DNA from: Oscillospiraceae bacterium
GTDB taxonomy: Bacteria; Bacillota; Clostridia; Oscillospirales; Ruminococcaceae
Direction of reading: 5' to 3'
Assembly (NCBI GenBank): GCA_016288755.1
Contig: JAEELE010000137.1
Location: 62,001 to 126,000, forward strand
Length of the DNA stretch: 64,000 nt
Numbering within the stretch: position 1 is the first letter of the stretch; each line of letters starts with the position of its first letter. The translations under genes and the position numbers were made by a program. Under the pieces are notes generated by a model that did no database searches, was not told where the DNA came from, and saw only the letters and a list, made by a program, of their open reading frames with translations. This document shows, piece after piece, positions 1 to 64,000 of this stretch.

Positions 1-716
1 CAGAGCCCTATCCGATGGAGCAGCTCGACGGGGAGATCGCAGAGATCGAAGCGAACATCACTGCCGACCAAAACCGCCGGGATGATCTCATGCGCATCCG
101 TGACGGCAATCTGCGCGCGAAGAATGCCCTTTCGGAGCTGACCGGCGCACGCAGGACCGCGTATGCGTACTATCAGGCGATCAGCGATCTGCACAAGACC
201 GTGAACGGGCAGCAGAGCGGGCAGACCAAGCTGAGCTTTGAGGCGTATGTGCAGCAGTTCTATTTCCGGAAGGTCGTTGACGCGGCGAATCAGCGGCTCG
301 AATTTCTCACGGGCGATGTCTACAGCCTGCGCTGCCGCAGAGAAGCCAAAAACCTTGTCAATCAGGCAGGGCTCGACCTTGAGGTCTACGACGGATACAC
401 CGGCTGCTGGCGCGATGTTTCCACGCTCTCGGGCGGCGAATCCTTCATGGCATCGCTCTCGCTGGCACTCGGGCTCTCCGATGTGGTGCAGGCGCAGAAC
501 GGCGGCATCCGGCTCGATGCAATGTTCATCGACGAGGGCTTCGGCGCACTGGACGAGCATGCGCTCCGGCAGGCGATCCGCATGCTGAATACCCTCGCGG
601 ACGGCTCCAGACTGATCGGCGTGATCTCCCATGTTGCCGATCTCAAGGCGGAGATCCCCGCGCAGATCATCGTTACAAAGGACGCTGCAGGCAGCCGCAT
701 CGACATGCAGGTGTGA
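1..716 (+). CDS. sbcC: Exonuclease SbcC, C-terminal part (5' end outside window)
   Basis: This is the C-terminal part of the large ATPase subunit of the SbcCD (Mre11-Rad50-like) nuclease, which cuts hairpins and DNA ends during repair. The reading frame is open to base 3, so the ATG at 15 is probably internal and the gene begins upstream of the window. The visible part holds the end of the coiled coil, the ABC signature (LSGGESFMASLSLALGLSD), the Walker B and D-loop (DAMFIDEGFGALDEHA) and the switch histidine (ISHVADL). The family is about 1000 residues long, so roughly three quarters is missing. The next gene starts 14 nt after the stop, suggesting co-transcription. Identification is firm; sbcD should lie just upstream. 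Confidence 0.93.
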   Translation, partial: EPYPMEQLDGEIAEIEANITADQNRRDDLMRIRDGNLRAKNALSELTGARRTAYAYYQAISDLHKTVNGQQSGQTKLSFEAYVQQFYFRKVVDAANQRLEFLTGDVYSLRCRREAKNLVNQAGLDLEVYDGYTGCWRDVSTLSGGESFMASLSLALGLSDVVQAQNGGIRLDAMFIDEGFGALDEHALRQAIRMLNTLADGSRLIGVISHVADLKAEIPAQIIVTKDAAGSRIDMQV

Positions 717-730
717 GAAAGGAGCCGGAT

Positions 731-2089
731 ATGAAGGCACACAACCGATTATGCTGTATGCTCGCGGCGGTGCTGACACTGCTTGCGGCACTCCCCTGCC
801 TGCCCGCTTCGGCTGCGGATACGCCGGTCAGGGGAGATGTCTCCGGCGACGGCGTCACGGATATCGACGACGTGTATCTGCTGCGCGATTATCTGCTCGC
901 GAAACCTGCCGACGTCACCGCGGAGGCAGACCTCGACGGGAGCGGCAGCATCAGCGCGGCAGACCTCACACTCCTCAAACGCATGCTGCTCCCGCAAAAG
1001 CAGGAGCGCGCCGTGCTGATGATCTATCTGGTCGGTGCCGATCTGGAATCCGAGCTCTACGAGGCAAGCAACGATATCTACGAGCTGCAGCAGGCGGAAT
1101 ACGGCAGCGATCTGACCGTTGTCGTGCAGACCGGCGGCACGGCGCAGTGGCACACCGCCGGCATGACGGATTACGGCAACGATATGCTGATCTTCGACAG
1201 CACCGGCACAAGGCTCCGCCGCAGTGCGACGGATGCACATGCGATGGACGGGGGTTTTCTGCAGGCATTTATTGCGGACACTGCCGAGGAATTTCCTGCC
1301 GATCATTACGGGCTGATCCTCTGGGGGCACGGCATGGGTCCGCTCTACGGGCTCTGCTATGACCCGCTGTTCAGAAGCCGCCTGACGCTGCCCGCGCTCC
1401 GCGATGCCCTGACCGGCGCAGGCGTGCATTTTGACTGGGTCGGCTTTGACACCTGCCTCATGGCGAATGCGGAGACAGCGTATGCACTGCGCGGCTGTGC
1501 GGATTATATGATTGCTTCCGAAGAATCCGTCAGCGGCTACGGCTGGCACTACACCGATTTCGTCACCGAATGGTCGAAAAACCCCGGCATGGACACCGCC
1601 GCGCTTGCCGGTCTGATCATGGAGGATATCATCGCGGTCAACAAGGAAAACGATTTGTCTGCGACTGTCTCCTGCTTTGATCTCTCCTGCGCGGACGAGA
1701 TGATGACCGCGCTGTACGGCTTCATGGACGATGTGTATGACAGCTATCTGGCAGACGGCATCGGAACGGTGCAGCAGGCGCGCGCATCGGCTGCCGATTT
1801 CGGCGAGGGGCAATATGACATCACCGATCTGGATTCGCTGCTTGCGGCGTTTCCCGGCGACGGTGCCGACGCTGTCCGCGCGGTCATGCAGCGGATGATC
1901 ACCGACAATCTGTGCTGGATGACCGAGAACGCCTGCGGCATGTCGCTCTGGTTTTTCCGGAATCACCCGGAGGATTACAAAACCGTGCTCACATCCGCGC
2001 TGGAACCGATCGGCATCCGCCAGACGTATCTTGCTCAGCTGACGGAAATGGCACAGGCTGCCTGTGAGGCGCAGCAGACCGCTGCGTAA
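731..2089 (+). CDS. Secreted clostripain-family (C11) cysteine peptidase with N-terminal dockerin
   Basis: Predicted exported protease of 452 residues. Residues 1-29 form a signal peptide ending in PASAA. A type I dockerin follows at about residues 34-90, with two Ca-binding segments (DVSGDGVTDIDDVYLL and DLDGSGSISAADLTLL). The C11 peptidase domain fills the rest, with the catalytic histidine in ILWGHGMG and the catalytic cysteine in FDTCLMANAE. The dockerin sits between signal peptide and enzyme, not at the C terminus as is usual. ATG 731 is preferred over GTG 713 because AAAGGAG lies 6 nt upstream of it. It would anchor to a cohesin-bearing scaffold, by family knowledge. It is wedged between sbcC and a DNA glycosylase and overlaps the latter by one base (TAATG). 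Confidence 0.9.
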   Translation: MKAHNRLCCMLAAVLTLLAALPCLPASAADTPVRGDVSGDGVTDIDDVYLLRDYLLAKPADVTAEADLDGSGSISAADLTLLKRMLLPQKQERAVLMIYLVGADLESELYEASNDIYELQQAEYGSDLTVVVQTGGTAQWHTAGMTDYGNDMLIFDSTGTRLRRSATDAHAMDGGFLQAFIADTAEEFPADHYGLILWGHGMGPLYGLCYDPLFRSRLTLPALRDALTGAGVHFDWVGFDTCLMANAETAYALRGCADYMIASEESVSGYGWHYTDFVTEWSKNPGMDTAALAGLIMEDIIAVNKENDLSATVSCFDLSCADEMMTALYGFMDDVYDSYLADGIGTVQQARASAADFGEGQYDITDLDSLLAAFPGDGADAVRAVMQRMITDNLCWMTENACGMSLWFFRNHPEDYKTVLTSALEPIGIRQTYLAQLTEMAQAACEAQQTAA

Positions 2090-2604
2090 TGCCGATGCCG
2101 AACGAGAGAACGACCGTCTGCCATCCGATTGCGCCGGTGTTTGACGCCAACTCGCGCATTCTGATTCTCGGCAGCTTTCCGTCGGTGCGGTCGCGGGAGC
2201 AGGGCTTCTTCTACGGTCATCCTCAGAACCGCTTCTGGCGCGTCACCGCGGCTGTGTTTCATGCACAGACCCCGCTGACAGTTGCGGAAAAGCGCGCATT
2301 TCTGCTCCAAAACGGCATTGCCCTCTGGGATGTGATCGCGCAGTGTGAGATTGTCGGGTCGTCCGACAGCAGCATCCGCAATGCGATCCCGAATGACCTT
2401 TCCGTCATTCTGGATGCGGCGCTGATCGGGGCGATCTTTGTCAACGGCGGCACCGCTGCGAAATATTACGACAGATATCAGCTTCCGCGCACGCACAGAA
2501 ACGCGGTCAGGCTCCCCTCCACCAGCCCGGCAAACGCCGCATGGAGCATGGAGCGGCTGACCGCTGCATGGCAGATCATCAACAAAAACGGCACAGAGGT
2601 CTGA
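2089..2604 (+). CDS. DNA-deoxyinosine (hypoxanthine) glycosylase, UDG superfamily
   Basis: A 171-residue base-excision repair enzyme of the uracil-DNA glycosylase superfamily, in the branch that removes deoxyinosine arising from adenine deamination. Family features are the N-terminal substrate motif ILGSFPSVRSREQGFFYGHP, followed by QNRFWRV, the middle block ALWDVIAQCEIVGSSDSSI, the strand IFVNGGTAAKYY and the late loop LPSTSPANA. The start ATG overlaps the stop of the protease gene by one base, so translation is probably coupled. Together with sbcC it gives the operon a DNA-repair character apart from the secreted protease in the middle. A terminator hairpin overlaps its last codons. Confidence 0.82.
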   Translation: MPMPNERTTVCHPIAPVFDANSRILILGSFPSVRSREQGFFYGHPQNRFWRVTAAVFHAQTPLTVAEKRAFLLQNGIALWDVIAQCEIVGSSDSSIRNAIPNDLSVILDAALIGAIFVNGGTAAKYYDRYQLPRTHRNAVRLPSTSPANAAWSMERLTAAWQIINKNGTEV

Positions 2605-2620
2605 TCCCCTGTGCCGTTTT
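2585..2620. terminator. Bidirectional Rho-independent terminator between glycosylase gene and rqcP
   Basis: Perfect 12-bp arms AAAACGGCACAG and CTGTGCCGTTTT flank a 12-nt loop, with A/T runs at both ends, so the stem can terminate either strand. It sits between two convergent genes and includes the stop of the plus-strand gene. Confidence 0.8.
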
Positions 2621-2621
2621 C

Positions 2622-2864
2622 TTATGGCTCAACGGTGTACAGTGCGGAGGCATCCTCCTTGGCGGCATGCTCAACTACCGACGCAACACGCACCCGCATG
2701 GTCTTTGTGCCGAGCGCGATCTCGATCAGATCGCCGACCTTGACATCATAGGATGCGCGCGCGGGCTTCCCGTTGACACTGACTCTGCCCGCATCGCATG
2801 CCTCATTCGCAACGGTGCGGCGCTTGATCAGACGGGATACCTTCAGATATTTGTCCAGTCTCAT
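2622..2864 (-). CDS. rqcP: S4-domain RNA-binding protein RqcP (YabO/Hsp15-like)
   Basis: An 80-residue protein consisting of one S4 domain (MRLDKYLKVSRLIKRRTVANE, then GRVSVNGKPARAS and VKVGDLIEI). Homologues bind the 50S-tRNA interface and, in Bacillus, drive C-terminal alanine tailing with RqcH in ribosome-associated quality control. That function is family knowledge. Its start overlaps the stop of the HU gene by 4 bp (ATGA). The order mazG-hup-rqcP matches the mazG-yabO neighbourhood of Firmicutes, which supports RqcP over a stand-alone Hsp15. Confidence 0.88.
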   Translation of the reverse strand: MRLDKYLKVSRLIKRRTVANEACDAGRVSVNGKPARASYDVKVGDLIEIALGTKTMRVRVASVVEHAAKEDASALYTVEP

Positions 2865-3151
2865 TTCTCCTGCTTTCCCTGATTGACAGCCTCCTTCAGA
2901 GACTTGGAAGCGCGGAACGCCGGTGCCTTCTTGGCAGGCGTGGTCATCGGATCCAGCGTGCGCGGGTTCTTCGTGACCTTTGCCTTGCGCTCATGGATCT
3001 CAAATGTGCCCAGCCCGGTCAGGTGAACCTTCTCACCCTTCACCAGCGCATCGATCAGCACAGATGTGACAAGGCTCAGTGCCTCGTCTGCCTGCTTTCT
3101 GGTGCAGTGACCCTTCTGCACCAGCGCGGTGATCAATTCGATTTTAGTCAT
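2861..3151 (-). CDS. hup: HU-family DNA-binding protein
   Basis: A 96-residue histone-like protein that bends and compacts DNA. It shows the HU/IHF fold: N-terminal helices (MTKIELITALVQ), the turn VHLTGLGTFEIHERKAK, the DNA-contacting arm containing NPRT with the intercalating proline, and the helix FRASKSLKEAVN. The ORF track starts five codons earlier; I chose the ATG at 3151 because GGAGG lies 8 nt upstream and HU proteins begin with M-x-K. It is the middle gene of mazG-hup-rqcP, 119 nt downstream of mazG and overlapping rqcP by 4 bp. The gap to mazG holds a TATAAA-like hexamer without a good -35. Confidence 0.93.
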   Translation of the reverse strand: MTKIELITALVQKGHCTRKQADEALSLVTSVLIDALVKGEKVHLTGLGTFEIHERKAKVTKNPRTLDPMTTPAKKAPAFRASKSLKEAVNQGKQEK

Positions 3152-3270
3152 TGTTACATCCTCCACATTGCATTCTCTTTATAGCCTTTTTTATGTTCTG
3201 ATCTGCCCCTCGGACAGAAGAAACCGATACAAGAGACAGACAGCTTCTCTTTGTACTGCCTGCGTGATGT

Positions 3271-4101
3271 TCATTCCCCGCCGGAAATCTGTCTCTTTGC
3301 CTGATCCCAATAACGGTCAAGCTCCTCGATCGGCAGCGCGGACATGTCTTTGCCGTCAGCCGTCACGAGCTGTTCTGTCTGTCTGAAGCGTCTTAAGAAT
3401 TTCATCGAAGCCGAGCGCAGCGCAGTTTCTGCGTCCACATGCAGATGCCGCGCCGTATTGACGCAGGAGAACAGCAGATCGCCGAGCTCCTCCTCGATCT
3501 GTTGCTGACTCCCCTGCTGCATGGCAGCCTCGAGCTCGTCGGTCTCCCGGCGGATATAATCGAATGCACCCTCCGCGGAGCTCCAGTCCATGCCGGCACG
3601 CGCGGCACGCTTGCCGAGCTTCTGTGCATACATCAGTGCAGGAAGCGCCCGGCACACGCCCTCGAGCGTCTCCGAAGCCGTCTCCTGATGCTTGGTCTGC
3701 TGCTTGATGCTGTCCCAGTTTCTGAGCACCTCGTCGCTGTTTTCCACGGACACCTCGCCGAATACATGCGGATGCCGGACCACGAGCTTGCGGCAGACCT
3801 CATCGCAGATATCGTCAAACGAGAAATTGCCCTGCTCGTTCTCGATCTGGCAATGGAAAACGACCTGCAGCAGCACGTCGCCGAGCTCCTCGCGCAGCAT
3901 CGGCACGCTGTTCATGTCGATCGCCTCGACTGCCTCGTAGCACTCCTCCAGCAGGTCCTGCCGGATGCTCATATGCGACTGTTCCCTGTCCCACGGGCAG
4001 CCGTTCTCGCTGCGCAGGACCTGCATGATCTGCAGCAGCTCAGCGATGCCGTAATGCGGGCAGTCCCGCAGCGCGTCAAGCGTCTCTTTGCTTGTTATCA
4101 T
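3271..4101 (-). CDS. mazG: Nucleoside triphosphate pyrophosphohydrolase MazG
   Basis: A 276-residue house-cleaning NTP pyrophosphatase that hydrolyses (d)NTPs to monophosphates. Two MazG domains are visible. The N-terminal one has LRSENGCPWDREQSHMSIR and the metal-binding EECYEAVEAID / REELGDVLLQVVFHC. The C-terminal one has RRETDELEAAM and EEELGDLLFSCVNTARHL. It lacks the N-terminal SAM-dependent methylase domain of Bacillus YabN. No Shine-Dalgarno sequence precedes the ATG, and the predicted promoter -10 ends only 9 nt before it, so the message may be nearly leaderless. Confidence 0.93.
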   Translation of the reverse strand: MITSKETLDALRDCPHYGIAELLQIMQVLRSENGCPWDREQSHMSIRQDLLEECYEAVEAIDMNSVPMLREELGDVLLQVVFHCQIENEQGNFSFDDICDEVCRKLVVRHPHVFGEVSVENSDEVLRNWDSIKQQTKHQETASETLEGVCRALPALMYAQKLGKRAARAGMDWSSAEGAFDYIRRETDELEAAMQQGSQQQIEEELGDLLFSCVNTARHLHVDAETALRSASMKFLRRFRQTEQLVTADGKDMSALPIEELDRYWDQAKRQISGGE

Positions 4102-4110
4102 AGTATTTTA

Positions 4111-4139
4111 ATATTACCCCATTTTTGAATAAAATGCAA
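4111..4139 (-). promoter_or_regulatory. Sigma-A-type promoter of mazG
   Basis: Read on the minus strand: TTGCAT, 17-nt spacer, TAATAT. The -10 ends 9 nt from the mazG ATG, leaving room for only about 2-4 untranslated bases. Confidence 0.62.
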
Positions 4140-4199
4140 GCGATTTGAATGCGCTTCTCAAACCTTCCCGATAATAACTGTCTGAGCAAACTGTTTTTT

Positions 4200-4235
4200 G
4201 GTGAAAATCACAGGGTCATCACAGTACATTTTCAC
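4200..4235 (-). terminator. Inverted repeat at the end of trpS
   Basis: GTGAAAAT and ATTTTCAC form 8-bp arms around a 19-nt loop, starting at the trpS stop. There is no clear U-run on the minus strand, so it is a doubtful terminator and may be only an mRNA 3' structure. Confidence 0.4.
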
Positions 4236-5248
4236 TTCCGGTCGATAAACCCGACCTTGCGGAAAACCTTCGAGAGCGTTTTCCGGGTGATCCGGTATGC
4301 CTGCTCGGAGCCTGTGTCGATGCACTGCGTCAGATATGCCTTGTCAGCGATCAGCCGCGCATATTCCGTGCGCACCGGCTCGAGATGGTCTGCGACAGCC
4401 TCGCCGACTGCCGTTTTGAAGTCGCCGTAGCCCTTGCCCGCAAATTCAGCTTCGATCTCCTCCATCGTTTTGCCGGTCACAGCGCCGTAGATCGTCATCA
4501 GGTTGTTGATGCCGTCCTTGCCCTCGCGGAAGACGACCTCCGCGTCAGAATCGGTGACTGCGCGGCGGAACTTGCGCAGGATCGTGTCCTTGTCATCGAG
4601 AATATACACGCAGGCGTTGGCGTTTTCATCGGATTTGGACATCTTCTTCGTCGGGTCCTGCAGCGACATCAGGCGGGCGCCCTGCTTCGGAAAATAGCCG
4701 TCCGGAACGGTGAAGGTGTCACCGTAGCGCTGGTTGAAGCGGATCGCGATATTGCGCGCGAGCTCCAGATGCTGCTTCTGGTCGGCGCCGATCGGCACGA
4801 GATCTGCATTATATGCAAGAATATCCGCAGCCATCAGCACCGGATAGGTAAACAGACCGGCGTTGATGTTGTCCGAATGCTTGGCGCTCTTGTCCTTGAA
4901 CTGTGTCATGCGGTTCAGCTCGCCGAACATCGTCGAGCACGAGAGCACCCAGCTCAGCTCCGCGTGATGCGGGTTGCGGCTCTGCACGAAGGTGATGCTC
5001 TTTTCCGGGTCCATGCCGCATGCCAGCATCAGTGCAAAGGCGCGCATCGTGTTCTGGCGCAGCGCACTGGGCTCCTGCATGACCGTGATCGCGTGGAGAT
5101 CGGCGATCGCATAGATGCATTCAAATTCCTTCTGCAGCGTATCCCAGCTGCGGATCGCGCCGATATAATTGCCCAGCGTGAATACACCGGTCGGCTGGAT
5201 CGCGCTGAAAATACGCTTCTTCTTGATTTCCGTGGATTGCTCAGGCAT
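4232..5248 (-). CDS. trpS: Tryptophanyl-tRNA synthetase
   Basis: A 338-residue class I aminoacyl-tRNA synthetase charging tRNA-Trp. It shows the Rossmann-fold entry with the HIGH-equivalent signature (FSAIQPTGVFTLGNYIGAI), the tryptophan pocket region (MAADILAYNADLVPIGADQKQHLELARNIA) and the KMSKS loop (KKMSKSDENAN). The ATG at 5248 has AAAGGAG upstream at good spacing, so I prefer it over the ORF-track start at 5269, although 5269 makes a 4-bp overlap with the preceding gene. It is the second gene of a two-gene operon behind an uncharacterised protein. I saw no T-box leader, so tryptophan-dependent control by that route is unlikely. Confidence 0.95.
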   Translation of the reverse strand: MPEQSTEIKKKRIFSAIQPTGVFTLGNYIGAIRSWDTLQKEFECIYAIADLHAITVMQEPSALRQNTMRAFALMLACGMDPEKSITFVQSRNPHHAELSWVLSCSTMFGELNRMTQFKDKSAKHSDNINAGLFTYPVLMAADILAYNADLVPIGADQKQHLELARNIAIRFNQRYGDTFTVPDGYFPKQGARLMSLQDPTKKMSKSDENANACVYILDDKDTILRKFRRAVTDSDAEVVFREGKDGINNLMTIYGAVTGKTMEEIEAEFAGKGYGDFKTAVGEAVADHLEPVRTEYARLIADKAYLTQCIDTGSEQAYRITRKTLSKVFRKVGFIDRK

Positions 5249-5265
5249 TGCTCTGCTCCTTTCGC

Positions 5266-5802
5266 TCATTGGTTCCCGACAGCAGCGTTCGGGTCAATGC
5301 CTGCCGCCTTGTCCTTCATCTGTGCACCGCGCAGCTCATTCATCACGCGCTGATACATCCCGATAAACAGTCTGTCGCGCTCGCTGCGGTTCTCGTCGAA
5401 GGGGTGCATCTCCAGACGGTAAATGCCGCCGGTCGTCAGAATATAGGCAAAATGCGTGCCGGCAGGCGGGAGCTCCAGCGTATCCGCCTTCTTTGCGCTC
5501 TCGATATAGGAGGCGGCAGCGTTGACAAGCGCACGGGCAGTCTGCACGACGCTCGGATAGCGCTGAGCTGCACCGGAATAGTCCCCGCCGGGGCTGAAAT
5601 AGAGGTTCGCGGCGCCGTTGATGTAGCAAGCGAGCGTCGTCGTGATATTGCGTGCCATCGGCATATCGACAACAACGCCGTATACCGTGCTCTGCGTCAT
5701 AAACTGAGTGAAGTTGGAAGGAGAAAGGTGCAGCGCCTGATTTCTGGTGATCAGATAGGGCTTGCTGACAGGCATCTTTCTCACGGTTCCGTTATTGGGC
5801 AT
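5266..5802 (-). CDS. Uncharacterised 178-residue protein upstream of trpS
   Basis: I do not recognise this family. It is a soluble, mixed alpha/beta protein with no signal peptide, membrane segment or cysteine cluster. Notable stretches are YLITRNQALHLSPSNFTQF near residues 16-34, a glycine-containing segment INGAANLYFSPGGDYSG, and a basic/acidic helix ENRSERDRLFIGMYQRVMNEL. The tail is low in hydrophobics and rich in Ala and Asn. It is the promoter-proximal gene of the trpS operon, ending 17 nt before the trpS ATG at 5248. A weak AAGGA lies upstream of the chosen ATG. Operon position hints at a constitutive cytoplasmic role, but no function can be assigned. Confidence 0.7.
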   Translation of the reverse strand: MPNNGTVRKMPVSKPYLITRNQALHLSPSNFTQFMTQSTVYGVVVDMPMARNITTTLACYINGAANLYFSPGGDYSGAAQRYPSVVQTARALVNAAASYIESAKKADTLELPPAGTHFAYILTTGGIYRLEMHPFDENRSERDRLFIGMYQRVMNELRGAQMKDKAAGIDPNAAVGNQ

Positions 5803-5868
5803 GATGGTTTCATTCCTTTCATTGTGCGTTGGTATTCTGCGGATGACTTCATCCGGCAGATTGTTTCT

Positions 5869-5897
5869 ATTATAACATAGATTTCAGGAAAAATCAA
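5869..5897 (-). promoter_or_regulatory. Promoter of the 5802-trpS operon
   Basis: Minus strand TTGATT, 17-nt spacer, TATAAT. It lies about 70 bp before the first ATG and fits the sigma-A consensus. Confidence 0.7.
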
Positions 5898-5944
5898 TGG
5901 GAGAGCACTGAAAAAATTCCGCCTTATGAGAAAAACCGCCTGCT

Positions 5945-5985
5945 CTGCTGCATAAAGCATCCGTTCTGCGCATATTATGCAGCAG
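5945..5985. repeat. 11-bp perfect inverted repeat upstream of the flippase gene
   Basis: CTGCTGCATAA and TTATGCAGCAG are perfect arms separated by 19 nt. A second 6-bp repeat (CCGGTC / GACCGG, 9-nt loop) follows at once at 5986-6006. Together they fill the leader between the divergent promoter and the flippase start; they could be an operator or a structured 5' UTR. Confidence 0.6.
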
Positions 5986-6026
5986 CCGGTCTCTGCACAT
6001 GACCGGCAGAGGGGGGAAGCCTTCGC

Positions 6027-7643
6027 ATGGAAGCACAATCCGTTCTGCGCGGCTCTGCCTGGCTGATGGCATCGGCGCTGATCGCAAAGCTGCTCGGTGC
6101 AGTGTTCCGCATTCCGCTGACCGCCGCGCTCGGCGGCACGGGCATGGGCTATTATTCCTGTGCCTACGGGCTGTTTCTGCCGGTGTTTGCGCTCTCCGTC
6201 ACCGGCATCAACACGGCAGCAGCCGCACTCACCGCCCGCTATTACGGCGAAAACCGCCCGCGGGCAGCACAGCGGGTCATCCGGCTGGCACTGCGGCTCT
6301 TCGGCATCGGCGGGCTCGCAGGCGGGGCGGTGCTGTTCTGTACCGCGAATCTGATCTGCACGCGGCTGCTGCAAAACCCCGGCGCCGCACTTGCCGTCAG
6401 GAGCTTTGCACCGGCAGTCTGGTTTTGCTGTATTTCAGCTGTTCTGCGCGGCGAGGCAGAGGGGCTCCGGCAGATGACGCCGACTGCCGTCTCACAGATC
6501 GCCGAGGGCTTCGGCAGAGTCGGCTGCGGACTGGCGCTCTGCTTTGCGGCACTTCGGTTTCCGCAGATATGGCAGCAGGTCCTTCCGCAAGGCACACAGT
6601 CTGCGGAGGCTGCCGCTGCGGCTGCGATCCTCGGCGTGACGCTCTCCGCTGCGATCGGGACGGCGGTCATGCTGCTGGCGCGCCGAAGGCTGATCTTCCC
6701 CGCGCCGACCGGAACGGAAGCACTGCCCGCCGACCGCGTCCTGCTCCGCGATCTGGTGCAGCTGCTCCTGCCGATCGCCGCAGCCTCGCTCGTGACGAAT
6801 CTGACCACGCTGATCGACACCGCGACCGCGATCCGTCTGCTTTCGGCATTTGCAGCAAAGAACGCAGAAACGGAGCCGCCTGCCGATACAGCGAATTTCC
6901 TCTTCGGCGCATATTCCGGGCTTGCCGTGACCGTGTTCAATCTGGTGCCCTCCGTGACCAACATGCTCGGGAAGGGCGTTCTTCCGGCTTTTTCGCACGC
7001 CTGTGCGCAAAACCGCCTCGACGAGACGGCTCAGCACGCCGAGGCGGTTTTACGCAGAACGGCATTTCTTGCAGTGCCGTCGGGATTCGGCATCGCAGTG
7101 CTGGCAGAGCCGATTCTCCGGCTGCTGTTCTCCGGGCGCCCGGACGAGGCACAGGCTGCCGCCCTCCCGCTCGCAGTGCTCGGCGTCGCCGTGATCTTCA
7201 CGGCACTGTCGTTTCCGCTGTTCAGCATGCTGCAGGCAGCCGGCGCAGCAGGCACGACCGTCACGGTCATGCTGGTCGGTGCCGCCGTGAAGCTCCTCGC
7301 CAATCTCCTGCTGATTCCGCGGCTGGGACCGGTCGGCGCCGCAGCCGCAACGGTTCTCTCCTACGCAGTCATTCTGGTCGGCGCCGCCTCGGTGTTCCGC
7401 CGTGTGACGGGCATCGCGGTGAAGCTGCTCCGCATCTGCGCGCTGCCGCTGCTCGGCGGCTGTGCGTGCGCCTTTGCGGCAAGAACTGTGTTCACGGCGC
7501 TGAACGGCAGCGTCTCCCCGGCTGCTGCACTGTTCGCAGCGGTCGCGGCTGGCGGGGCTTGCCATCTGACCGTCTGTCTGCCGCGCAGCCTTGTGCAGAT
7601 GCTTGACAAAACCCGGCGAAGGGATTATAATAATGCAGGATAA
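6027..7643 (+). CDS. Oligosaccharide flippase family membrane protein (SpoVB/MurJ-like, MOP superfamily)
   Basis: A 538-residue polytopic membrane protein of the MVF/polysaccharide-biosynthesis branch of the MOP exporter superfamily, which flips lipid-linked sugars. The N-terminal block (SAWLMASALIAKLLGAVFRI, then GGTGMGYYSCAYGLFLPVFA) is the typical first two helices, and about 14 hydrophobic segments are spread along the chain. The region FNLVPSVTNMLGKGVLPAFS and the C-terminal LIPRLGPVGAAAATVLSY match the family. SpoVB, a MurJ-like lipid II flippase, or a capsule flippase are all possible; neighbours do not decide. GAGGGGGG lies 11 nt before the ATG. The consensus promoter of the next gene lies inside its last 45 bases. 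Confidence 0.85.
   Translation: MEAQSVLRGSAWLMASALIAKLLGAVFRIPLTAALGGTGMGYYSCAYGLFLPVFALSVTGINTAAAALTARYYGENRPRAAQRVIRLALRLFGIGGLAGGAVLFCTANLICTRLLQNPGAALAVRSFAPAVWFCCISAVLRGEAEGLRQMTPTAVSQIAEGFGRVGCGLALCFAALRFPQIWQQVLPQGTQSAEAAAAAAILGVTLSAAIGTAVMLLARRRLIFPAPTGTEALPADRVLLRDLVQLLLPIAAASLVTNLTTLIDTATAIRLLSAFAAKNAETEPPADTANFLFGAYSGLAVTVFNLVPSVTNMLGKGVLPAFSHACAQNRLDETAQHAEAVLRRTAFLAVPSGFGIAVLAEPILRLLFSGRPDEAQAAALPLAVLGVAVIFTALSFPLFSMLQAAGAAGTTVTVMLVGAAVKLLANLLLIPRLGPVGAAAATVLSYAVILVGAASVFRRVTGIAVKLLRICALPLLGGCACAFAARTVFTALNGSVSPAAALFAAVAAGGACHLTVCLPRSLVQMLDKTRRRDYNNAG
7603..7631 (+). promoter_or_regulatory. Perfect-consensus sigma-A promoter of the TtcA-like gene
   Basis: TTGACA, 17-nt spacer, TATAAT, lying within the 3' end of the flippase coding sequence. 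Expected transcription start is near 7638. Confidence 0.85.
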
Positions 7644-7663
7644 CAACAGAAATGAGGTTCAAT

Positions 7664-8533
7664 ATGGTCATACCGAATGCGATCGAGGAGTCTGTCGTCG
7701 GCAAATTCCGCAAGCCGATCTGGACGAAATTCTTAAAGGGCATCCGCGAATATCAGCTGATTCTGCCCGGCGACAAAATAGCCGTGTGCATCTCCGGCGG
7801 CAAGGATTCCATGCTCATGGGCAAATGTATGCAGCGGCTCCAGCGATACAGCAAGATCCCGTTTGAGGTTGAGTTCATCGTCATGGACCCGGGCTACAGC
7901 GAGATCAATCGCAGAAAAATCGAGGAGAACGCGGAGCGTCTCGGGCTGCCGGTCAGAATCTATGACACGCGCATCTTCGAGGCGGTCGACAAGATCACGC
8001 AGAACCCCTGCTATCTCTGTGCACGGATGCGGCGCGGGCATCTTTATCAGATCGCACAGAGCATCGGTTGCAACAAAATCGCGCTCGGCCATCACTACGA
8101 CGACGTCATCGAGACAATCCTGATGGGCATGCTCTACGGCTCGCAGATTCAGACGATGATGCCGAAGATTCACAGCGAGAATTTTGCGGGCATGGAGCTC
8201 ATCCGCCCGATGTATCTTGTCCGGGAGGATGCGATTCTGCACTGGATGCGCTACAATGAGCTTGAATTTATCCGCTGTGCCTGCCGCGTCACCGAGCGAA
8301 TCGGCAATGATGCCAACGACTGCGGCGGCTCCAAGCGGCAGGAGATCAAGCTGCTGCTGCGGCAGCTCCGCGCGGTAAGCCCGGCGATCGACAAGAACAT
8401 CTTCCGCAGTGTGGAAAATGTCAATCTGCAAACGATCATTTCCTATCACATCGGCGATGAATATCACCATTTCCTCGACGACTACGACAAGGGCAAAAGC
8501 ATCCGCGGCACGGTTGCCGGGGATGATGAATAA
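7664..8533 (+). CDS. PP-loop ATPase of the TtcA family (tRNA 2-thiocytidine synthetase-like)
   Basis: A 289-residue ATP-pyrophosphatase related to TtcA, which thiolates cytidine 32 of tRNAs through an adenylated intermediate. The PP-loop is VCISGGKDSMLMG, followed by the family cysteine pair in NPCYLCARMRRG that can ligate an iron-sulfur cluster, and the motif IALGHHYDDVIETIL. A further cysteine motif (IRCACR) occurs near residue 209. ATG 7664 is chosen because GAGG precedes it by 6 nt; ATG 7652 (four residues longer) has only a weak site and would leave a 14-nt leader. It is monocistronic, bounded by a consensus promoter and a strong terminator. Substrate specificity cannot be read from sequence. 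Confidence 0.87.
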   Translation: MVIPNAIEESVVGKFRKPIWTKFLKGIREYQLILPGDKIAVCISGGKDSMLMGKCMQRLQRYSKIPFEVEFIVMDPGYSEINRRKIEENAERLGLPVRIYDTRIFEAVDKITQNPCYLCARMRRGHLYQIAQSIGCNKIALGHHYDDVIETILMGMLYGSQIQTMMPKIHSENFAGMELIRPMYLVREDAILHWMRYNELEFIRCACRVTERIGNDANDCGGSKRQEIKLLLRQLRAVSPAIDKNIFRSVENVNLQTIISYHIGDEYHHFLDDYDKGKSIRGTVAGDDE

Positions 8534-8534
8534 A

Positions 8535-8572
8535 CGAAAACGAACCATCCGCGCGGATGGTCCGTTTTTCGT
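8535..8572. terminator. Strong bidirectional terminator between the TtcA-like gene and the tautomerase gene
   Basis: Long stem: AACGAAAACGAACCATCC pairs with GGATGGTCCGTTTTTCGTT around a GCGC turn, with one bulged T. A-runs and T-runs flank it, so it serves both convergent genes. Confidence 0.85.
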
Positions 8573-8914
8573 TCAGAAGTTTGCGCCGTTCCAGCCCCAG
8601 TACGGCGTGGACGCATACGCAACGTAGATGCGGTCTGCCGGGATGCCGAGCGTATCGGTCAGCAGTGCGGTGATCCTTCCGGTCAGTACCGAGAGCACAT
8701 TTGCCTGTGCGCTGCCGTAGATGCTGACGGAAACCATTGCAGCGGGCGCGTCGCTCCCCTTGAACCAGAGCATCTGCTCCCCTTCGATGCCGACCATCAG
8801 CCAGCCCTCGGATTTGCCCGGAATCGTGCTGATCGCCTGCCCGAGCCCGGATTTGATCGTTTCCGCCTGTGCAGCCGGAACCTTCGCGTTTGTTTTAACA
8901 TTGATAAACGGCAT
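8573..8914 (-). CDS. MIF-family tautomerase (phenylpyruvate tautomerase-like)
   Basis: A 113-residue homologue of macrophage migration inhibitory factor. The mature N terminus after Met removal is the catalytic proline (MPFINVKTNAKV). Other family signatures are SEGWLMVGIEGEQMLWFKG and the C-terminal strand IPADRIYVAYASTPYWGWNGANF. Members form trimers and catalyse keto-enol tautomerisation of phenylpyruvate or dopachrome; the bacterial physiological substrate is unknown. GGAGGTGG lies just upstream of the start. It is monocistronic, with its own promoter and terminator. Confidence 0.9.
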   Translation of the reverse strand: MPFINVKTNAKVPAAQAETIKSGLGQAISTIPGKSEGWLMVGIEGEQMLWFKGSDAPAAMVSVSIYGSAQANVLSVLTGRITALLTDTLGIPADRIYVAYASTPYWGWNGANF

Positions 8915-8943
8915 AATGCCACCTCCGATTTCATGATAGCTCT

Positions 8944-8972
8944 ATTATACCACAGGATTGCAAAAAGTGCAA
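8944..8972 (-). promoter_or_regulatory. Promoter of the MIF-family tautomerase gene
   Basis: Minus strand TTGCAC, 17-nt spacer ending in TGTGG, TATAAT. The TGG before the -10 makes it an extended -10 promoter. Confidence 0.72.
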
Positions 8973-9001
8973 CGGAAATCTGAAAATTCCGGCGGATGCA
9001 A

Positions 9002-9586
9002 TCAAATAATGCCCTTGATAAAAATCTCGATGCCGATGCCGATCAGAATCAGCCCGCCGAGGACATTGGCGCCGCCCGCGAGTCTCGTGCCGAATTTCTT
9101 CCCGATCGACACGCCGCCGATGCAGATGCCGAGCGTCACGACCGCGATGATCACGGAGCACAGGAACGCAGTCGGCAGCCTGTATTCCGCGATCGTGAAC
9201 CCGACAGAGAGCGCGTCGATCGAGGTCGCGATCGCCTGCATGAGCAGAGCCGCCGGTGTCAGCCGGACAGGCTTGTCATCCTCCCCGCGGTGCCGGATGC
9301 CCTCGATGAGCATTTTTCCGCCGATCAGCAGGAGCAGGATCAGCGCGATCCACGGGATCAGCTTCTGAAACTGCGAAAACACCTGTACGACCGTGTGGAT
9401 ACAGACCCAGCCGACCATCGGCATCAGAAACTGAAAAAACGCAAACGCACCGGCAATGCCGAGCTGCTTTTTCAAGCGCATCTTCGGCTCCTGCAGCCCG
9501 TTTGCCAGCGAGACGGAAAAGGCATCCATCGCGAGCCCGACGCCGAGCAGCGCACTGTTCAGCAGAAACAAACCGAACTGATCCAT
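9002..9586 (-). CDS. mntP: Manganese efflux pump MntP
   Basis: A 194-residue inner-membrane Mn(II) exporter with six predicted membrane helices. The two repeats carry the acidic transport motifs GVGLAMDAFSVSLANG in the first helix pair and ATSIDALSVGFTIAE in the second half. The ORF track extends 45 codons upstream into the riboswitch leader; the real start is the ATG at 9586 with GGGAGGAG 7 nt before it, giving the usual MntP length. Expression is predicted to be switched on by manganese through the yybP-ykoY element and its terminator hairpin directly upstream. Its 3' end lies only 30 bp from the tautomerase promoter, with no clear terminator. Confidence 0.95.
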   Translation of the reverse strand: MDQFGLFLLNSALLGVGLAMDAFSVSLANGLQEPKMRLKKQLGIAGAFAFFQFLMPMVGWVCIHTVVQVFSQFQKLIPWIALILLLLIGGKMLIEGIRHRGEDDKPVRLTPAALLMQAIATSIDALSVGFTIAEYRLPTAFLCSVIIAVVTLGICIGGVSIGKKFGTRLAGGANVLGGLILIGIGIEIFIKGII

Positions 9587-9604
9587 AAAAGCTCCTCCCT
9601 GCAT

Positions 9605-9640
9605 AAAAAAACGACTTCCGGCAGCAGCGCCGAAGCCGTT
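9605..9640 (-). terminator. Expression-platform terminator of the mntP riboswitch
   Basis: On the minus strand AACGGCTTCGGC pairs with GCCGGAAGTCGTT around GCTGCT and is followed by seven T residues. It sits between aptamer and mntP start codon, as expected for transcriptional control. Confidence 0.8.
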
Positions 9641-9652
9641 CCCGGGAAGAAA

Positions 9653-9773
9653 CGTACACAGCAGCTCACCGCTCCGTGCACGAGTCTCACAATTCAAAGC
9701 CGCACCGGAATGCAGATGCATTCAGTATGTTGACACGGCTGCTCGCAATGAGCCTGTTACTCCCCCGTACCGT
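9653..9773 (-). promoter_or_regulatory. yybP-ykoY manganese riboswitch (aptamer)
   Basis: The leader of mntP on the minus strand carries the hallmark conserved blocks in order: GGGGAGTA near the 5' end, GCCGTGTCAACA, and the late loop TGAGAC. These match the yybP-ykoY aptamer, which binds Mn(II) and usually activates Mn exporters. A terminator hairpin follows at 9605-9640. I identified it by eye; a covariance-model search would settle the boundaries. Confidence 0.82.
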
Positions 9774-9776
9774 CCT

Positions 9777-9805
9777 ATTATAGCAAAAGCAGCCCGAAAA
9801 GTCAA
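9777..9805 (-). promoter_or_regulatory. Promoter of the mntP riboswitch transcript
   Basis: Minus strand TTGACT, 17-nt spacer, TATAAT, placed directly before the aptamer. Confidence 0.75.
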
Positions 9806-9815
9806 GCCTTTCGCT

Positions 9816-9863
9816 CCAAAAAGAAACAGACAGCCCCGCATTTTCTGCGATTGCTGTCTGTTT
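9816..9863 (-). terminator. Terminator of the kinase-like gene
   Basis: AAACAGACAGC and GCTGTCTGTTT are 11-bp perfect arms around an 18-nt loop, followed on the minus strand by CTTTTT, right after the stop codon at 9869. Confidence 0.78.
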
Positions 9864-9868
9864 TTGCA

Positions 9869-11914
9869 TTAATCCTCGCCGCCTGCCGCTGCGGTCGTCG
9901 CAACAGTTGCGGAGGTCGCGGGCGGCGCCGCAGTCGTTGCGGGCGGTGCCTGCGTCGTCGATGCGGGCGGCTGCGTGGTCCCGGCATTGCCCTCTGTGGT
10001 CGATGCCGTCGCGCCGGAAACCGACGTCGTGCCAGACGTGGTGTTCGTGCGGCTGGTCGATGCTGTCGTTACGACAGGGTTGTTCGCGTAGTACACGATG
10101 ATCTCATAATCCTTGAGCACGTCGATCTGCGTGCCGACCTTCGGCTCTACGCTGCACACATTGCCGTTTGCAAACTTGTAGTTGACCGTTGCCTTATAGA
10201 TAACGGACTGCTTCGCGCCGTTCGCATTGGTCGTTGTTGTCGTGGTCGTCGTCTCAGCTGCGGAGCTGTCTTTCTTATTCTTGTTGCCCTCTGCCTTCTT
10301 CGAGGTCGCACCGCCGTCGATGCCCTTGACAAAGCCGAGCTCCTCGAGCTTATCCAGATAGGTCTGCAGCTTGTAGCCGTGATAATCCGGAAGCACCTTC
10401 AGCGAGGTGCCGCGGCTGACCTGCACCTTCACCGTGCTGCCGCTCATGAACGGCGTACCGGGCTCCAGCTCCTGCCAGACGATCTGGTCCTTCGGCTCGG
10501 TTTCGCTGAACACATATTCGACGTCCATTTCGAGGAAGCCTGCCATCTCGTCGCGCTTGATCGGATAATTCATGCCGACCAGCTCGGGCATCACGGCGTC
10601 ACTGACGGGACCGCGGGTCGTTTCAGCGGTCTGTGCCGTCACAACATTGTCCTGCACGGACGACCAGCCGGAGCTGCCTGCTGCTGTGCTGTTCCCGTTC
10701 TGGGCGCTCCAGATCTGCATGAATGCGAGCACCACGAGCGTCACGATCGCGATAAACAGAAATGCGATCAGCAGCGGCGCGCGGACGCGCTCGAGCACGG
10801 ATGGCTCCTGCTGCTTCGGTCTGCTCTGCTGCTGCCGCGGCTGGTGCGGCTGCGCGACATGCTCGATACGGCGCTCCGAATCGGCTGCAGGCTGCTTTGT
10901 CTGCACATCCGGCACACGGAAGGGCATTGTCGCATCGGTGCGCTCCTCGCTCTCTGCGGGAGCGTCCTCGAAGAGCTGCGTCACCAGATCGGTCACGTTC
11001 TGGATGCGCTTTTCGTAATCGAGCGTCAGACCCTTCATGATGGCAGCGGAGACATTCTCCGGCACATGCGGGTTGACCTCTGCGGGCGGAATCAGGTCGT
11101 CGTAATCCTGTCTGGTGTTGGCATCCGTCGCCCGGCATCCCGTGAGGATGCGGTAGAGCACCGAGCAGATGCCGTAAACATCGGTCCATGTGCCCTGTCT
11201 GCGGTCGGCATAATACTGCTCCGGTGCGGCATAGCCGTCAAAGAGCTCGCTTGCAAGCTCGGTATCCTTCGTGCGCACCGAGGAGATGCAGAAGCCGCAC
11301 AGCTTGAGCTCCCCCTTGTCGGTCACATAGATCGTTTCCGGGCTGATGCCGCGGTGCAGCACGCCTGCATTGTGCAGCAGGCTCAGGGATGTGAAAAACG
11401 GCGGAAAAATGCGCTTGACCGTCGTCCAGCTCAGCTCGCCGGCATTCTCCTTGAGATATTCGAGCAGCGTTCTGCCCTCGAGATACTCATAAACTGCGTA
11501 GGTCGTGTTATTTTCCGAGATCAGATCGAGAGCCGGATTCAGGTGGCTCAGGCTGCGCAGCCGCGCCAGCGCCTTATTCAGCTCGGTATATTCTGCCATC
11601 AGCGCCTTATACTGCGCCAGATGCTCACGCTCGACATTGATCAGTGTGCTGTCCTGAACACGGCTGCAGATCTGCTCGGGCATATACTCCCGCACCAGGA
11701 CCTTGCATCCGACTGTCTGATCAAAGGCAAGATATGTGATACCCTCACCGTTGGACTCCAGGGCTTTTCCGATCAGGTACCGTTCACGCAGAACCGTGCC
11801 GGGCTTCAGCTGGCATGCCAGTATCGCAGCATCCTGCGAATAGCCGCAGTGCGGGCAGACCGTGCTGCCATCGAGCGGCTCCATGCAGCCGTAGCACAAT
11901 TTCTGTTCACTCAT
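9869..11914 (-). CDS. Zinc-ribbon, PASTA-domain Ser/Thr kinase homologue, predicted pseudokinase
   Basis: A 681-residue membrane protein built like a PrkC/Stk receptor. It has an N-terminal zinc ribbon (C7xxC10 and C20xxC23), a kinase fold at about 40-315, a basic Gln/Pro-rich stretch, one membrane helix at about 379-401, two PASTA-like repeats at about 435-630 and a Ser/Thr-rich tail. The fold keeps the glycine loop (SNGEGITY) and YAAPEQ, but the catalytic core is replaced: VAIK lysine is R75, the HRDxKxxN loop reads HRGISPET (Asp, Lys and Asn all lost) and DFG reads CGF. Phosphotransfer is therefore unlikely; a ligand-sensing or scaffolding role is inferred. The start at 11914 has AAGGAG upstream; the ORF track starts 22 codons too early. 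Confidence 0.88.
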   Translation of the reverse strand: MSEQKLCYGCMEPLDGSTVCPHCGYSQDAAILACQLKPGTVLRERYLIGKALESNGEGITYLAFDQTVGCKVLVREYMPEQICSRVQDSTLINVEREHLAQYKALMAEYTELNKALARLRSLSHLNPALDLISENNTTYAVYEYLEGRTLLEYLKENAGELSWTTVKRIFPPFFTSLSLLHNAGVLHRGISPETIYVTDKGELKLCGFCISSVRTKDTELASELFDGYAAPEQYYADRRQGTWTDVYGICSVLYRILTGCRATDANTRQDYDDLIPPAEVNPHVPENVSAAIMKGLTLDYEKRIQNVTDLVTQLFEDAPAESEERTDATMPFRVPDVQTKQPAADSERRIEHVAQPHQPRQQQSRPKQQEPSVLERVRAPLLIAFLFIAIVTLVVLAFMQIWSAQNGNSTAAGSSGWSSVQDNVVTAQTAETTRGPVSDAVMPELVGMNYPIKRDEMAGFLEMDVEYVFSETEPKDQIVWQELEPGTPFMSGSTVKVQVSRGTSLKVLPDYHGYKLQTYLDKLEELGFVKGIDGGATSKKAEGNKNKKDSSAAETTTTTTTTNANGAKQSVIYKATVNYKFANGNVCSVEPKVGTQIDVLKDYEIIVYYANNPVVTTASTSRTNTTSGTTSVSGATASTTEGNAGTTQPPASTTQAPPATTAAPPATSATVATTAAAGGED

Positions 11915-12001
11915 TGCCCCATCTCCTTCCTTACCCGGGCATTCAAGCGGATTCCGCAGCGGAAACCGCGCACGGGTCACTTATCCGATTTACCAAAGTA
12001 T

Positions 12002-12030
12002 ATTTTATCAGGAAAACAGCCGTATGTCAA
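12002..12030 (-). promoter_or_regulatory. Promoter of the pseudokinase gene
   Basis: Minus strand TTGACA, 17-nt spacer, TAAAAT. The roughly 80-nt leader contains a near-perfect GC-rich palindrome at 11947-11969 (GCGGATTCCGC / GCGGAAACCGC). Confidence 0.75.
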
Positions 12031-12130
12031 TGATTTTGGCTCCGAAACACCGTTTTGCTTTCAAATTGTAGCAATTCTGTAACGATTTTCGGCAGTATGC
12101 ACAAATCCGGTACGACGTTTTTGTGCAGCA

Positions 12131-12967
12131 TCACGATGAGCTCCGCGGTGCCAGTACGCCGCTGATCATGTCGATGCGCGCTTCACTGATATTGGTCAGC
12201 ACGCCGTTCTGATCCCATGTCGCCGTGATGACATAGCAGACCTGATCCTTGCTCTCGCCGTCCTTGTAGCAATAGCGATAATCGCGCACCTGCGTGTGAT
12301 CGGAGCGATAGCTGATGCTGTAGGGCTCGAGCCCGAGTGCCTCCTCCGTGCGGACGATATCGGAGCCGTTGGGCGCCGTGTGCGGGTCGAGATAGGATTT
12401 GCGCTCCTTGCCGCAGACGTTCTTCTCCAGCTGCTCGTAATTATAATAGGTCACCGAGGAGAGCGTTTCGCCCTCTGCCGCACAGACGATCACCCACTCC
12501 GGCATATGCACGCCCTGCACCTTGCAGCTGCGGGGGCTCTCTGCGATATAGGCGTTCTGTGGGATCACCGCATTGACATAGCCGTTCTCCGAACGCCCGT
12601 GGAGCTTGACGCTGCCGGTGTTCTCCGCGGCAGCCATCGTGCCGCCGAGCGCCGCCGAGAGCTCCTGTGCAAAGCGCTTGCCGTCATTGCGCCTGTGCCG
12701 TATGACCAGCACGATCGCGAGCACAAGAATCAGAACCGCCGCTGCGGCAATGATCATCAGCACGCGCTTGAACTTGCCGCCGCTGCGCTCCTTTTTCGTC
12801 TTCGTGGGCTTTGCGGATTCCCTGACCTTCTCCTTCGCGCGGGAAGCCTCCCGATTCTTCTCGCCGCGCCCCTCCGGCTTTTCGCCGCCGTCGGGCAGCT
12901 CAGACAGCCCCTCAGAGAAATACCGCTCCATAGAATAGTCCTGCGTATCTTCAATCCGATCTGACAT
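12131..12967 (-). CDS. Uncharacterised single-pass membrane protein
   Basis: A 278-residue protein I do not recognise. Residues 1-65 are acidic then strongly basic and low-complexity (EKPEGRGEKNREASRAKEKV). A single membrane helix lies at about 70-90 (RVLMIIAAAAVLILVLAIVL), and a 190-residue extracytoplasmic domain contains two YxxxY-type strands and two cysteine pairs (VC..C, YC..VCY). With no signal peptide and the basic patch preceding the helix, the N terminus should be cytoplasmic. It starts 27 nt after the PLP-enzyme stop with GGGAGG as ribosome-binding site, and lies upstream of the pseudokinase gene on the same strand. A regulatory or cell-envelope role is possible but unsupported. 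Confidence 0.65.
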   Translation of the reverse strand: MSDRIEDTQDYSMERYFSEGLSELPDGGEKPEGRGEKNREASRAKEKVRESAKPTKTKKERSGGKFKRVLMIIAAAAVLILVLAIVLVIRHRRNDGKRFAQELSAALGGTMAAAENTGSVKLHGRSENGYVNAVIPQNAYIAESPRSCKVQGVHMPEWVIVCAAEGETLSSVTYYNYEQLEKNVCGKERKSYLDPHTAPNGSDIVRTEEALGLEPYSISYRSDHTQVRDYRYCYKDGESKDQVCYVITATWDQNGVLTNISEARIDMISGVLAPRSSS

Positions 12968-12994
12968 CGTAGCTTCCTCCCGTTTGTTAATCGG

Positions 12995-14260
12995 TCACAG
13001 CGTCAGCAGACCCGCATTGCACATGAACTGTGCCGCGGTCAGAACGCCGAGCTTGCCGCTGCCGTAGGTCAGCCCGCCCTGCAGGTAGACCGCATAGGGC
13101 TCGCGCATCGGTCCGTCGGCGGAGAGCTCGATCGACGCGCCGCCGGTAAAGGTTCCCGCTGCCATGATTACCTTGGATTCGTAGCCGGGCATATCCCAAG
13201 CCTCCGGCGTCACATAGGAATCGACCGGAGAGCCCGCCTGAATGCCCGCGCAGAATGCCTCCATCGCCTTCGGCTCGCGCAGCTTCAGCACGGTGATGAT
13301 ATCCCCTGCCGCACGGCTGGGATCGGGCAGGCATTCATAACCGAGCATTCCGAACAGTGATGCCGCAAACGCACCGGTCTTACGCGCATTCGCGACGACC
13401 TCGGGCGCCATGAACAGCCCGAGATACATCTCTCTGCACTGATTGAGCGAGCAGCCGACCTCCTTGCCCATGCCGACACAGGTCAGACGGTAGGCGCACT
13501 GCTCCACGAGCCAAGCCTTTCCGGCGATATAGCCGCCGGTCTGTGCGATGCCGCCGCCCGGATTTTTGATCAGAGATCCGATAATGAGATCGGCGCCGGC
13601 ATCGGTCGGCTCGTCATAATCAACGAATTCGCCGTAGCAGTTGTCGACCATGATAATTGCATCGGTGTTGACCGCACGCACGGTCTTCACGATCTGTGCG
13701 ATATCGGCAACAGACAGCGCCGGGCGGAGCGAATAACCGCGGGAGCGCTGCAGATAGACGACTCTCGCGCACTTGACCGCGTGCGGGATCGCGTCATAAT
13801 CCGGCGTACCGTCCCCGGTCAGATCGCACTGCGCATAGGAGATGCCGAAATCCGCCAGAGAGCCGTTGCCCTTGCCGCGGATGCCGATGACCTCCTCAAG
13901 CGTATCATAGGGCGCGCCGGTAACGCTGACCATTTTGTCGCCGGTGCGCAGCACGCCGAAGAGCGCCGTCGAGAGCGCATGCGTCCCCGAGACGAACTGG
14001 TGCCGCACGAGGGCATCCTCCGTGTGAAACACGTCTGCCCAGACGCGGTCGAGCTTATCGCGCCCGACGTCGTCATAGCCGTAGCCGTTTGCGCCTGCAA
14101 AGCAAGCCGCAGAGACCTGATTGAGCTGGAATGCGCGCAGCACCTTCGCGCTTGCGTGCTGCGAGACCGCGTCGATCGCCGCAAACTGCTCTGCGGCGGC
14201 GGCTTCGGCCTCCTTTGCCGCCTGCAGCAGACGGGGGTCAAAATCAAATACCGAATTCAA
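12995..14260 (-). CDS. PLP-dependent methionine gamma-lyase family protein (aluminium resistance protein-like)
   Basis: A 421-residue fold-type I PLP enzyme of the family annotated as methionine gamma-lyase or aluminium resistance protein (Bacillus YnbB-like). Typical blocks are the N-terminal FQLNQVSAACFAGANGYGYDD, the cofactor region HQFVSGTHALSTALFGVLRTGD, the aspartate of DAIIMVDNCYGEFVD, and the Schiff-base lysine in LIIGSLIKNPGGGIAQTGGYI. The start appears to be TTG at 14260: AGGAAG lies 7 nt before it and there is no in-frame ATG until well inside the domain. The true substrate of this family is not established. Confidence 0.87.
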   Translation of the reverse strand: MNSVFDFDPRLLQAAKEAEAAAAEQFAAIDAVSQHASAKVLRAFQLNQVSAACFAGANGYGYDDVGRDKLDRVWADVFHTEDALVRHQFVSGTHALSTALFGVLRTGDKMVSVTGAPYDTLEEVIGIRGKGNGSLADFGISYAQCDLTGDGTPDYDAIPHAVKCARVVYLQRSRGYSLRPALSVADIAQIVKTVRAVNTDAIIMVDNCYGEFVDYDEPTDAGADLIIGSLIKNPGGGIAQTGGYIAGKAWLVEQCAYRLTCVGMGKEVGCSLNQCREMYLGLFMAPEVVANARKTGAFAASLFGMLGYECLPDPSRAAGDIITVLKLREPKAMEAFCAGIQAGSPVDSYVTPEAWDMPGYESKVIMAAGTFTGGASIELSADGPMREPYAVYLQGGLTYGSGKLGVLTAAQFMCNAGLLTL

Positions 14261-14368
14261 AATGTCACTTCCTGTTCCCTTTATACAGAATACAGATTGA
14301 TTGCTTTCAGATGCAGCGGGGCTTGGGATCTTTGCCGGTTCAGAAGCTGTCCGCGCAGCGGGATACTC

Positions 14369-15166
14369 TTACAGAATGCCCTTTCCGCCGTCGGGGTCGC
14401 CCGGATGCAGCCGTTCCCACACAAATTCCGATTCGAGGAGCGTGAAGCCGATCTCCTCATAGAAGCTCTTGCGGATATCGAGTGCATAGAGGATGCCGTC
14501 CTTGCCGCGTGCCGCAAGGTCGTTTGCGATCCAGTGCAGAAAGTCGCGGGCATAGCCCTTCCCGCGCGCAGAGCGCTTTGTCGCGACCTGCCCGATCAGC
14601 ACATGGTTCTCGTAGTCGTAGATCGCAGTTGCGGCAGTCACGCCGAAATAGGTATAGCAGTGCCGCAGACCGCGCCGCACCATGTGCGAGGTGTCGGTCA
14701 GCCACATGTCATAGGCGATGATATTCGGAAAACCCTCCGAGAGAATCGTATACACATCGTCGAGCTTCGGGTCGCGGCAGACCTCTTCGTCGCGGAAGAG
14801 CGGCGAGACCGGTGCGGGATTGAGCCCGAACACATAGCGGGGCAGTGCCGAATAATTGCGGAGAACGAGCCCGGAGAGCAGTGTTCCGCTGCCCTCGATG
14901 CGAAACGGCTGGTGCATCTCCGCGAACAGAGACAGCTCCTGCGCGGCTTCCTCATCCCCGGAGAAATCCGCCTGCGTCGAGACCAGCAGTGTGCTGTTCT
15001 GCAGCATGAGCCATGCGGTCCTGCCGCATGATTTGAGCGTAAAAAAACGGCAGTAGGCAAAGTCTGTGCCGTATGCGGCGAGATTGCTCAGCATCTTGCG
15101 CCCGTAGTGGCATTTTGCCAGCATTTGCAGATCAAGCCGCCGCGGCTCTGTGACCTGTGTAATCAT
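14369..15166 (-). CDS. GNAT-family N-acetyltransferase
   Basis: A 265-residue protein whose C-terminal half is a GNAT acetyltransferase: the acetyl-CoA loop reads VATKRSARGKGYARDFLHWI and the end of the fold FYEEIGFTLLES. The N-terminal 130 residues are a family-specific extension with LNPAPVSPLF and no known domain. Substrate is unknown. Its start overlaps the stop of the first M42 peptidase by 4 bp (ATGA), and that gene in turn overlaps a second M42 gene by 4 bp, so all three are translated as one unit. The context suggests a role in peptide or amino-acid metabolism. Confidence 0.82.
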   Translation of the reverse strand: MITQVTEPRRLDLQMLAKCHYGRKMLSNLAAYGTDFAYCRFFTLKSCGRTAWLMLQNSTLLVSTQADFSGDEEAAQELSLFAEMHQPFRIEGSGTLLSGLVLRNYSALPRYVFGLNPAPVSPLFRDEEVCRDPKLDDVYTILSEGFPNIIAYDMWLTDTSHMVRRGLRHCYTYFGVTAATAIYDYENHVLIGQVATKRSARGKGYARDFLHWIANDLAARGKDGILYALDIRKSFYEEIGFTLLESEFVWERLHPGDPDGGKGIL

Positions 15167-16221
15167 AGTTCGCCCTCAAAATCCGACCGCAGCGTCAGCA
15201 TCAGCAGCTCCGCGAGCCTTTCGCACGCCTCCGCATCGGAGAGCCGGATGACTGACACCGGCGCATGAAGATACCGGCACGGCACCGAGACCGCGAGCAC
15301 GCGCACACCGTTTCCGGCATGCTGAATCGCGCCTGCGTCATTGCCGCCCGCGATTTTTTTCTTCGTCTGCCACGGGATGCCGTTTTTCTCACAGCACGCG
15401 GTCGCGTGGTCATAGAGTGCCTTGTCGTAGATCGTGCGTCCGTCAATAAACGAGATCACCGCGCCATTCCCGAGCTCGCAGACGCGCTCTGTGCCGTGCG
15501 AATCGGGCAGATCGGCGGCAGTGGTCGCTTCAAAGATCACGGCGATCTCGGGCTGAACGGCATTCGCCGCAACGCCCGCGCCGCGCAGCCCGACCTCCTC
15601 CTGCACAACAAACGCAAAGTCCGTGTCATATTCCGCGTTCTCTGCATATTTGCGGATGAGAACGAGCAGGATCAGGCAGCCGAAGCGGTCGTCGATTGCC
15701 TTTGCCGCGTAGGAGCCGTCACCGAATGTCATCGGCTCGGTGTCGAAATAGATGATGTCCCCGGGCGAAACCAGCGCCGCGGTCTTTTCGCGGGATGCAG
15801 TGCCGATGTCGCAGTACAGCGCGGAAAAATCCGCGGGCTGCGTGCGCTCGGCTTTGCTCAGATGATGCACCGGCTTTGTGCCGATCACGCCGTGAATCTG
15901 ATCGCTGCCGACCAGCACCTGCCGCCCGATCACCGCTGCCGCGCTGATGCCGCCGACTGCGCCGAAGGAGAGCGTGCCGTCGCCGTTCAGCTCCGTCACC
16001 ATGAGCGCGACTTCATCTAAATGCGCAGAAAACATCACTTTATGCTTCGGGCGTTTTTCTCCGGTGATATGCACAAGCACATTGCCCAGCCGGTCAACCG
16101 TCACGGCACTGTCCGGCACGCCTGCTTTCTTCAGTTCATCGAGGATATATGCGCGCACCGCATGTTCTCTGCCGGAGGTCCCGCAGAGGGTGCAGAGCGT
16201 ATTCAGTTCGTTGATATTCAT
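15163..16221 (-). CDS. M42-family metallo-aminopeptidase (copy 1)
   Basis: A 352-residue cytoplasmic di-metal aminopeptidase of the TET/PepA-like M42 family, which trims short peptides. Metal and catalytic positions are the HLDEVALMV block (His and Asp), the bridging aspartate in AAKAIDDRFGCL, the VVQEEVGLRGAG glutamate pair, the FEATTAAD aspartate and the late histidine in CRYLHAPVSVI. ATG 16221 has AAAGGAG 11 nt upstream; the ORF-track GTG start at 16233 sits on top of that site. It overlaps both neighbours by 4 bp. Confidence 0.9.
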   Translation of the reverse strand: MNINELNTLCTLCGTSGREHAVRAYILDELKKAGVPDSAVTVDRLGNVLVHITGEKRPKHKVMFSAHLDEVALMVTELNGDGTLSFGAVGGISAAAVIGRQVLVGSDQIHGVIGTKPVHHLSKAERTQPADFSALYCDIGTASREKTAALVSPGDIIYFDTEPMTFGDGSYAAKAIDDRFGCLILLVLIRKYAENAEYDTDFAFVVQEEVGLRGAGVAANAVQPEIAVIFEATTAADLPDSHGTERVCELGNGAVISFIDGRTIYDKALYDHATACCEKNGIPWQTKKKIAGGNDAGAIQHAGNGVRVLAVSVPCRYLHAPVSVIRLSDAEACERLAELLMLTLRSDFEGEL

Positions 16222-17246
16222 GCCTTGCCGCACTCCTTTGCGTATTCTGCAAGCAGCCTTGCGGTTTGTTCAATATCTCTCATATCGGCGATCTCGACCG
16301 GTGTGTGCATATTTCGGATCGGGAATGAGACCGTGCCTGCCGCGCAGCCGTCCGGCGCCAGTGCGAGATTGTCGGCGTCGGTGCCGGTGCCCTCGGGCAT
16401 CACCTCGATCTGATACGGGATGCCGCAGCGCACAGCAGTACCGATCAGCGCCTCCGAGAGCGCCTGATCGAGCATCGGCGAAACACCGATCGCAGGACCG
16501 CCGCCAATCTGAAAGCATTCGTCGGAATCGTCGTGCTGGACGGCGAAGGTCGAGTCCACCGCGATCGCGAAATCTGGGTGCTCGGTCTGTGCCGCGATGA
16601 TCGCGCCGCGCCCGCCGCGCTCCTCCTGCCCGCTGAACACAAAGGTCACGTTACAGGGCAGCGCGGGTTCCTCGGCAAGCAGTTCTGCCGTGAGCAGCAG
16701 CGCCGCAGCGCCCGCACGGTCATCCAGCGCCGGACCGGTGATCAGACCGTTCCCGAGCGGCTTGCAGGTCTCCGCATAATATACGGCGTCTCCCTGCCGG
16801 ACGAGCTGCCGCACGGCATCGCCGTCCGCAAAGCCGAGGTCGACGCAGAGCATGGATTCCTCCGGCACTGCCTGCTCGCCCTTCAGCAGATGCGGCGGCA
16901 GAATGGAGATCACGCCGGGCAGCACACGCTCCTTTGTGTGCACAGAGACAGCGCGTCCGAGCAGAATGCGCCGGTCAATGCCGCCGACCGCACCGATGCG
17001 CAGAAAGCCGTCTGCCGTGATATCGGTGACCAGAAAGCCGACCTGATCGAGATGCGCACAGAACAGCAGCACAGGCTTCTCCGGGTCGCTGCCCAGATGC
17101 GCCGTCACCGAGCCGCTGCGGAATGCCGCATCGGGAACATACCGCGAAAGCAGCGCCGCAGCCTCCTGCCCGACAGCATTCTCTCTGCCGGTCAGACCGC
17201 GGAGGTCGGCGAGCTGCCGGATCAGTGCAAAGGTTTTTTCGCTCAT
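16218..17246 (-). CDS. M42-family metallo-aminopeptidase (copy 2)
   Basis: A 342-residue paralogue of the next gene. It has the same metal-site order: FCAHLDQVGFLVTD, the bridging aspartate in TGPALDDRAGAAALL, the FVFSGQEERGGRGA glutamates, AVDSTFA, and FPIRNMHTPVEIADM at the end. The two copies are clearly diverged, so they may differ in peptide preference or form a mixed shell; that is inference. ATG 17246 follows GGGGGAG by 8 nt. It is the first gene of the M42-M42-GNAT operon, with a promoter at 17292-17320. Confidence 0.9.
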   Translation of the reverse strand: MSEKTFALIRQLADLRGLTGRENAVGQEAAALLSRYVPDAAFRSGSVTAHLGSDPEKPVLLFCAHLDQVGFLVTDITADGFLRIGAVGGIDRRILLGRAVSVHTKERVLPGVISILPPHLLKGEQAVPEESMLCVDLGFADGDAVRQLVRQGDAVYYAETCKPLGNGLITGPALDDRAGAAALLLTAELLAEEPALPCNVTFVFSGQEERGGRGAIIAAQTEHPDFAIAVDSTFAVQHDDSDECFQIGGGPAIGVSPMLDQALSEALIGTAVRCGIPYQIEVMPEGTGTDADNLALAPDGCAAGTVSFPIRNMHTPVEIADMRDIEQTARLLAEYAKECGKA

Positions 17247-17291
17247 GCGATCATCTCCCCCTGATATCATTTCGCATAATCATACAATTAT

Positions 17292-17320
17292 ATTATATCA
17301 GAGCGACAGCCTAAAAGCAA
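17292..17320 (-). promoter_or_regulatory. Promoter of the M42-M42-GNAT operon
   Basis: Minus strand TTGCTT, 17-nt spacer, TATAAT, 46 bp before the first ATG. Confidence 0.68.
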
Positions 17321-17452
17321 GAGAACGCGCGGTTTTTGTATCGAATTGACAAAATCGGAGGAAACATGGCATATTTTCATGGTTTCTTTTCCGGCAAAGC
17401 GCGGCGCGCAACGCAAAAACAGTACAAATCCGCGGAAAATTCACAGAACCCC

Positions 17453-17481
17453 TTGCAAAATGCAGCAAATTCCGGTATAAT
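17453..17481 (+). promoter_or_regulatory. Promoter of the Xer recombinase gene
   Basis: TTGCAA, 17-nt spacer, TATAAT, 22 bp before the ATG. It lies inside the upstream extension of the ORF-track frame, which argues against translation of that extension. Confidence 0.75.
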
Positions 17482-17503
17482 AACATGGAAAGGAAGTGTC
17501 AGA

Positions 17504-18499
17504 ATGAACATAGACCGTTCCGCAAACCCGATGTTTTTCAACGACTATCTGACGCATCTTGACGTGATCCGCGGCCGGTCGCAGCGGACCGTGGCGGAGT
17601 ATTATCACGATAATGCGCTGTTTCTGCGCTGGATGCACTGCACGTTGAAGGGCATCCGCCCGACAGACGGCGAGGAGATCCCGCTGACGGATATCACGGT
17701 CGACGAGCTTTCACAGGTCACCGTTTCCATGCTCTATGATTATATCCGCTATCTGCGCGATACGCGCGGAAACACGCCGCGCTCCGTTTCAAGAAGGCTC
17801 AGCGCCGTGCGCAGTATGTTCAGATTCCTGACGAAGACGCGCGGCTATCTCAGCGCGGACCCCTGCCAGAGCCTTGAGCTGCCCGCCGTCAAGAAGGGAC
17901 TGCCCCGGTTCCTGACCCTCGAGGAAAGCCAGCGGATGCTGGAGAGCACCGAGCAGATGCCCTCCCACGACACACTGCGCGATTACTGCATCGTCACGCT
18001 GTTTCTCAACTGCGGCTTCCGTCTGAGCGAGCTGGTGGGCATGAATGTCAGCGACATCGACTTCTTCAACCGGCAGGTGCGCGTACTCGGAAAGGGCAGC
18101 AAGGAACGCATCGTCTATCTGAATGACGCATGCCTGTCGGCGCTGCACGAATACATCCATTCCCGCGAAAACCCTCCGGAGGAGCCCAGAGCGCTCTTTC
18201 TCAGCCGCAATCACCGCCGGATCAGCCGCCGCAGAGTGCAGCAGATCGTCGAGGAGGCGCTGACGGCAGCCGGGCTATCCGGACGCGGGCTCTCCACGCA
18301 CAAGCTGCGTCACACAGCGGCAACGCTGATGTATCAGTACGGGAAGGTCGATACACTGACGCTGAAGGAAATTCTCGGGCACGCCTCGATTGCGACGACC
18401 GAGATCTATACACATCTCGCGAGCGAGCAGCGGCAGGCTGCAATCGACAGCAACCCGCTCGCCGGAGAGCACCGCCGCACCAAAAACAAGCCGGAATGA
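17504..18499 (+). CDS. XerC/XerD-type tyrosine recombinase
   Basis: A 331-residue site-specific recombinase, probably resolving chromosome dimers at dif. An N-terminal SAM-like core-binding domain (FFNDYLTHLDVIRGRSQRTV) is followed by the catalytic domain. The catalytic set is complete: Arg in GFRLSEL, Lys in GKGSKERIV, HxxR in THKLRHTAAT, His in ILGHAS and the nucleophile Tyr in TTEIYTHL. I start it at ATG 17504 (AAAGGAAG upstream), 56 codons after the ORF-track start. The housekeeping neighbourhood and lack of flanking repeats argue against a phage integrase. Confidence 0.87.
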   Translation: MNIDRSANPMFFNDYLTHLDVIRGRSQRTVAEYYHDNALFLRWMHCTLKGIRPTDGEEIPLTDITVDELSQVTVSMLYDYIRYLRDTRGNTPRSVSRRLSAVRSMFRFLTKTRGYLSADPCQSLELPAVKKGLPRFLTLEESQRMLESTEQMPSHDTLRDYCIVTLFLNCGFRLSELVGMNVSDIDFFNRQVRVLGKGSKERIVYLNDACLSALHEYIHSRENPPEEPRALFLSRNHRRISRRRVQQIVEEALTAAGLSGRGLSTHKLRHTAATLMYQYGKVDTLTLKEILGHASIATTEIYTHLASEQRQAAIDSNPLAGEHRRTKNKPE

Positions 18500-18523
18500 T
18501 CCGGCAGAAGGGAGCTGTTTCCT

Positions 18524-18937
18524 ATGAGCACGAAGGAGATCATTGCCATCATTGCGGCGGTTGCCGCTGTCTGTCTGGTCGTTTGGATCGGGACGCTGCT
18601 CCGCGGCGAAAGCCCGGAGGAATCCGAACCGGGTTCGATCGTGACGACGACCTCTGTCACCACGACCTCAACCAACATCTGGGACAAGCTGCGCGCTGAG
18701 GAAACGACCACGGAGACGACCGATTATTTCTCGCAGGAGGGCTCTGTGCCCGGCGTGCTGACGACAGCGCCGAATCAAGGCGGCAATGTTTCGGGCAGCG
18801 ATGTTCATGTCACGGAAGCATCCAATCCGATGGGCTCTATCTCGATCAGCAGCACCACGACGACTGTCACGACGGTCACAACAACAAAGCCGGTCACAAC
18901 GACGGCGGAAACCGCCTACACCATCGTGATCGGCTGA
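18524..18937 (+). CDS. Small Thr-rich single-pass membrane protein
   Basis: A 137-residue protein with an N-terminal membrane helix at about 5-27 (IIAIIAAVAAVCLVVWIGTLL) and an exported tail of Thr/Ser/Val runs (VTTTSVTTTSTN, SSTTTTVTTVTTTKPVTTT). No domain is recognisable. The tail resembles the Thr-rich linkers of the dockerin and LRR proteins elsewhere in the window, so it may be a wall-spanning spacer, possibly glycosylated. It lies between the recombinase gene and ymdB with short gaps (24 and 11 nt), with AAGGGAG upstream of its ATG. Confidence 0.7.
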   Translation: MSTKEIIAIIAAVAAVCLVVWIGTLLRGESPEESEPGSIVTTTSVTTTSTNIWDKLRAEETTTETTDYFSQEGSVPGVLTTAPNQGGNVSGSDVHVTEASNPMGSISISSTTTTVTTVTTTKPVTTTAETAYTIVIG

Positions 18938-18948
18938 GTCGGCGGCAC

Positions 18949-19731
18949 ATGTTGAAGCTGTTATTTTTCGGAGATGTGGTCGGCGAGGCGGGCACGGAGG
19001 TCTTCGCGAGAAAAGCACCGGTGCTGCGCCGGGAATACGGCGCTGACCTCATCATTGTCAACGGCGAGAACTCTGCGAGGGGCAACGGCATCACGCGCGA
19101 ATCCGCCGATGCGCTCTTCTCTGCGGGCGCCGATCTGATCACAACAGGCAACCACTGCTTCCGGCGGCGCTGCGATTCGCTCTTTTCCGACCCGCGCATC
19201 CTGCGTCCGGCGAATTATCCGGAGGGCGTGCCCGGAACCGGCATCTGCACAGTCGACTGCGGCAGATTCTCGCTCACCGTCATCAACCTGATGGGCACTG
19301 CCTTCATGGAGCCGCTGGACAATCCGTTTTCTGTGATCGACCGGCTGCTGGAAACCGTCAGCATGCGCAATATTCTTGTGGATTTTCATGCGGAGGCGAC
19401 TGCCGAGAAGCGCGCGATGGGCTGGTATCTCGCCGGGCGGGTCTCCGCAGTGATCGGGACGCACACGCATGTGCAGACCGCCGACGAGGAGATTCTGCGC
19501 GGACACACCGGTTATCTGACCGACGCGGGCATGACCGGTCCGTCGGAATCGGTGCTCGGGGTGCGCATCGAGGACGCTGTGACAAAGCAGCGGTTCCACA
19601 CGCCGGTGCACTTTACGGAGGCAACCGGAAGCTGCATCATCAATGCGGCAGTGCTCGAAATTGATTCCATCTCCGGCAAATGTACCAAAATCGACCGCGT
19701 ATTTATAAAAGATATCACAAAAAGTCGGTGA
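18949..19731 (+). CDS. ymdB: YmdB-family metallophosphoesterase
   Basis: A 260-residue calcineurin-like phosphodiesterase of the TIGR00282/YmdB family. In Bacillus, YmdB hydrolyses 2',3'-cyclic nucleotides and affects biofilm and sporulation decisions. Metal-site motifs appear in order: FFGDVVGEAG, the VNGENSARGNGIT asparagine, TTGNHCF, DFHAEATAEK and IGTHTHVQTAD. The start has only a weak purine-rich site (GGCGGC), so it may depend on coupling to the upstream Thr-rich gene. spoVS follows, matching the common ymdB-spoVS neighbourhood. Confidence 0.92.
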   Translation: MLKLLFFGDVVGEAGTEVFARKAPVLRREYGADLIIVNGENSARGNGITRESADALFSAGADLITTGNHCFRRRCDSLFSDPRILRPANYPEGVPGTGICTVDCGRFSLTVINLMGTAFMEPLDNPFSVIDRLLETVSMRNILVDFHAEATAEKRAMGWYLAGRVSAVIGTHTHVQTADEEILRGHTGYLTDAGMTGPSESVLGVRIEDAVTKQRFHTPVHFTEATGSCIINAAVLEIDSISGKCTKIDRVFIKDITKSR

Positions 19732-19735
19732 GCGC

Positions 19736-19764
19736 TTGACATTTTTCGTGTAATGTATTATACT
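19736..19764 (+). promoter_or_regulatory. Promoter of spoVS
   Basis: TTGACA, 17-nt spacer, TATACT, beginning 5 nt after the ymdB stop and leaving a leader of about 85 nt. Confidence 0.78.
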
Positions 19765-19857
19765 AGTATCAGCGAGCAACCACATCCGCACCAAACAGCA
19801 AAGACAAAGATACAAAACAGAAACCGCAACGATCATTCATTTCAGGAGGTAATCATC

Positions 19858-20118
19858 ATGGAAGTATTGAAGGTCTCGTCCCACTCCACGCCGAATTCCG
19901 TCGCCGGTGCAATCGCCGGTGTCATCCGCGAGCAGCATGTGGTCGAGGTGCAGGCAGTCGGCGCAGGCGCCGCCAATCAGGCGATCAAGTCCATCGCGAT
20001 CGCGAGAGGCTATCTGGCTCCGATCGGCATTGACCTGATCTGCATTCCCGCGTTCGCAAGCATTGAGATCGACGGCGAGGAGCGCACAGCGATGAAGCTG
20101 ATCTGCGAGCCGCGCTGA
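19858..20118 (+). CDS. spoVS: Stage V sporulation protein S
   Basis: An 86-residue Alba-like nucleic-acid-binding protein. The sequence is almost invariant in this family: MEVLKVSSHSTPNSVAGAIA, VEVQAVGAGAANQAIKS and DLICIPAFASIEIDGEERTA. In Bacillus it acts in stage V of sporulation and cell-division timing. It is also kept by many non-sporulating Firmicutes, so its presence does not prove sporulation. TCAGGAGGT gives a near-perfect ribosome-binding site. It has its own promoter and terminator. Confidence 0.97.
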   Translation: MEVLKVSSHSTPNSVAGAIAGVIREQHVVEVQAVGAGAANQAIKSIAIARGYLAPIGIDLICIPAFASIEIDGEERTAMKLICEPR

Positions 20119-20133
20119 GCAACCGGTTATTTC

Positions 20134-20166
20134 AGCCGCATTCGGTAATTCGGATGCGGCTTTTTC
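20134..20166 (+). terminator. Terminator of spoVS
   Basis: AGCCGCAT and ATGCGGCT arms followed by TTTTTCTT, 16 nt after the stop. Confidence 0.85.
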
Positions 20167-20239
20167 TTGCTTTTCAGACAAATAGTTTTCGATCGCGCTG
20201 CGGCTTGACAGTGAAATGCTACAAGATTCCTGCAAATCA

Positions 20240-20268
20240 TTGATTTTTCAGGAAAACTGTGATATGAT
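20240..20268 (+). promoter_or_regulatory. Promoter of the ABC/FtsX operon
   Basis: TTGATT, 17-nt spacer, TATGAT. A dyad (20274-20287) lies at the predicted start of transcription. Confidence 0.65.
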
Positions 20269-20273
20269 ATCGA

Positions 20274-20287
20274 TTAGCAATAGCTAA
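20274..20287. promoter_or_regulatory. Dyad TTAGC-N4-GCTAA at the ABC operon start site
   Basis: TTAGCAATAGCTAA, 5-bp arms around AATA, begins 5 nt downstream of the -10. This is the place where a repressor would block initiation. The cognate regulator is not visible in the window. Confidence 0.5.
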
Positions 20288-20320
20288 CACGAGGACATTC
20301 AGAAAGGACAGGTGCTTATC

Positions 20321-21019
20321 ATGTTTCTTGAAATCAGCGGAATCCGGAAGAGCTTCGGCGAGGGCGAGAGCCGCGTCGAGGTGCTCAGGGGGATCGATGT
20401 CGGCATCGAAAAGGGCGAATTCTGTGTCCTGCTCGGACCGTCCGGCTCGGGCAAATCCACGCTGCTCAACATCATCGGCGGCATCGACAGCGCGGACAGC
20501 GGCTATATCGCGATCAACGGTGAGAAGACTGCGGATATGAACGACCGTGCCCTGACGCGCTACCGGCGCAGGCATCTCGGGTACATTTTCCAGATGTATA
20601 ACCTGATCCCGAATCTCAATATCAAGGAGAATGTCGAGGTCGGCGCCTATCTCAGCGAAAAGCCGCTGAACACCGATGAAATCCTCAAAACCCTCGGGCT
20701 CTACGAGCACCGGCACAAGCTGCCGAATCAGCTCTCCGGCGGACAGCAGCAGCGCACCGCGATTGGGCGCGCGATCGTCAAGAACCCCGATATCCTGCTC
20801 TGTGATGAGCCGACCGGCGCCCTCGACTACAACACCTCCAAGGAGATCCTCAAGCTGATCGAGGAGGTCAATCAGAAATACGGCTGCACGGTCATCATGG
20901 TGACGCACAATGCGGCAATTGCGGGCATGGCAGACCGCGTCATCAAGCTGCGCGACGGGCAGATTCGCAAGAACACCCGCAACGAGCACAAGATTCCCGC
21001 TTCCGAGCTGGACTGGTAA
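20321..21019 (+). CDS. ABC transporter ATP-binding protein (MacB/LolD type)
   Basis: A 232-residue ATPase that powers the FtsX-like permease encoded next. It has Walker [16 protein letters not shown]-loop [12 protein letters not shown], signature [16 protein letters not shown], Walker [13 protein letters not shown] and H-loop [10 protein letters not shown]. The GALD instead of SALD after Walker B is typical of the MacB/LolD/BceA group, which acts in mechanotransmission or peptide export and detoxification. ATG 20321 is chosen over GTG 20312, which overlaps the AAAGGA site. Confidence 0.93.
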
Positions 21020-21030
21020 GGAGGCTGCGC

Positions 21031-23376
21031 ATGAGAAATCCCCTGACAAAACGCCTCCCCCGTGAGCTCAGAACAGGGCTGGGCAAATATGCGGTGATCT
21101 TCATCGCGATCACCGGCATGATCGCATTTGTCTCCGGCTTTCTGGTCGCGAGCAATTCGATGGTCACAGCCTATCACGACAGCTTTGAGACCTACCGCAT
21201 CGAGGACGGCAATATTGAATTCTCTGAGATTCCCGACGAAGAGACGCTGAACGCCCTCGCGGACGGCAAGCTCGATTTCTATGAGAATTTCTACAAGGAG
21301 GAGCCGACTGCGGAGGTCGACAGCACGCTGCGCATCTTCCGCAAGCGCACACAGGTCGATCTGGAATGCCTGATGTCCGGCGCATTTCCCGCAAGTGCGG
21401 ACGAAATCGCAATCGACCGGCTCTATGCGGAGAACAACGGGCTTTCCGTCGGCGACACACTGACGGTCGCGCGGCAGAAGCTGACCGTCTCCGGCTTTGT
21501 CGCACTGACGGATTACAGCGCACTGTTCTCGAGCGCTGCGGACATGATGTTCGATGCCAAGCGCTTCGGTGTCGCGATCATGACGGATGAAGGCTATGAT
21601 GCCATCCGCGATACGCATCTGCATTTCAGCTATGCTTGGGTGTGGTGCGACAAGCCCGCCGACGACAGGGCTGCCAAAAAGCTGTCGGACGGTTTTCTTG
21701 AGCATGTCGCCGACACGCTCAAGGCAAAGGCGGAAGCGGATGCCGAAGCGGCGGTCAGGGCGGCGATGGAGCGCGGCGAGGACCCGGCAGCGGTCAGAAT
21801 GCCCGATTTCCTCACTGTAGAAAACTATATCCCCGCCTTCTCCAATCAGGCGATCATCTTCGCGGGCGACGACATGAGCGGCGATGCGATGATGTTCACG
21901 ATCTTCCTCTACATCCTCGTCGCGATCATTGCATTCATCATGGCTGTCACTGCCTCCAACACGATCACGGCGGAGGCAAATGTCATCGGCACGCTGCGCG
22001 CCACGGGCTATTCCCGCGCCGCACTGACACGGCATTATATGATCATGCCGGTCGCGGTCACGCTGGTCGCTGCGATCATCGGCAATGTGCTCGGCTATAC
22101 GCTTCTGAAGGAGCACATGGCCGCGATGTACTACAACAGCTACTGCCTGACGACCTACAAAACCCTCTGGAATGCCGATGCGCTGATCGAGACGACCGTT
22201 ATTCCGGTCATTCTCATGGTACTGATCAATTTCCTTGTCATCCGCTCGAAAATGCGCCTGTCGCCGCTGAAATTCATGCGCGGCGAGCTGAGCACCTCCA
22301 GACGCAGGAAGGCATTCCGGCTCAACACGAAAATCCCGATCATGCACCGCTTCCGCCTGCGCGTGCTGTTCCAGAATCTCCCGAATTATCTGGTGCTGGC
22401 ATTCGGAATCTTTCTCGCGAATTTCGTTCTGCTGTTCGGCGTCATGTTCGAGCCGATGCTCGCGAACATCAGGGATACGATCGTTGATAACATGATCGCG
22501 GACTATCAGTATATGCTGAAAACGCCGGAGGAGGCAGAGGAGGAGAGCGCCGAGAAATTCCAGTTCTGCACGCTGCAGACGCCTGAGGGCAGACTTCCCG
22601 CCGAGGGTGTTTCGGTCTTCGGCTTCCCGCAGGACAGCCGCTACTGCCCCGCAAAGCCTGACGGCAGCGCGGTCGTCATCTCCAACTGCTACGCCGAAAA
22701 GCACAGGGTCTCCGTCGGCGACACGGTCACACTGGAGGAGCAGTATTCCGACGGCAGCTATCAGTTCAGAGTCTCCGACGTGGTCTACTACCCTGCCGGG
22801 CTTGCCGTGTTCATGACCGATACGCAGTTCTGCGAGGTCTTTGACAGGGAGCCGGACTATTACACCGGCTACTTCTCCGACAAACCGCTTTCCTCGCTCG
22901 ACGAGGACAATGTTGCAGCGTGCATCACCGCAAGCGATATGACCAAGGTCTCCGACCAGCTCATGCGCTCGATGGGCTCGATTGCGCAGGGCTTTCAGGT
23001 GTTTGCGGTGATCATGTTCCTGCTGCTGATGTATCTGCTGGCGAAGATCATCATCGAGCGCAACAGTCAGGCGATCTCGATGACGAAGATCCTCGGCTAC
23101 AGCAACCGCGAGATCAGCAGCCTCTACAGCACGGCGACCACTGTTGTGGTGCTGGTCTCAGTGGTCGGCACGGTTTTCCTCTGCAATTCGCTGATGGAAT
23201 ATGTGCTGCACGTTGCCATGTCGCGCTATCCGGGCTGGTATGAGTATATCGCGGACTACAGGCAGCTTGGGCTGATGATCGTGCTGGGGCTCTGCTCCTA
23301 TCTGATCATTTCGGCACTGCTGATGCTCAAGATTCGCCGCATCCCGATGAGCGACGCGCTCAAGCATCAGGAATAA
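21031..23376 (+). CDS. FtsX-like ABC transporter permease
   Basis: A 781-residue permease partnering the preceding ATPase. It starts with a membrane helix (YAVIFIAITGMIAFVSGFLV), then a 240-residue extracytoplasmic MacB-like domain. Three helices follow at about 290-410, with an FtsX core (NVIGTLRATGYSRAALTRHY). A further helix comes at about 448, then a second extracytoplasmic domain, and a C-terminal FtsX domain with ISMTKILGYSNREISSLYS and about three helices. This is the double-FtsX layout of large lipoprotein or peptide exporters; the substrate is unknown. The gene begins 11 nt after the ATPase stop with a GGAGG site. Confidence 0.9.
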   Translation: MRNPLTKRLPRELRTGLGKYAVIFIAITGMIAFVSGFLVASNSMVTAYHDSFETYRIEDGNIEFSEIPDEETLNALADGKLDFYENFYKEEPTAEVDSTLRIFRKRTQVDLECLMSGAFPASADEIAIDRLYAENNGLSVGDTLTVARQKLTVSGFVALTDYSALFSSAADMMFDAKRFGVAIMTDEGYDAIRDTHLHFSYAWVWCDKPADDRAAKKLSDGFLEHVADTLKAKAEADAEAAVRAAMERGEDPAAVRMPDFLTVENYIPAFSNQAIIFAGDDMSGDAMMFTIFLYILVAIIAFIMAVTASNTITAEANVIGTLRATGYSRAALTRHYMIMPVAVTLVAAIIGNVLGYTLLKEHMAAMYYNSYCLTTYKTLWNADALIETTVIPVILMVLINFLVIRSKMRLSPLKFMRGELSTSRRRKAFRLNTKIPIMHRFRLRVLFQNLPNYLVLAFGIFLANFVLLFGVMFEPMLANIRDTIVDNMIADYQYMLKTPEEAEEESAEKFQFCTLQTPEGRLPAEGVSVFGFPQDSRYCPAKPDGSAVVISNCYAEKHRVSVGDTVTLEEQYSDGSYQFRVSDVVYYPAGLAVFMTDTQFCEVFDREPDYYTGYFSDKPLSSLDEDNVAACITASDMTKVSDQLMRSMGSIAQGFQVFAVIMFLLLMYLLAKIIIERNSQAISMTKILGYSNREISSLYSTATTVVVLVSVVGTVFLCNSLMEYVLHVAMSRYPGWYEYIADYRQLGLMIVLGLCSYLIISALLMLKIRRIPMSDALKHQE

Positions 23377-23382
23377 GCATCC

Positions 23383-23411
23383 GAAAGAAGGCTCTTTGTG
23401 AGCTCTCTTTC
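23383..23411 (+). terminator. Imperfect hairpin after the permease gene
   Basis: GAAAGAAGGCTC and GAGCTCTCTTTC pair with two internal mismatches around a 5-nt loop. No strong U-run follows. The remaining 140 bp before dgt shows no convincing promoter. Confidence 0.35.
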
Positions 23412-23548
23412 TGTATTATGCACAGAATTAAAGCTGTGAAACTGTGCAACACGACGAAAATCGCGAAAAATCATGAGGATTAAGAGGGTTTTTGCCGCCT
23501 TTTGCGGTATATTTGGATGAAAGCGAACGAAAATCGGGAGGGAATAGC

Positions 23549-24544
23549 ATGACTGTCCGCGAACAGACCGAAGCCTACGAAAATCAATGGCTCAGTCCGC
23601 TTGCCTGCCGCGCAGATGCCGCCGTGCGGCTGCGGAAGGAGGAGCCCTGTCCGCTGCGCACGGAATTTCAGCGGGACCGCGACCGCATTCTGCACTGCTC
23701 TGCCTTTCGGCGCTTAAAGCGAAAAACGCAGGTGTTTCTGTCTCCGATCGGCGACCACTACCGCACCCGCCTGACGCACACACTGGAGGTCGCACAGATC
23801 GCGCGCACCATGTCGCGGGCACTGCGGCTCAATGAGGACCTGACCGAGGCAATCGCGCTCGGGCATGACCTCGGGCACTCCCCCTTCGGGCACGCCGGCG
23901 AGGCAGCGCTCAACAGCGTCTGCCCCTACGGCTACAAGCACTATATTCAGAGCGTCCGCGTCGTGCACTATATTGAGAAGGACGGGCGCGGGCTCAACCT
24001 CACCGCACAGGTCAAGAACGGCATCGCCTGCCACACCAACCGCATCGCATCGACGCTGGAGGGCAATATCGTGCGGCTCGCCGACCGCATCGCCTATATC
24101 AACCACGATATCGACGACGCCATCCGCGGCGGCATCCTCAGCGAGCACGACCTCCCCGCGGACTGCGTTGCAGTGCTCGGTGATACGAAATCCAAGCGCA
24201 TCACCGCGATGATCAGCTCAGTCGTCGAGCACGGCTGCGGCGAGACCGTCGACATGATGCCGGAGATCCGTGCCGCGCACGACAAGCTCCATTCGTTCCT
24301 CTATGCCAATGTGTACTCTAACTCCAAAGCGAAATCGGAGGATCACAAGGCACAGGAGCTGATCGTCCGCCTCTACCGCCATTTCCGGGAGCACCCCGAG
24401 GAGCTCCCCGACCAATACAAGGATATCGCCAAGCGCTATGCGGTCGACCGCGCCGTCTGCGATTATATCGCAGGCATGAGCGATGACTACGCGATCTGGA
24501 CCTATGAGAGACTGTTTGTCCCGCGTTCATGGGATGTGCGGTAA
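23549..24544 (+). CDS. dgt: dGTP triphosphohydrolase-like HD-domain protein
   Basis: A 331-residue HD-superfamily deoxynucleotide triphosphohydrolase, cleaving dNTPs to deoxynucleosides and triphosphate. It shows the family entry CRADAAVRLRKEEPCPLRTEFQRDRDRILHCSAFRRLKRKTQV in pieces, the HD metal motif (RTRLTHTLEVAQIAR, then GHDLGHSPFGHAGE) and the later aspartate in NIVRLADRIAYINHDIDD. It is the short form that lacks the C-terminal extension of E. coli Dgt. ATG 23549 has GGGAGG upstream; the ORF track starts 19 codons earlier. It precedes dnaG by 30 nt, the usual clostridial dgt-dnaG-rpoD order. Confidence 0.92.
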   Translation: MTVREQTEAYENQWLSPLACRADAAVRLRKEEPCPLRTEFQRDRDRILHCSAFRRLKRKTQVFLSPIGDHYRTRLTHTLEVAQIARTMSRALRLNEDLTEAIALGHDLGHSPFGHAGEAALNSVCPYGYKHYIQSVRVVHYIEKDGRGLNLTAQVKNGIACHTNRIASTLEGNIVRLADRIAYINHDIDDAIRGGILSEHDLPADCVAVLGDTKSKRITAMISSVVEHGCGETVDMMPEIRAAHDKLHSFLYANVYSNSKAKSEDHKAQELIVRLYRHFREHPEELPDQYKDIAKRYAVDRAVCDYIAGMSDDYAIWTYERLFVPRSWDVR

Positions 24545-24574
24545 GCGATTCTGCGAGAAAGGAGGCAGCGGCTC

Positions 24575-26338
24575 ATGCTGCCGCAGGATTTTCTCTATCA
24601 GCTGAAGGCTGCAAACCCGATCGAGCAGGTCATGGGCAGCTATGTACGGCTCATCCGTGCGGGCTCGGTCTACAAATGCAACTGTCCGTTCCACTCGGAA
24701 AAAACACCGTCCTGCGTGGTGTATGCGCAGTCGCAGGATCAACATTTTTACTGCTTCGGCTGCCATGTCGGCGGCGATGTGATCACCTTCATCATGAAGA
24801 TCGAAAACGTCGGCTACATGGACGCGGTGCAGACGCTTGCCGACCGCGCCGGGCTGACCGTCCCGCGCGACAATTCCGACAACGGCGAGGCAAGGCGCCG
24901 CATGCGCCTGCTGGAGCTCAACCGGGAGGCTGCCCGGTATTACTATAAAATGCTGACCGGACCGGACAAGCGCGGGCTCGCCTACCTCAAAGGACGCGCA
25001 CTCACGCCGGAAACGATCAAAAAATTCGGGCTGGGCTATGCCGGCGAGGGCTGGGACGGTCTGGCGGGAGCGATGCAGCAGAAGGGCTTCACCGAGGATG
25101 AGCTGGTCGCCGCGAATCTCTGCATGCGCGGCAAAAACGACCGCCTCCGTGACCGCTTCCACAGCCGCGTGATGTTTCCGATCTTCGATCAGCGCGGCAG
25201 TGTGATCGCATTCGGCGGGCGCACGCTCGAGCCCGACGGCAAGCCCAAATACCTCAACTCCACCGACACGGCGGTCTACAACAAGCGCCGCCACCTCTAC
25301 AACATCAATATCGCCGCAAAAACGCAGTCCAAGCGCGTCATTCTGGCAGAGGGCTACATGGACGTGATCTCGATCTGTCAGGGCGGCTTCTCCAATGTGA
25401 TCGCCTCGCTCGGCACCGCACTGACCGTTGAGCAGTGCCGTCTGCTGCAGCAGCACGGCTTTGAAGAGGTCATCATCGCCTATGACGATGACTTTGCCGG
25501 CAGAGACGCGACCATGCGTTCGCTGAAATCCATCCGCGCCGTCGGGCTCCGGGCATTCCGCCTGCTGCTCCACGATGCGAAGGACCCGGATGAATACATC
25601 AAGAAATTCGGCGCCGGACGCTTCCGCATTCTGCTGGAGGAAGCCCCCGATGCGATCGAATTCGAGCTCTCGCAGGCAAAAGCCGGCACTGACACCGACA
25701 CAGAGGGCGGAACCGTGCAGGCGCTGCAGAATGCCGTTCAGGTGCTTGCCGAGATCGAAAACGATCTGGAGCGGGAGGTTTACCTGTCCCGCACGGCTGC
25801 CGAATACGGAATTTCGCAGGATATTCTGAAGGCACAGGTCGAGCAGGCGATCAAACGGAAACAGAAGACCCAAAAGCAGGAGCAGTGGCGCGCGCTGACC
25901 AATGCGCCGATGCTGCCCGACCCGGTCGCGCCGGACGCCGCCGGAAAAATGCGCTATTACAAGGCGGAGGAGCTGATTCTCGCATATCTCTTCCGGTTTC
26001 CGGACGAGCTGCCCCTCGTTGAGCAGATCATCCCGCCGGAGGAATTTGTCACCGATCTGCACCGCCGTATTTATCGGCATTTAGCGGGCAAACTGCATGA
26101 GGGGTATCCCTTTTCGATCTCTCTCTTTTCCGGGGATTTCACACCGGATGAGATGGGCAGAATCACCGGGATCGAGGCGGAATATTCGATGCTCAGAGAG
26201 TTTTCTGAGAAATCGGTCAGAGATTGTGCCGCCATTCTCCGCGAGGAGATCATCAATGCACAGGACGCAGACCGGCTCGGCGACGACGACTGGTCCGCGC
26301 AGATGGAGCAGCTTCGCAGGAAGAAGCTGTCAACATAA
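24575..26338 (+). CDS. dnaG: DNA primase
   Basis: A 587-residue primase that lays RNA primers for replication. It has the CHC2 zinc finger (CNCPFHSEKTPSC then FYCFGCHVGGDVITF), the RNA-polymerase-like domain (RMRLLELNREAARYYYKML), the TOPRIM glutamate and aspartates (VILAEGYMDVISI and IIAYDDDFAGRDA) and a C-terminal helicase-interaction region of about 150 residues. AAAGGAGG precedes the ATG by 10 nt. It is followed after 20 nt by the first of two rpoD genes. Confidence 0.96.
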   Translation: MLPQDFLYQLKAANPIEQVMGSYVRLIRAGSVYKCNCPFHSEKTPSCVVYAQSQDQHFYCFGCHVGGDVITFIMKIENVGYMDAVQTLADRAGLTVPRDNSDNGEARRRMRLLELNREAARYYYKMLTGPDKRGLAYLKGRALTPETIKKFGLGYAGEGWDGLAGAMQQKGFTEDELVAANLCMRGKNDRLRDRFHSRVMFPIFDQRGSVIAFGGRTLEPDGKPKYLNSTDTAVYNKRRHLYNINIAAKTQSKRVILAEGYMDVISICQGGFSNVIASLGTALTVEQCRLLQQHGFEEVIIAYDDDFAGRDATMRSLKSIRAVGLRAFRLLLHDAKDPDEYIKKFGAGRFRILLEEAPDAIEFELSQAKAGTDTDTEGGTVQALQNAVQVLAEIENDLEREVYLSRTAAEYGISQDILKAQVEQAIKRKQKTQKQEQWRALTNAPMLPDPVAPDAAGKMRYYKAEELILAYLFRFPDELPLVEQIIPPEEFVTDLHRRIYRHLAGKLHEGYPFSISLFSGDFTPDEMGRITGIEAEYSMLREFSEKSVRDCAAILREEIINAQDADRLGDDDWSAQMEQLRRKKLST

Positions 26339-26358
26339 AGTAGGAGGATGTATCAACA

Positions 26359-27420
26359 ATGGCAGATGAAGAAAAGCGCATGGAACGTCTTGAGCAGATT
26401 CTGGAAAAGGCAAAGGCTGCGAACGGCAAGATCACGATGACCGAGGTGCAGGACGCTGCAGAGACACTCGATCTGAATCTCGATCAGATCATGGAACGGT
26501 GCGCCGTGCTGCAGATTGAGCTGGTCGATGACCCGACCGTCGACGACATGGAGGACCCGACCGCCGCAATGTCCTCCGACGAGATCGCGAACGACGACTC
26601 TGTGAAAATCTACCTCAAGGAGATCGGGCGCGTGGCGCTGCTCTCTGCCGATGAGGAAACAGAGCTCGCAAAGCGCCTTGCCGCAAATCCGCACGACGAG
26701 CCCGCCAGACAGCGGCTTGCAGAGGCGAATCTGCGCCTTGTCGTCAGCATCGCGAAAAAGTACGTCGGGCGCGGCATGCAGTTCCTCGACCTCATTCAGG
26801 AGGGCAACATGGGTCTGCTCAAGGCGGTCGACAAGTTCGACTACACCAAGGGCTTCAAGTTCTCGACCTATGCGACGTGGTGGATCAGACAGGCGATCAC
26901 CAGAGCACTGGCGGATCAGGCGCGCACCATCCGCATCCCCGTGCACATGGTCGAGAGCATCACGAAGGTGAAGAAAATCTCCAGCCAGATTCTGCACGAG
27001 ACCGGTCAGGAGGCAAGCCCCGAGGAGATCGCAAGAAAGCTCGAGATGCCGGTCGAGAAGGTTCTGGAGATCATGCGCATCGCGCAGGACCCCGTATCGC
27101 TGGAAACACCGGTCGGCGAGGAGGAGGACAGCCATCTCGGCGATTTCATTCCGGACGATCAGGCACCCTCGCCGGATGAGGCAGCCTCCAACGCAATGCT
27201 CAAGGAGCAGCTCGACGAGGTGCTCGCGACGCTGACCGAGCGCGAGGCAAAGGTCATGCGCATGCGCTACGGGCTCGAGAACGGCAGACAGCAGACGCTC
27301 GAGGACGTCGGCAAGGCACTGGGCGTCACGAGAGAGCGCATCCGCCAGATCGAGGCAAAGGCGCTCCGCAAGCTCAAGCATTACAGCCGCAGCAAGAAGC
27401 TGCAGGGCTATATTGACTGA
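26359..27420 (+). CDS. rpoD: RNA polymerase primary sigma factor, RpoD paralogue 1
   Basis: A 353-residue sigma-70 of group 1 type. Residues 1-75 are a short region 1.1-like segment, followed by region 1.2 ([18 protein letters not shown]), regions 2.1-2.4 ([38 protein letters not shown]), region 3 ([20 protein letters not shown]) and region 4.2 ([20 protein letters not shown]). AGGAGG lies 11 nt before the ATG. It directly follows dnaG, the classical position of the primary sigma gene, so it is the better candidate for the housekeeping factor. A second, equally complete RpoD follows after 38 nt. Confidence 0.95.
26722..26885 (+). repeat. Near-identical 164-bp segment, copy in rpoD 1
   Basis: By direct comparison this segment, encoding sigma regions 2.1-2.4, differs from 27837-28000 at only 4 of 164 bases, all synonymous. 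Flanking parts of the two genes differ at many silent and non-silent positions. Confidence 0.85.
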
Positions 27421-27458
27421 TTCCGCATATGCAGTGCATTCCGAAAGGAGGACTTCAA

Positions 27459-28538
27459 ATGGCAGAGATCAATCAGCAAAAGGTCGAACAGCTGCTGGAG
27501 CGCGTAAAGGCATCCGGCAAACTCGTGCAGCACGAAATCGACAACGCCTTTCTTGAACAGGAGTTTACCGACGAGGAGATCAGCCTGTTCTACGAGCGCT
27601 GCAATGCGCTGAATCTGGAAATGCCCGAGGAGGAGCTGCTGGACGACGAGATCGAGACCCGGCTCGACGCAGAGGATGCAATGGCACTCGACAGCGGGCA
27701 GTCGCCGGATGACCCGGTCAAGATTTACCTCAAGGAGATCGGGCGCATCCCGCTGCTCTCCGCTGAGGAGGAAACGGAGCTCGCAAGGCGTCTTGCCGAG
27801 AATCCCAACGACAAGGAGGCAAAGCAGCGGCTCTCTGAGGCGAATCTGCGCCTTGTCGTCAGCATCGCGAAGAAGTACGTCGGGCGCGGCATGCAGTTCC
27901 TCGACCTCATTCAGGAGGGCAACATGGGTCTGCTCAAGGCGGTCGACAAATTCGACTACACCAAGGGCTTCAAGTTCTCGACCTACGCGACATGGTGGAT
28001 CCGTCAGTCGATCACCCGTGCGATTGCCGATCAGGCGCGCACCATCCGCATTCCGGTACATATGGTCGAGACGATCACCCGCGTGAAGAAGGCTTCGAGC
28101 CAGCTGCTGCACATCAACGGCAAGGAGCCGACCGAGGAGGAGATCGCGGATTTCCTCGGCATGTCCGTCGACAAGGTGCGCGAGGTCATGCGCATCGCAC
28201 AGGAGCCGGTGTCGCTCGAAACGCCGATCGGCGAGGAGGACGACAGCCACCTCGGCGACTTTATCCCCGACGATCAGGCGCTCTCGCCGGACGAAGCCGC
28301 CGCAAAGGTGATGCTCCGTCAGCAGCTCGAAGCGGTGCTCTCGACGCTGAGCGAACGCGAGGCAGAGGTGCTCCGCATGCGCTACGGGCTCGACGACGAC
28401 CCGCCCCGCACGCTGGAGGACGTCGGCAAGGCACTCGGCGTCACGAGAGAGCGCGTCCGGCAGATCGAGGTCAAGGCGCTGCGCAAGCTCCGCCACCCGA
28501 GCCGCAGCCGTCAGGTCAAGGATTTCCGCGAGACGTAA
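27459..28538 (+). CDS. RNA polymerase sigma factor, RpoD paralogue 2
   Basis: A 359-residue group 1/2 sigma-70 factor next to paralogue 1. The N-terminal 80 residues are unrelated in detail and more acidic ([18 protein letters not shown]). Regions 2 and 4 are complete, with [20 protein letters not shown] and a different basic tail ([11 protein letters not shown]). It keeps the promoter-recognition helices, so it should read similar -10 and -35 elements; different partner or stress use is inference. The start ATG 27459 has AAAGGAGG; the ORF track adds ten upstream codons. It ends in a terminator hairpin, closing dgt-dnaG-rpoD-rpoD. Confidence 0.93.
27837..28000 (+). repeat. Near-identical 164-bp segment, copy in rpoD 2
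   Basis: Partner of 26722-26885, offset 1115 bp in direct orientation. The four differences are all third-codon-position changes. Confidence 0.85.
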
Positions 28539-28549
28539 TTTCACTGCAA

Positions 28550-28576
28550 AAAGCCGGGCGGCAAACGTCCGGCTTT
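28550..28576 (+). terminator. Terminator of the dgt-dnaG-rpoD-rpoD unit
   Basis: AAAGCCGG and CCGGCTTT arms with a GCGGCAAACGT loop, 12 nt after the stop. The U-run is short (TTTG), so termination may be partial. Confidence 0.65.
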
Positions 28577-28608
28577 GCCTGTCTGCTGTCATTTCTTGCA
28601 TTTGCCTA

Positions 28609-28637
28609 TTGCGTTTTTTGCGCTGATGTGGTATAAT
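28609..28637 (+). promoter_or_regulatory. Promoter of metG
   Basis: TTGCGT, 17-nt spacer ending in TGTGG, TATAAT; extended -10. The leader is only about 37 nt, too short for a T-box or SAM riboswitch. Confidence 0.78.
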
Positions 28638-28680
28638 ATAGAGTATACTGATTTTCAGAATCACAGAGGAGGCAGTTATC

Positions 28681-30660
28681 ATGGAACACAAGCCCTATTA
28701 TCTCACGACGGCGATCGCGTATACCTCGCGCAAGCCGCATATCGGCAACACCTATGAGATCGTTATGACCGACTCGCTCGCCCGTTTCCGCAGAATGCAG
28801 GGGCGCGACGTCTATTTTCTGACCGGAACCGACGAGCACGGGCAGAAAATCGAGGAGATTGCAAAGGAAGCCGGCATCACGCCGCAGCAGCATGTCGACA
28901 GGATCGCCGGCGAGATCCGCGCGATCTGCGATCTGCTCAACACCTCCTACAGCCAGTTTATCCGCACGACCGACCCGGAGCACACGAAGCGCGTACAGGA
29001 TATCTTCCAGCGACTCTACGATCAGGGCGATATCTACAAAGGCGAATATGTCGGCAAATACTGCACGCCCTGCGAATCGTTCTGGACCGAGTCGCAGCTC
29101 GTCGACGGCAAATGCCCCGACTGCGGCAGAGAGGTGCGCGACGCGAAGGAGGAGGCATATTTCCTGCGCCTGTCCAAATATCAGGGCTGGATCGAGGAAT
29201 ATATCGAGTCCCACCCCGATTTCATCTATCCCGAAGCGCGCAAGAAGGAGATGCTCAACAATTTCATCAAGCCCGGTCTGCAGGACCTCTGCGTCTCCCG
29301 CACCACGGTGAAATGGGGCATTCCGGTACCGTTCGACGACAAGCATGTCATCTATATCTGGATTGACGCGCTCTCGAACTATATCACCGCGCTGGGCTAT
29401 GACGCAAACGGCGATCACGGCGAGCTCTACAAAAAATACTGGCCCGCCGACGTGCACGTCATCGGCAAGGATATTGTGCGCTTCCACAGCATATACTGGG
29501 TCATCATGCTCCACATGCTCGGCGCACCGATCCCGAAGCAGATCTTCGGTCATCCGTGGATGCTCTTCGGCGCGGATAAGATGAGCAAATCCCGCGGCAA
29601 TGTCATCTACGCTGACGAACTGGTCGCGCGCTTCGGCGTCGATGCCGTGCGCTACTATCTGCTCTCCGAGATGCCCTTTGCATCGGACGGCTCCATCACC
29701 TATGAGAGCATGATCGAGCGCTACAACTCCGACCTTGCCAACACACTGGGCAATCTCGTCAACCGCACGGTCGCGATGGTCAATCAGTATTTCGGCGGCG
29801 TGATCCCGTCGGCAGAGCTGATCGCATCGGCACCGGACGAGGAATTCGACGCCGATCTCAGGGCGGTCGCCGAGGGCACACTCCCCCGCCTGACCGAGCT
29901 GATCGACGGCTACCGCATCAGCGACGCGGTCGAATGCGTGCTGACGCTCGCAAGCCGCTGCAACAAGTATATCGACGAGACCGCACCGTGGGTGCTCGCA
30001 AAGGATCCCGAAAAGAAGGCGCGTCTGGCAAAGGTGCTCTACAACCTGCTCTGCGGCATCCGCATCATCGGCGGGCTGCTCAAGCCCTTCATGCCCGAGA
30101 CCGCCGAAAAAATCCTCGCGCACACCCCCGAAACCGCTGAGCTTGCTGCGACCGAGCCCGAGACTGACCGCTATGCCGTCTTCGGCGGCGTGCAGCACGG
30201 CGCACAGGTCGGCGAGGCAAAGCCGCTCTTCGTCCGCATCAAGGCAGACGAGGTCTTGAAGGAGCTGCAGGCGATGCAGGAGGCTGCCGCCGCTCAGGCA
30301 GCAGCAGCTGAAGCGCCTGTTCAGCCCTTCGCTGAGCAGATCGGGATCGAAACCTTTGCACAGAGCGACATCCGCGTCTGTGAAGTGCGCGCCTGCGAGA
30401 AGGTCAAGAAATCAGGCAAGCTGCTCTGCTTCCGGCTGTTTGACGGCATCGGCGAGCGGCAGGTGCTCTCCGGCATCGCGAAATACTATCAGCCCGAGGA
30501 GCTAGTCGGGAAAAAGGTGCTCTGCGTGGTCAATCTCAAGCCCGTCAAACTCTGCGGGCTCGAGAGCTGCGGCATGATCTGCTCCGCAGAAGCGCCCGAC
30601 GGCAGCATTCAGCTCATCTTCCCCGATCAGAGCATTCCCGCGGGCAGCCGCCTCTGCTGA
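28681..30660 (+). CDS. metG: Methionyl-tRNA synthetase with C-terminal tRNA-binding domain
   Basis: A 659-residue class I synthetase charging initiator and elongator tRNA-Met. The HIGH motif reads RKPHIGNTY and the KMSKS loop DKMSKSRGN. The zinc knuckle retains CTPC and CPDC pairs (residues about 127-146). An anticodon-binding helical domain follows. After an Ala-rich linker (EAAAAQAAAAEAP), the last 110 residues form a Trbp111-like OB-fold (DIRVCEVRACEKVKKSGKLL). GAGGAGG precedes the ATG. Length and fusion are standard for Firmicutes. Confidence 0.96.
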   Translation: MEHKPYYLTTAIAYTSRKPHIGNTYEIVMTDSLARFRRMQGRDVYFLTGTDEHGQKIEEIAKEAGITPQQHVDRIAGEIRAICDLLNTSYSQFIRTTDPEHTKRVQDIFQRLYDQGDIYKGEYVGKYCTPCESFWTESQLVDGKCPDCGREVRDAKEEAYFLRLSKYQGWIEEYIESHPDFIYPEARKKEMLNNFIKPGLQDLCVSRTTVKWGIPVPFDDKHVIYIWIDALSNYITALGYDANGDHGELYKKYWPADVHVIGKDIVRFHSIYWVIMLHMLGAPIPKQIFGHPWMLFGADKMSKSRGNVIYADELVARFGVDAVRYYLLSEMPFASDGSITYESMIERYNSDLANTLGNLVNRTVAMVNQYFGGVIPSAELIASAPDEEFDADLRAVAEGTLPRLTELIDGYRISDAVECVLTLASRCNKYIDETAPWVLAKDPEKKARLAKVLYNLLCGIRIIGGLLKPFMPETAEKILAHTPETAELAATEPETDRYAVFGGVQHGAQVGEAKPLFVRIKADEVLKELQAMQEAAAAQAAAAEAPVQPFAEQIGIETFAQSDIRVCEVRACEKVKKSGKLLCFRLFDGIGERQVLSGIAKYYQPEELVGKKVLCVVNLKPVKLCGLESCGMICSAEAPDGSIQLIFPDQSIPAGSRLC

Positions 30661-30748
30661 TTCCTGCATCCTGATGAGCTGCAGCAGCTCTTCCGCAGAC
30701 CGTCTGCCGAAATGCAGCACGATCCGGCGTCTCGGCGTGCGCGGCATC
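30502..30748 (-). CDS. Doubtful small antisense ORF overlapping the end of metG
   Basis: On the minus strand a GGGGGTGAG site lies 3 nt before ATG 30748, opening a frame of about 81 codons (MPRTPRRRIVLHFGRRSAEE...) that ends inside metG. The first 29 codons lie in the otherwise empty 132-bp metG-dockerin intergenic region. The remainder is antisense to metG and could be a codon-bias shadow. No family is recognised. Confidence 0.2.
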
Positions 30749-30792
30749 TTCTCACCCCCTCTCCAAATGCTATGCCATAAGGAGGCGCATTT

Positions 30793-31683
30793 ATGAAACA
30801 CAGCATCCCGGCAAAATTCGCGGCGGCGGTACTCAGTGCATTGCTGCTGTCCGCGATTCCCGCATCTGCGGCTGAGAACATCATGACCTTCCGCCTGACA
30901 ACGGCGCAGAAATACCTGACGGAATCCGCGCTCGCCGAACAGGATATCGTGCTGGACGGCGCGATGTATATCGACAGCTACTCCGGCATTACGGACATGC
31001 GGCTGCGGCTGATGACCGATGAACCGCTGATCATCGAAAACGGTGATTTCACGCGCGATCCCTCCCGCAAGGATATTGACGGCGGCGCCAAGCAGTGCTT
31101 CTTTGTCAGCCACGGCACGACCATCTTCACCGGCATCAACGATCAGGGCGAGCGCAAGAACATCGTGCTCTGGTACGGTCCCGGCGACATCGACACACCC
31201 GGCACCGTCGAGGACCCGGAAAGCTCGTTCCTGAGCTATCAGGTGCGTATCCCGAAGGGGACGAAGGCAGGTGTCTACCGCGGCTATATCAGTCAGAGCT
31301 CGGAGGTCAATATCGCCGGGCAGACCGTGCAGGACTTCTCCTGCAACAACCGCAGCGAAGCGGCTCAGGTCGAGCTGGAGGATTTTCAGATCGTTGTGGA
31401 GCCAGCGGCGCTCCGCGGCGATGTCAACTGCGACGGAGAGACCGACGTGCACGACGCACAGGCGATCATGATCTACTACAACTATTTCGGCATCCTCGAG
31501 CTCGATCAGACAGACGCGCTGACCGCAGAGGCGTTCAACACACCCTATATCCACACTGCCGCGGAGGCTGCCGATATCAACCGCAGCGGGGAGATCGATA
31601 TCAAGGATGCACAGATGAGCCTGATCTATGCGAACCGGCTTCTGATCGGTGCCGATGCGGACTGGGATCATCTCTACGACTGA
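30793..31683 (+). CDS. Secreted dockerin protein with a cohesin-like N-terminal domain
   Basis: A 296-residue exported protein. The signal peptide spans 1-27 (LLLSAIPASAA). Residues 30-205 form a beta-rich domain of unknown family (VLDGAMYIDSYSGITDMRLR, then LSYQVRIPKGTKAGVYRGYI), whose strand pattern recalls cohesin-type beta-sandwiches; that resemblance is my impression only. The C-terminal dockerin has Ca loops DVNCDGETDVHDAQAIM and DINRSGEIDIKDAQMSL, separated by an unusually long 50-residue spacer. AAGGAGG precedes the ATG. Adjacent to a lipoprotein SGNH hydrolase gene, 71 nt downstream. Confidence 0.82.
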   Translation: MKHSIPAKFAAAVLSALLLSAIPASAAENIMTFRLTTAQKYLTESALAEQDIVLDGAMYIDSYSGITDMRLRLMTDEPLIIENGDFTRDPSRKDIDGGAKQCFFVSHGTTIFTGINDQGERKNIVLWYGPGDIDTPGTVEDPESSFLSYQVRIPKGTKAGVYRGYISQSSEVNIAGQTVQDFSCNNRSEAAQVELEDFQIVVEPAALRGDVNCDGETDVHDAQAIMIYYNYFGILELDQTDALTAEAFNTPYIHTAAEAADINRSGEIDIKDAQMSLIYANRLLIGADADWDHLYD

Positions 31684-31690
31684 AACTCTG

Positions 31691-31716
31691 GGGCTGCTGC
31701 ACCGAACAGCAGCCTC
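31691..31716 (+). terminator. Intercistronic hairpin between dockerin and SGNH genes
   Basis: GGCTGCTG and CAGCAGCC are perfect arms around a 7-nt loop, directly after the dockerin gene stop. There is no U-run, so it may be an mRNA processing or stability element and not a terminator. Confidence 0.4.
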
Positions 31717-31754
31717 TCTGCATACCCGACCAACATCACGAAAGAGGCGTATCT

Positions 31755-32708
31755 ATGAAGAAAACCATGATTGCAGCCTGCTGCGCGGCTCTGCTGCTGA
31801 CCGGCTGTACCAGCGTCCGCGATCTGTTCGGCTCCAAATCGGACAGCCAGAAAGCACAGGAGAGCGCCGCTGCTGAGACGACCGTTACGACGACCTCTGC
31901 CCCGCCGCCGGAGCATGTGCTCGTCACGCTCGGCGATTCGATCTCTGCGGGCTACGGTCTCGCCGATGCCAAAAAAGAGCGCTATTCCGCGCTGCTCACC
32001 GAAAAGCTCACGATCCGCGACGGCATCGAGTGGGTCGACTGCAATTATGCGGTCAGCGGCGACGACAGCACCGACCTGCTCAAGCGCCTCAACGACGGCA
32101 AGGCGCTCCGTCTCCCCTCTGCTGACGCGGTCGTGATCTGCATCGGCGCCAACAATTTGCTCGGTCCGTACTCGGACTACCTCAAAAACGCCAAGGGCTC
32201 CTTCCAGATCAATCCCGAGGGGCTGACGAGCGACGCGATCGGCGAGCTGACCGGCATTCTTGAGAAGAACAAGCAGGCGATCGAAACGCTGAAGACCGAC
32301 CTTGAAGCCGGCTTTGCGAAGATGCCGACCGATCTGCAGGCAGCTTACGAGTTCATCCGTGCGCGCAATGCCGACGCACCGATCTATCTGCTCAATATCT
32401 ACGACCCCTACAGCAAGCTGAAAATCGACAACCCGGTCAATCCCGATCAGAGCTTCGGCGATTATTCCGGCGAGCTTCTGACTAGGATGAACAGGATCAT
32501 AAAGGACTATGCCGACGCGCACAGCGACATCACCTATGTCGATATCGCGAAGCCCTTTGCCGCGACCGACCCGATCCCGATCCTCGGCAATGTCAACAAT
32601 TACAGCATCACAAGCGGCACACTGCTCAATTTTGACCCGCACCCGAATCTCTCCGGGCAGAAGCTGATCGCAGACACGCTCTATCCGGTCATCGACGCTG
32701 CACAGTGA
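31755..32708 (+). CDS. SGNH/GDSL-family lipoprotein hydrolase
   Basis: A 317-residue membrane-anchored esterase/lipase-fold enzyme. The lipobox is LLLTGC at residues 13-18. A Thr/Ser-rich linker (AAETTVTTTSAPPPE) leads to the hydrolase domain. Block I is TLGDSISAGYG with the nucleophile Ser, block III is IGANNLLGP, and block V is FDPHPNLSG with the catalytic Asp-His. Possible substrates include acetylated polysaccharide or peptidoglycan esters; the dockerin neighbours make carbohydrate esters attractive but unproven. The true start is ATG 31755 (AAAGAGG); the ORF track runs 220 codons further upstream through the dockerin gene in another frame. Confidence 0.88.
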   Translation: MKKTMIAACCAALLLTGCTSVRDLFGSKSDSQKAQESAAAETTVTTTSAPPPEHVLVTLGDSISAGYGLADAKKERYSALLTEKLTIRDGIEWVDCNYAVSGDDSTDLLKRLNDGKALRLPSADAVVICIGANNLLGPYSDYLKNAKGSFQINPEGLTSDAIGELTGILEKNKQAIETLKTDLEAGFAKMPTDLQAAYEFIRARNADAPIYLLNIYDPYSKLKIDNPVNPDQSFGDYSGELLTRMNRIIKDYADAHSDITYVDIAKPFAATDPIPILGNVNNYSITSGTLLNFDPHPNLSGQKLIADTLYPVIDAAQ

Positions 32709-32766
32709 TGCATCAGAGCGGCTCACGCAGGGCTGCCCCTGACCCGTCAAACTGAAAGGAATTCAA

Positions 32767-33432
32767 ATGAAGCCTGATCAAATCCGCACTGTCATTTTCG
32801 ATCTCGACGGCACGCTGCTGGACACGCTGGACGACCTTGCAGCGGCGCTCAATCACGCGCTTTCGGTCTATTCGGCGCCGCCGTGCTCCCGTGTCAATGT
32901 CCGCAGATTCGTCGGGAACGGCATCAACAAGCTGGTCGAGCGCGCACTCCCCGGCGGCACGGCTGAACCGCATTACGCGGAAATTGTGCAGGAAACCCGG
33001 CAATACTATGCGCAGCACTGCACCGATCACACGGCGCCCTATGCCGGAATTCCGGAGCTGCTCAGGGCGATTGCGCCCGGCAGACAGCTCGCCGTTGTTT
33101 CCAACAAGCCCGACCGTCAGGTGAAGGAGCTCTGTGCTGTGCATTTCGGTGATCTCATCACCGCTGCAGTCGGCAATCGCCCGGACTGCCGGCTGAAGCC
33201 TGCCCCCGACGCAATCTGGAATGTGATGATGCAGCTGCAGACCGATGCGCTGCATACGGTCTATATCGGCGATTCGGACGTCGATCTCGAAACGGCGCGA
33301 AACGCCGGAATCCCTTGCATCAGCGTGCTCTGGGGCTATCGCGACCGCGATCTGCTCGAGGAACGGGGCGGCAGCGTCTTTGCCGAGACGCCGCAAGACC
33401 TCGGTCTCCTGCTCACAGAGACCGGGATTTGA
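32767..33432 (+). CDS. HAD-superfamily phosphatase (phosphoglycolate phosphatase-like)
   Basis: A 221-residue haloacid dehalogenase-type phosphatase. Motif I is IFDLDGTLLDT, motif II VVSNKPDR, motif III the lysine in RLKPAPDAIW and motif IV IGDSDVDLETARNAG. The helical cap is of the Gph/PGP type (VRRFVGNGINKLVERAL). Phosphoglycolate is the family's default substrate but could equally be another small phosphoester. AAAGGA lies upstream. The promoter of the next gene overlaps its stop codon. Confidence 0.88.
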   Translation: MKPDQIRTVIFDLDGTLLDTLDDLAAALNHALSVYSAPPCSRVNVRRFVGNGINKLVERALPGGTAEPHYAEIVQETRQYYAQHCTDHTAPYAGIPELLRAIAPGRQLAVVSNKPDRQVKELCAVHFGDLITAAVGNRPDCRLKPAPDAIWNVMMQLQTDALHTVYIGDSDVDLETARNAGIPCISVLWGYRDRDLLEERGGSVFAETPQDLGLLLTETGI

Positions 33433-33457
33433 CAAAATTCGCAGGATTTGGTATAAT
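33429..33457 (+). promoter_or_regulatory. Promoter of the PAS/hybrid-kinase-like gene
   Basis: TTGACA, 17-nt spacer, TATAAT with TGG before the -10; overlaps the stop of the HAD gene. Confidence 0.82.
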
Positions 33458-33504
33458 AAAGAAATAACAGTCAATCGGATGCATGACAGGAACGGAGGTG
33501 CCTT

Positions 33505-36500
33505 ATGTGGAATCAGACCACGGATCAAAGCCTGCTGGAGCTGCGTGAGGATGCAGTGCTGATATTCAGAGAGCCGACAATGGAGCTGCTCTGCCTGAAC
33601 GGTGCTGCGCGCAAGCTGTTCGGAAATGCCGAGGGAAAGCATTTTTCTGAGCTGATCCAGCTCCCTGCTGTTGAAAATCTGATGCGAAACACGACCGAAA
33701 CCGGACGTCTGAGTGCCTCTGCGCTGGAGCAGGTGCCTTGGTTTACAGGACGTGCGGTGCTCCATGCCGTGCTGACCGAATGGGATGACGGCGACGCCAT
33801 TGCGCTGGCGATTGATCACCGTGCCTACGGTCCGCCGCCCGAGGCACTGCAGCTGATGAAGGCGGTGCTCACCGCGTCCTATTTCACGGCGATTCGCGTC
33901 GATCTGCAGACGCTGCACGCTTCGATCATGAACAGCACACGTCCGCTGCTGAGCACACAGCCGGATTTCCGCTCCTATTCGGAATTCATCCGCATCTATG
34001 CAGAGGCGATGATCCACCCGGAGGACAGAGAGACCTTCCTCAGCACCTTCTCCGTTGAACAGCTGCATCTGTTCATGGAGGCGGATACCGCGCCGACCTG
34101 TATCGTGCGGCGGCAGTCCGAGGAGGAATACCGCTGGGCGAGCTTCACGCTTGCGGCGGTCAATTCCAACATCATTCTGATGCTCGGCAAGGACAGCAAT
34201 GAGCAGCAGCTCCAGAAGGAGCGCTCTGACCGCTATCAGAGCGAGCTGCAGTCGGTCTCGCGCCGCAATTCGTATATTCTCTCCAGCATGCGGGATATCT
34301 TCCGGCTGATGCTTCACATCGACCTGCGTACCGGCGACACGGAAATCTGCTCGATGCACCCCGCATTTGAATCCATTTTCTCGTATGATACGATCTACCC
34401 CTATGAGGAGGTCTACGAAATTCTGGTCGGCATGGCGTATGAAGAGGACCGCGGGATGATGAAGCGCTTTGCGGATTTCACGCAGCTCGCTTCGCTGGTC
34501 GCCGACAGTGAAAATAAGATCACTATTGAATACCGCCGCGTTTCCCGGAATCAGGAGGACCCCAAATGGACGCGCTCGGTCATCACGCTGCTGCAGTTTG
34601 AAGACGGTGTCCCGACGGAGGCAGTGTACACCGTGCAGGATATCGACACCCAGCGCCGCCGCGATCTGGAATCCCAGCGACTGCAGGATACGCTGACCAC
34701 ACAGTTCCACACGCTGATCCGCAGCCGCTATATCTGGTTCATCGACAATGATTACAGCGCACAGGTCTCGCACTGCTTCCGCATCGCTGACCGCACCGTG
34801 ACAGAGCCATTCGACGTGCCGTTCGGGCAGTTTTTCGAGCGGCTCATCATGCCCTACTGTCACCCCGACGACTTCAAGACCGTGCTCAAGGCGCTGTTTC
34901 CGGCTTCCGCGCTGGATGCCTACAACAAGGGCACACAGGAGATCTCGCTCGATTTCCGCCACAAATTTGACGGCGGATGGAAGGTTGTTCGGGCAGAGCT
35001 CTTCTTCCAGAAGGACGGTCTGGGGCATCTTCACGCGATGCTCTATATCTCCGATGTCGATCAGGCGGTGCAGCGCGCCGACAGGCAGACGCAGTTCGAG
35101 CACCAGCAGCTCATGCTCCGCAAGAAATTCTGTCTGACGATTCAGGATTCCTATATCCGCATCGGCGAGGTCGACCTCGATGCCGATACGATCTCGCATT
35201 ACCGTCTGAAGGACGGCGATTTCGAGATCGAAACAGACCCAGTGCCGTTCAGCGTGCTCTGTCAGCAGTTCATCGAGCGCTGTGTCTATCAGGGACATGT
35301 CGCCGCCTTTACCGAGACATTCTCCTACCAGCAGATTCGCCGCGCCGCTCGCAGCCGCATCCCGCTGATCCGGCAGACCGTTCTGCTCGATCTCAGCGAA
35401 AACGGCGAATATCACTGGTGCAATGTCGCAGCGAGATTCTTCCACGACGATCAGGGCAAATCGCATCTGATGATGTATATTGAAGATGTCAATGACGATA
35501 TCTGCCGCCGTGACGAGCAGGTCAAGGAGCTCGAACAAATCCGCAGCGAGCTGATCACCGAGCTGCGGCGCAAGGAGCATCACCGCATCCGCAAGGCGCA
35601 TCTCTATCTCGATCTGGCGAGCAATTTCCAGCTCTCGCTGAATCATATCTATTCCGCGATCGAGACACTCCGCGACGCACCGGGTCAGCAGGAGACGTCG
35701 GAAACGGCTCTCTCCGAGCTCACCGCGGTCTATGAGCATCTGTCCGCGATGACAGCCCGTGCAAAGGATATTCTGCTGCTGGAAAACCACCAGCTCCCGA
35801 TGCTCAGGGAGGAGGTCAGCATCTCGAAGCTGCTCCACCAGATCAAGAACAACCAGCTGTCCGTGTTCTACGGCAAGTCACTCAAGGTCATGGCATATAC
35901 CAGCCATGTCACCGAGGAGGTCGTCTGCAGTGATTCGCGCCGCCTGACCGACCTGTTCGAGAGCGTTTTTATCAGCGTCATCCGCACGCTGCCCGAGGGC
36001 TGCCGTCTGACGCTTCAGCTCGCACAGCTCCCCTGCCCCGACCGCCGGAACACTGCCGTCTATGAATTCTCAATGATCACCTACGGCAATCAGTCCTCGG
36101 AGGAATTCCAGAGCGGAATCTGCGAACCGGTCGAGCACACCGAGGGTGCGCTGCGTGCGATCGCAGATGAGTTCCGCAAGGAAAACAAGCTCCAGCAGTA
36201 CGGGCTCTACTTCTGCAGACGTCTGATCGACATGATGCAGGGTGACATGCAGTTCGTCAAGCTCCCCGACGGCGCCAGCGCGGTCATCATGCGGCTGCCG
36301 CTGCAGTATATCCCGCATCCGGTGCACTTCCCGCATATGTTTTGTCTGAAAAAGCGCGTATTTGTGTGGGATTCCGACCGGAAATACGCGATGGCGACGA
36401 TGGAGATGCTCCGCGAGACCGGCATGCGCGTCGACTGGCAGGCGGACTACGACAATCTCTGCTCGAATCTCCGTGCGGCAGATGCACAGGGCGACCCCTG

Positions 36501-36738
36501 TGCGCTGATCGTGCTCAAACAGAGCGACCTCAATGAGGAATCCCGCGCATGTCTCTGGGAGCTCTTCGACCGCATGCCGCAGATTCCGATCCTGATCCTT
36601 GCAGATTCCATGCCGCTGCCGCACACCAAACCTGCCCCGGACCAGAAAAATGTCTACTACGTCACCACGCCGCTGTTCCGCTCGTATTTAGCGGAAAGCC
36701 TGTGGAAGATCGTCAAGGACACCGAGTTGGATAACTGA
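33505..36738 (+). CDS. Large cytoplasmic multi-PAS protein with degenerate histidine-kinase and receiver domains
   Basis: A 1077-residue soluble signalling protein without membrane helices. Residues 1-680 hold about four to five PAS-like units, recognised by repeated closing motifs such as HPEDRETFLSTF and HPDDFKTVLKAL. A dimerisation-helix region near 695-720 aligns to HisKA but reads SNFQLSLNHI where SHxxRTPLNAI is expected, so the phospho-histidine is Asn. The ATPase-like region (about 780-935) lacks the N-box Asn (FISVIRTLPEG) and the DxG box, keeping only YGLYFCRRLIDMMQGDM. The last 120 residues resemble a receiver, but the acceptor Asp position is Lys (LIVLKQSDL). I infer a non-catalytic sensor scaffold. 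GGAGG precedes the ATG. Confidence 0.8.
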   Translation: MWNQTTDQSLLELREDAVLIFREPTMELLCLNGAARKLFGNAEGKHFSELIQLPAVENLMRNTTETGRLSASALEQVPWFTGRAVLHAVLTEWDDGDAIALAIDHRAYGPPPEALQLMKAVLTASYFTAIRVDLQTLHASIMNSTRPLLSTQPDFRSYSEFIRIYAEAMIHPEDRETFLSTFSVEQLHLFMEADTAPTCIVRRQSEEEYRWASFTLAAVNSNIILMLGKDSNEQQLQKERSDRYQSELQSVSRRNSYILSSMRDIFRLMLHIDLRTGDTEICSMHPAFESIFSYDTIYPYEEVYEILVGMAYEEDRGMMKRFADFTQLASLVADSENKITIEYRRVSRNQEDPKWTRSVITLLQFEDGVPTEAVYTVQDIDTQRRRDLESQRLQDTLTTQFHTLIRSRYIWFIDNDYSAQVSHCFRIADRTVTEPFDVPFGQFFERLIMPYCHPDDFKTVLKALFPASALDAYNKGTQEISLDFRHKFDGGWKVVRAELFFQKDGLGHLHAMLYISDVDQAVQRADRQTQFEHQQLMLRKKFCLTIQDSYIRIGEVDLDADTISHYRLKDGDFEIETDPVPFSVLCQQFIERCVYQGHVAAFTETFSYQQIRRAARSRIPLIRQTVLLDLSENGEYHWCNVAARFFHDDQGKSHLMMYIEDVNDDICRRDEQVKELEQIRSELITELRRKEHHRIRKAHLYLDLASNFQLSLNHIYSAIETLRDAPGQQETSETALSELTAVYEHLSAMTARAKDILLLENHQLPMLREEVSISKLLHQIKNNQLSVFYGKSLKVMAYTSHVTEEVVCSDSRRLTDLFESVFISVIRTLPEGCRLTLQLAQLPCPDRRNTAVYEFSMITYGNQSSEEFQSGICEPVEHTEGALRAIADEFRKENKLQQYGLYFCRRLIDMMQGDMQFVKLPDGASAVIMRLPLQYIPHPVHFPHMFCLKKRVFVWDSDRKYAMATMEMLRETGMRVDWQADYDNLCSNLRAADAQGDPCALIVLKQSDLNEESRACLWELFDRMPQIPILILADSMPLPHTKPAPDQKNVYYVTTPLFRSYLAESLWKIVKDTELDN

Positions 36739-36743
36739 ACAAT

Positions 36744-36784
36744 AAAACAGGCACACCCCAAGCGCGGGTGTGCCTGTTCTGTTT
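36744..36784. terminator. Bidirectional terminator between the PAS protein and the CotH gene
   Basis: AACAGGCACACCC and GGGTGTGCCTGTT are perfect 13-bp arms around a 7-nt loop, with A/T runs on both sides, between convergent genes. Confidence 0.88.
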
Positions 36785-38495
36785 ATGCAGCAGCATCGGT
36801 TCCGGGAGCGACGGTCGTCTCCGCGGGCTGCCCGAAAGCGGCTTCAAGGAATTTCCGCATGTATTCCGGGCGCTTCTCCGCGAAATACTTGATCATATTC
36901 GTCTGATCCTGATATGCTTTGTACCAGATCCAGATATCGCTGTTGGTCTCCTTGAGCTTCTCCAGATAGTCAAAATACCGGCGCATTTCAATGAAGCGCT
37001 CGCCGTTCATCTCATCCAGAGTATTCTTGATGTTTTCCGTCGAGCATACGCCTTCGAGCAGCCGGTTCACCTCCTGAACGAATGCAGTCCGGCAGTCCTC
37101 ACGCTGCATCAGCGCTGCAAAGAGCGGAGACCAGCGCTCTGATTCCGGGTCGAGAATCTGCGCAAGATTGTCATATTGTGCCTGCGTCTCGTCCTGCTCG
37201 TAGAGCCCCTCGGCGTAGTCCATGTCGTGGAACCAGAAGCGCCATCTGCCGTCCAGACGGTCCTCCCCTGTGCTCTGTCCCTCTGCGGGCACAAAGCGGT
37301 AGCATTTCTGATTGTTCTGCGGCCAGTCGCGGTTGTTTACCAGAATGTTGAGCGCATAGTATTTCAGGTAGTTGTCGATGTCGAGGAAATCACATAGCTG
37401 CGCATAATTTGCATCATCGTTCAGATCGAGCTGACTGAGTGCAGCGTAGGTGTCGTTGAATGCCGCAGCCGCCGCTGCCTCCTCCGCATCGGTCTCTGAG
37501 ACGTTTTTTGCCTGCTCTCTGCCCTCAAGCACGATGAAGTCACCCTGCCCCTTGCCGCCGTATTTGTCCTTGAGCAGGTCGTCGCAGATCGACTCGTGCA
37601 GCCAGTAGAGCCCGTAATAACCGCCGTTGAGATAGACCACGATCGGCTGCACGCCTTCGCAGTCTGCTGCACCCGACTGCGCCGCAAGCCGCTGATTCAG
37701 CTCATCGCGGATAAACGCAAACTGAAAATCATTGCCGGCATTGCGCAGCACGAGCTTATCGTAGGAATCGACCGTTTCGCCGTCCGCACCGACTGTGCCG
37801 AAGCCGTCATAATCGAATTTTCCATATTCGGGGTCATATTCCTTCCGGGCGAAGAGCTTCATGGATTTCAGCGCGGCACCGCGGGAGGCAGCACCGAAGA
37901 TGCGCATCCCGGCATCCTGCGCAAACAGCAGACTGCCGCTTTTGTCGACCATCTCCACCGAGATCGCGCGCTCGGATTCGCGTCCGCGCAGCTTGGTGTT
38001 ATTCCCATAGAAAATGCCGTCGGGCGCCTCTGTGATCTCCTTCGGGTCGCCGACCACCGAGACCACCGGATTTGAGAATCGCGCATTGATATCCAATGCA
38101 GTCCAGAAGGTCTGCGTCGCGGTGCGCGATTCGCTGCCGTCAGCAAAAAACGCCTTCGCCCGCAGCACATAGCAGTTCGGAAAATCCCCGATGATCTGCT
38201 TGAGCCCGATCGGCTGCTCATAGATATCCGTATCGCTGCCGGGTACGCTGCCGTCGAGGGTATAGCGGATCACCGCTCCCTCGGGCGCGGTCATCGCAAG
38301 CTGCGAACGCTCCGGCAGAAAGCGCTGCTCCGCGTGCACGATCCGATCCGCCGTGAACTGAAATGCCGTGACCGTTTCTGCTTCACGCACCGTCTCGATC
38401 TGGCTTTCCTCCTGCACCGCGCTGCTCTCCGCACAGCCGCAGAGCACAGAGAGCAGCAGCATTGCAGCGGCGGCAATCCCGTATTTCCGATTCAT
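36783..38495 (-). CDS. CotH-kinase-family lipoprotein
   Basis: A 570-residue exported lipoprotein. The lipobox is LSVLCGC at about residue 20. Residues 45-120 form a chitobiase-type beta-sandwich (IRYTLDGSVPGSDTDIYEQP, AKAFFADGSES). The CotH kinase domain covers about 130-520: RNAGNDFQFAFIRDEL, VVYLNGGYYGLYWLHESI, and the metal-binding HDMDYAEGLYE. CotH in Bacillus phosphorylates spore-coat proteins; here an envelope location is implied. Start ATG 38495 is preferred over TTG 38507. It is the last gene of the galT operon, 12 nt after the small lipoprotein gene. Confidence 0.87.
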   Translation of the reverse strand: MNRKYGIAAAAMLLLSVLCGCAESSAVQEESQIETVREAETVTAFQFTADRIVHAEQRFLPERSQLAMTAPEGAVIRYTLDGSVPGSDTDIYEQPIGLKQIIGDFPNCYVLRAKAFFADGSESRTATQTFWTALDINARFSNPVVSVVGDPKEITEAPDGIFYGNNTKLRGRESERAISVEMVDKSGSLLFAQDAGMRIFGAASRGAALKSMKLFARKEYDPEYGKFDYDGFGTVGADGETVDSYDKLVLRNAGNDFQFAFIRDELNQRLAAQSGAADCEGVQPIVVYLNGGYYGLYWLHESICDDLLKDKYGGKGQGDFIVLEGREQAKNVSETDAEEAAAAAAFNDTYAALSQLDLNDDANYAQLCDFLDIDNYLKYYALNILVNNRDWPQNNQKCYRFVPAEGQSTGEDRLDGRWRFWFHDMDYAEGLYEQDETQAQYDNLAQILDPESERWSPLFAALMQREDCRTAFVQEVNRLLEGVCSTENIKNTLDEMNGERFIEMRRYFDYLEKLKETNSDIWIWYKAYQDQTNMIKYFAEKRPEYMRKFLEAAFGQPAETTVAPGTDAAA

Positions 38496-38507
38496 GGCAA
38501 CCCCCAA

Positions 38508-38933
38508 TCACTGATTCCGCTTTTCCAGCAGGGTCGTCCGCAGAATCAGATATTGATAAGCCTCACCGGTTTCCGCATCGGTCGCATCTGCGATTTCCAG
38601 CTTTCCCTCCACGGTCACTGTTTCATAATCCTGAAAGCCGCTGTAATCCTGCCAGTCCAGCTCAAGCCCGATGCCGTGATCGCTGTCGCCGGGCTCAGCC
38701 GCATAGACCGAATAAAACTTGTCACCGTTCTCGTCTGTCGACGGATACAGCGTCCCGACCATGTGATAGACCCCGCCGACATAGCTGTCGGGATCGTTAT
38801 ACATCGCGGTGATGGTGTCATACAGAACGCTTGTCTTGATATACTGCATCTCCTGCGAGACGCTGACCTCCGAGGAATCCCCGCAGGCGGTCAGCAGGAG
38901 TGCCGCCAGAATGATCGCTGCCTGTTTTTTCAT
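38508..38933 (-). CDS. Small lipoprotein with OB-like domain
   Basis: A 141-residue lipoprotein. The signal and lipobox are AAIILAALLLTAC at residues 5-17. The mature part has a beta-rich pattern (YVGGVYHMVGTLYPS, HGIGLELDWQDY, VTVEGKLEIADA) typical of an OB-fold tRNA_anti-like domain, but I do not recognise a named family. The ORF track begins 30 codons earlier; ATG 38933 has GAGGG 4 nt upstream. It lies 7 nt after the LRR-dockerin gene and 12 nt before the CotH gene. Confidence 0.75.
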   Translation of the reverse strand: MKKQAAIILAALLLTACGDSSEVSVSQEMQYIKTSVLYDTITAMYNDPDSYVGGVYHMVGTLYPSTDENGDKFYSVYAAEPGDSDHGIGLELDWQDYSGFQDYETVTVEGKLEIADATDAETGEAYQYLILRTTLLEKRNQ

Positions 38934-38940
38934 GTTACCC

Positions 38941-40404
38941 TCACTCAATCGTATATTTCCATTCTTCGTCGATTCGGACAGTTGCAGAATCGAAGAAAAC
39001 GCGTCCTCCCGCAGGAGAGTCAACCCACTGATACAGACGGAGAATCAGCGTCTGAGTACACCCTTCAAAGGGACTTTCATGGTATCCAAGATCGACCGTG
39101 ATCTGTACGGTGCCGTCAGAACCGGATTCCGGGTCGAGCTTCTCAATGCCGATCATGATCAGCTTGTTGTCCGGATCTTCGTTGATCGTTGTCTTCTGTG
39201 CGCAGGTCACGGCGACCGACGTCACAAAGCCCTCGTTCGCGCTGTAGTCGATCACAAGCTGATATTCGTCCTTTGCAGGCGGGTTTTCTGTCTGAGTCAT
39301 CAAAAGACGCTTCAGCAAGGAAAGATCTGCTGCATTCAGTCTGCCGTTCCCGTCCATATCTGCCTGCGCAGGTGCAAAATCCGGTTTGCCGCCTGCAAGC
39401 CAATCGCTCAGCGTGTAGGCATCGGCGGGAGACAGCCTGCCGTCGTTATTTACGTCGCCCGCGATGCCGCTTGAAGCCTCCTGCGGCTTTTCGCTCAAAG
39501 GAAACAACTGCACATTGCCTGCGCTGATCGCCTGCTGAAATCCGGCACGGTAATCCTCCAGCCTGCCGTCCGGCACATATATCGCTGCAGAACCCGCAAA
39601 TTCGTCAAACGCTGCTCCGTAATAATCGTCGTTCTCGCCGGGGATGCTCTGACCGAAAAACAGTTCATCCGTGCGCAGGAAGGTCACAGCCTCAAGCGCC
39701 TTGCAGCCGGCAAAGCACATTCCCCCGACTCTTGTATTCTCCGGGACCGTGAGCTTTTTCAGTGATTCGTTCCAGCCGAATGCACCCATGCCGATGCGTG
39801 CAACTGACTGCGGCAGCGTGACAGTCGGCAACTGACAGCCGAGAAGCGCATAATCCGCAATCGTCTGCAGCGTGAGCGGGAGATTGAGCTCCTGCAGATG
39901 CTGAACGCCCCGGAAGGACATCATGCCGAGCGTCTCTGTTCCGCTCGGGACGGAATAGACCGCATCCGCCTTCGCCTGCGGATAGCGCAGAAGCGTCCTG
40001 CCGGATTTGTCAAACAGCACGCCGTCGATGCTCTGATAGTTCGGGTTCTCTTCTGCGACCTCAAAGCGGAACAGATGCGGGAAATAGCCCGATGCTCCGT
40101 TTTCATCTGCCAGATTGATCGCGGTGATGCCGGACGGAATGCGAAGCACCTCCCACTCGGGCTGCTCGTTTTCCGTCGACGGAACCAGATTCAGGGTTTC
40201 CACAGGCATGCCGTCAAAGCTGTCGGGCACATCGACCTCCTTCAGCGACAGGTCGGAAACCGAAACCGCCCATCCATCCGGCGCAGCGGAAAATGTGAAG
40301 CCGTTTTCTTCATGCTGCTCTGCGGAGACAGGAAAAGCACAGCACATGCACATGAATATCGCACTTGCTCCGGCGGTAAGAATTCGCTTAACCTGTGATT
40401 TCAT
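38941..40404 (-). CDS. Secreted LRR_5 protein with dockerin and C-terminal beta domain
   Basis: A 487-residue exported protein. Signal peptide 1-28 (CAFPVSA). BspA-type leucine-rich repeats cover about 45-305 (LPLTLQTIADYALLGC, VARIGMGAFGWNESLKKLTV). A dockerin lies at about 318-372 (DVNNDGRLSPADAYTL and DMDGNGRLNAADLSLL), followed by an unassigned 110-residue C-terminal beta domain. The dockerin is therefore internal. The start overlaps the galT stop by 4 bp (ATGA) with AAGGAGG inside the galT end, so translation is coupled. Confidence 0.88.
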   Translation of the reverse strand: MKSQVKRILTAGASAIFMCMCCAFPVSAEQHEENGFTFSAAPDGWAVSVSDLSLKEVDVPDSFDGMPVETLNLVPSTENEQPEWEVLRIPSGITAINLADENGASGYFPHLFRFEVAEENPNYQSIDGVLFDKSGRTLLRYPQAKADAVYSVPSGTETLGMMSFRGVQHLQELNLPLTLQTIADYALLGCQLPTVTLPQSVARIGMGAFGWNESLKKLTVPENTRVGGMCFAGCKALEAVTFLRTDELFFGQSIPGENDDYYGAAFDEFAGSAAIYVPDGRLEDYRAGFQQAISAGNVQLFPLSEKPQEASSGIAGDVNNDGRLSPADAYTLSDWLAGGKPDFAPAQADMDGNGRLNAADLSLLKRLLMTQTENPPAKDEYQLVIDYSANEGFVTSVAVTCAQKTTINEDPDNKLIMIGIEKLDPESGSDGTVQITVDLGYHESPFEGCTQTLILRLYQWVDSPAGGRVFFDSATVRIDEEWKYTIE

Positions 40405-41924
40405 CCTAAACCCTCCTTATATTCAGCGTTGATTTCGCCGCGAACCGACGCAAGAAATGCAGCAAAGCCCTTCTGACCGTCCGGCGTCCGCGCGAACACG
40501 CCGCACTGCGTCAGCACCTGCATGAACACCCTGCCGACCTCGTCGCGCAGCACCTGCTCCCAGTCCGCGTCATCCGGATAAAGCCCGCGCCACTGCCGCA
40601 CCCACGCCGCATGGGGCGTGACAGCGGGGTCATCGGTCTGCGGCATACCTGCAATGATCCACTGCCGCACGGATTCCAGCTCGGCCTTGAGGCGCGCCGG
40701 CAGGATCGCTCTGCCCATGACCTCGATCAAGCCGATGTTCTCCTTCTTGATGTGATGCAGCTCTGAATGCGGATGATAGAGCCCGAGCGGATGCTCTGCC
40801 GTTGCGGAATTGTCGCGGAGCACGAGATCCAGCTCATATTTGCCGTCGCGCAGCCGGGCGATCGGCGTGACCGTGTGATGCGGCACACCGTCGGTCTCGG
40901 CAAAGAGCATGCGCGCAGCATCGGTATAACCGCGCCAAGCCCTGAGAACCGCGTCTGCCAGATCGGTCAGGCGCTCCTTGTCCTCCGAGATCACGCGAAG
41001 CACGGACATGGGCCACTTCACGATACCGCAGGTGACGTCCTCAAAGCCCTCGATCTGCACGGGCGTCTCGATCGGTGCCTCAGCCATCGGAAAGCGGTCT
41101 GCGCCGCCCTGAAAATGCGCATGACTGAGAATCGAACCGCCGACGACCGGCAGATCGGCATTTGAGCCGACAAAATAATGCGGATACTGCGCAACAAAAT
41201 CCAGCAGCTGCGCAAAACACAGCCGGTCGATCTTCATCGGCACATGGCGCTCGTCGAGCACGATGCAGTGCTCGTTGTAATAGGCATAGGGCGAATACTG
41301 AAAGAACCACTGCTCGCCGCACAGGCGTACCGGCACAACACGGAGATTCTGCCGGGCGGGGTGATCGGGTCGTCCGGCATAGCCCTCGTTCTCCCGGCAG
41401 AGCTGACATTTCGGATATGCGGCAGCCTTTGCCCTCGCAGCAGCCGCGATGTCCTTCGGGTCCTTCTCGGGCTTGGAGAGGTTGATCGTGAGGTCGAGCG
41501 CTCCGTATTCGGTTTCGGTCTGCCAGTGCACATTTTTCGCAATGCGCTCCTTCTGGATATAGCCGTTCGCCAGACAGAGGTGATAAAACCAGTCTGTCGC
41601 CTGCTTGGGGCTCTGCATGCCGCGGAACTGGAACTCCAGACAGACATGCGAGGGCAGCGGCGTAAAAATGCCCATCAGCCGCGCCGCAAACAGATCACAC
41701 TGTGTCACGCTGTCATCCGGAATCACGCCTCGCTCTGCGGCGATCGCGGAATACGCCTGCAGCAGCTGCGGCAGCGTCGGATATTCGGGGAGCCCGGGCA
41801 CAGGGAGCTCCTCCGGCGAGTCGGCGCGGAACAGCGCCAGAATACTGTTTTCAAGAAAGCAGGCATCCTCCGGGGCACAGAGATTCTGTGCAAGTGCATA
41901 ATCAATCAGCGGCTGGGCAAACAT
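40401..41924 (-). CDS. galT: UDP-glucose--hexose-1-phosphate uridylyltransferase, class II
   Basis: A 507-residue GalT of the Gram-positive type, exchanging UMP between UDP-glucose and galactose-1-phosphate. Family blocks are FTPLPSHVCLEFQF, CQLCRENEGYAGRPDHPARQNLR, the catalytic region GGSILSHAHFQGGADRF and LGLYHPHSELHHIKKENIGLIEVMG in sections. The ORF track adds 16 upstream codons that read through the promoter region; ATG 41924 has AAAGGGAG upstream. It leads an operon with an LRR-dockerin protein, a small lipoprotein and a CotH kinase, an odd partner set for a Leloir enzyme. Confidence 0.94.
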   Translation of the reverse strand: MFAQPLIDYALAQNLCAPEDACFLENSILALFRADSPEELPVPGLPEYPTLPQLLQAYSAIAAERGVIPDDSVTQCDLFAARLMGIFTPLPSHVCLEFQFRGMQSPKQATDWFYHLCLANGYIQKERIAKNVHWQTETEYGALDLTINLSKPEKDPKDIAAAARAKAAAYPKCQLCRENEGYAGRPDHPARQNLRVVPVRLCGEQWFFQYSPYAYYNEHCIVLDERHVPMKIDRLCFAQLLDFVAQYPHYFVGSNADLPVVGGSILSHAHFQGGADRFPMAEAPIETPVQIEGFEDVTCGIVKWPMSVLRVISEDKERLTDLADAVLRAWRGYTDAARMLFAETDGVPHHTVTPIARLRDGKYELDLVLRDNSATAEHPLGLYHPHSELHHIKKENIGLIEVMGRAILPARLKAELESVRQWIIAGMPQTDDPAVTPHAAWVRQWRGLYPDDADWEQVLRDEVGRVFMQVLTQCGVFARTPDGQKGFAAFLASVRGEINAEYKEGLG

Positions 41925-41971
41925 ATCTGCTTCGCTCCCTTTCCAATCACTGCTTTTGCAGCTTTTTTTCA

Positions 41972-42000
41972 ATTATACCATATTCCGGCGAAAAGCGCAA
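41972..42000 (-). promoter_or_regulatory. Promoter of the galT operon
   Basis: Minus strand TTGCGC, 17-nt spacer, TATAAT preceded by TGG. Confidence 0.72.
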
Positions 42001-42004
42001 TGGG

Positions 42005-42040
42005 TAAAAACAGAGGGGACTGTCCAAAACAGACAGCCCC
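42005..42040 (-). terminator. Terminator of the malic enzyme-DUF218 operon
   Basis: On the minus strand GGGGCTGTC pairs with GACAGTCCCC (one bulge) around a TGTTTTG loop, followed by TCTGTTTTT. Confidence 0.78.
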
Positions 42041-42048
42041 GCCCGAAA

Positions 42049-42861
42049 TCAGGAGTGAAACACAAACGCATGGGTCAGACCGAACCATTCCCGCACCACA
42101 TAGGTTGGCATCAGATACCATGAGGTATATGCTGATGCTGCAGCGGTCTGCGGCAAGCCCTCATATTTCGCGAGCAGCTGTGCACGCCGCTCGTGAAAGC
42201 CGTCCGTCACAATCAGTATTTCCCCTGTAATGCCGCGTTCCTCAAGCAGTGCCTTGGAGAACCGCAGATTCTCGGAGGTCGAGGTCGATTTGTCCTCGCG
42301 CACGATCCGTTCAGCCGGAATGCCGCGGCGCTTCAGCTCGACTGCCATGCACTCCGCCTCGGAGATATCCTCATTGCTCCCCTGCCCGCCGGAAACGACC
42401 GCGATCATTTCCGGGTACTGCATGAGCATCTCGTATGCCTTTTCGATCCGTCTGGAAAGCATCAGGCTCGGCACGGTACCGCGCACCTTGCAGCCGAGCA
42501 CGACCGCAGCCTTCGGGCTGCCGCCGGGCTTTTTCGCTGCGCCGAGCAGCATCATGCCGGAGAGCACAGCACACCAGCAGATACCGAGCAGCAGAACCGC
42601 GGTCAGGATGCCGACCGTCACGCGCCCGGCAGTATGCCCGTTCACATTGCGCAGCCGGTCCGCGAGACTGCGGCTGCATGCCGCAAAGCATAGCAGCAGC
42701 AGACTGACCGCAAAGCCGAACACGTTGCCGATATTGACAATGCCGAACGCGACAGGCAGCAGGAAGAAGCAGATCCCGACCGCGCCGAGAAAAATCAGCA
42801 GATACCGCAGCACGGCATGTGCAGAGACAGCCTCTGCAAACGCCGGAATCAGTCTGTGCAT
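42049..42861 (-). CDS. YdcF/SanA-like DUF218 membrane protein
   Basis: A 270-residue membrane protein with about three helices in the first 115 residues (YLLIFLGAVGICFFLLPVAF, FGFAVSLLLLCFAAC, ILTAVLLLGICWCAV). A DUF218 domain follows: AAVVLGCKVRG, VVSGGQGSNEDISEAECM, EDKSTSTSENLRFS and ILIVTDGFHERRA. Homologues are linked to envelope or vancomycin-resistance phenotypes and polysaccharide processing; the exact reaction is unknown. Its start lies inside the malic enzyme gene (13-bp overlap) with no good ribosome-binding site, so it relies on coupled translation. Confidence 0.85.
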   Translation of the reverse strand: MHRLIPAFAEAVSAHAVLRYLLIFLGAVGICFFLLPVAFGIVNIGNVFGFAVSLLLLCFAACSRSLADRLRNVNGHTAGRVTVGILTAVLLLGICWCAVLSGMMLLGAAKKPGGSPKAAVVLGCKVRGTVPSLMLSRRIEKAYEMLMQYPEMIAVVSGGQGSNEDISEAECMAVELKRRGIPAERIVREDKSTSTSENLRFSKALLEERGITGEILIVTDGFHERRAQLLAKYEGLPQTAAASAYTSWYLMPTYVVREWFGLTHAFVFHS

Positions 42862-44036
42862 ACGGAGAGTCTCGCAACGCCGTCTTCAAACGCGGCACGG
42901 CTGACAGCCTTTGCGACACGCTCTGCGACCGTCGCGTCAAACGGATTCGGAATGACGCACGCAGGGCTGAGGTCCGCATCCGAAACGGATTCCGCAAGAG
43001 CGATCGCTGCCGCGCGCTTCATGCCCTCGGTGATATCCGATGCACGGACCGCAAGCGCGCCCTTGAAGATGCCCGGAAACGCGAGCACATTGTTGATCTG
43101 GTTGGGAAAGTCGCTTCTGCCGGTGCCGACCACGAATGCGCCGGCTTCCTTTGCGAGATCGGGCATGATTTCCGGCGTCGGGTTTGCCATTGCGAAGATG
43201 AAGGGCTTCTCATTCATCGACTTCACCATCTCCGGTGTGACAAGACCGGGCTTCGACACACCGATGAAGACGTCTGCGCCCTGCATGGCATCGGCAAGAC
43301 CGCCGTGCCTGTGCGCGAGATTGGTGCGCTTCGAGAGCTCTGTCAGCGCCTCGGAGGAGAGCTTGTCGCCCTCGCAGACTATGCCCTTGGAATTGAGCAT
43401 CGTGATGTCCTTCACGCCGATCGAGAGCAGCATATTTGCGATGGCGACGCCGGCTGCGCCCGCACCGTTGATGACCGTTTTCAGCTCGGAGAGCTGCTTG
43501 CCGGCGAGCTTTGCCGCATTGATGATCGCGGCGGAGGCAACAACTGCCGTACCGTGCTGATCGTCGTGAAACACCGGGATATCGACCATCGTCTTGAGCT
43601 TCTTCTCGATCTCGAAGCAGCGCGGTGCGGAGATATCCTCGAGGTTGATCCCGCCGAAGCTGCCTGCGATCCGTGCGACGGTCTCGCAGAATTCATCCGG
43701 GTCCTTCGTGCTGACGCAGAGCGGGATCGCATTCACGCCGCCGAACTCGATGAACAGCGCACATTTGCCCTCCATGACAGGCATCGCAGCGAGCGGACCG
43801 ATATCGCCGAGCCCGAGCACTGCCGTGCCGTCCGTGATGACTGCGACCAGATTCTGCCGTCCGGTCAGCTCATAGGAGAGCGCAGGGTCCTTCTGAATCT
43901 CGAGGCAGGGCTGCGCGACGCCCGGCGTATAGGCAGTCGACAGCGCATCGCGGTTGTCGATGCGGACCCGCGACCGGATGTCGAGCTTGCCGTGCCATGC
44001 GCGGTGTGCCTGCAGTGCCTTTTCCATAATATCCAT
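42849..44036 (-). CDS. NAD(P)-dependent malic enzyme
   Basis: A 395-residue short-form malic enzyme, decarboxylating malate to pyruvate. Blocks: malate site TAYTPGVAQPCLEI and LVAVITDGTAVLGLGDIGP, metal site CFEIEKKLKTMVDIPVFHDDQHGTA in parts, dinucleotide loop INGAGAAGVAIANMLL, and FAMANPTPEIMPD. No C-terminal phosphotransacetylase-like domain is present. Start ATG 44036 has AAAGGA 11 nt upstream; ATG 44057 is possible. It is followed by an overlapping DUF218 gene. Confidence 0.94.
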   Translation of the reverse strand: MDIMEKALQAHRAWHGKLDIRSRVRIDNRDALSTAYTPGVAQPCLEIQKDPALSYELTGRQNLVAVITDGTAVLGLGDIGPLAAMPVMEGKCALFIEFGGVNAIPLCVSTKDPDEFCETVARIAGSFGGINLEDISAPRCFEIEKKLKTMVDIPVFHDDQHGTAVVASAAIINAAKLAGKQLSELKTVINGAGAAGVAIANMLLSIGVKDITMLNSKGIVCEGDKLSSEALTELSKRTNLAHRHGGLADAMQGADVFIGVSKPGLVTPEMVKSMNEKPFIFAMANPTPEIMPDLAKEAGAFVVGTGRSDFPNQINNVLAFPGIFKGALAVRASDITEGMKRAAAIALAESVSDADLSPACVIPNPFDATVAERVAKAVSRAAFEDGVARLSVCTD

Positions 44037-44077
44037 GTTCAGTACCGTCCTTTTCATTTGATTTGGCTGCCTGTTCT

Positions 44078-44106
44078 ATTATATCACATGTTCGCGAAAA
44101 ATGCAA
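44078..44106 (-). promoter_or_regulatory. Promoter of the malic enzyme operon
   Basis: Minus strand TTGCAT, 17-nt spacer, TATAAT. Confidence 0.72.
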
Positions 44107-44149
44107 TGGGCATATGCAGGTTGATGATGCAGTGATGCTCAATCTGTCA

Positions 44150-44197
44150 GCGAAAAGCCGAAAACCGGCAGTATCACAGAGCGGATACTGCCGGTTT
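44150..44197 (-). terminator. Terminator of the 1690-residue LRR gene
   Basis: AAACCGGCAGTATC and GATACTGCCGGTTT are perfect 14-bp arms, followed on the minus strand by TTCGGCTTTTC. Confidence 0.82.
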
Positions 44198-44208
44198 GAT
44201 CTGTTTTG

Positions 44209-47200
44209 TCACGGCTCCAGTGCGATGCTGAGCAGCAGCCTGACATCAAGCAGCGTGGCGGCGCCGTCCAGATCGAGGTCAGGGTCCGCGAGCAGCAATG
44301 CATCGGTCTCCGCATCGGAGAGCGCCGCATCCTCGGTGACAAACCGCGTGAGCAGCACGGCATCTGCGATCGTGATATCGCCGTCGCCGTTGTAATCGCC
44401 GGCAAGATGCTGCTGCGATATTCCGACGAAGGTCAGTCCCCTTTCCTGCGCGTAAATCTCGAGCGCTGTGCCGGTCAGACCGGTGATCTCCGTCAGTGCG
44501 GTCGCATCAAACGCCAGTGTGCCGATCTCCGTGATCTCCCCCTTCGCGGTCAGCGTTTCGAGAGCCGCGCAGCCGTAGAACAGACGCTCCGAAATCTCCG
44601 TCAATCCGCTTCCGAGCACGGCAGAGGTCATCTGCTTGCAGTCCCAGAAGGCTTCGCGGTCGATCGCGGTCACACTGTCGGGAATCGTGACCGTTTGCAG
44701 CGCGGTGAAGTAGAATGCGCGCTTGCCGATCTGCTGCAGCCCCTTGTGCAGCGTCACCGTTTCGAGAGCGCCGCACTCATAGAACGCATCATCGCCGATC
44801 TCCTGCACGCTCTCGGGTATGTCCGCGGCGGTCAGTCCGGCGTGGAAAAACGCCTGCACACCGATCGACTCCAGCCCGCTCCCGAGGCTGATCTGCTCCA
44901 GCGCCGTGCACTGGTAAAACGCCTGATTGCCGATACTGACAACGCTGTCCGGAACGGTGAGCTCCTTCAGCGATGCGCAGTTCTGGAATGCGCTCGGACC
45001 GATCTCCGTCACACCCGCGCCGATCTGCACGGAAGTAAGGTTGTAGCAGTCATTGAAGGCGTTTTTGATGATATCGGTGATGCCGTCTTCAATCACCAAA
45101 TGCTCCACCTGACTTTTACTGATATCCGGGAACATCCTGTCAATATCTGCCATGCTCCCCTCACCTGCTACGGTCAGTGTCCGGGTCTCCGCATCGAATA
45201 CCGCATGCGGGCTGCGGTCGGGCGTCGTGGTTTCCGTCGTCGTGGTCTCGGTCGTTTCTGTGGTCGTTGTATATGTCGTGGTTTCCGCGGTTGTCGTTTC
45301 GGTTGTTGTCGTTTCGGTTGTTGTCGTTTCGGTTGTCGTTGTGGTTTCCGTCACGCTCGTTGACGTGTATTCTGCCGGGTCGATCTCCTCAAACGAATAC
45401 CCGTTTTTCTGCGCAAAGATATCCGCCGTCGAGCCTGTATATCCGACGATGATGATGCGTTTCTTGTGATCGTCAGAGTAGTCGCTTTTGTAGCTGTCCT
45501 CGAGCACGCATTCTGGATTGAGAATGCAGAAGCGCTTGTAGCCGCTGTCTGAGATCTGTGAGAAGAAATCCGTATTGGCGTATGTCATCTCTGCCGGACA
45601 GACGACCTTCTGCACAGCGCTGTAGCAGAATATCCTGTTTCCGACCGTGCAGCTGCTGTGCGGCAGCGTGATCTCATAGAGCGACTTCGTATTGTAGAAG
45701 GCAGACGCCCTGATCCAGGTGACGCTGTCGGGCAGCGAGAGGGCACGGAGGCTCACACAGCCGGAAAATGCAGACTCTCCGATTGTTGTCAGCGTGCCCG
45801 GAAGCGTAATGTCCATGAGATTTTTGCACTGATAGAAGAGCTTGTCACCGAGCTCGGTGATGCCCTCGCCGACCGATACCGTGACGACCCTGTCCGTCTG
45901 CCACGGCGCAGAATAGGTCGTGTCATATGTAGCCGCGCCCGTTCCCGTGAGCGTCAGCATGCCGTCGCTGGTCAGCTTCCAGCGCACGCCGTCGCCGAGC
46001 GAACCGCTGCCGAGAACAGTCAGCTCCTCGAGCAGGCGGTACGGATTCCCGTTCCTGATCGCGAAGAGCTGCGCCTGCGAGTCCTCGTGGCAGACGATCA
46101 CTGCCGTTTTCGGGAATCTGCCTTTGAATGCGGTGTCTGCGTTCAGTACAGTCAGCTCCTCGAGTGCAGTGCAGCCGTCAAGGGCGTAATCAATGCTTGT
46201 GATGCCCTCCGGCACTGTGAAGGCGGTCAGTGATGTGCAGTCGCAGAAGGTGTGATCGAATGTGCCGTACAGCGCTTCAGGCAGCACGATATTTTCAAGC
46301 GACGCGCACCCGTAAAACGCACCGGAACCGATCTCGGTAACGCCTTCGGGAATCACGATCTCCCTGAGTGCTCTGCACGATTCAAACGCGCTTGCACCGA
46401 TCTCTGTGAGGTTTTCCGGGAAAATGACCGTTTTCAGTGCGCTGCACCCGCTGAACAGTGACTTTGGCAGCGCCAGCAGTTCGCCGTTGAAGACCGCAGC
46501 GGTGATCGACCTGCAGCCCATGAAAGCACCCTCGCCGAGCTCGGTGACCCCGGCGGGAATCGTGATCTCCGGCAGTGCACCGCATCCGTCAAATGCGTTC
46601 TTCCCGATTGCCGTCAGAGCTTCCGGCAGCGTGACAGCTTCCAGCTGAGAGCAGCCTGCAAACGCATTTTCCCCGATCACCGTGATCGAGGACGGCAGCG
46701 TCACCGAGGTCAGTTTTTCGCAATCCTGAAAGGCATTGTCCCCGATACTGGTGACGCCCTGAGAGACCGTCACCGATGTGATGATGCTGCGGTAATCGAT
46801 CCACGGAACGCCGTCCCAGCGAAAGCCGCTCATGCCTCCGTTGCCGCTGATGATCAGCCTGCCGTCGTTATAGAGCGTATATGACACATAGCTGTCGTAT
46901 ACGGAAATATCGCCGGATTGCAGAATGAATGCCGATTCAAAGGGCACAAATGATGCACCGTATTTCTTTGCCCAAGCATCTGCGGTCGAGTTGACGAAGC
47001 CGCGCACCGTGGATGTCCTGTCAATGGAGTCGTTGAGGACACAGTCGAAATTCCGGACGGTCACGGTCAACCCGGTGCACCCCGGAAGGGAATCAGTCTC
47101 CACCGTCTCGACTGTTTCGGGCAGATCGATCTCATCCAGCGCATAGCAATGCGTAAAGGCGTATTTCGGAATCGTTTTCACGCCCGCAGGGATATTGATG

Positions 47201-49281
47201 CGCTCCAGCGCCTTGCAGTTCTGAAACGTACCCTGCCCAATGATGACGAGGCTGTCGGGCAGCGTGACCCGCTCGAGCGTATCGCAGTCCTTGAACAGAC
47301 CGCTCAGCAGCTCGGTGACGCCCTCGGGGATCACGAGCTCCGTAAAGCTGCCGGTCGTCCAGAGCTCATACAGCTTATCGTCCTCGCCGGTGCACCAGAC
47401 ATTTTCGCCGCATGCATAGAGAATGCCGTATTTCGTATCTGCTTCCAGCCCGTATTTCTCCGCATAGGCTTGCGCGGTGCTGTTTTCAAAGCATTCGATG
47501 ATTCCGCCGGGGATCGTGTCCGGCGAATCGGCGATCTCGCAGATCGGATTCTCAAAATAGAAGCGCTGCAGTGCCGTGCAGCCCGAGAATGCCCCTGTCC
47601 CGATCGATTGGATGCTGTGACCGTACACACACAGCCCGAGCAAAGATGTGCAGTCGGCAAAGGCATAGTCCCCGATTCGCTCCAGACTGCGCGGCAGCGT
47701 GACCGACGTGAGCGCCGTGCAGCCGCGGAACATCTCCGCGGGGATCACCGTGACGCCGTCCGCGACCGTGAGATATCGGATCTGCCCGCAGAGATCGCGC
47801 CAGCCCGCGGGATCGGCGCCTGCGTCCGTGACGGTCAGGCGTCTGCTGTCGCTGTCATAGCTCCAGCCGTAGGCACCGGGCGTCAGCAGCTCGAGCGTGT
47901 AATGCTTGGTTTTCGATGCGAAATTGACCAGCCATGTGAAGGTGTCGTAGCAGGTGACCGTGCGCTCGAGCTCCGATTCCGTGCTGAACCCGAAGATGCA
48001 ATCCTTCGAGGCGGTCGGCACGGTACAGTCATAGCAGTTCGCGCGGATGTCTGTGAGCGCGGTGCAGTCGTAGAATGCCTGACTGCCGATGCGCTGTATT
48101 TCCGCAGGCAGCGTGATCGACTTCAGCCGGTTGCAGTTGGAAAATGCCTCTGCGCCGATCTCCTGCAGCCCCGACGGGAACCGGACAGACGACAGGCTGA
48201 TGCAGAATTTGAATGCCCGGTCGCCGATGATGCGCAGCCCCGACGGCAGCGACAGCGACGTGATGCCAGTCCCTCTGAACGCATCGGCGCCGATCGCGAT
48301 GAGCGAATCGGGCATGGTGACCGAAGTCAGCTCCTTGTGCGAATTGAGCAGTCCGCCTGCGATGCCCTTTGTCCCCGCCGGAATGCTCCAGCTCGTGAGC
48401 GAGCCGCCCTCGGACGTCTGCCAGTCACCGTTTTCGTCGCGGCTCGGCAGGTCGCCCAGTGCGATCGCCCATTTGCCCGCGTACTGTACGCCGTCGGTGA
48501 CACTGACGCATTGGGCGCCGAGAAAGGCGTCCTGTGCGACGTCGTTGACGCTGTCTGGGATCGAGACCGAGCTCAGCGAGATACAGCCGTAAAACGCGCG
48601 CGATTGGATCTCCTGCAAGCCCTCCTGCAGCGTAACGCTTTTCAGCGCGGTACAGTCAGCGAACATCACGCCGCTGACAGCGGTCAGTCCGGCAGGCAGT
48701 GTGATGCTTTTCAGCGCATAGCATTCCGAAAAGATGCTGTCATCGCAGGTCGTCAGAGATTCCGGCAGTGTGATGCCGGTCAGCGCGGAGCACTTCCAGA
48801 ACGCCGAGAGACCGAACTTTTTGATCTGATTTGGCAGCGAGACTGCGGTCAGCGCGGAGCAGCCCATAAAGCACTGGGAAGGAAGCGCCTCCAGCACGGT
48901 GCTGTTGATTTTGACGTCCGTCAGATAGACACAGCGCTGGAAGGCGCCGGTGCAGAGCGATTTCACGTCCTTGTCGACAATGACCTTGCGGATAACGGTA
49001 TCCGGCAGCGGTGTATCGTCGTCCTTTGCGCGGTAGCCGGTATATTTGCCCCACGGTGCAGATGTCATGTCGTCGTTGCCGGAGATCGTCAGTGTGCCGT
49101 CACTCTCGAGCCACCACTGCAGCTGCGTGCCGCAATACCCGGAATCCACCACGGCATTCACCGCAGCCGACACATTTGCGCGCGCTGCCGCTTCGCTGTA
49201 AAGTGCAAGGGCTGTGCTGTCCGTCGGCATCAGCGCGAGCATTGCTGCCGATAATACCGCGAAAATCCTGAATTTGCGCAT
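44209..49281 (-). CDS. Giant secreted LRR_5 (BspA-like) protein with Thr-rich linker and dockerin
   Basis: A 1690-residue exported surface protein. Signal peptide 1-25. BspA-type LRR_5 repeats fill about 60-1285, each near 23 residues with the pattern AFxxCxxLxxVTLPxSLxxIG. At about 690 and 870 the array is broken by beta segments rich in Cys and Tyr. A Thr/Glu linker (about 1304-1362) separates a second LRR block (about 1375-1620). The C-terminal dockerin has loop 1 DYNGDGDITIADAVLL; loop 2 (DPDLDLDGAATLLDVRLL) is stretched. Function is unknown; BspA relatives mediate adhesion. The ORF track adds 77 spurious codons before ATG 49281. Confidence 0.88.
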   Translation of the reverse strand: MRKFRIFAVLSAAMLALMPTDSTALALYSEAAARANVSAAVNAVVDSGYCGTQLQWWLESDGTLTISGNDDMTSAPWGKYTGYRAKDDDTPLPDTVIRKVIVDKDVKSLCTGAFQRCVYLTDVKINSTVLEALPSQCFMGCSALTAVSLPNQIKKFGLSAFWKCSALTGITLPESLTTCDDSIFSECYALKSITLPAGLTAVSGVMFADCTALKSVTLQEGLQEIQSRAFYGCISLSSVSIPDSVNDVAQDAFLGAQCVSVTDGVQYAGKWAIALGDLPSRDENGDWQTSEGGSLTSWSIPAGTKGIAGGLLNSHKELTSVTMPDSLIAIGADAFRGTGITSLSLPSGLRIIGDRAFKFCISLSSVRFPSGLQEIGAEAFSNCNRLKSITLPAEIQRIGSQAFYDCTALTDIRANCYDCTVPTASKDCIFGFSTESELERTVTCYDTFTWLVNFASKTKHYTLELLTPGAYGWSYDSDSRRLTVTDAGADPAGWRDLCGQIRYLTVADGVTVIPAEMFRGCTALTSVTLPRSLERIGDYAFADCTSLLGLCVYGHSIQSIGTGAFSGCTALQRFYFENPICEIADSPDTIPGGIIECFENSTAQAYAEKYGLEADTKYGILYACGENVWCTGEDDKLYELWTTGSFTELVIPEGVTELLSGLFKDCDTLERVTLPDSLVIIGQGTFQNCKALERINIPAGVKTIPKYAFTHCYALDEIDLPETVETVETDSLPGCTGLTVTVRNFDCVLNDSIDRTSTVRGFVNSTADAWAKKYGASFVPFESAFILQSGDISVYDSYVSYTLYNDGRLIISGNGGMSGFRWDGVPWIDYRSIITSVTVSQGVTSIGDNAFQDCEKLTSVTLPSSITVIGENAFAGCSQLEAVTLPEALTAIGKNAFDGCGALPEITIPAGVTELGEGAFMGCRSITAAVFNGELLALPKSLFSGCSALKTVIFPENLTEIGASAFESCRALREIVIPEGVTEIGSGAFYGCASLENIVLPEALYGTFDHTFCDCTSLTAFTVPEGITSIDYALDGCTALEELTVLNADTAFKGRFPKTAVIVCHEDSQAQLFAIRNGNPYRLLEELTVLGSGSLGDGVRWKLTSDGMLTLTGTGAATYDTTYSAPWQTDRVVTVSVGEGITELGDKLFYQCKNLMDITLPGTLTTIGESAFSGCVSLRALSLPDSVTWIRASAFYNTKSLYEITLPHSSCTVGNRIFCYSAVQKVVCPAEMTYANTDFFSQISDSGYKRFCILNPECVLEDSYKSDYSDDHKKRIIIVGYTGSTADIFAQKNGYSFEEIDPAEYTSTSVTETTTTTETTTTETTTTETTTAETTTYTTTTETTETTTTETTTPDRSPHAVFDAETRTLTVAGEGSMADIDRMFPDISKSQVEHLVIEDGITDIIKNAFNDCYNLTSVQIGAGVTEIGPSAFQNCASLKELTVPDSVVSIGNQAFYQCTALEQISLGSGLESIGVQAFFHAGLTAADIPESVQEIGDDAFYECGALETVTLHKGLQQIGKRAFYFTALQTVTIPDSVTAIDREAFWDCKQMTSAVLGSGLTEISERLFYGCAALETLTAKGEITEIGTLAFDATALTEITGLTGTALEIYAQERGLTFVGISQQHLAGDYNGDGDITIADAVLLTRFVTEDAALSDAETDALLLADPDLDLDGAATLLDVRLLLSIALEP
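45291..45335. repeat. Three perfect 15-bp tandem repeats coding for the Thr/Glu linker
   Basis: TTGTCGTTTCGGTTG occurs three times without mismatch; on the coding strand it gives in-frame TTTTE-type units. Flanking sequence is a degenerate continuation. Such an array can slip in steps of five residues. Confidence 0.85.
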
Positions 49282-49317
49282 ATCGTTCACGTTCCCTTCT
49301 GCGAGGATGTTTGTTCC

Positions 49318-49346
49318 ATTATACCACAGGATACGCTGAAAATCAA
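49318..49346 (-). promoter_or_regulatory. Promoter of the 1690-residue LRR gene
   Basis: Minus strand TTGATT, 17-nt spacer ending in TGTGG, TATAAT; extended -10. Confidence 0.78.
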
Positions 49347-49377
49347 GCATGCACGATATCGCGAATGATCTGCACGC

Positions 49378-49412
49378 ACAAAAAGGAGGAGCCCGAAGCT
49401 CCCCCTTTTCAT
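49378..49412 (-). terminator. Terminator of the GH9 gene
   Basis: Minus strand AAAAGGGGGAGC pairs with GGCTCCTCCTTTTT around TTCG, with a U-run at the end of the stem. Confidence 0.82.
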
Positions 49413-49465
49413 GATTCGCGCAACGGCAGCCGTTCCGTGTATGGAGTGATCCGTGTGAAGGCTGT

Positions 49466-51808
49466 TCACTGCTGCAGGAGCATCCGCTTGAGTACCGTCG
49501 CGTCCTTTGCATTGACCGTGCCGTCGCCGCTGAAATCGAAGCGCATGGCAGTCTCCTCCGAATCGAACGGCTGAATATTGAGCAGATATTTCATCAGCCG
49601 CACCAGATGCGACATCGAATAGGTCACCGAGGGCTGCGTGCCGTCCGGCTCCGTGCCGCCGACGAGTTTTCCGTCCGCATACACACAGATATTCGGGCAT
49701 TTTTCCGCAAGCTCCACACCGCCGGTGATATTGTCATATTCCTCGCCGAGCACCTTCATCCCCTTGTGGCTCCAGTCGTTCTCCGGGTCCCAGTTATCGC
49801 CGTAGAACATCCCGAGAATGAGCTGTACCTTCTTGTTGGAATTGGCGATCGCGTAATCGGGCCACGCGACCTCAACATAATATATATCGTCCTGATACTG
49901 CACGGGCTTTGAGACGACCGCCGCCTTCCCGCTGACCTCCGTCTGCACCTGATCGTAGGGCACCTGCAGCACAAAGCTCCCCGGAATGCCGTCGTTGTTT
50001 TCAAATTCCGCAATGCTGAAATAATACCGCACCGACAGATCGGTGTGCGGCTCCAGCGAATCGGTGTTGACAAACATCGTCAGCTTGGTCGTGCCCGCGC
50101 CGGTCGATTCAGGCGCCTCAGCGCAGTAGCCCGAGACCCAGAAGCCGCTGCCGGAAAACAGCTCCTCGTCGGACTGCTTTTCCGCCGGCGGGAAATCCGG
50201 GGTCGGCTGCATTCTGTCATCGCCGTAGCGGAGATACAGCCCGGCAGCCGCACCGACAAACGCCGCATTGTAGTCGATCGTGACCTCATTGTAGACCCAG
50301 TCCGCGGTCGTGTCGTTGTGCAGATCGTCATTGCCCGGACCGCCGACCAGCGCGCCCCAGAGCACATGCTTCTGCTCTGCGGTGTCCTCACACTTCGTCA
50401 GACCGGAGGCTGCACGGTGATGCGGAAATTTCGCGGAATTCTCGGCATACCCGACGACATAGCAGCGGTTGAGCGGATTGTCGCCGAGGAGATACTCCAT
50501 CTGCCCGAGCGCCCACTCCGAGAAATAATAATCGCTGTGCTCCGGCTGGTAAACATCCTTGCCCTTCTGATACTTGTCATAGACCAGCGCGCAGAACTGT
50601 GCTGCGGTGTTATATCTGGCGGAGCCCCATTCATCCATCCAGAGATATCCCGCGGGCGTGATCATGCCGACCTCGCCGTCGATGCGCGCATTGATCGCCT
50701 TTGCCTCCATATACCAGAAATCGAGCACCTCGTATTCGCCGCGCCCGATCGCGACTCTGCATTCCTCACAGACCGCCGGATACTGATCCTGAATCCGCCC
50801 GAGCAGAATGGAGACGCCGTTCCACATGTCATTCCAGCAGAGCACATAGCCCGGCGGCGCATAGTAGTCCACATAGGGCAAAAATGCGTCCAGATAGCTG
50901 TGATCCTGCGTGATCAGATAGAGCCATGCGCCCGCAAAGCTGTAGTCGTCCTCCCACTTGCTCGAGGTGTAAAAGCTCATCGGACCGTCTCCGCCGGCAC
51001 CGACCTTTTTCTCATTCTTCTCCGCAAATGCAAACAGTGCCTTTGCATAATCCAGACACTGCGCTGCGTATTCCGCGTCGCTCTCCTTGAAAATGCAGTA
51101 GTTGATCGCCAGTGCGGCAGCTGCTTCTGAGACATCGTCCGTTGTCGGCAGATCGGCGGTCGCGAAGAACGCCGGACGCGCCATCGCATCGATCTCAGGC
51201 GACTGCCAGTAGAGATGATCCACACTGCCGTCGCCGACCTGATAGCAGAACGCGATCACGTCGCCGCTTTTGTCGCGGAAGGTCGCGCGCATGAAATAGT
51301 CGCAGAAATGGCGGCAGATCGTCTCGGTGTGCTCCGCCTCCCCGATCGCCTCGTAGGCTTCCCGGAATTCATAATAGCCCCATGCAACGATCGAAGCCGC
51401 ATAAGCCTCGGGCAGACCGAACTTCACATGGTCACCTGCATCGTGAAACCCGCCGGAGACATCGACCGTGCCGTCGCCGTCGGGGTCAAGCACCGCTTTG
51501 TTCGCTTTGATGAACGCCTCCGACAGATTGGTCCCGACGCCGTCCTCATCCGCAGGACGGAGCGGAACGGCGGCGTCATAGACATGGCAGTCCCCGCGCC
51601 ACGGGAGCAGGCTCTGCTCGGTGACTTCGGTGCCGCACATATTGGCATCGTAGAAATACAGCGAATATTGCAGGAGCCTGGCAAAATTACACTCGACGCT
51701 CTCATAGTCCGCCGTATGCGGGTTCGCCTCTGCCGATGCCGTCAGCGGCAGTGCAGAGCAGATCACTGCCGCTGCCAGCAGCAGGGCGGTCAGGCGTTTT
51801 GCTTGCAT
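49466..51808 (-). CDS. GH9 endoglucanase with CBM3c and dockerin
   Basis: A 780-residue secreted cellulase. Signal peptide 1-26 (LPLTASA). GH9 catalytic domain about 38-500: the nucleophile/base aspartates in SGGFHDAGDHVKFGLP, the histidine of FPHHRAASG and the acid glutamate in VYNEVTIDYNAAFVG. A CBM3c-type module follows at about 548-690 (VRYYFSIAEF, DNWDPENDWSHKGM), the processive theme-B arrangement. The dockerin is at about 725-780; its second loop (DFSGDGTVNAKDATVL) is canonical but the first Ca loop is degenerate. ATG 51808 has GGAGGGGAA upstream; the ORF track begins 20 codons early. Confidence 0.94.
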   Translation of the reverse strand: MQAKRLTALLLAAAVICSALPLTASAEANPHTADYESVECNFARLLQYSLYFYDANMCGTEVTEQSLLPWRGDCHVYDAAVPLRPADEDGVGTNLSEAFIKANKAVLDPDGDGTVDVSGGFHDAGDHVKFGLPEAYAASIVAWGYYEFREAYEAIGEAEHTETICRHFCDYFMRATFRDKSGDVIAFCYQVGDGSVDHLYWQSPEIDAMARPAFFATADLPTTDDVSEAAAALAINYCIFKESDAEYAAQCLDYAKALFAFAEKNEKKVGAGGDGPMSFYTSSKWEDDYSFAGAWLYLITQDHSYLDAFLPYVDYYAPPGYVLCWNDMWNGVSILLGRIQDQYPAVCEECRVAIGRGEYEVLDFWYMEAKAINARIDGEVGMITPAGYLWMDEWGSARYNTAAQFCALVYDKYQKGKDVYQPEHSDYYFSEWALGQMEYLLGDNPLNRCYVVGYAENSAKFPHHRAASGLTKCEDTAEQKHVLWGALVGGPGNDDLHNDTTADWVYNEVTIDYNAAFVGAAAGLYLRYGDDRMQPTPDFPPAEKQSDEELFSGSGFWVSGYCAEAPESTGAGTTKLTMFVNTDSLEPHTDLSVRYYFSIAEFENNDGIPGSFVLQVPYDQVQTEVSGKAAVVSKPVQYQDDIYYVEVAWPDYAIANSNKKVQLILGMFYGDNWDPENDWSHKGMKVLGEEYDNITGGVELAEKCPNICVYADGKLVGGTEPDGTQPSVTYSMSHLVRLMKYLLNIQPFDSEETAMRFDFSGDGTVNAKDATVLKRMLLQQ

Positions 51809-51856
51809 ATGATTCCCCTCCACAGAGTTTTGCGGCAAATCTGCCGCGCTGTATTC

Positions 51857-51885
51857 AGTATACCACATTTTTCCGGAGAAATCAA
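51857..51885 (-). promoter_or_regulatory. Promoter of the GH9 gene
   Basis: Minus strand TTGATT, 17-nt spacer ending in TGTGG, TATACT; same layout as the LRR gene promoter at 49318. No terminator is visible between this promoter and the LRR/CBM6 gene upstream. Confidence 0.75.
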
Positions 51886-51918
51886 TATATCAGCGTCGCT
51901 TTTGCGTGTATTGCGCGC

Positions 51919-54900
51919 TCAGGCAGATTCACCGGAAATCAGCTTCTCCAGCAGAGAAGCATCCTTCTCATCGATCTGACCGTCCCCGTTGACATCGGCA
52001 AGCTCCAGCTGTTCATCCGTGAGCGTGATCTCCCCGCCATCAGATAATGCCTTGATGCACGCGCGAATCAACTTCGCGTCTTCCGTTGAAAGTGTTCCGT
52101 CCGAGTTCACATCGCCCTTCAACGGCTCAGCCGGCGGTGCAGGCGGCACCAGCAGCTTCAGAATCAGCTTTGCGTCCGTGACCGTCAGCAGATCATCCTC
52201 ATCCATGTCGGCTGCTGTGAGACCGTCCTCTGTGATTGCAGTGCCTTCTGTTTCCGTAATGTATTTGCAAAGCAGCACGGCATCTGCAACGGATACTTCG
52301 CCGTCCTGATTCACGTCGCCGAAGAGAATGCTGCCCTCTGCCCGCACAAAGACAAACGAATCCACATTCATGATGTATTCGCTTTCGCCCCTGAACAGCA
52401 GGCAGAGATCGTGTACGCCGTCAACCGGTGTGATCGCAGTCTCAAGCTGCCGGTATTTCATCCAGTCGCCGGTCGGCTCGCAGACCTGACTGCCGAGCAG
52501 AATGCCGTCTGCGCTGTCCAGATGCAGCTCGACCGTTCCGACAAACGGGCCCGCCGTCAGCAGCATGCACTTCACAGCGCCGCTGCCGAAATCAACATTT
52601 TTGTAGACCGCATAGCTGCCGTCCTGAATATACCCGATGCAGATGATGCTGTCAGACTGCTCCTCCGCCAGCATGCCTGAGAGCTCATCGGCGCTTTCCG
52701 CCTCAATGGTCCTGAACGCATTGCGGTTGCCGGGCGGGACCGTCGTTGTCGTCGTCGTTGTGATCACAGTCGTCGTTGTGATCTCAGTCGTTGTCGTGGC
52801 AGTAGTCGTTTCTGTTGTTGTCGTGACCGTTGTCGTTTCCTCGGGTATCTCCGTGATCGCGACAAAATTGATATTGTAGCTCTGAGCAAAGGATTCCGCA
52901 TAGGAGCCTGCAAAGCCCATGATCGTCAGGCTTTCCGTATGGGAAAACGCAGTATTGTCAATCTCGGTGACACTTTCCGGGATGATGATCTCCGTCAGAT
53001 TCGGGCAGCCGTAGAATGCCTGATGACCGAAGCTTGTCAGATTGCCGCGAACGGTCACTTTGCACAGCTCAGAGCACCACGCAAATGCATAATCGTCCAT
53101 GAATGTGACGCTCTCCGGGATATTGACATAGGTCAGCGCATCGCAGTCACCGAAGGCACTGTAGCCGATGCTTGTCACATGCTCCGGGATGTGAACCGCA
53201 CGCAGGCTCTTGCACCCGTCGAAGGCGCCGTTGCCGATCTCTGTCACGCCGTCCGGGATCGTTATGGAGGTCAGAAACTCGCAGCGGGAGAATGCGGCGT
53301 TGACGATTTTGGTGACGCTGTCCGGGATATGTACGGTTGTTAATCTTGTGCAGCCGCTGAACCATCCGTCCAGCTTCTGATTGGTAATGCCGTCCGGGAT
53401 GCTGATCTCCGTCAGAAAGCTGCAGCCGGAGAATGCGTTTGCGCCGATATATGTGACACTGTCAGGTAAATCCAGAGAGATCAGGGATTCGCATCCGCAG
53501 AAGGCGCCGTTCCCGATGCAGGTCACACTGTCCGGGATCACGATATGCTCCAGATATTGGCAGCCGTTAAACGCATAATTGCCGATCTTTGTCACGGTGT
53601 CCGGGATCCGGTAGGTCCCGGTCTTCATGGTCGGGAACCGGATGAGCTCCGTGCAGTCCTTATTGAACAAAATGCCGTCGATGCTGCTGAAGGCGGGGTT
53701 GTCCGGCGAAACCCGAATTCTCTCCAGTTCATTTACACCGAATGCGTTTTTGCCGATGTATGTCACGCTCTCGGGAATATCAAACGTGCGGATGTTGTCG
53801 CAGTTTGCGAAAGCTGAGGTACCGATCGTTGTGACGCTGTTCGGGATCGTGATGCTGCGCAGACCTTTGCAGTCCTGAAATGCGTTGTTGCCGATGAATG
53901 TCACGCTGTCCGGTATGGTCACCTCATGCAGTGTACGACAGTCATAAAATGCGGATTCCCCGATGCTTGTCACGCCGAACGGAATGGTGACCGTGCTCAG
54001 TGAAAAGGTGTTGCCGGAAAACGCATGATCACCAATCGCCGTCACGCCGTCCGGAATGATCACATCGTCCTTGCACTCCGCGTGAATCAGAACGCCGTCT
54101 TCGATCTCAAATATGTTTTGACCTGCGGAATTGTTTTTCCACGGGGTTTCGTCAAACGCCCCCTCGCCGATGCTTGTCACGCTGTCGGGAATCGTGACGG
54201 AGCGCAGATTTTCGCATAATCTGAACGCATTGTCGCCGATGGTCGTGACGCCGTCAGGAATGATGATCTCAGACAGCAGGCGGAAGTCTTCAAATGCGCC
54301 GTTGCCGATGATCTTCAGGGTGGACGGCAGGTGAACCTCCTGCAAAAAGCTGTAATTATGAAAGACACCGTCGCCGATGGCGGTCACGCCCTCCGGTATC
54401 TCTGCAACAATTCCGCCGGAATCCAGCTCATTGGAGTCCGTGCCGATCAGAACGCCGTTTATGATGCAGTACGGACTGTCTCCCATTGTTTCATGCTGCC
54501 ACGCTGTACCGGAAAAAGCATCGCCTCCGATGCTCGTCAGACCTTCCGGGATCGAGATGTCAGTCAGCTCGGAGCAGCTGCAGAATGCATCCTCTCCGAT
54601 CCGGACCGTGCTGCCCGATATTTTGACCTCGCGCAGACCCTTGCAGGCATAAAATGCACAGTTGCCGATCTCGGTCATGTCCTTCGGGAATGTGAGAGCG
54701 GTCAGACCGTTGCAGCCGTGAAAAGCATTCTCGCCGACGGTCTCCATGCTCTCCGGAATCGTGAAATCGGTCAGTGCAGTGCAGTCATAAAATGCACGCT
54801 CTCCGATGCTTTTCACGCCGTCTGACAAGGTGAGCTGCGTCAGCTTGCTGCATTGGTAAAATGCAAGCTCGCCGATATGCTCCACGCTGCCCGGAACGGT

Positions 54901-56046
54901 AAATGCAGTCAGAGCTGTCGAGTAAAATGCTTCCCTTCCGATTTCTTTCAAGCCCTCCGGTACGGATATTCTGCTCAGATGATAGGCTTGTCTGAATGCG
55001 TAATCACCGATCGTTTTCAGACCGTCCGGCAGGATGATCTCTTGCAGACCGGTGCAGCTGTTGAATGCAGAGCGGCAGATGCTTGTCACAGTGTCAGGAA
55101 AGGTGACGGAGGTCAGCTTCTCATTGCTGTAAAAAGCGAGCTCACCGATGCATGTCACGCCGTCCGGAATCACCAGATCGCCCTCGCAGTCATATCCGCT
55201 GAGCAGGATATGATTGACGATCAGGGGCTCTCCTTTTGTTTTGATATCCTGCATCCACGGCGTACCGGAAAACGCATTGCCGCCGATGCTTGTCACACTG
55301 TCCGGAATTGAGATTTCCGTCAGGCTGCTGCATCCTCTGAACGCATTTTCACCGATCGCTGTCACGCTGTCGGGAATCTGAACAGCGGTCAGTCCCCTGC
55401 ATCCGTCAAATGCGCCCTTGCCGATCACGGTCACACCGTCCGGAATGCTGACAGAGGTCATGCTCCGGCATTCTTCAAACGCGCTTTCTCCGATGCCTGT
55501 CACACTGTCGGGAATGCTGACAGAAGTCAGACCTGTGCACTGATAAAAGGAATATTCCTCAATGGCTGGCACGCCGTCCGGAATGTTGATTGCAGAAAGG
55601 CTTTCACAGCCCCAGAACGCGAATGAGCCGATTGCGGTCACCGAATCGGGAATGTTGATCTCGGTCAGGCTCCCGCACTGGTAAAACGCGTAGTCTCCGA
55701 TGCTTGTCACGGTGGACGGAATCGTGACGGAGGTCAGGTTTTTGTCTCCGAAGAACATAAAATCGCCGATATTCGTCACGCCCTCCGCAATGACGACACG
55801 GGTGATATCCGCTTTCTCTCTGAACGGGCTCCCGATGAAGTATTCATAATCCCGCATCGCGCCCGTGCCGGTGATCGTCAGCGTGCCGTCATCATCGAGT
55901 GTATAGTACAGATTCTGACCGAAGAGACCTTCGTCCGCGGCGCAGGCTGTCAGCGCGGTCTCAGACAGCAGCTCCGGCACAAGCGGCACACCGGAGAGCA
56001 GCACGCAGGCGGCTGTCAGCAGGGAAAGCAGTCTTTGCTGTTTCAT
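51919..56046 (-). CDS. Secreted LRR_5 protein with CBM6 and two tandem dockerins
   Basis: A 1375-residue exported protein. Signal peptide 1-36 (ALTACAA). LRR_5 repeats cover about 60-1050, many with the near-identical core TIPDSVTSIGxxAFxxC. A Thr/Val linker (about 1065-1095) leads to a CBM6 module (about 1105-1235): AESADEL, GYIQDGSYAVYKNVDFGSGA, VELHLDSADG. Two complete dockerins follow: DVNQDGEVSVADAVLL / DMDEDDLLTVTDAKLI and DVNSDGTLSTEDAKLI / DVNGDGQIDEKDASLL, joined by a Pro-rich hinge (PPAPPAEP). Its start overlaps the HTH regulator stop by 4 bp with AAAGGAGG upstream. Carbohydrate binding plus scaffold attachment is inferred. Confidence 0.9.
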   Translation of the reverse strand: MKQQRLLSLLTAACVLLSGVPLVPELLSETALTACAADEGLFGQNLYYTLDDDGTLTITGTGAMRDYEYFIGSPFREKADITRVVIAEGVTNIGDFMFFGDKNLTSVTIPSTVTSIGDYAFYQCGSLTEINIPDSVTAIGSFAFWGCESLSAINIPDGVPAIEEYSFYQCTGLTSVSIPDSVTGIGESAFEECRSMTSVSIPDGVTVIGKGAFDGCRGLTAVQIPDSVTAIGENAFRGCSSLTEISIPDSVTSIGGNAFSGTPWMQDIKTKGEPLIVNHILLSGYDCEGDLVIPDGVTCIGELAFYSNEKLTSVTFPDTVTSICRSAFNSCTGLQEIILPDGLKTIGDYAFRQAYHLSRISVPEGLKEIGREAFYSTALTAFTVPGSVEHIGELAFYQCSKLTQLTLSDGVKSIGERAFYDCTALTDFTIPESMETVGENAFHGCNGLTALTFPKDMTEIGNCAFYACKGLREVKISGSTVRIGEDAFCSCSELTDISIPEGLTSIGGDAFSGTAWQHETMGDSPYCIINGVLIGTDSNELDSGGIVAEIPEGVTAIGDGVFHNYSFLQEVHLPSTLKIIGNGAFEDFRLLSEIIIPDGVTTIGDNAFRLCENLRSVTIPDSVTSIGEGAFDETPWKNNSAGQNIFEIEDGVLIHAECKDDVIIPDGVTAIGDHAFSGNTFSLSTVTIPFGVTSIGESAFYDCRTLHEVTIPDSVTFIGNNAFQDCKGLRSITIPNSVTTIGTSAFANCDNIRTFDIPESVTYIGKNAFGVNELERIRVSPDNPAFSSIDGILFNKDCTELIRFPTMKTGTYRIPDTVTKIGNYAFNGCQYLEHIVIPDSVTCIGNGAFCGCESLISLDLPDSVTYIGANAFSGCSFLTEISIPDGITNQKLDGWFSGCTRLTTVHIPDSVTKIVNAAFSRCEFLTSITIPDGVTEIGNGAFDGCKSLRAVHIPEHVTSIGYSAFGDCDALTYVNIPESVTFMDDYAFAWCSELCKVTVRGNLTSFGHQAFYGCPNLTEIIIPESVTEIDNTAFSHTESLTIMGFAGSYAESFAQSYNINFVAITEIPEETTTVTTTTETTTATTTTEITTTTVITTTTTTTVPPGNRNAFRTIEAESADELSGMLAEEQSDSIICIGYIQDGSYAVYKNVDFGSGAVKCMLLTAGPFVGTVELHLDSADGILLGSQVCEPTGDWMKYRQLETAITPVDGVHDLCLLFRGESEYIMNVDSFVFVRAEGSILFGDVNQDGEVSVADAVLLCKYITETEGTAITEDGLTAADMDEDDLLTVTDAKLILKLLVPPAPPAEPLKGDVNSDGTLSTEDAKLIRACIKALSDGGEITLTDEQLELADVNGDGQIDEKDASLLEKLISGESA

Positions 56047-57797
56047 GATACATCCTCCTTTTGATCGGGTGCAGATTCCGGTATAGTCACTTCAAAATTT
56101 TCGATGGCAGCACAGAGACTCCTGTGCCGGATGACAAACTGGATCATCGGGTGCTTTGTTTTGGTGATGAGCACATAGCCGCCCAGCAGAATACTGATCT
56201 GAATATTGCGGAATGCGGCGCGCGGCGAACAAACCAGTGAATAGCCGGTATGCGTCCGCTCAAATTCATGTGTCAGCTTCAGATGCGCCTGATATTCCGC
56301 ATAGGTGTACCGGAGCTCGTCCGGGCAGAACATTCCCGCAAGCGGCAGCGACAGCGGATATTGCCCGAATTCCGCCTCTGTCAGCTCCGGCAGCTCATCT
56401 GTGATCGGGCTGTGCTGCAGAATCTTTTCTGTGTTGATGCGCTGGCGGTTTACATACTGCCTGATCTGTAATTGCCTGACCGCCGGCACTGCGCTCCGCT
56501 CCATGATGCTTTGCAGCAGACCGTCCGAGAGCGTAAACACCGGCGGAACGGAGAGCAGCCGCCGCCGCGAACCGCTGTGCTCGCTTTCTCTGTCCTCGAA
56601 TTTGCGGAAAGCAGCAGCGGAATCCTCGCGGTAGATATCCATAAGCGGCGCAGCCTTCCGGAACAGCTCCTTTGCACGCTTCCGGCAGTAGGCAACATCC
56701 TGCGCATCGGTCACAAGCTCGTACATGCCGTCCCCGTGAAAGCCGGTCAGACATTCCGCACGCAGCGCTGAATGCTCCGCCGAATACAGCAGATGCCGGT
56801 AAATGCCGTTGTGCACGGCTCTGAAATAATAGGGGCTGACCTGCCCGGTCATATACAGCGGGATCCAGCTCTCCAGCCCGTACATCATTTCCTCAAAGGG
56901 GCGGTCAAGGTCGTGAATGACCTCCAGCCGAATCCCCTTTTTCATCAGCATTGCAAGTCCGTTCATCCATTTTCTGCCGAAATCCAGATCGACTGCCATA
57001 TCGCTGATCGGCATATCCGAGCACATCTTCACCGGCTGTGTCGTATCGGAATGCAGCACGGCGGTCAGAAAATCGAGCTCCGCCTGCTTGAATGCCGCTA
57101 TGCCGTAATACCGCTGTGCAGCAGGCATGTCCGGCAGACCGGCAGGCACCTCCGCAGAGCCGAAGGAGATCGCACGGATGTATTCCGCGAGATCGAAGTT
57201 GTCCAGATTCGTCAGAAACTGCTCCGCCGAATCTGTCTTCATTTCGCCGGAATGGTCTGTGTAGAGCCACTCGCTGAGCGCGTCGTAAAGCTGCCGGTCA
57301 TCGGTAATCTCTTTGCCGGTCAGGCGCGAAAGGATCGTCTTTTCCGTGTCGCTGTTGTGATACCGCGCGACAAATTTGCAGATGCTGTCCCGCAGATTGT
57401 CGGTTTTATGGGGCTTTCGCTCCCCGTTTCGGATTCTGTAGAGATAGGACAAATGAAAATTGGAGAACTCCGAAAGCGCGGTCAGGCTGATATTCAGCCG
57501 GTTGACCAGAATATTGAAATTTGCGGCAAGCAGGCTGCCGATATCCGCCGGGAGACGGCAGCTCTCCTGCAGTTCGTGCAGCACGGCTTCCTCAGACAGC
57601 CTGAGGTCCTGTCTGCGGGATAATTCCGCGATCCCCTTCGCGATCTTCTCAATGCTTTTGTTTCCGGGCTTCGGCGAATGCGCGCCGGAGCAGTAACGGC
57701 TGACGGTTGCGGGCGAGACGGCAGATGCCTCAGACAGCTCCTGTGCGCTGCAGCCCAGCAGATTCAGGTAGTATTCCAGCGTTTCAGCGATCGTCAT
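56043..57797 (-). CDS. Double helix-turn-helix (XRE-type) regulator coupled to the LRR/CBM6 gene
   Basis: A 584-residue cytoplasmic protein. Residues 5-60 are an XRE-type HTH (CSAQELSEASAVSPATVSRY), and residues 88-145 a second HTH-like unit (NISLTALSEFSNFHLSYLYR). The remaining 440 residues are a helical, unassigned domain that includes MAVDLDFGRKWMNGLAMLMK and LLGGYVLITKTKHPMIQFVI. No membrane segment is present. It is the promoter-proximal gene of a two-gene operon with the LRR/CBM6/dockerin gene (ATGA overlap), so it probably controls that gene or a related regulon. Its promoter and the divergent LRR gene promoter lie within 60 bp of each other. Confidence 0.82.
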   Translation of the reverse strand: MTIAETLEYYLNLLGCSAQELSEASAVSPATVSRYCSGAHSPKPGNKSIEKIAKGIAELSRRQDLRLSEEAVLHELQESCRLPADIGSLLAANFNILVNRLNISLTALSEFSNFHLSYLYRIRNGERKPHKTDNLRDSICKFVARYHNSDTEKTILSRLTGKEITDDRQLYDALSEWLYTDHSGEMKTDSAEQFLTNLDNFDLAEYIRAISFGSAEVPAGLPDMPAAQRYYGIAAFKQAELDFLTAVLHSDTTQPVKMCSDMPISDMAVDLDFGRKWMNGLAMLMKKGIRLEVIHDLDRPFEEMMYGLESWIPLYMTGQVSPYYFRAVHNGIYRHLLYSAEHSALRAECLTGFHGDGMYELVTDAQDVAYCRKRAKELFRKAAPLMDIYREDSAAAFRKFEDRESEHSGSRRRLLSVPPVFTLSDGLLQSIMERSAVPAVRQLQIRQYVNRQRINTEKILQHSPITDELPELTEAEFGQYPLSLPLAGMFCPDELRYTYAEYQAHLKLTHEFERTHTGYSLVCSPRAAFRNIQISILLGGYVLITKTKHPMIQFVIRHRSLCAAIENFEVTIPESAPDQKEDVS

Positions 57798-57818
57798 AGT
57801 ATCACGCTCCTCCCGTAC

Positions 57819-57847
57819 AGTATACCACAGACCCGGTGATTCCGCAA
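57819..57847 (-). promoter_or_regulatory. Promoter of the HTH-LRR/CBM6 operon
   Basis: Minus strand TTGCGG, 17-nt spacer ending in TGTGG, TATACT. The divergent promoter on the plus strand begins at 57902, with a conserved element in between. Confidence 0.75.
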
Positions 57848-57852
57848 GAGAA

Positions 57853-57871
57853 TTTCACATTTTGGCGAATT
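57853..57871 (+). promoter_or_regulatory. Conserved upstream element, copy 1
   Basis: TTTCACATTTTGGCGAATT lies 30 bp before the -35 of the 58038 gene. A near copy lies at the same distance before the next LRR gene (60418-60436), and no coding function explains it here. Confidence 0.55.
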
Positions 57872-57901
57872 ATTTTAGATTTGACAGTTCCGGAAAGAGC
57901 A

Positions 57902-57930
57902 TTGACAAAAGCCGACCTTTGTGCTAAAAT
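57902..57930 (+). promoter_or_regulatory. Promoter of the 786-residue LRR gene
   Basis: TTGACA, 17-nt spacer, TAAAAT, within a segment shared with the 60467 promoter. Confidence 0.75.
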
Positions 57931-58037
57931 TATAGTATCATGCACAGAAAGTGCGGATTTCCGCATGTGCTTTTGGGAATCTTGCTCTATTTCAATCAGA
58001 ATGCAGCAACATCATTTTGCGAAAAGAGGTATAAACT

Positions 58038-60398
58038 ATGAAACTGAAACGAATCGTCTCATGGCTGACGGCTGCGGGCATGCTGCTCGCGAATGTGCCG
58101 CTGCTGCCGGAAGCCGCCGTGACCGCCTGTGCGGCGGAGGTGACGGAAAGCGGAAACCTCGGAGAATTCAAGGAGCTGACATGGACGCTGGATGCGGAAG
58201 GCACGCTGACGATCAGCGGCAGCGGTGCAATGAGCCCTTACTACGATGATGCTGCCTTTCGCCGCAAATCGGAGATCAAGAGGGTTGTCATCGAGGAGGG
58301 TGTGACCAACATTGCCGTCGAGCTGTTTTACGGCTGCTCTAACCTGACCTCCGTGACCCTTCCGGACAGCGTGACGAGCATCGGGGTCGAAGCGTTTGCA
58401 TACAATGAGAATCTGACCTCTGTCATCATCCCGGACAGTGTCACGGAAATCGAACAGGCAGCCTTCGCAAACTGCGAAAACCTGACGATCAGGGGCAGTG
58501 CCGGGTCCTATGCGGAGACCTACGCGAAAGAGCACAGCATTCCGTTTGAGATCGGCAGCTATGTGCCGCAGCAGATCAAGGGCGACTTTACCGGCGACGG
58601 CAAGGTCACGGTCGCGGATGCAGTGCTGCTGGCGCGGTTTGTCGGCGAGGAGGCGGCACTGACAGATGCGCAGATCAGCGGCATTCTGGATGCAGAGCCC
58701 GATTATGACGGCGACGGAATCGTGACCGTGCTTGATGTTGCGGCGCTGCTCAGATGGCTGGCATCCGAATCCGAACCGAAGGTGATCGCATCGGGAGACT
58801 TCGGCGAGCAGGGCGACAACCTCACATGGACGCTCGACAGCGAGGGCACACTGACGATCTCCGGCGCTGGCGATATGCTGCATGCCGCTGATTATCTGTT
58901 ATACGAAACACCGTGGCATGATTACAAGAGACAGATCAAGGCTGTCAGCCTGCCGGACGGCATTACCTACATCGGCGATTATGCCTTTCAGGATTGCTCC
59001 AAGCTCACTGAGATCACCATTCCGGGAGGCGTGACCGGCATCGGCGTGGATGCATTTTACGGCTGCACTGCGCTCGCGGATATCACGTTCCCGGACAGCG
59101 TGACAGGCATCGGTGAAAACGCATTTACCGATACGCCGTGGCTTGCCTCCAGACGGGAGGAAGACCCGCTGGTCATTGTCAATCAAATTGTGCTTGACGG
59201 CAAAAGCTGCTCCGGCGAGGTCTCGATCCCGGACGGTATCACGACTGTCGCTCCGTACGCATTTTACGGCTGCGAGGAGCTGACCGGCATCACCGTTTCC
59301 GAAACTGTCACAGACATCGGCGACTGCGCATTTGAAAACTGCACCGGTCTGACGGAGATCACGGTTCCGGGCAGCGTGCGCAGCATGGGCTTCGGCGTGT
59401 TCTATAGCTGCAGCGGTCTGACCGCGGTCACGCTTTCGGAGGGCATTCCGGTCATCGGCAGCAGTGCGTTCAACAAATGTACCGGGCTGACCGAGATCAC
59501 CGTTCCCGACAGCGTGACAAGCATCGGAGATTACGCATTTGCGAACTGCTCCGCGCTGACCGAGGTCACGATCCCGGAGAGTGTGACCAGCTTCGGCGGA
59601 AATGCATTTCGGAGCACACAGTGGATGTATCTGCAGAAGATGCACACCTCAATGGTCGTTGTCAACGGTATCCTGATCGACGGACAGAACAGCATCGGCA
59701 CTGTGAAGATCCCGGACGGTGTCAGGCGCATCGGCGACAATGCATTTGAGTATTGCTCCAACCTGACCGGCGTCAAGATCCCGGACAGCGTCACGGAGAT
59801 CGGCAAAATGGCATTCTATAACTGCACCAGACTGCCGGAGATCACGATCCCGGACAGCGTGACAAGCATCGGCTCTCATGCGTTTTATAAATGCGAGAGC
59901 CTGACGGAGATCACGATCCCGGACAGTGTCACCGAAATCAGCGGCCATGCCTTCAATTACTGCAAATCGCTGACCTCTGTTGTGCTCCCCAATCACATCA
60001 CAAGCATAGAATGGGGAATCTTCTCCGATTGCTCCGCACTGACTGATATCACCATTCCGGACAGCGTCACAAGCATCGGGCAGGATGCTTTCTCAGACTG
60101 CACCGCGCTGACGGAGATCACGATCCCGGAGCGCGTGACAAGCATCGGCAGCAATGCATTTTATTCCTGCACCGGATTGACTTCCGTTGTCATACCGGAA
60201 AGCACGGAGAGCATCGGCTGGCTGGCATTCCATACGTGTACCGGTCTGACTGACATGACGGTCATGAACCCGGACTGCGCGATCTACGATGACGAACGGA
60301 CCATCCCGGACAGCGCAGTGATTCACGGCTGCACCGGCTCGACGGCAGAAGCCTTTGCGCAGAAATACGGACGCACCTTTGAAGCACTTGCATCATGA
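58038..60398 (+). CDS. Secreted LRR_5 protein with internal dockerin
   Basis: A 786-residue exported protein. Signal peptide 1-34 (AAVTACAA). A first short LRR block (about 75-170) is followed by a dockerin at about 180-245 (DFTGDGKVTVADAVLL and DYDGDGIVTVLDVAAL), so the docking module is internal. After a Trp-containing segment (DNLTWTLDSEGTLTISG, also present at residues about 45-62), a second LRR block fills 290-775, ending in GSTAEAFAQKYGRTFEA. Two TPW/TQW...VNGILIDG inserts interrupt it. AAAGAGG lies 8 nt before the ATG. Adhesion or scaffold display is inferred. Confidence 0.88.
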   Translation: MKLKRIVSWLTAAGMLLANVPLLPEAAVTACAAEVTESGNLGEFKELTWTLDAEGTLTISGSGAMSPYYDDAAFRRKSEIKRVVIEEGVTNIAVELFYGCSNLTSVTLPDSVTSIGVEAFAYNENLTSVIIPDSVTEIEQAAFANCENLTIRGSAGSYAETYAKEHSIPFEIGSYVPQQIKGDFTGDGKVTVADAVLLARFVGEEAALTDAQISGILDAEPDYDGDGIVTVLDVAALLRWLASESEPKVIASGDFGEQGDNLTWTLDSEGTLTISGAGDMLHAADYLLYETPWHDYKRQIKAVSLPDGITYIGDYAFQDCSKLTEITIPGGVTGIGVDAFYGCTALADITFPDSVTGIGENAFTDTPWLASRREEDPLVIVNQIVLDGKSCSGEVSIPDGITTVAPYAFYGCEELTGITVSETVTDIGDCAFENCTGLTEITVPGSVRSMGFGVFYSCSGLTAVTLSEGIPVIGSSAFNKCTGLTEITVPDSVTSIGDYAFANCSALTEVTIPESVTSFGGNAFRSTQWMYLQKMHTSMVVVNGILIDGQNSIGTVKIPDGVRRIGDNAFEYCSNLTGVKIPDSVTEIGKMAFYNCTRLPEITIPDSVTSIGSHAFYKCESLTEITIPDSVTEISGHAFNYCKSLTSVVLPNHITSIEWGIFSDCSALTDITIPDSVTSIGQDAFSDCTALTEITIPERVTSIGSNAFYSCTGLTSVVIPESTESIGWLAFHTCTGLTDMTVMNPDCAIYDDERTIPDSAVIHGCTGSTAEAFAQKYGRTFEALAS

Positions 60399-60417
60399 TC
60401 GGAGCACAACCCGGATA

Positions 60418-60436
60418 TTTCACGATCTGGCGAATT
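60418..60436 (+). promoter_or_regulatory. Conserved upstream element, copy 2
   Basis: TTTCACGATCTGGCGAATT, three mismatches to copy 1, again 30 bp before the -35. Confidence 0.55.
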
Positions 60437-60466
60437 TCAGTTTTTTTGCCACTTTGCGAAAGAGCA

Positions 60467-60495
60467 TTGACAAAACTGCGCTGTTGTGCTACAAT
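60467..60495 (+). promoter_or_regulatory. Promoter of the terminal LRR gene
   Basis: TTGACA, 17-nt spacer, TACAAT; AAAGAGCATTGACAAAA and ATGCACAGAAA around it are shared with the 57902 promoter. Confidence 0.78.
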
Positions 60496-60595
60496 GATGA
60501 TATGATGCACAGAAACCGCCTGTATCTGCGCATTCTTTTGGGAAACCTGTTCAATTACAGCTGAAGTATTGTTACGAGGAAAAGAGGTAGTCATG

Positions 60596-63500
60596 ATGAA
60601 ACGCAAACGAATTGTCTCTCTGCTGACGGCTGCGGGCGTCCTGCTTGCGAATGTGCCGCTGATGCCGGCGGTCATGCCGGTGTCCGTCCTGACGGCAAGC
60701 GCCGAGGACGACTTGGAAGCATTCAACAACGGCGGATACGGCTTCACAAGAAAATTCAACGAGAAAACCGGCACGCTGACGCTTTCGGGCGAGGGCGAGA
60801 TGTATGACGGCTATCAGCTGGCAGCAGTCCCGTTTTTTGATATCAGCGGCTTTAAAAAGCTGGTGATCTCAGACGGCATCACGAATATCAGCGATTTTGC
60901 GTTTTCCTGCTGCAGAGAGCTGACGGACGTCTCACTGCCGGAGAGCGTGACAAGCATCGGAATCTGCGGCTTCGGCTTCTGTCAGGCTCTGACCGGTATT
61001 GTGCTGCCGGACAGCCTGACGGACATCGGCGTAGGTGCGTTTGACGGCTGCACGGCGCTGACTGCGGTCACAATCCCGGACGGCGTGACAAGCATCAGCG
61101 CGAACACATTCCGCAACTGCACCGCCCTGACCGAGATCACGATCCCGGACAGCGTGACGGAAATCGATGCAAATGCGTTTGTGGGCTGCGACAATGTGAC
61201 GATCAAGTGCAGCGCGGGCTCTTTTGCACACAGCTATGCCAAGCAGAACAGCATCGCCTACGAGGCAGCCGGCGCGGGTGAGCCTGAAACCGGCTCCTGC
61301 GGCGATCAGGTGACATGGGAGCTCGACCCGGCAACCGGCACGCTGACGGTCTCCGGCAAGGGCGCGATGACCGATTATAACTGGGACAGTCCGTTTTCCG
61401 ATCTGGATTTCTCCAGGCTCGTTATCGCGGACGGCGTGACGAGCATCGGCGCATATGCGTTCTGTGACAACGGGCATTTCAGCGCTGTCTCCATTGCGGA
61501 CAGTGTGACAAGCATCGGCGAAAGAGCGTTTTTTAACAACAGTAATCTGAAATCAGTCGTCATTCCTGACAGCGTGACGAGCATCGGTATCGGCGCATTC
61601 CAGACCTGCACCGGTCTGACCGCTGTCACCCTGCCGGGCGGCATCACAAGCATCCCTGAGTCTGCATTCCGCGAATGCTACAGCCTGCTCTCTGTCACCG
61701 TACCGGAGGGCGTCACAAGCATTGAGAAGCGTGCGTTTGAGGACTGCCATAGCCTGTCTGCCGTGATCCTGCCCGAGAGCGTCACGGAGATCGGCGAGGA
61801 TGTGTTTAGCGGAAGCCAAAATGTGACGGTATACGGCGCTAAGGGGTCTGCGGCTGAGACCTATGCGAATGAGAATTCGATCACGTTTGACACCATGAAA
61901 GCAACCGGTTCCTGCGGCAAGAGTGTGATCTGGGTTCTGAACGATTCCGGCAAACTGCGAATCTGCGGCAACGGCAAAATGGCGGATTATGACACCACAG
62001 TGCCTTCGCCCTTCAAGGAACTGGAATTTGACACAGCCGTCATTGAGAAAGGCGTGGAATACCTCGGTGACTCGGCATTCCTCGGCTGCGGCTTGACCTC
62101 CCTCACACTTCCGCAGGGCTTGACTGAGATCGGCGCGATGGTGTGCTTCAACTGTGAAGCACTGGAATCCGTCACGATCCCTGCCGATGTCACGGTCATC
62201 AGCCCCGGAACATTCTACGGCTGCTCCAACCTGACGATCAGGGGCTATGCGGGCACGTACCCGGAAACCTACGCAGAGGAGGAGAATATCCCCTTTGAAG
62301 CACTCGACTATGAAATGATCACCGGCGACTGCGGCGATTCCCTCACATGGGAATATGACCCGGTATTCGGCATTCTGACAATCTCCGGCGAGGGCGCCAT
62401 GCCCGACTGGGACCTGACCTTCGGCAGACCGATGCCGTGGTATCAGTACCGTTCGGATATCAAGAAGGTCATCATTGCAGACGGCGTGACGAACATCGGA
62501 TCATACGCTTTTCCTCAGTGTATAAAGCTGCGCGACATCTCCGTTCCGGACAGCGTGACAAGCATCGGCATGTGGGCATTTTTCGCTACGCCGTGGCTGG
62601 CTGCGCGTCAGGATGAGAATGCGATGGTGACAATAAACGGGATTTTGGTTGACGGAACAGCCTGTGAAGGTGATGTTACGATTCCGGATGGCACCAAGAG
62701 CATCGCAAGCTATGCGTTTTACAATTGTGAAGCGCTGACCGGAGTGACGGTACCGAACAGTGTGAAAAGCATCGGCGGCTATGCATTCTGCGGATGCACC
62801 GCTCTGACGCATATCAACATTCCGGACGGCGTGACAAAAATCGAAGAAGGCTTTTGCAACGCCTGTACTGCTTTGACAGGCATCACGCTTCCGGCAAGTG
62901 TTATAAGTATTGATGATAATGCATTCTGGGCCTGCGAGGCGATGACCGAAGTCACAATTCTGAACCCCGACTGTGAATTCCCGGATTCGCGTCAGGCATT
63001 CGGCTATATTGATTCTGAAACATGGGAGAAAGTCTTTGACGGCGTCATCCGCGGCTATGAAGGCTCCACCGCGCAGGCATATGCCGAGAAATACGAGTAT
63101 TCCTTTGAGGCGATCGGCGATGCACCGGAGGATTCGGTCTATGAGGGTCTGAAATACAGAATCGAGGACGACGAGATCGTCATTACCGGCTACACCGACG
63201 ATCTGCCCGGCGAATATGAGATTCCTTCCGAAATCGACGGAATCCCCGTCTCGGAGATCGCCGCGAATGCGTTCAAGGACTGCACCGTGCTGACAAGGCT
63301 CACGCTGCCCGAGGGCATTTATCCGATCGGCGAGAACGCCTTCTCCGGCTGCACGAATCTGACGCTCGTGGGCTACAGGGATTCCTATGCGGAGGTCTAC
63401 GCCAATGAGAACAACATCCCGTTTGAGCGTATCCCTGACCTGACCTTTAACGGAATGATCTATACCGTGTCGGGCGGCGAGATCCGAATCACCGGCTTTA

Positions 63501-64000
63501 CCGAGGAACTGCCCGCCGTGCTGGAAATCCCCGCAGAGATCGACGGGTTGCCCGTGACCGGCATCGGACAGATGGCATTCTACGGCTGCGAAAAGCTCAC
63601 GGAGGTCACGATTCCGGAATCGATCACGATGTTCGGCTTCCAGAATTTCCTCAACTGCGTCAATCTCGAGACCGTGCATCTGCCGGAGGGGCTGACCGCG
63701 ATCCATGAGGCGGCATTCGCAGGCTGCACAGCGCTGAAATCCATTTCGCTCCCGGAGGGGCTCACAACGATCGGCAATCTCGTGTTCTCCGGCTGCTCTG
63801 CGCTGGAGGAGATCGACATTCCCGCCACCGTGACCGAGTACTGGGAGCCTGCATTCGGAGGAACACCGTGGCTCGAGGCAAAGCGTGCGGAAAATCCGCT
63901 CGTGATCGTTCACGGCATCCTGATCGACGGTCAGACCGCTTCGGGCGATGTCACGATCCCGGACAGTGTCTGGAAGATCGCGCCGTTCGCATTCTCCGCA
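60596..64000 (+). CDS. Giant secreted LRR_5 protein, 3' end outside window
   Basis: An open frame of at least 1135 codons that the ORF track does not list because no stop occurs before the window end. It begins MKRKRIVSLLTAAGVLLANV, a signal peptide closely similar to that of the 786-residue neighbour. At least four LRR_5 blocks are separated by CGDxxTWELDPxTGTLTVSG-type segments. A different repeat, YEGLKYRIEDDEIVITGYTD and its near copy around residue 960, appears in the last 300 residues. TPWL...NGILxDG inserts occur twice. ATG 60596 gives the same 8-nt spacing to AAAGAGG as the neighbour; ATG 60593 also fits. No dockerin is seen yet; one may lie beyond the window. Confidence 0.88.
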   Translation, partial: MKRKRIVSLLTAAGVLLANVPLMPAVMPVSVLTASAEDDLEAFNNGGYGFTRKFNEKTGTLTLSGEGEMYDGYQLAAVPFFDISGFKKLVISDGITNISDFAFSCCRELTDVSLPESVTSIGICGFGFCQALTGIVLPDSLTDIGVGAFDGCTALTAVTIPDGVTSISANTFRNCTALTEITIPDSVTEIDANAFVGCDNVTIKCSAGSFAHSYAKQNSIAYEAAGAGEPETGSCGDQVTWELDPATGTLTVSGKGAMTDYNWDSPFSDLDFSRLVIADGVTSIGAYAFCDNGHFSAVSIADSVTSIGERAFFNNSNLKSVVIPDSVTSIGIGAFQTCTGLTAVTLPGGITSIPESAFRECYSLLSVTVPEGVTSIEKRAFEDCHSLSAVILPESVTEIGEDVFSGSQNVTVYGAKGSAAETYANENSITFDTMKATGSCGKSVIWVLNDSGKLRICGNGKMADYDTTVPSPFKELEFDTAVIEKGVEYLGDSAFLGCGLTSLTLPQGLTEIGAMVCFNCEALESVTIPADVTVISPGTFYGCSNLTIRGYAGTYPETYAEEENIPFEALDYEMITGDCGDSLTWEYDPVFGILTISGEGAMPDWDLTFGRPMPWYQYRSDIKKVIIADGVTNIGSYAFPQCIKLRDISVPDSVTSIGMWAFFATPWLAARQDENAMVTINGILVDGTACEGDVTIPDGTKSIASYAFYNCEALTGVTVPNSVKSIGGYAFCGCTALTHINIPDGVTKIEEGFCNACTALTGITLPASVISIDDNAFWACEAMTEVTILNPDCEFPDSRQAFGYIDSETWEKVFDGVIRGYEGSTAQAYAEKYEYSFEAIGDAPEDSVYEGLKYRIEDDEIVITGYTDDLPGEYEIPSEIDGIPVSEIAANAFKDCTVLTRLTLPEGIYPIGENAFSGCTNLTLVGYRDSYAEVYANENNIPFERIPDLTFNGMIYTVSGGEIRITGFTEELPAVLEIPAEIDGLPVTGIGQMAFYGCEKLTEVTIPESITMFGFQNFLNCVNLETVHLPEGLTAIHEAAFAGCTALKSISLPEGLTTIGNLVFSGCSALEEIDIPATVTEYWEPAFGGTPWLEAKRAENPLVIVHGILIDGQTASGDVTIPDSVWKIAPFAFSA

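Follow-up and report, generated by a model that had tools for sequence, protein, structure and literature searches.

A genus-specific family of pseudo-hybrid histidine kinases without the catalytic residues of transmitter and receiver

The gene described here lies on the forward strand of a 64,000-nucleotide stretch of Oscillospiraceae DNA (the window, taken at its full length) and encodes a protein of 1,077 residues (Table 1). The intact frame and the consensus promoter had both been read in an earlier note on this DNA, and both hold. The promoter matches the sigma-70 consensus at every position, and its -35 element shares bases with the stop region of the HAD gene before it. Since the gene has a promoter and a terminator of its own, it looks like a separate transcription unit. 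Upstream DNA is available for 23 orthologs, and in 22 of them a near-consensus promoter (11-12/12) is found 75-108 bp before the start; the sole exception is ortholog L005, the start of which is uncertain. As controls, 6 of 400 random 160-bp windows contained a near-consensus site, and a site of at least 11/12 occurred within 160 bp in 2 of 26 other genes of the window. No transmembrane segments were found in the protein (maximum 19-residue hydropathy 1.09). Opposite the gene runs a 1,041-aa open frame (32713-35838, minus strand), which is probably compositional, since mirror frames of this kind accompany many of the window's genes. The earlier note counts the protein as the second large pseudo-enzyme of the window, a count for which no counterpart was identified. 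Elsewhere, the window holds two adjacent tandem sigma-70 (RpoD-like) genes, apparently both intact (26359-27420 and 27429-28538), and a cellulosome-type cluster (44209-56046, minus strand) in which a GH9 cellulase with a dockerin stands between two BspA-type leucine-rich repeat proteins of very large size, one of them carrying CBM6 and a dockerin.

Table 1. Coordinates of the pseudo-hybrid kinase gene, its expression signals, the modules of its product and the residues discussed in the text (positions within the window)
Feature	Position	Strand	Details
Promoter TTGACA-17-TATAAT	33429..33457	+	12/12 sigma-70 match, 17-bp spacer, TG 5' of -10
Ribosome-binding site GGAGG	33494..33498	+	six bases 5' of ATG, read directly
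Pseudo-hybrid kinase gene	33505..36738	+	intact 1,077-codon ORF, 1077 aa
PAS-type module 1	33538..33828	+	residues 12-108; AlphaFold2 fold, Foldseek PAS matches of N-terminal model
PAS module 2	33838..34212	+	residues 112-236; profile similarity to modules 3-5; poorly modelled
PAS module 3	34246..34668	+	residues 248-388; model, Foldseek, profile similarity
PAS module 4	34687..35094	+	residues 395-530; Pfam PAS_3 E 2.9e-8
PAS module 5	35101..35508	+	residues 533-668; hhalign to module 4 E 3.4e-14
Pseudo-DHp (HisKA) domain	35509..35814	+	residues 669-770; hhalign E 3.3e-4, shuffled control 0.6
His699	35599..35601	+	invariant in 23/23; Thr/Glu/Asp/Val in canonical kinases
Ser706, phospho-histidine position	35620..35622	+	posterior 0.95
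Pseudo-CA (HATPase_c-type) domain	35815..36324	+	residues 771-940; hhalign E 2.5e-21, shuffled control 0.29
Ser824, N-box metal-binding Asn position	35974..35976	+	Asn in 13/23 orthologs
Thr859, adenine-binding G1 Asp position	36079..36081	+	Asp in 0/23
Pseudo-receiver domain	36325..36735	+	residues 941-1077; hhalign E 2.5e-13, shuffled control 0.37
Lys1005, receiver phospho-Asp position (Asp57)	36517..36519	+	posterior 0.68
Intrinsic terminator, 13-pair stem	36746..36778	+	

The protein is built of five PAS-type modules followed by a DHp (HisKA) domain, a CA (GHKL ATPase-type) domain and a receiver. PAS modules 2-5 are mutually similar by profile. Module 1 is PAS by fold only, its profile similarity to modules 2-5 being below detection. 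Pfam detects PAS_3 in all 23 orthologs. Within module 4, Cys452-His453-Pro454-x-Asp456 is invariant across the 23 orthologs; the Cys452-His453-Pro454 stretch (34858-34866) is a possible ligand or redox site.

The C-terminal half is hard to recognise from any one sequence. Pfam and NCBIfam searches with the single protein gave only PAS_3 above cut-off, kinase matches being sub-threshold, and a single-sequence PDB search gave a chance match only and was discarded. Over the 23 family members, Pfam recognises HisKA in one, HATPase_c in three and the receiver model in none. We therefore suggest that counts made with Pfam underestimate such proteins. Each module was aligned separately by hhalign with 26 canonical hybrid kinases drawn from the same bacterial family as the source, with column-shuffled controls, and each found its canonical counterpart (E of about 3e-4, 3e-21 and 3e-13). 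Taken as a whole, the C-terminal half aligned with the canonical kinases over 404 columns (E 1.7e-36). Furthermore, the DHp-CA profile of the 23 orthologs matches the histidine kinase structure 7z8n in the PDB (E 1.5e-10). The order of modules given in the earlier note is thus borne out, and the possibility it had left that the C-terminal parts belong to other folds finds no support, as by alignment they are the expected histidine kinase and receiver domains.

The DHp-CA fold is supported by profile, and structure prediction, which the earlier note had called for, contributed mainly at the receiver. The four-sequence AlphaFold model of the C-terminal half has a mean pLDDT of 45, leaves CA unmodelled and is good at the receiver only, the one part of it drawn on here, where the pLDDT reaches 85 and the (beta-alpha)5 fold is seen. 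By Foldseek this part matches the receiver 2qxy (E 4.9e-5, target TM 0.80), and the CikA pseudo-receiver is also among the matches. At the sequence level, searching the PDB with a profile of the receiver alone returned no significant match to a receiver; the receiver identity rests on profile-profile alignment together with the modelled fold.

The catalytic residues were compared in a profile alignment of the 23 family members with the 26 canonical relatives. At the phospho-His column, His is present in 26/26 canonical relatives and in none of the family, which has Ser in 22/23 and Ala in 1/23. The His-to-Asn change reported earlier was correct in that the His is lost; the residue at the site is Ser706, and Asn707, the next residue, had been taken for it by a one-residue misregister, as the aligned columns put Ser at the site. 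A better alignment has therefore given no phosphorylatable His or Asp back to the protein. Asn707 occupies the place of the acid beside the phospho-His, which is Ser, Asn, Asp or Thr across the family, and the Thr four residues past the phospho-His position has become Leu in 23/23.

In the CA domain, family members carry Thr, Met, Ser or Ile in place of the G1 Asp (26/26 in canonical relatives), and the second G1 Gly, likewise 26/26 in canonical relatives, is retained in 0/23 (Gln863 in the window protein). The loss of the DxG motif had been read correctly. The G2 glycines are also replaced in the family, where alignment certainty is lower. Both N-box Asn residues are replaced in the window protein (Ser820 and Ser824), so the N-box loss claimed earlier applies to this protein and not to the family. 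Given that 13 of the 23 orthologs still have Asn824 and that it changed at least four separate times on the tree (in the window protein with L034, in L045-L048, in L041 and in the L051-L053 group), the loss is local to some lineages.

In the receiver, the phospho-Asp column has Arg in 20 members, Pro in two, Lys in the window protein and Asp in 0/23, against Asp in 24 of 26 canonical relatives, the other two being gaps. Hence the Asp-to-Lys change noted before describes the window protein, and the family state is Arg. The conserved Lys is likewise absent from all 23 members (Thr1055 here) and present in 24 of 26 canonical relatives, again with two gaps. The first acidic residue is retained (Asp956 here; Asp in 20 and Glu in three), the second is Ser in 19/23 (Ser957 here), and the active-site Thr is replaced in most members. 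Taken together, the window protein does not carry the phospho-His, N-box and G1 DxGxG/G2 GxGxG motifs of an active histidine kinase. Its histidine kinase homology without the phospho-His, conserved under selection, is that of a pseudo-histidine kinase, for which integration into a two-component network by partner binding would also be expected, and its receiver, having lost at least one of five active-site residues, is a pseudo-receiver. One residue has been gained: His699 is a novelty of the family and the one His in the C-terminal half that never varies. Being seven residues, or two helical turns, from the lost phospho-His, it lies on the same helix face.

The family is confined to one genus. 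Of 29 other genomes examined in the source genus, 24 have an ortholog, and the gene occurs in all 13 genus genomes that are at least 90% complete, the source genome included. The aligned orthologs are 33-55% identical to the window protein, their frames are open without internal stops, and the losses of the phospho-His, the G1 Asp and the receiver Asp and Lys are common to the 23 aligned, which supplies the genus-wide conservation analysis that the earlier note had proposed. The five genomes without the gene are 58-86% complete and also lack the neighbouring HAD ortholog; for them, therefore, loss and assembly gap look alike. A profile search of 398 wider-family genomes (126 genera) gave seven matches below 1e-60, all of the source genus, and no orthologs in the 125 other genera sampled. 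Members score at least 1,419 bits against the family profile and the best outsider 139; the outsiders from the single-sequence search are canonical kinases. The family is monophyletic with a support of 100/100. A profile search of the source genome for further relatives gave none that was close, and phage records gave one distant partial match.

The surroundings of the gene are likewise conserved. In 18 of 20 flanks an SGNH hydrolase gene comes first, then the HAD gene and, directly behind the latter, this gene; the other two flanks are cut by contig ends. A radical SAM gene lies between SGNH and HAD in the five species whose gap could be read clearly; it is absent from this interval of the window (31740-33432). 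An active ancestor at the same place was not found in sister genera, where the HAD gene has other neighbours at 20 loci. The deep-branching orthologs L052 and L053 have a second receiver that retains Asp and Lys and carries Ala-Ala for the acidic pair (half-dead), and most species of the family are without a second receiver. A stepwise loss of REC2, on a tree whose family root is not resolved, is suggested by the L052/L053 second receiver lacking its acidic pair.

Two proteins outside the family were also seen. Protein L055 of a sister species, a PAS array of 744 aa, ends in GGDEF, and its PAS modules resemble those of the family (24% identity over residues 158-534). In the source genome, an otherwise canonical hybrid kinase (L118, contig C93) has a segment between CA and the active receiver that may be another pseudo-receiver.

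Strong purifying selection acts on the dead modules (dN/dS mostly 0.06-0.27). In close pairs, values were 0.04-0.18 for the PAS array, 0.006-0.14 for DHp (pairs with finite dS), 0.06-0.19 for CA (full-length pairs) and 0.11-0.27 for REC. Mean conservation of the ex-catalytic columns is 0.73, compared with 0.55-0.63 for the domains, in a set that includes kept (Asn713, Asp956) and partly kept (N-box) columns. New residues have become fixed at ex-catalytic sites, namely Ser706, Leu710, Arg827 and Arg1005; the dead sites have thus been re-fixed and not released. Genus-wide orthologs, shared losses and purifying selection mark a new pseudo-hybrid kinase family and not a decaying gene, and the earlier observation that three dead modules are kept together holds for the family as a whole.

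RetS is a membrane protein that still siphons or removes phosphate, whereas the window protein is soluble and has lost all catalytic groups. The likeness lies in a hybrid kinase that touches another kinase directly, and the PDB matches include the RetS core (E 7e-4); in Pseudomonas, RetS inhibits GacS by contact (PMC12189002). DivL, a Caulobacter pseudo-histidine kinase, has several PAS domains before a DHp-CA core without phospho-His, and this core has been turned into a sensor that binds DivK~P and performs no catalysis (PMC4211667). In DivL, however, all of the N, G1, F and G2 boxes are retained and the His is a Tyr, whereas here G1 and G2 are lost in 23/23 and a dead receiver is attached. 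With these boxes gone, the window protein does not belong to the DivL family. Nor is there sequence kinship beyond the histidine kinase superfamily, DivL scoring lowest among the PDB matches of the profile (E 0.09). ShkA has a pseudo-receiver as its REC1, and c-di-GMP is bound by the beta5-alpha5 face of this domain (PMC7010744). Our pseudo-receiver also follows the CA domain directly, corresponding to REC1 of HK-REC1-REC2 hybrids, but the ShkA core and REC2 are active, whereas the present family has a dead core and either no REC2 or (L052, L053) one without its acidic pair. CCNA_03265 of Caulobacter is likewise a hybrid kinase without phospho-His, yet it retains the receiver Asp (PMC11481889). 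The canonical PAS-HisKA-HATPase-REC1-REC2 hybrids of the same bacterial family (L006-L030) have the same module order but carry the His, G1 and receiver Asp motifs in 25/25 and reach at most 139 bits against the family profile.

DivL, RetS and ShkA show that each module can be turned to binding or ligand roles. Loss of His has been reported in 0.9% of HisKA domains and loss of Asp in 2.0% of receivers, and the switching of bacterial pseudo-receivers has been called a mystery (PMC12632262). Pseudo-histidine kinases and pseudo-receivers are thus known kinds already, one at a time. Our incomplete coverage of the literature gave no family of hybrid kinases that is dead in transmitter and receiver alike and fixed in a genus, and no such protein in Ruminococcus.

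Phosphorelay inside the protein would be impossible, as the His, Asp and Lys are missing, and ATP binding is improbable since the G1 Asp and the G2 glycines are gone. We give an even chance to the reading that the protein is a cytosolic, genus-specific pseudo-hybrid histidine kinase acting by partner binding. The five-PAS array would sense an internal signal, and the pseudo-DHp helices would dimerise, as a long DHp hairpin normally does, and relay the change to the pseudo-CA and the pseudo-receiver. These two would bind a partner and hold or release it rather than transfer phosphate, and DivL and RetS would make an active histidine kinase or response regulator of the cell the most probable partner. 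For this protein, then, we infer the absence of ATP binding, the dimerisation, the partner binding and the kind of partner. The source genome offers possible partners in 20 HisKA and 34 receiver matches; no kinase or regulator genes were found near the gene itself. The putative protein-protein signalling without phosphorelay of the earlier note fits all of these findings.

The partner could also lie outside two-component signalling, being an enzyme, a transcription factor or one of the SGNH, radical SAM and HAD products, with the old kinase parts acting as a dimerising scaffold. That the gene stays linked to SGNH and HAD genes throughout the genus speaks for such a role, as does the conserved near-consensus promoter, which suggests an abundant protein. 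But these neighbours are generic enzymes, the HAD gene keeps other company in sister genera, and with this promoter the gene is transcribed on its own, so that linkage need not mean joint function. We consider this reading unlikely, though it is the nearest to the preferred one. More doubtful is that the emptied ATP site or the pseudo-receiver is a small-molecule pocket, making the C-terminal half a sensor and not an output. The c-di-GMP-binding pseudo-receiver of ShkA at the REC1 position sets a precedent (PMC7010744), Arg replaces the phospho-Asp in 20/23, and beta5-alpha5 is the best conserved part of the pseudo-receiver (Pro1056 and Arg1059 invariant, Phe1058 nearly so); this conservation, however, is mostly inherited from canonical REC1 (KPLFxSxL).

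The invariant His699 counts against a purely binding role, leaving a small opening for unusual phosphorylation. Fixed in every member, unlike any other His in the C-terminal half, new to the family and two helical turns from the old site, it might be phosphorylated in trans by another kinase in a non-standard phosphorelay. We regard this as very improbable, as self-phosphorylation is unlikely with the G1 Asp and the G2 glycines gone, and a receiver lacking the acceptor Asp and the conserved Lys offers the phosphate no internal destination. That a hybrid kinase is decaying towards a pseudogene would agree with the loss of all catalytic residues and, in most species, of the second receiver, but we consider it highly improbable. 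The orthologous frames are open, every complete genus genome has the gene, all modules are under strong purifying selection, and the pseudogene reading was rejected on dN/dS and the re-fixed ex-catalytic columns.

Returning to the reading by partner binding, it may be, at somewhat below an even chance, that throughout the genus the DHp, CA and REC1 cassette has become an output working by allostery alone, without any contact with ATP or phosphate. The N-box would then decay piecemeal in side lineages after the loss of the His, G1 and receiver Asp. A family that is empty in transmitter and receiver alike isolates the binding function from phosphate chemistry and is directly testable. If true, the allosteric-output family would constitute a natural series of a signalling enzyme becoming a binding module.
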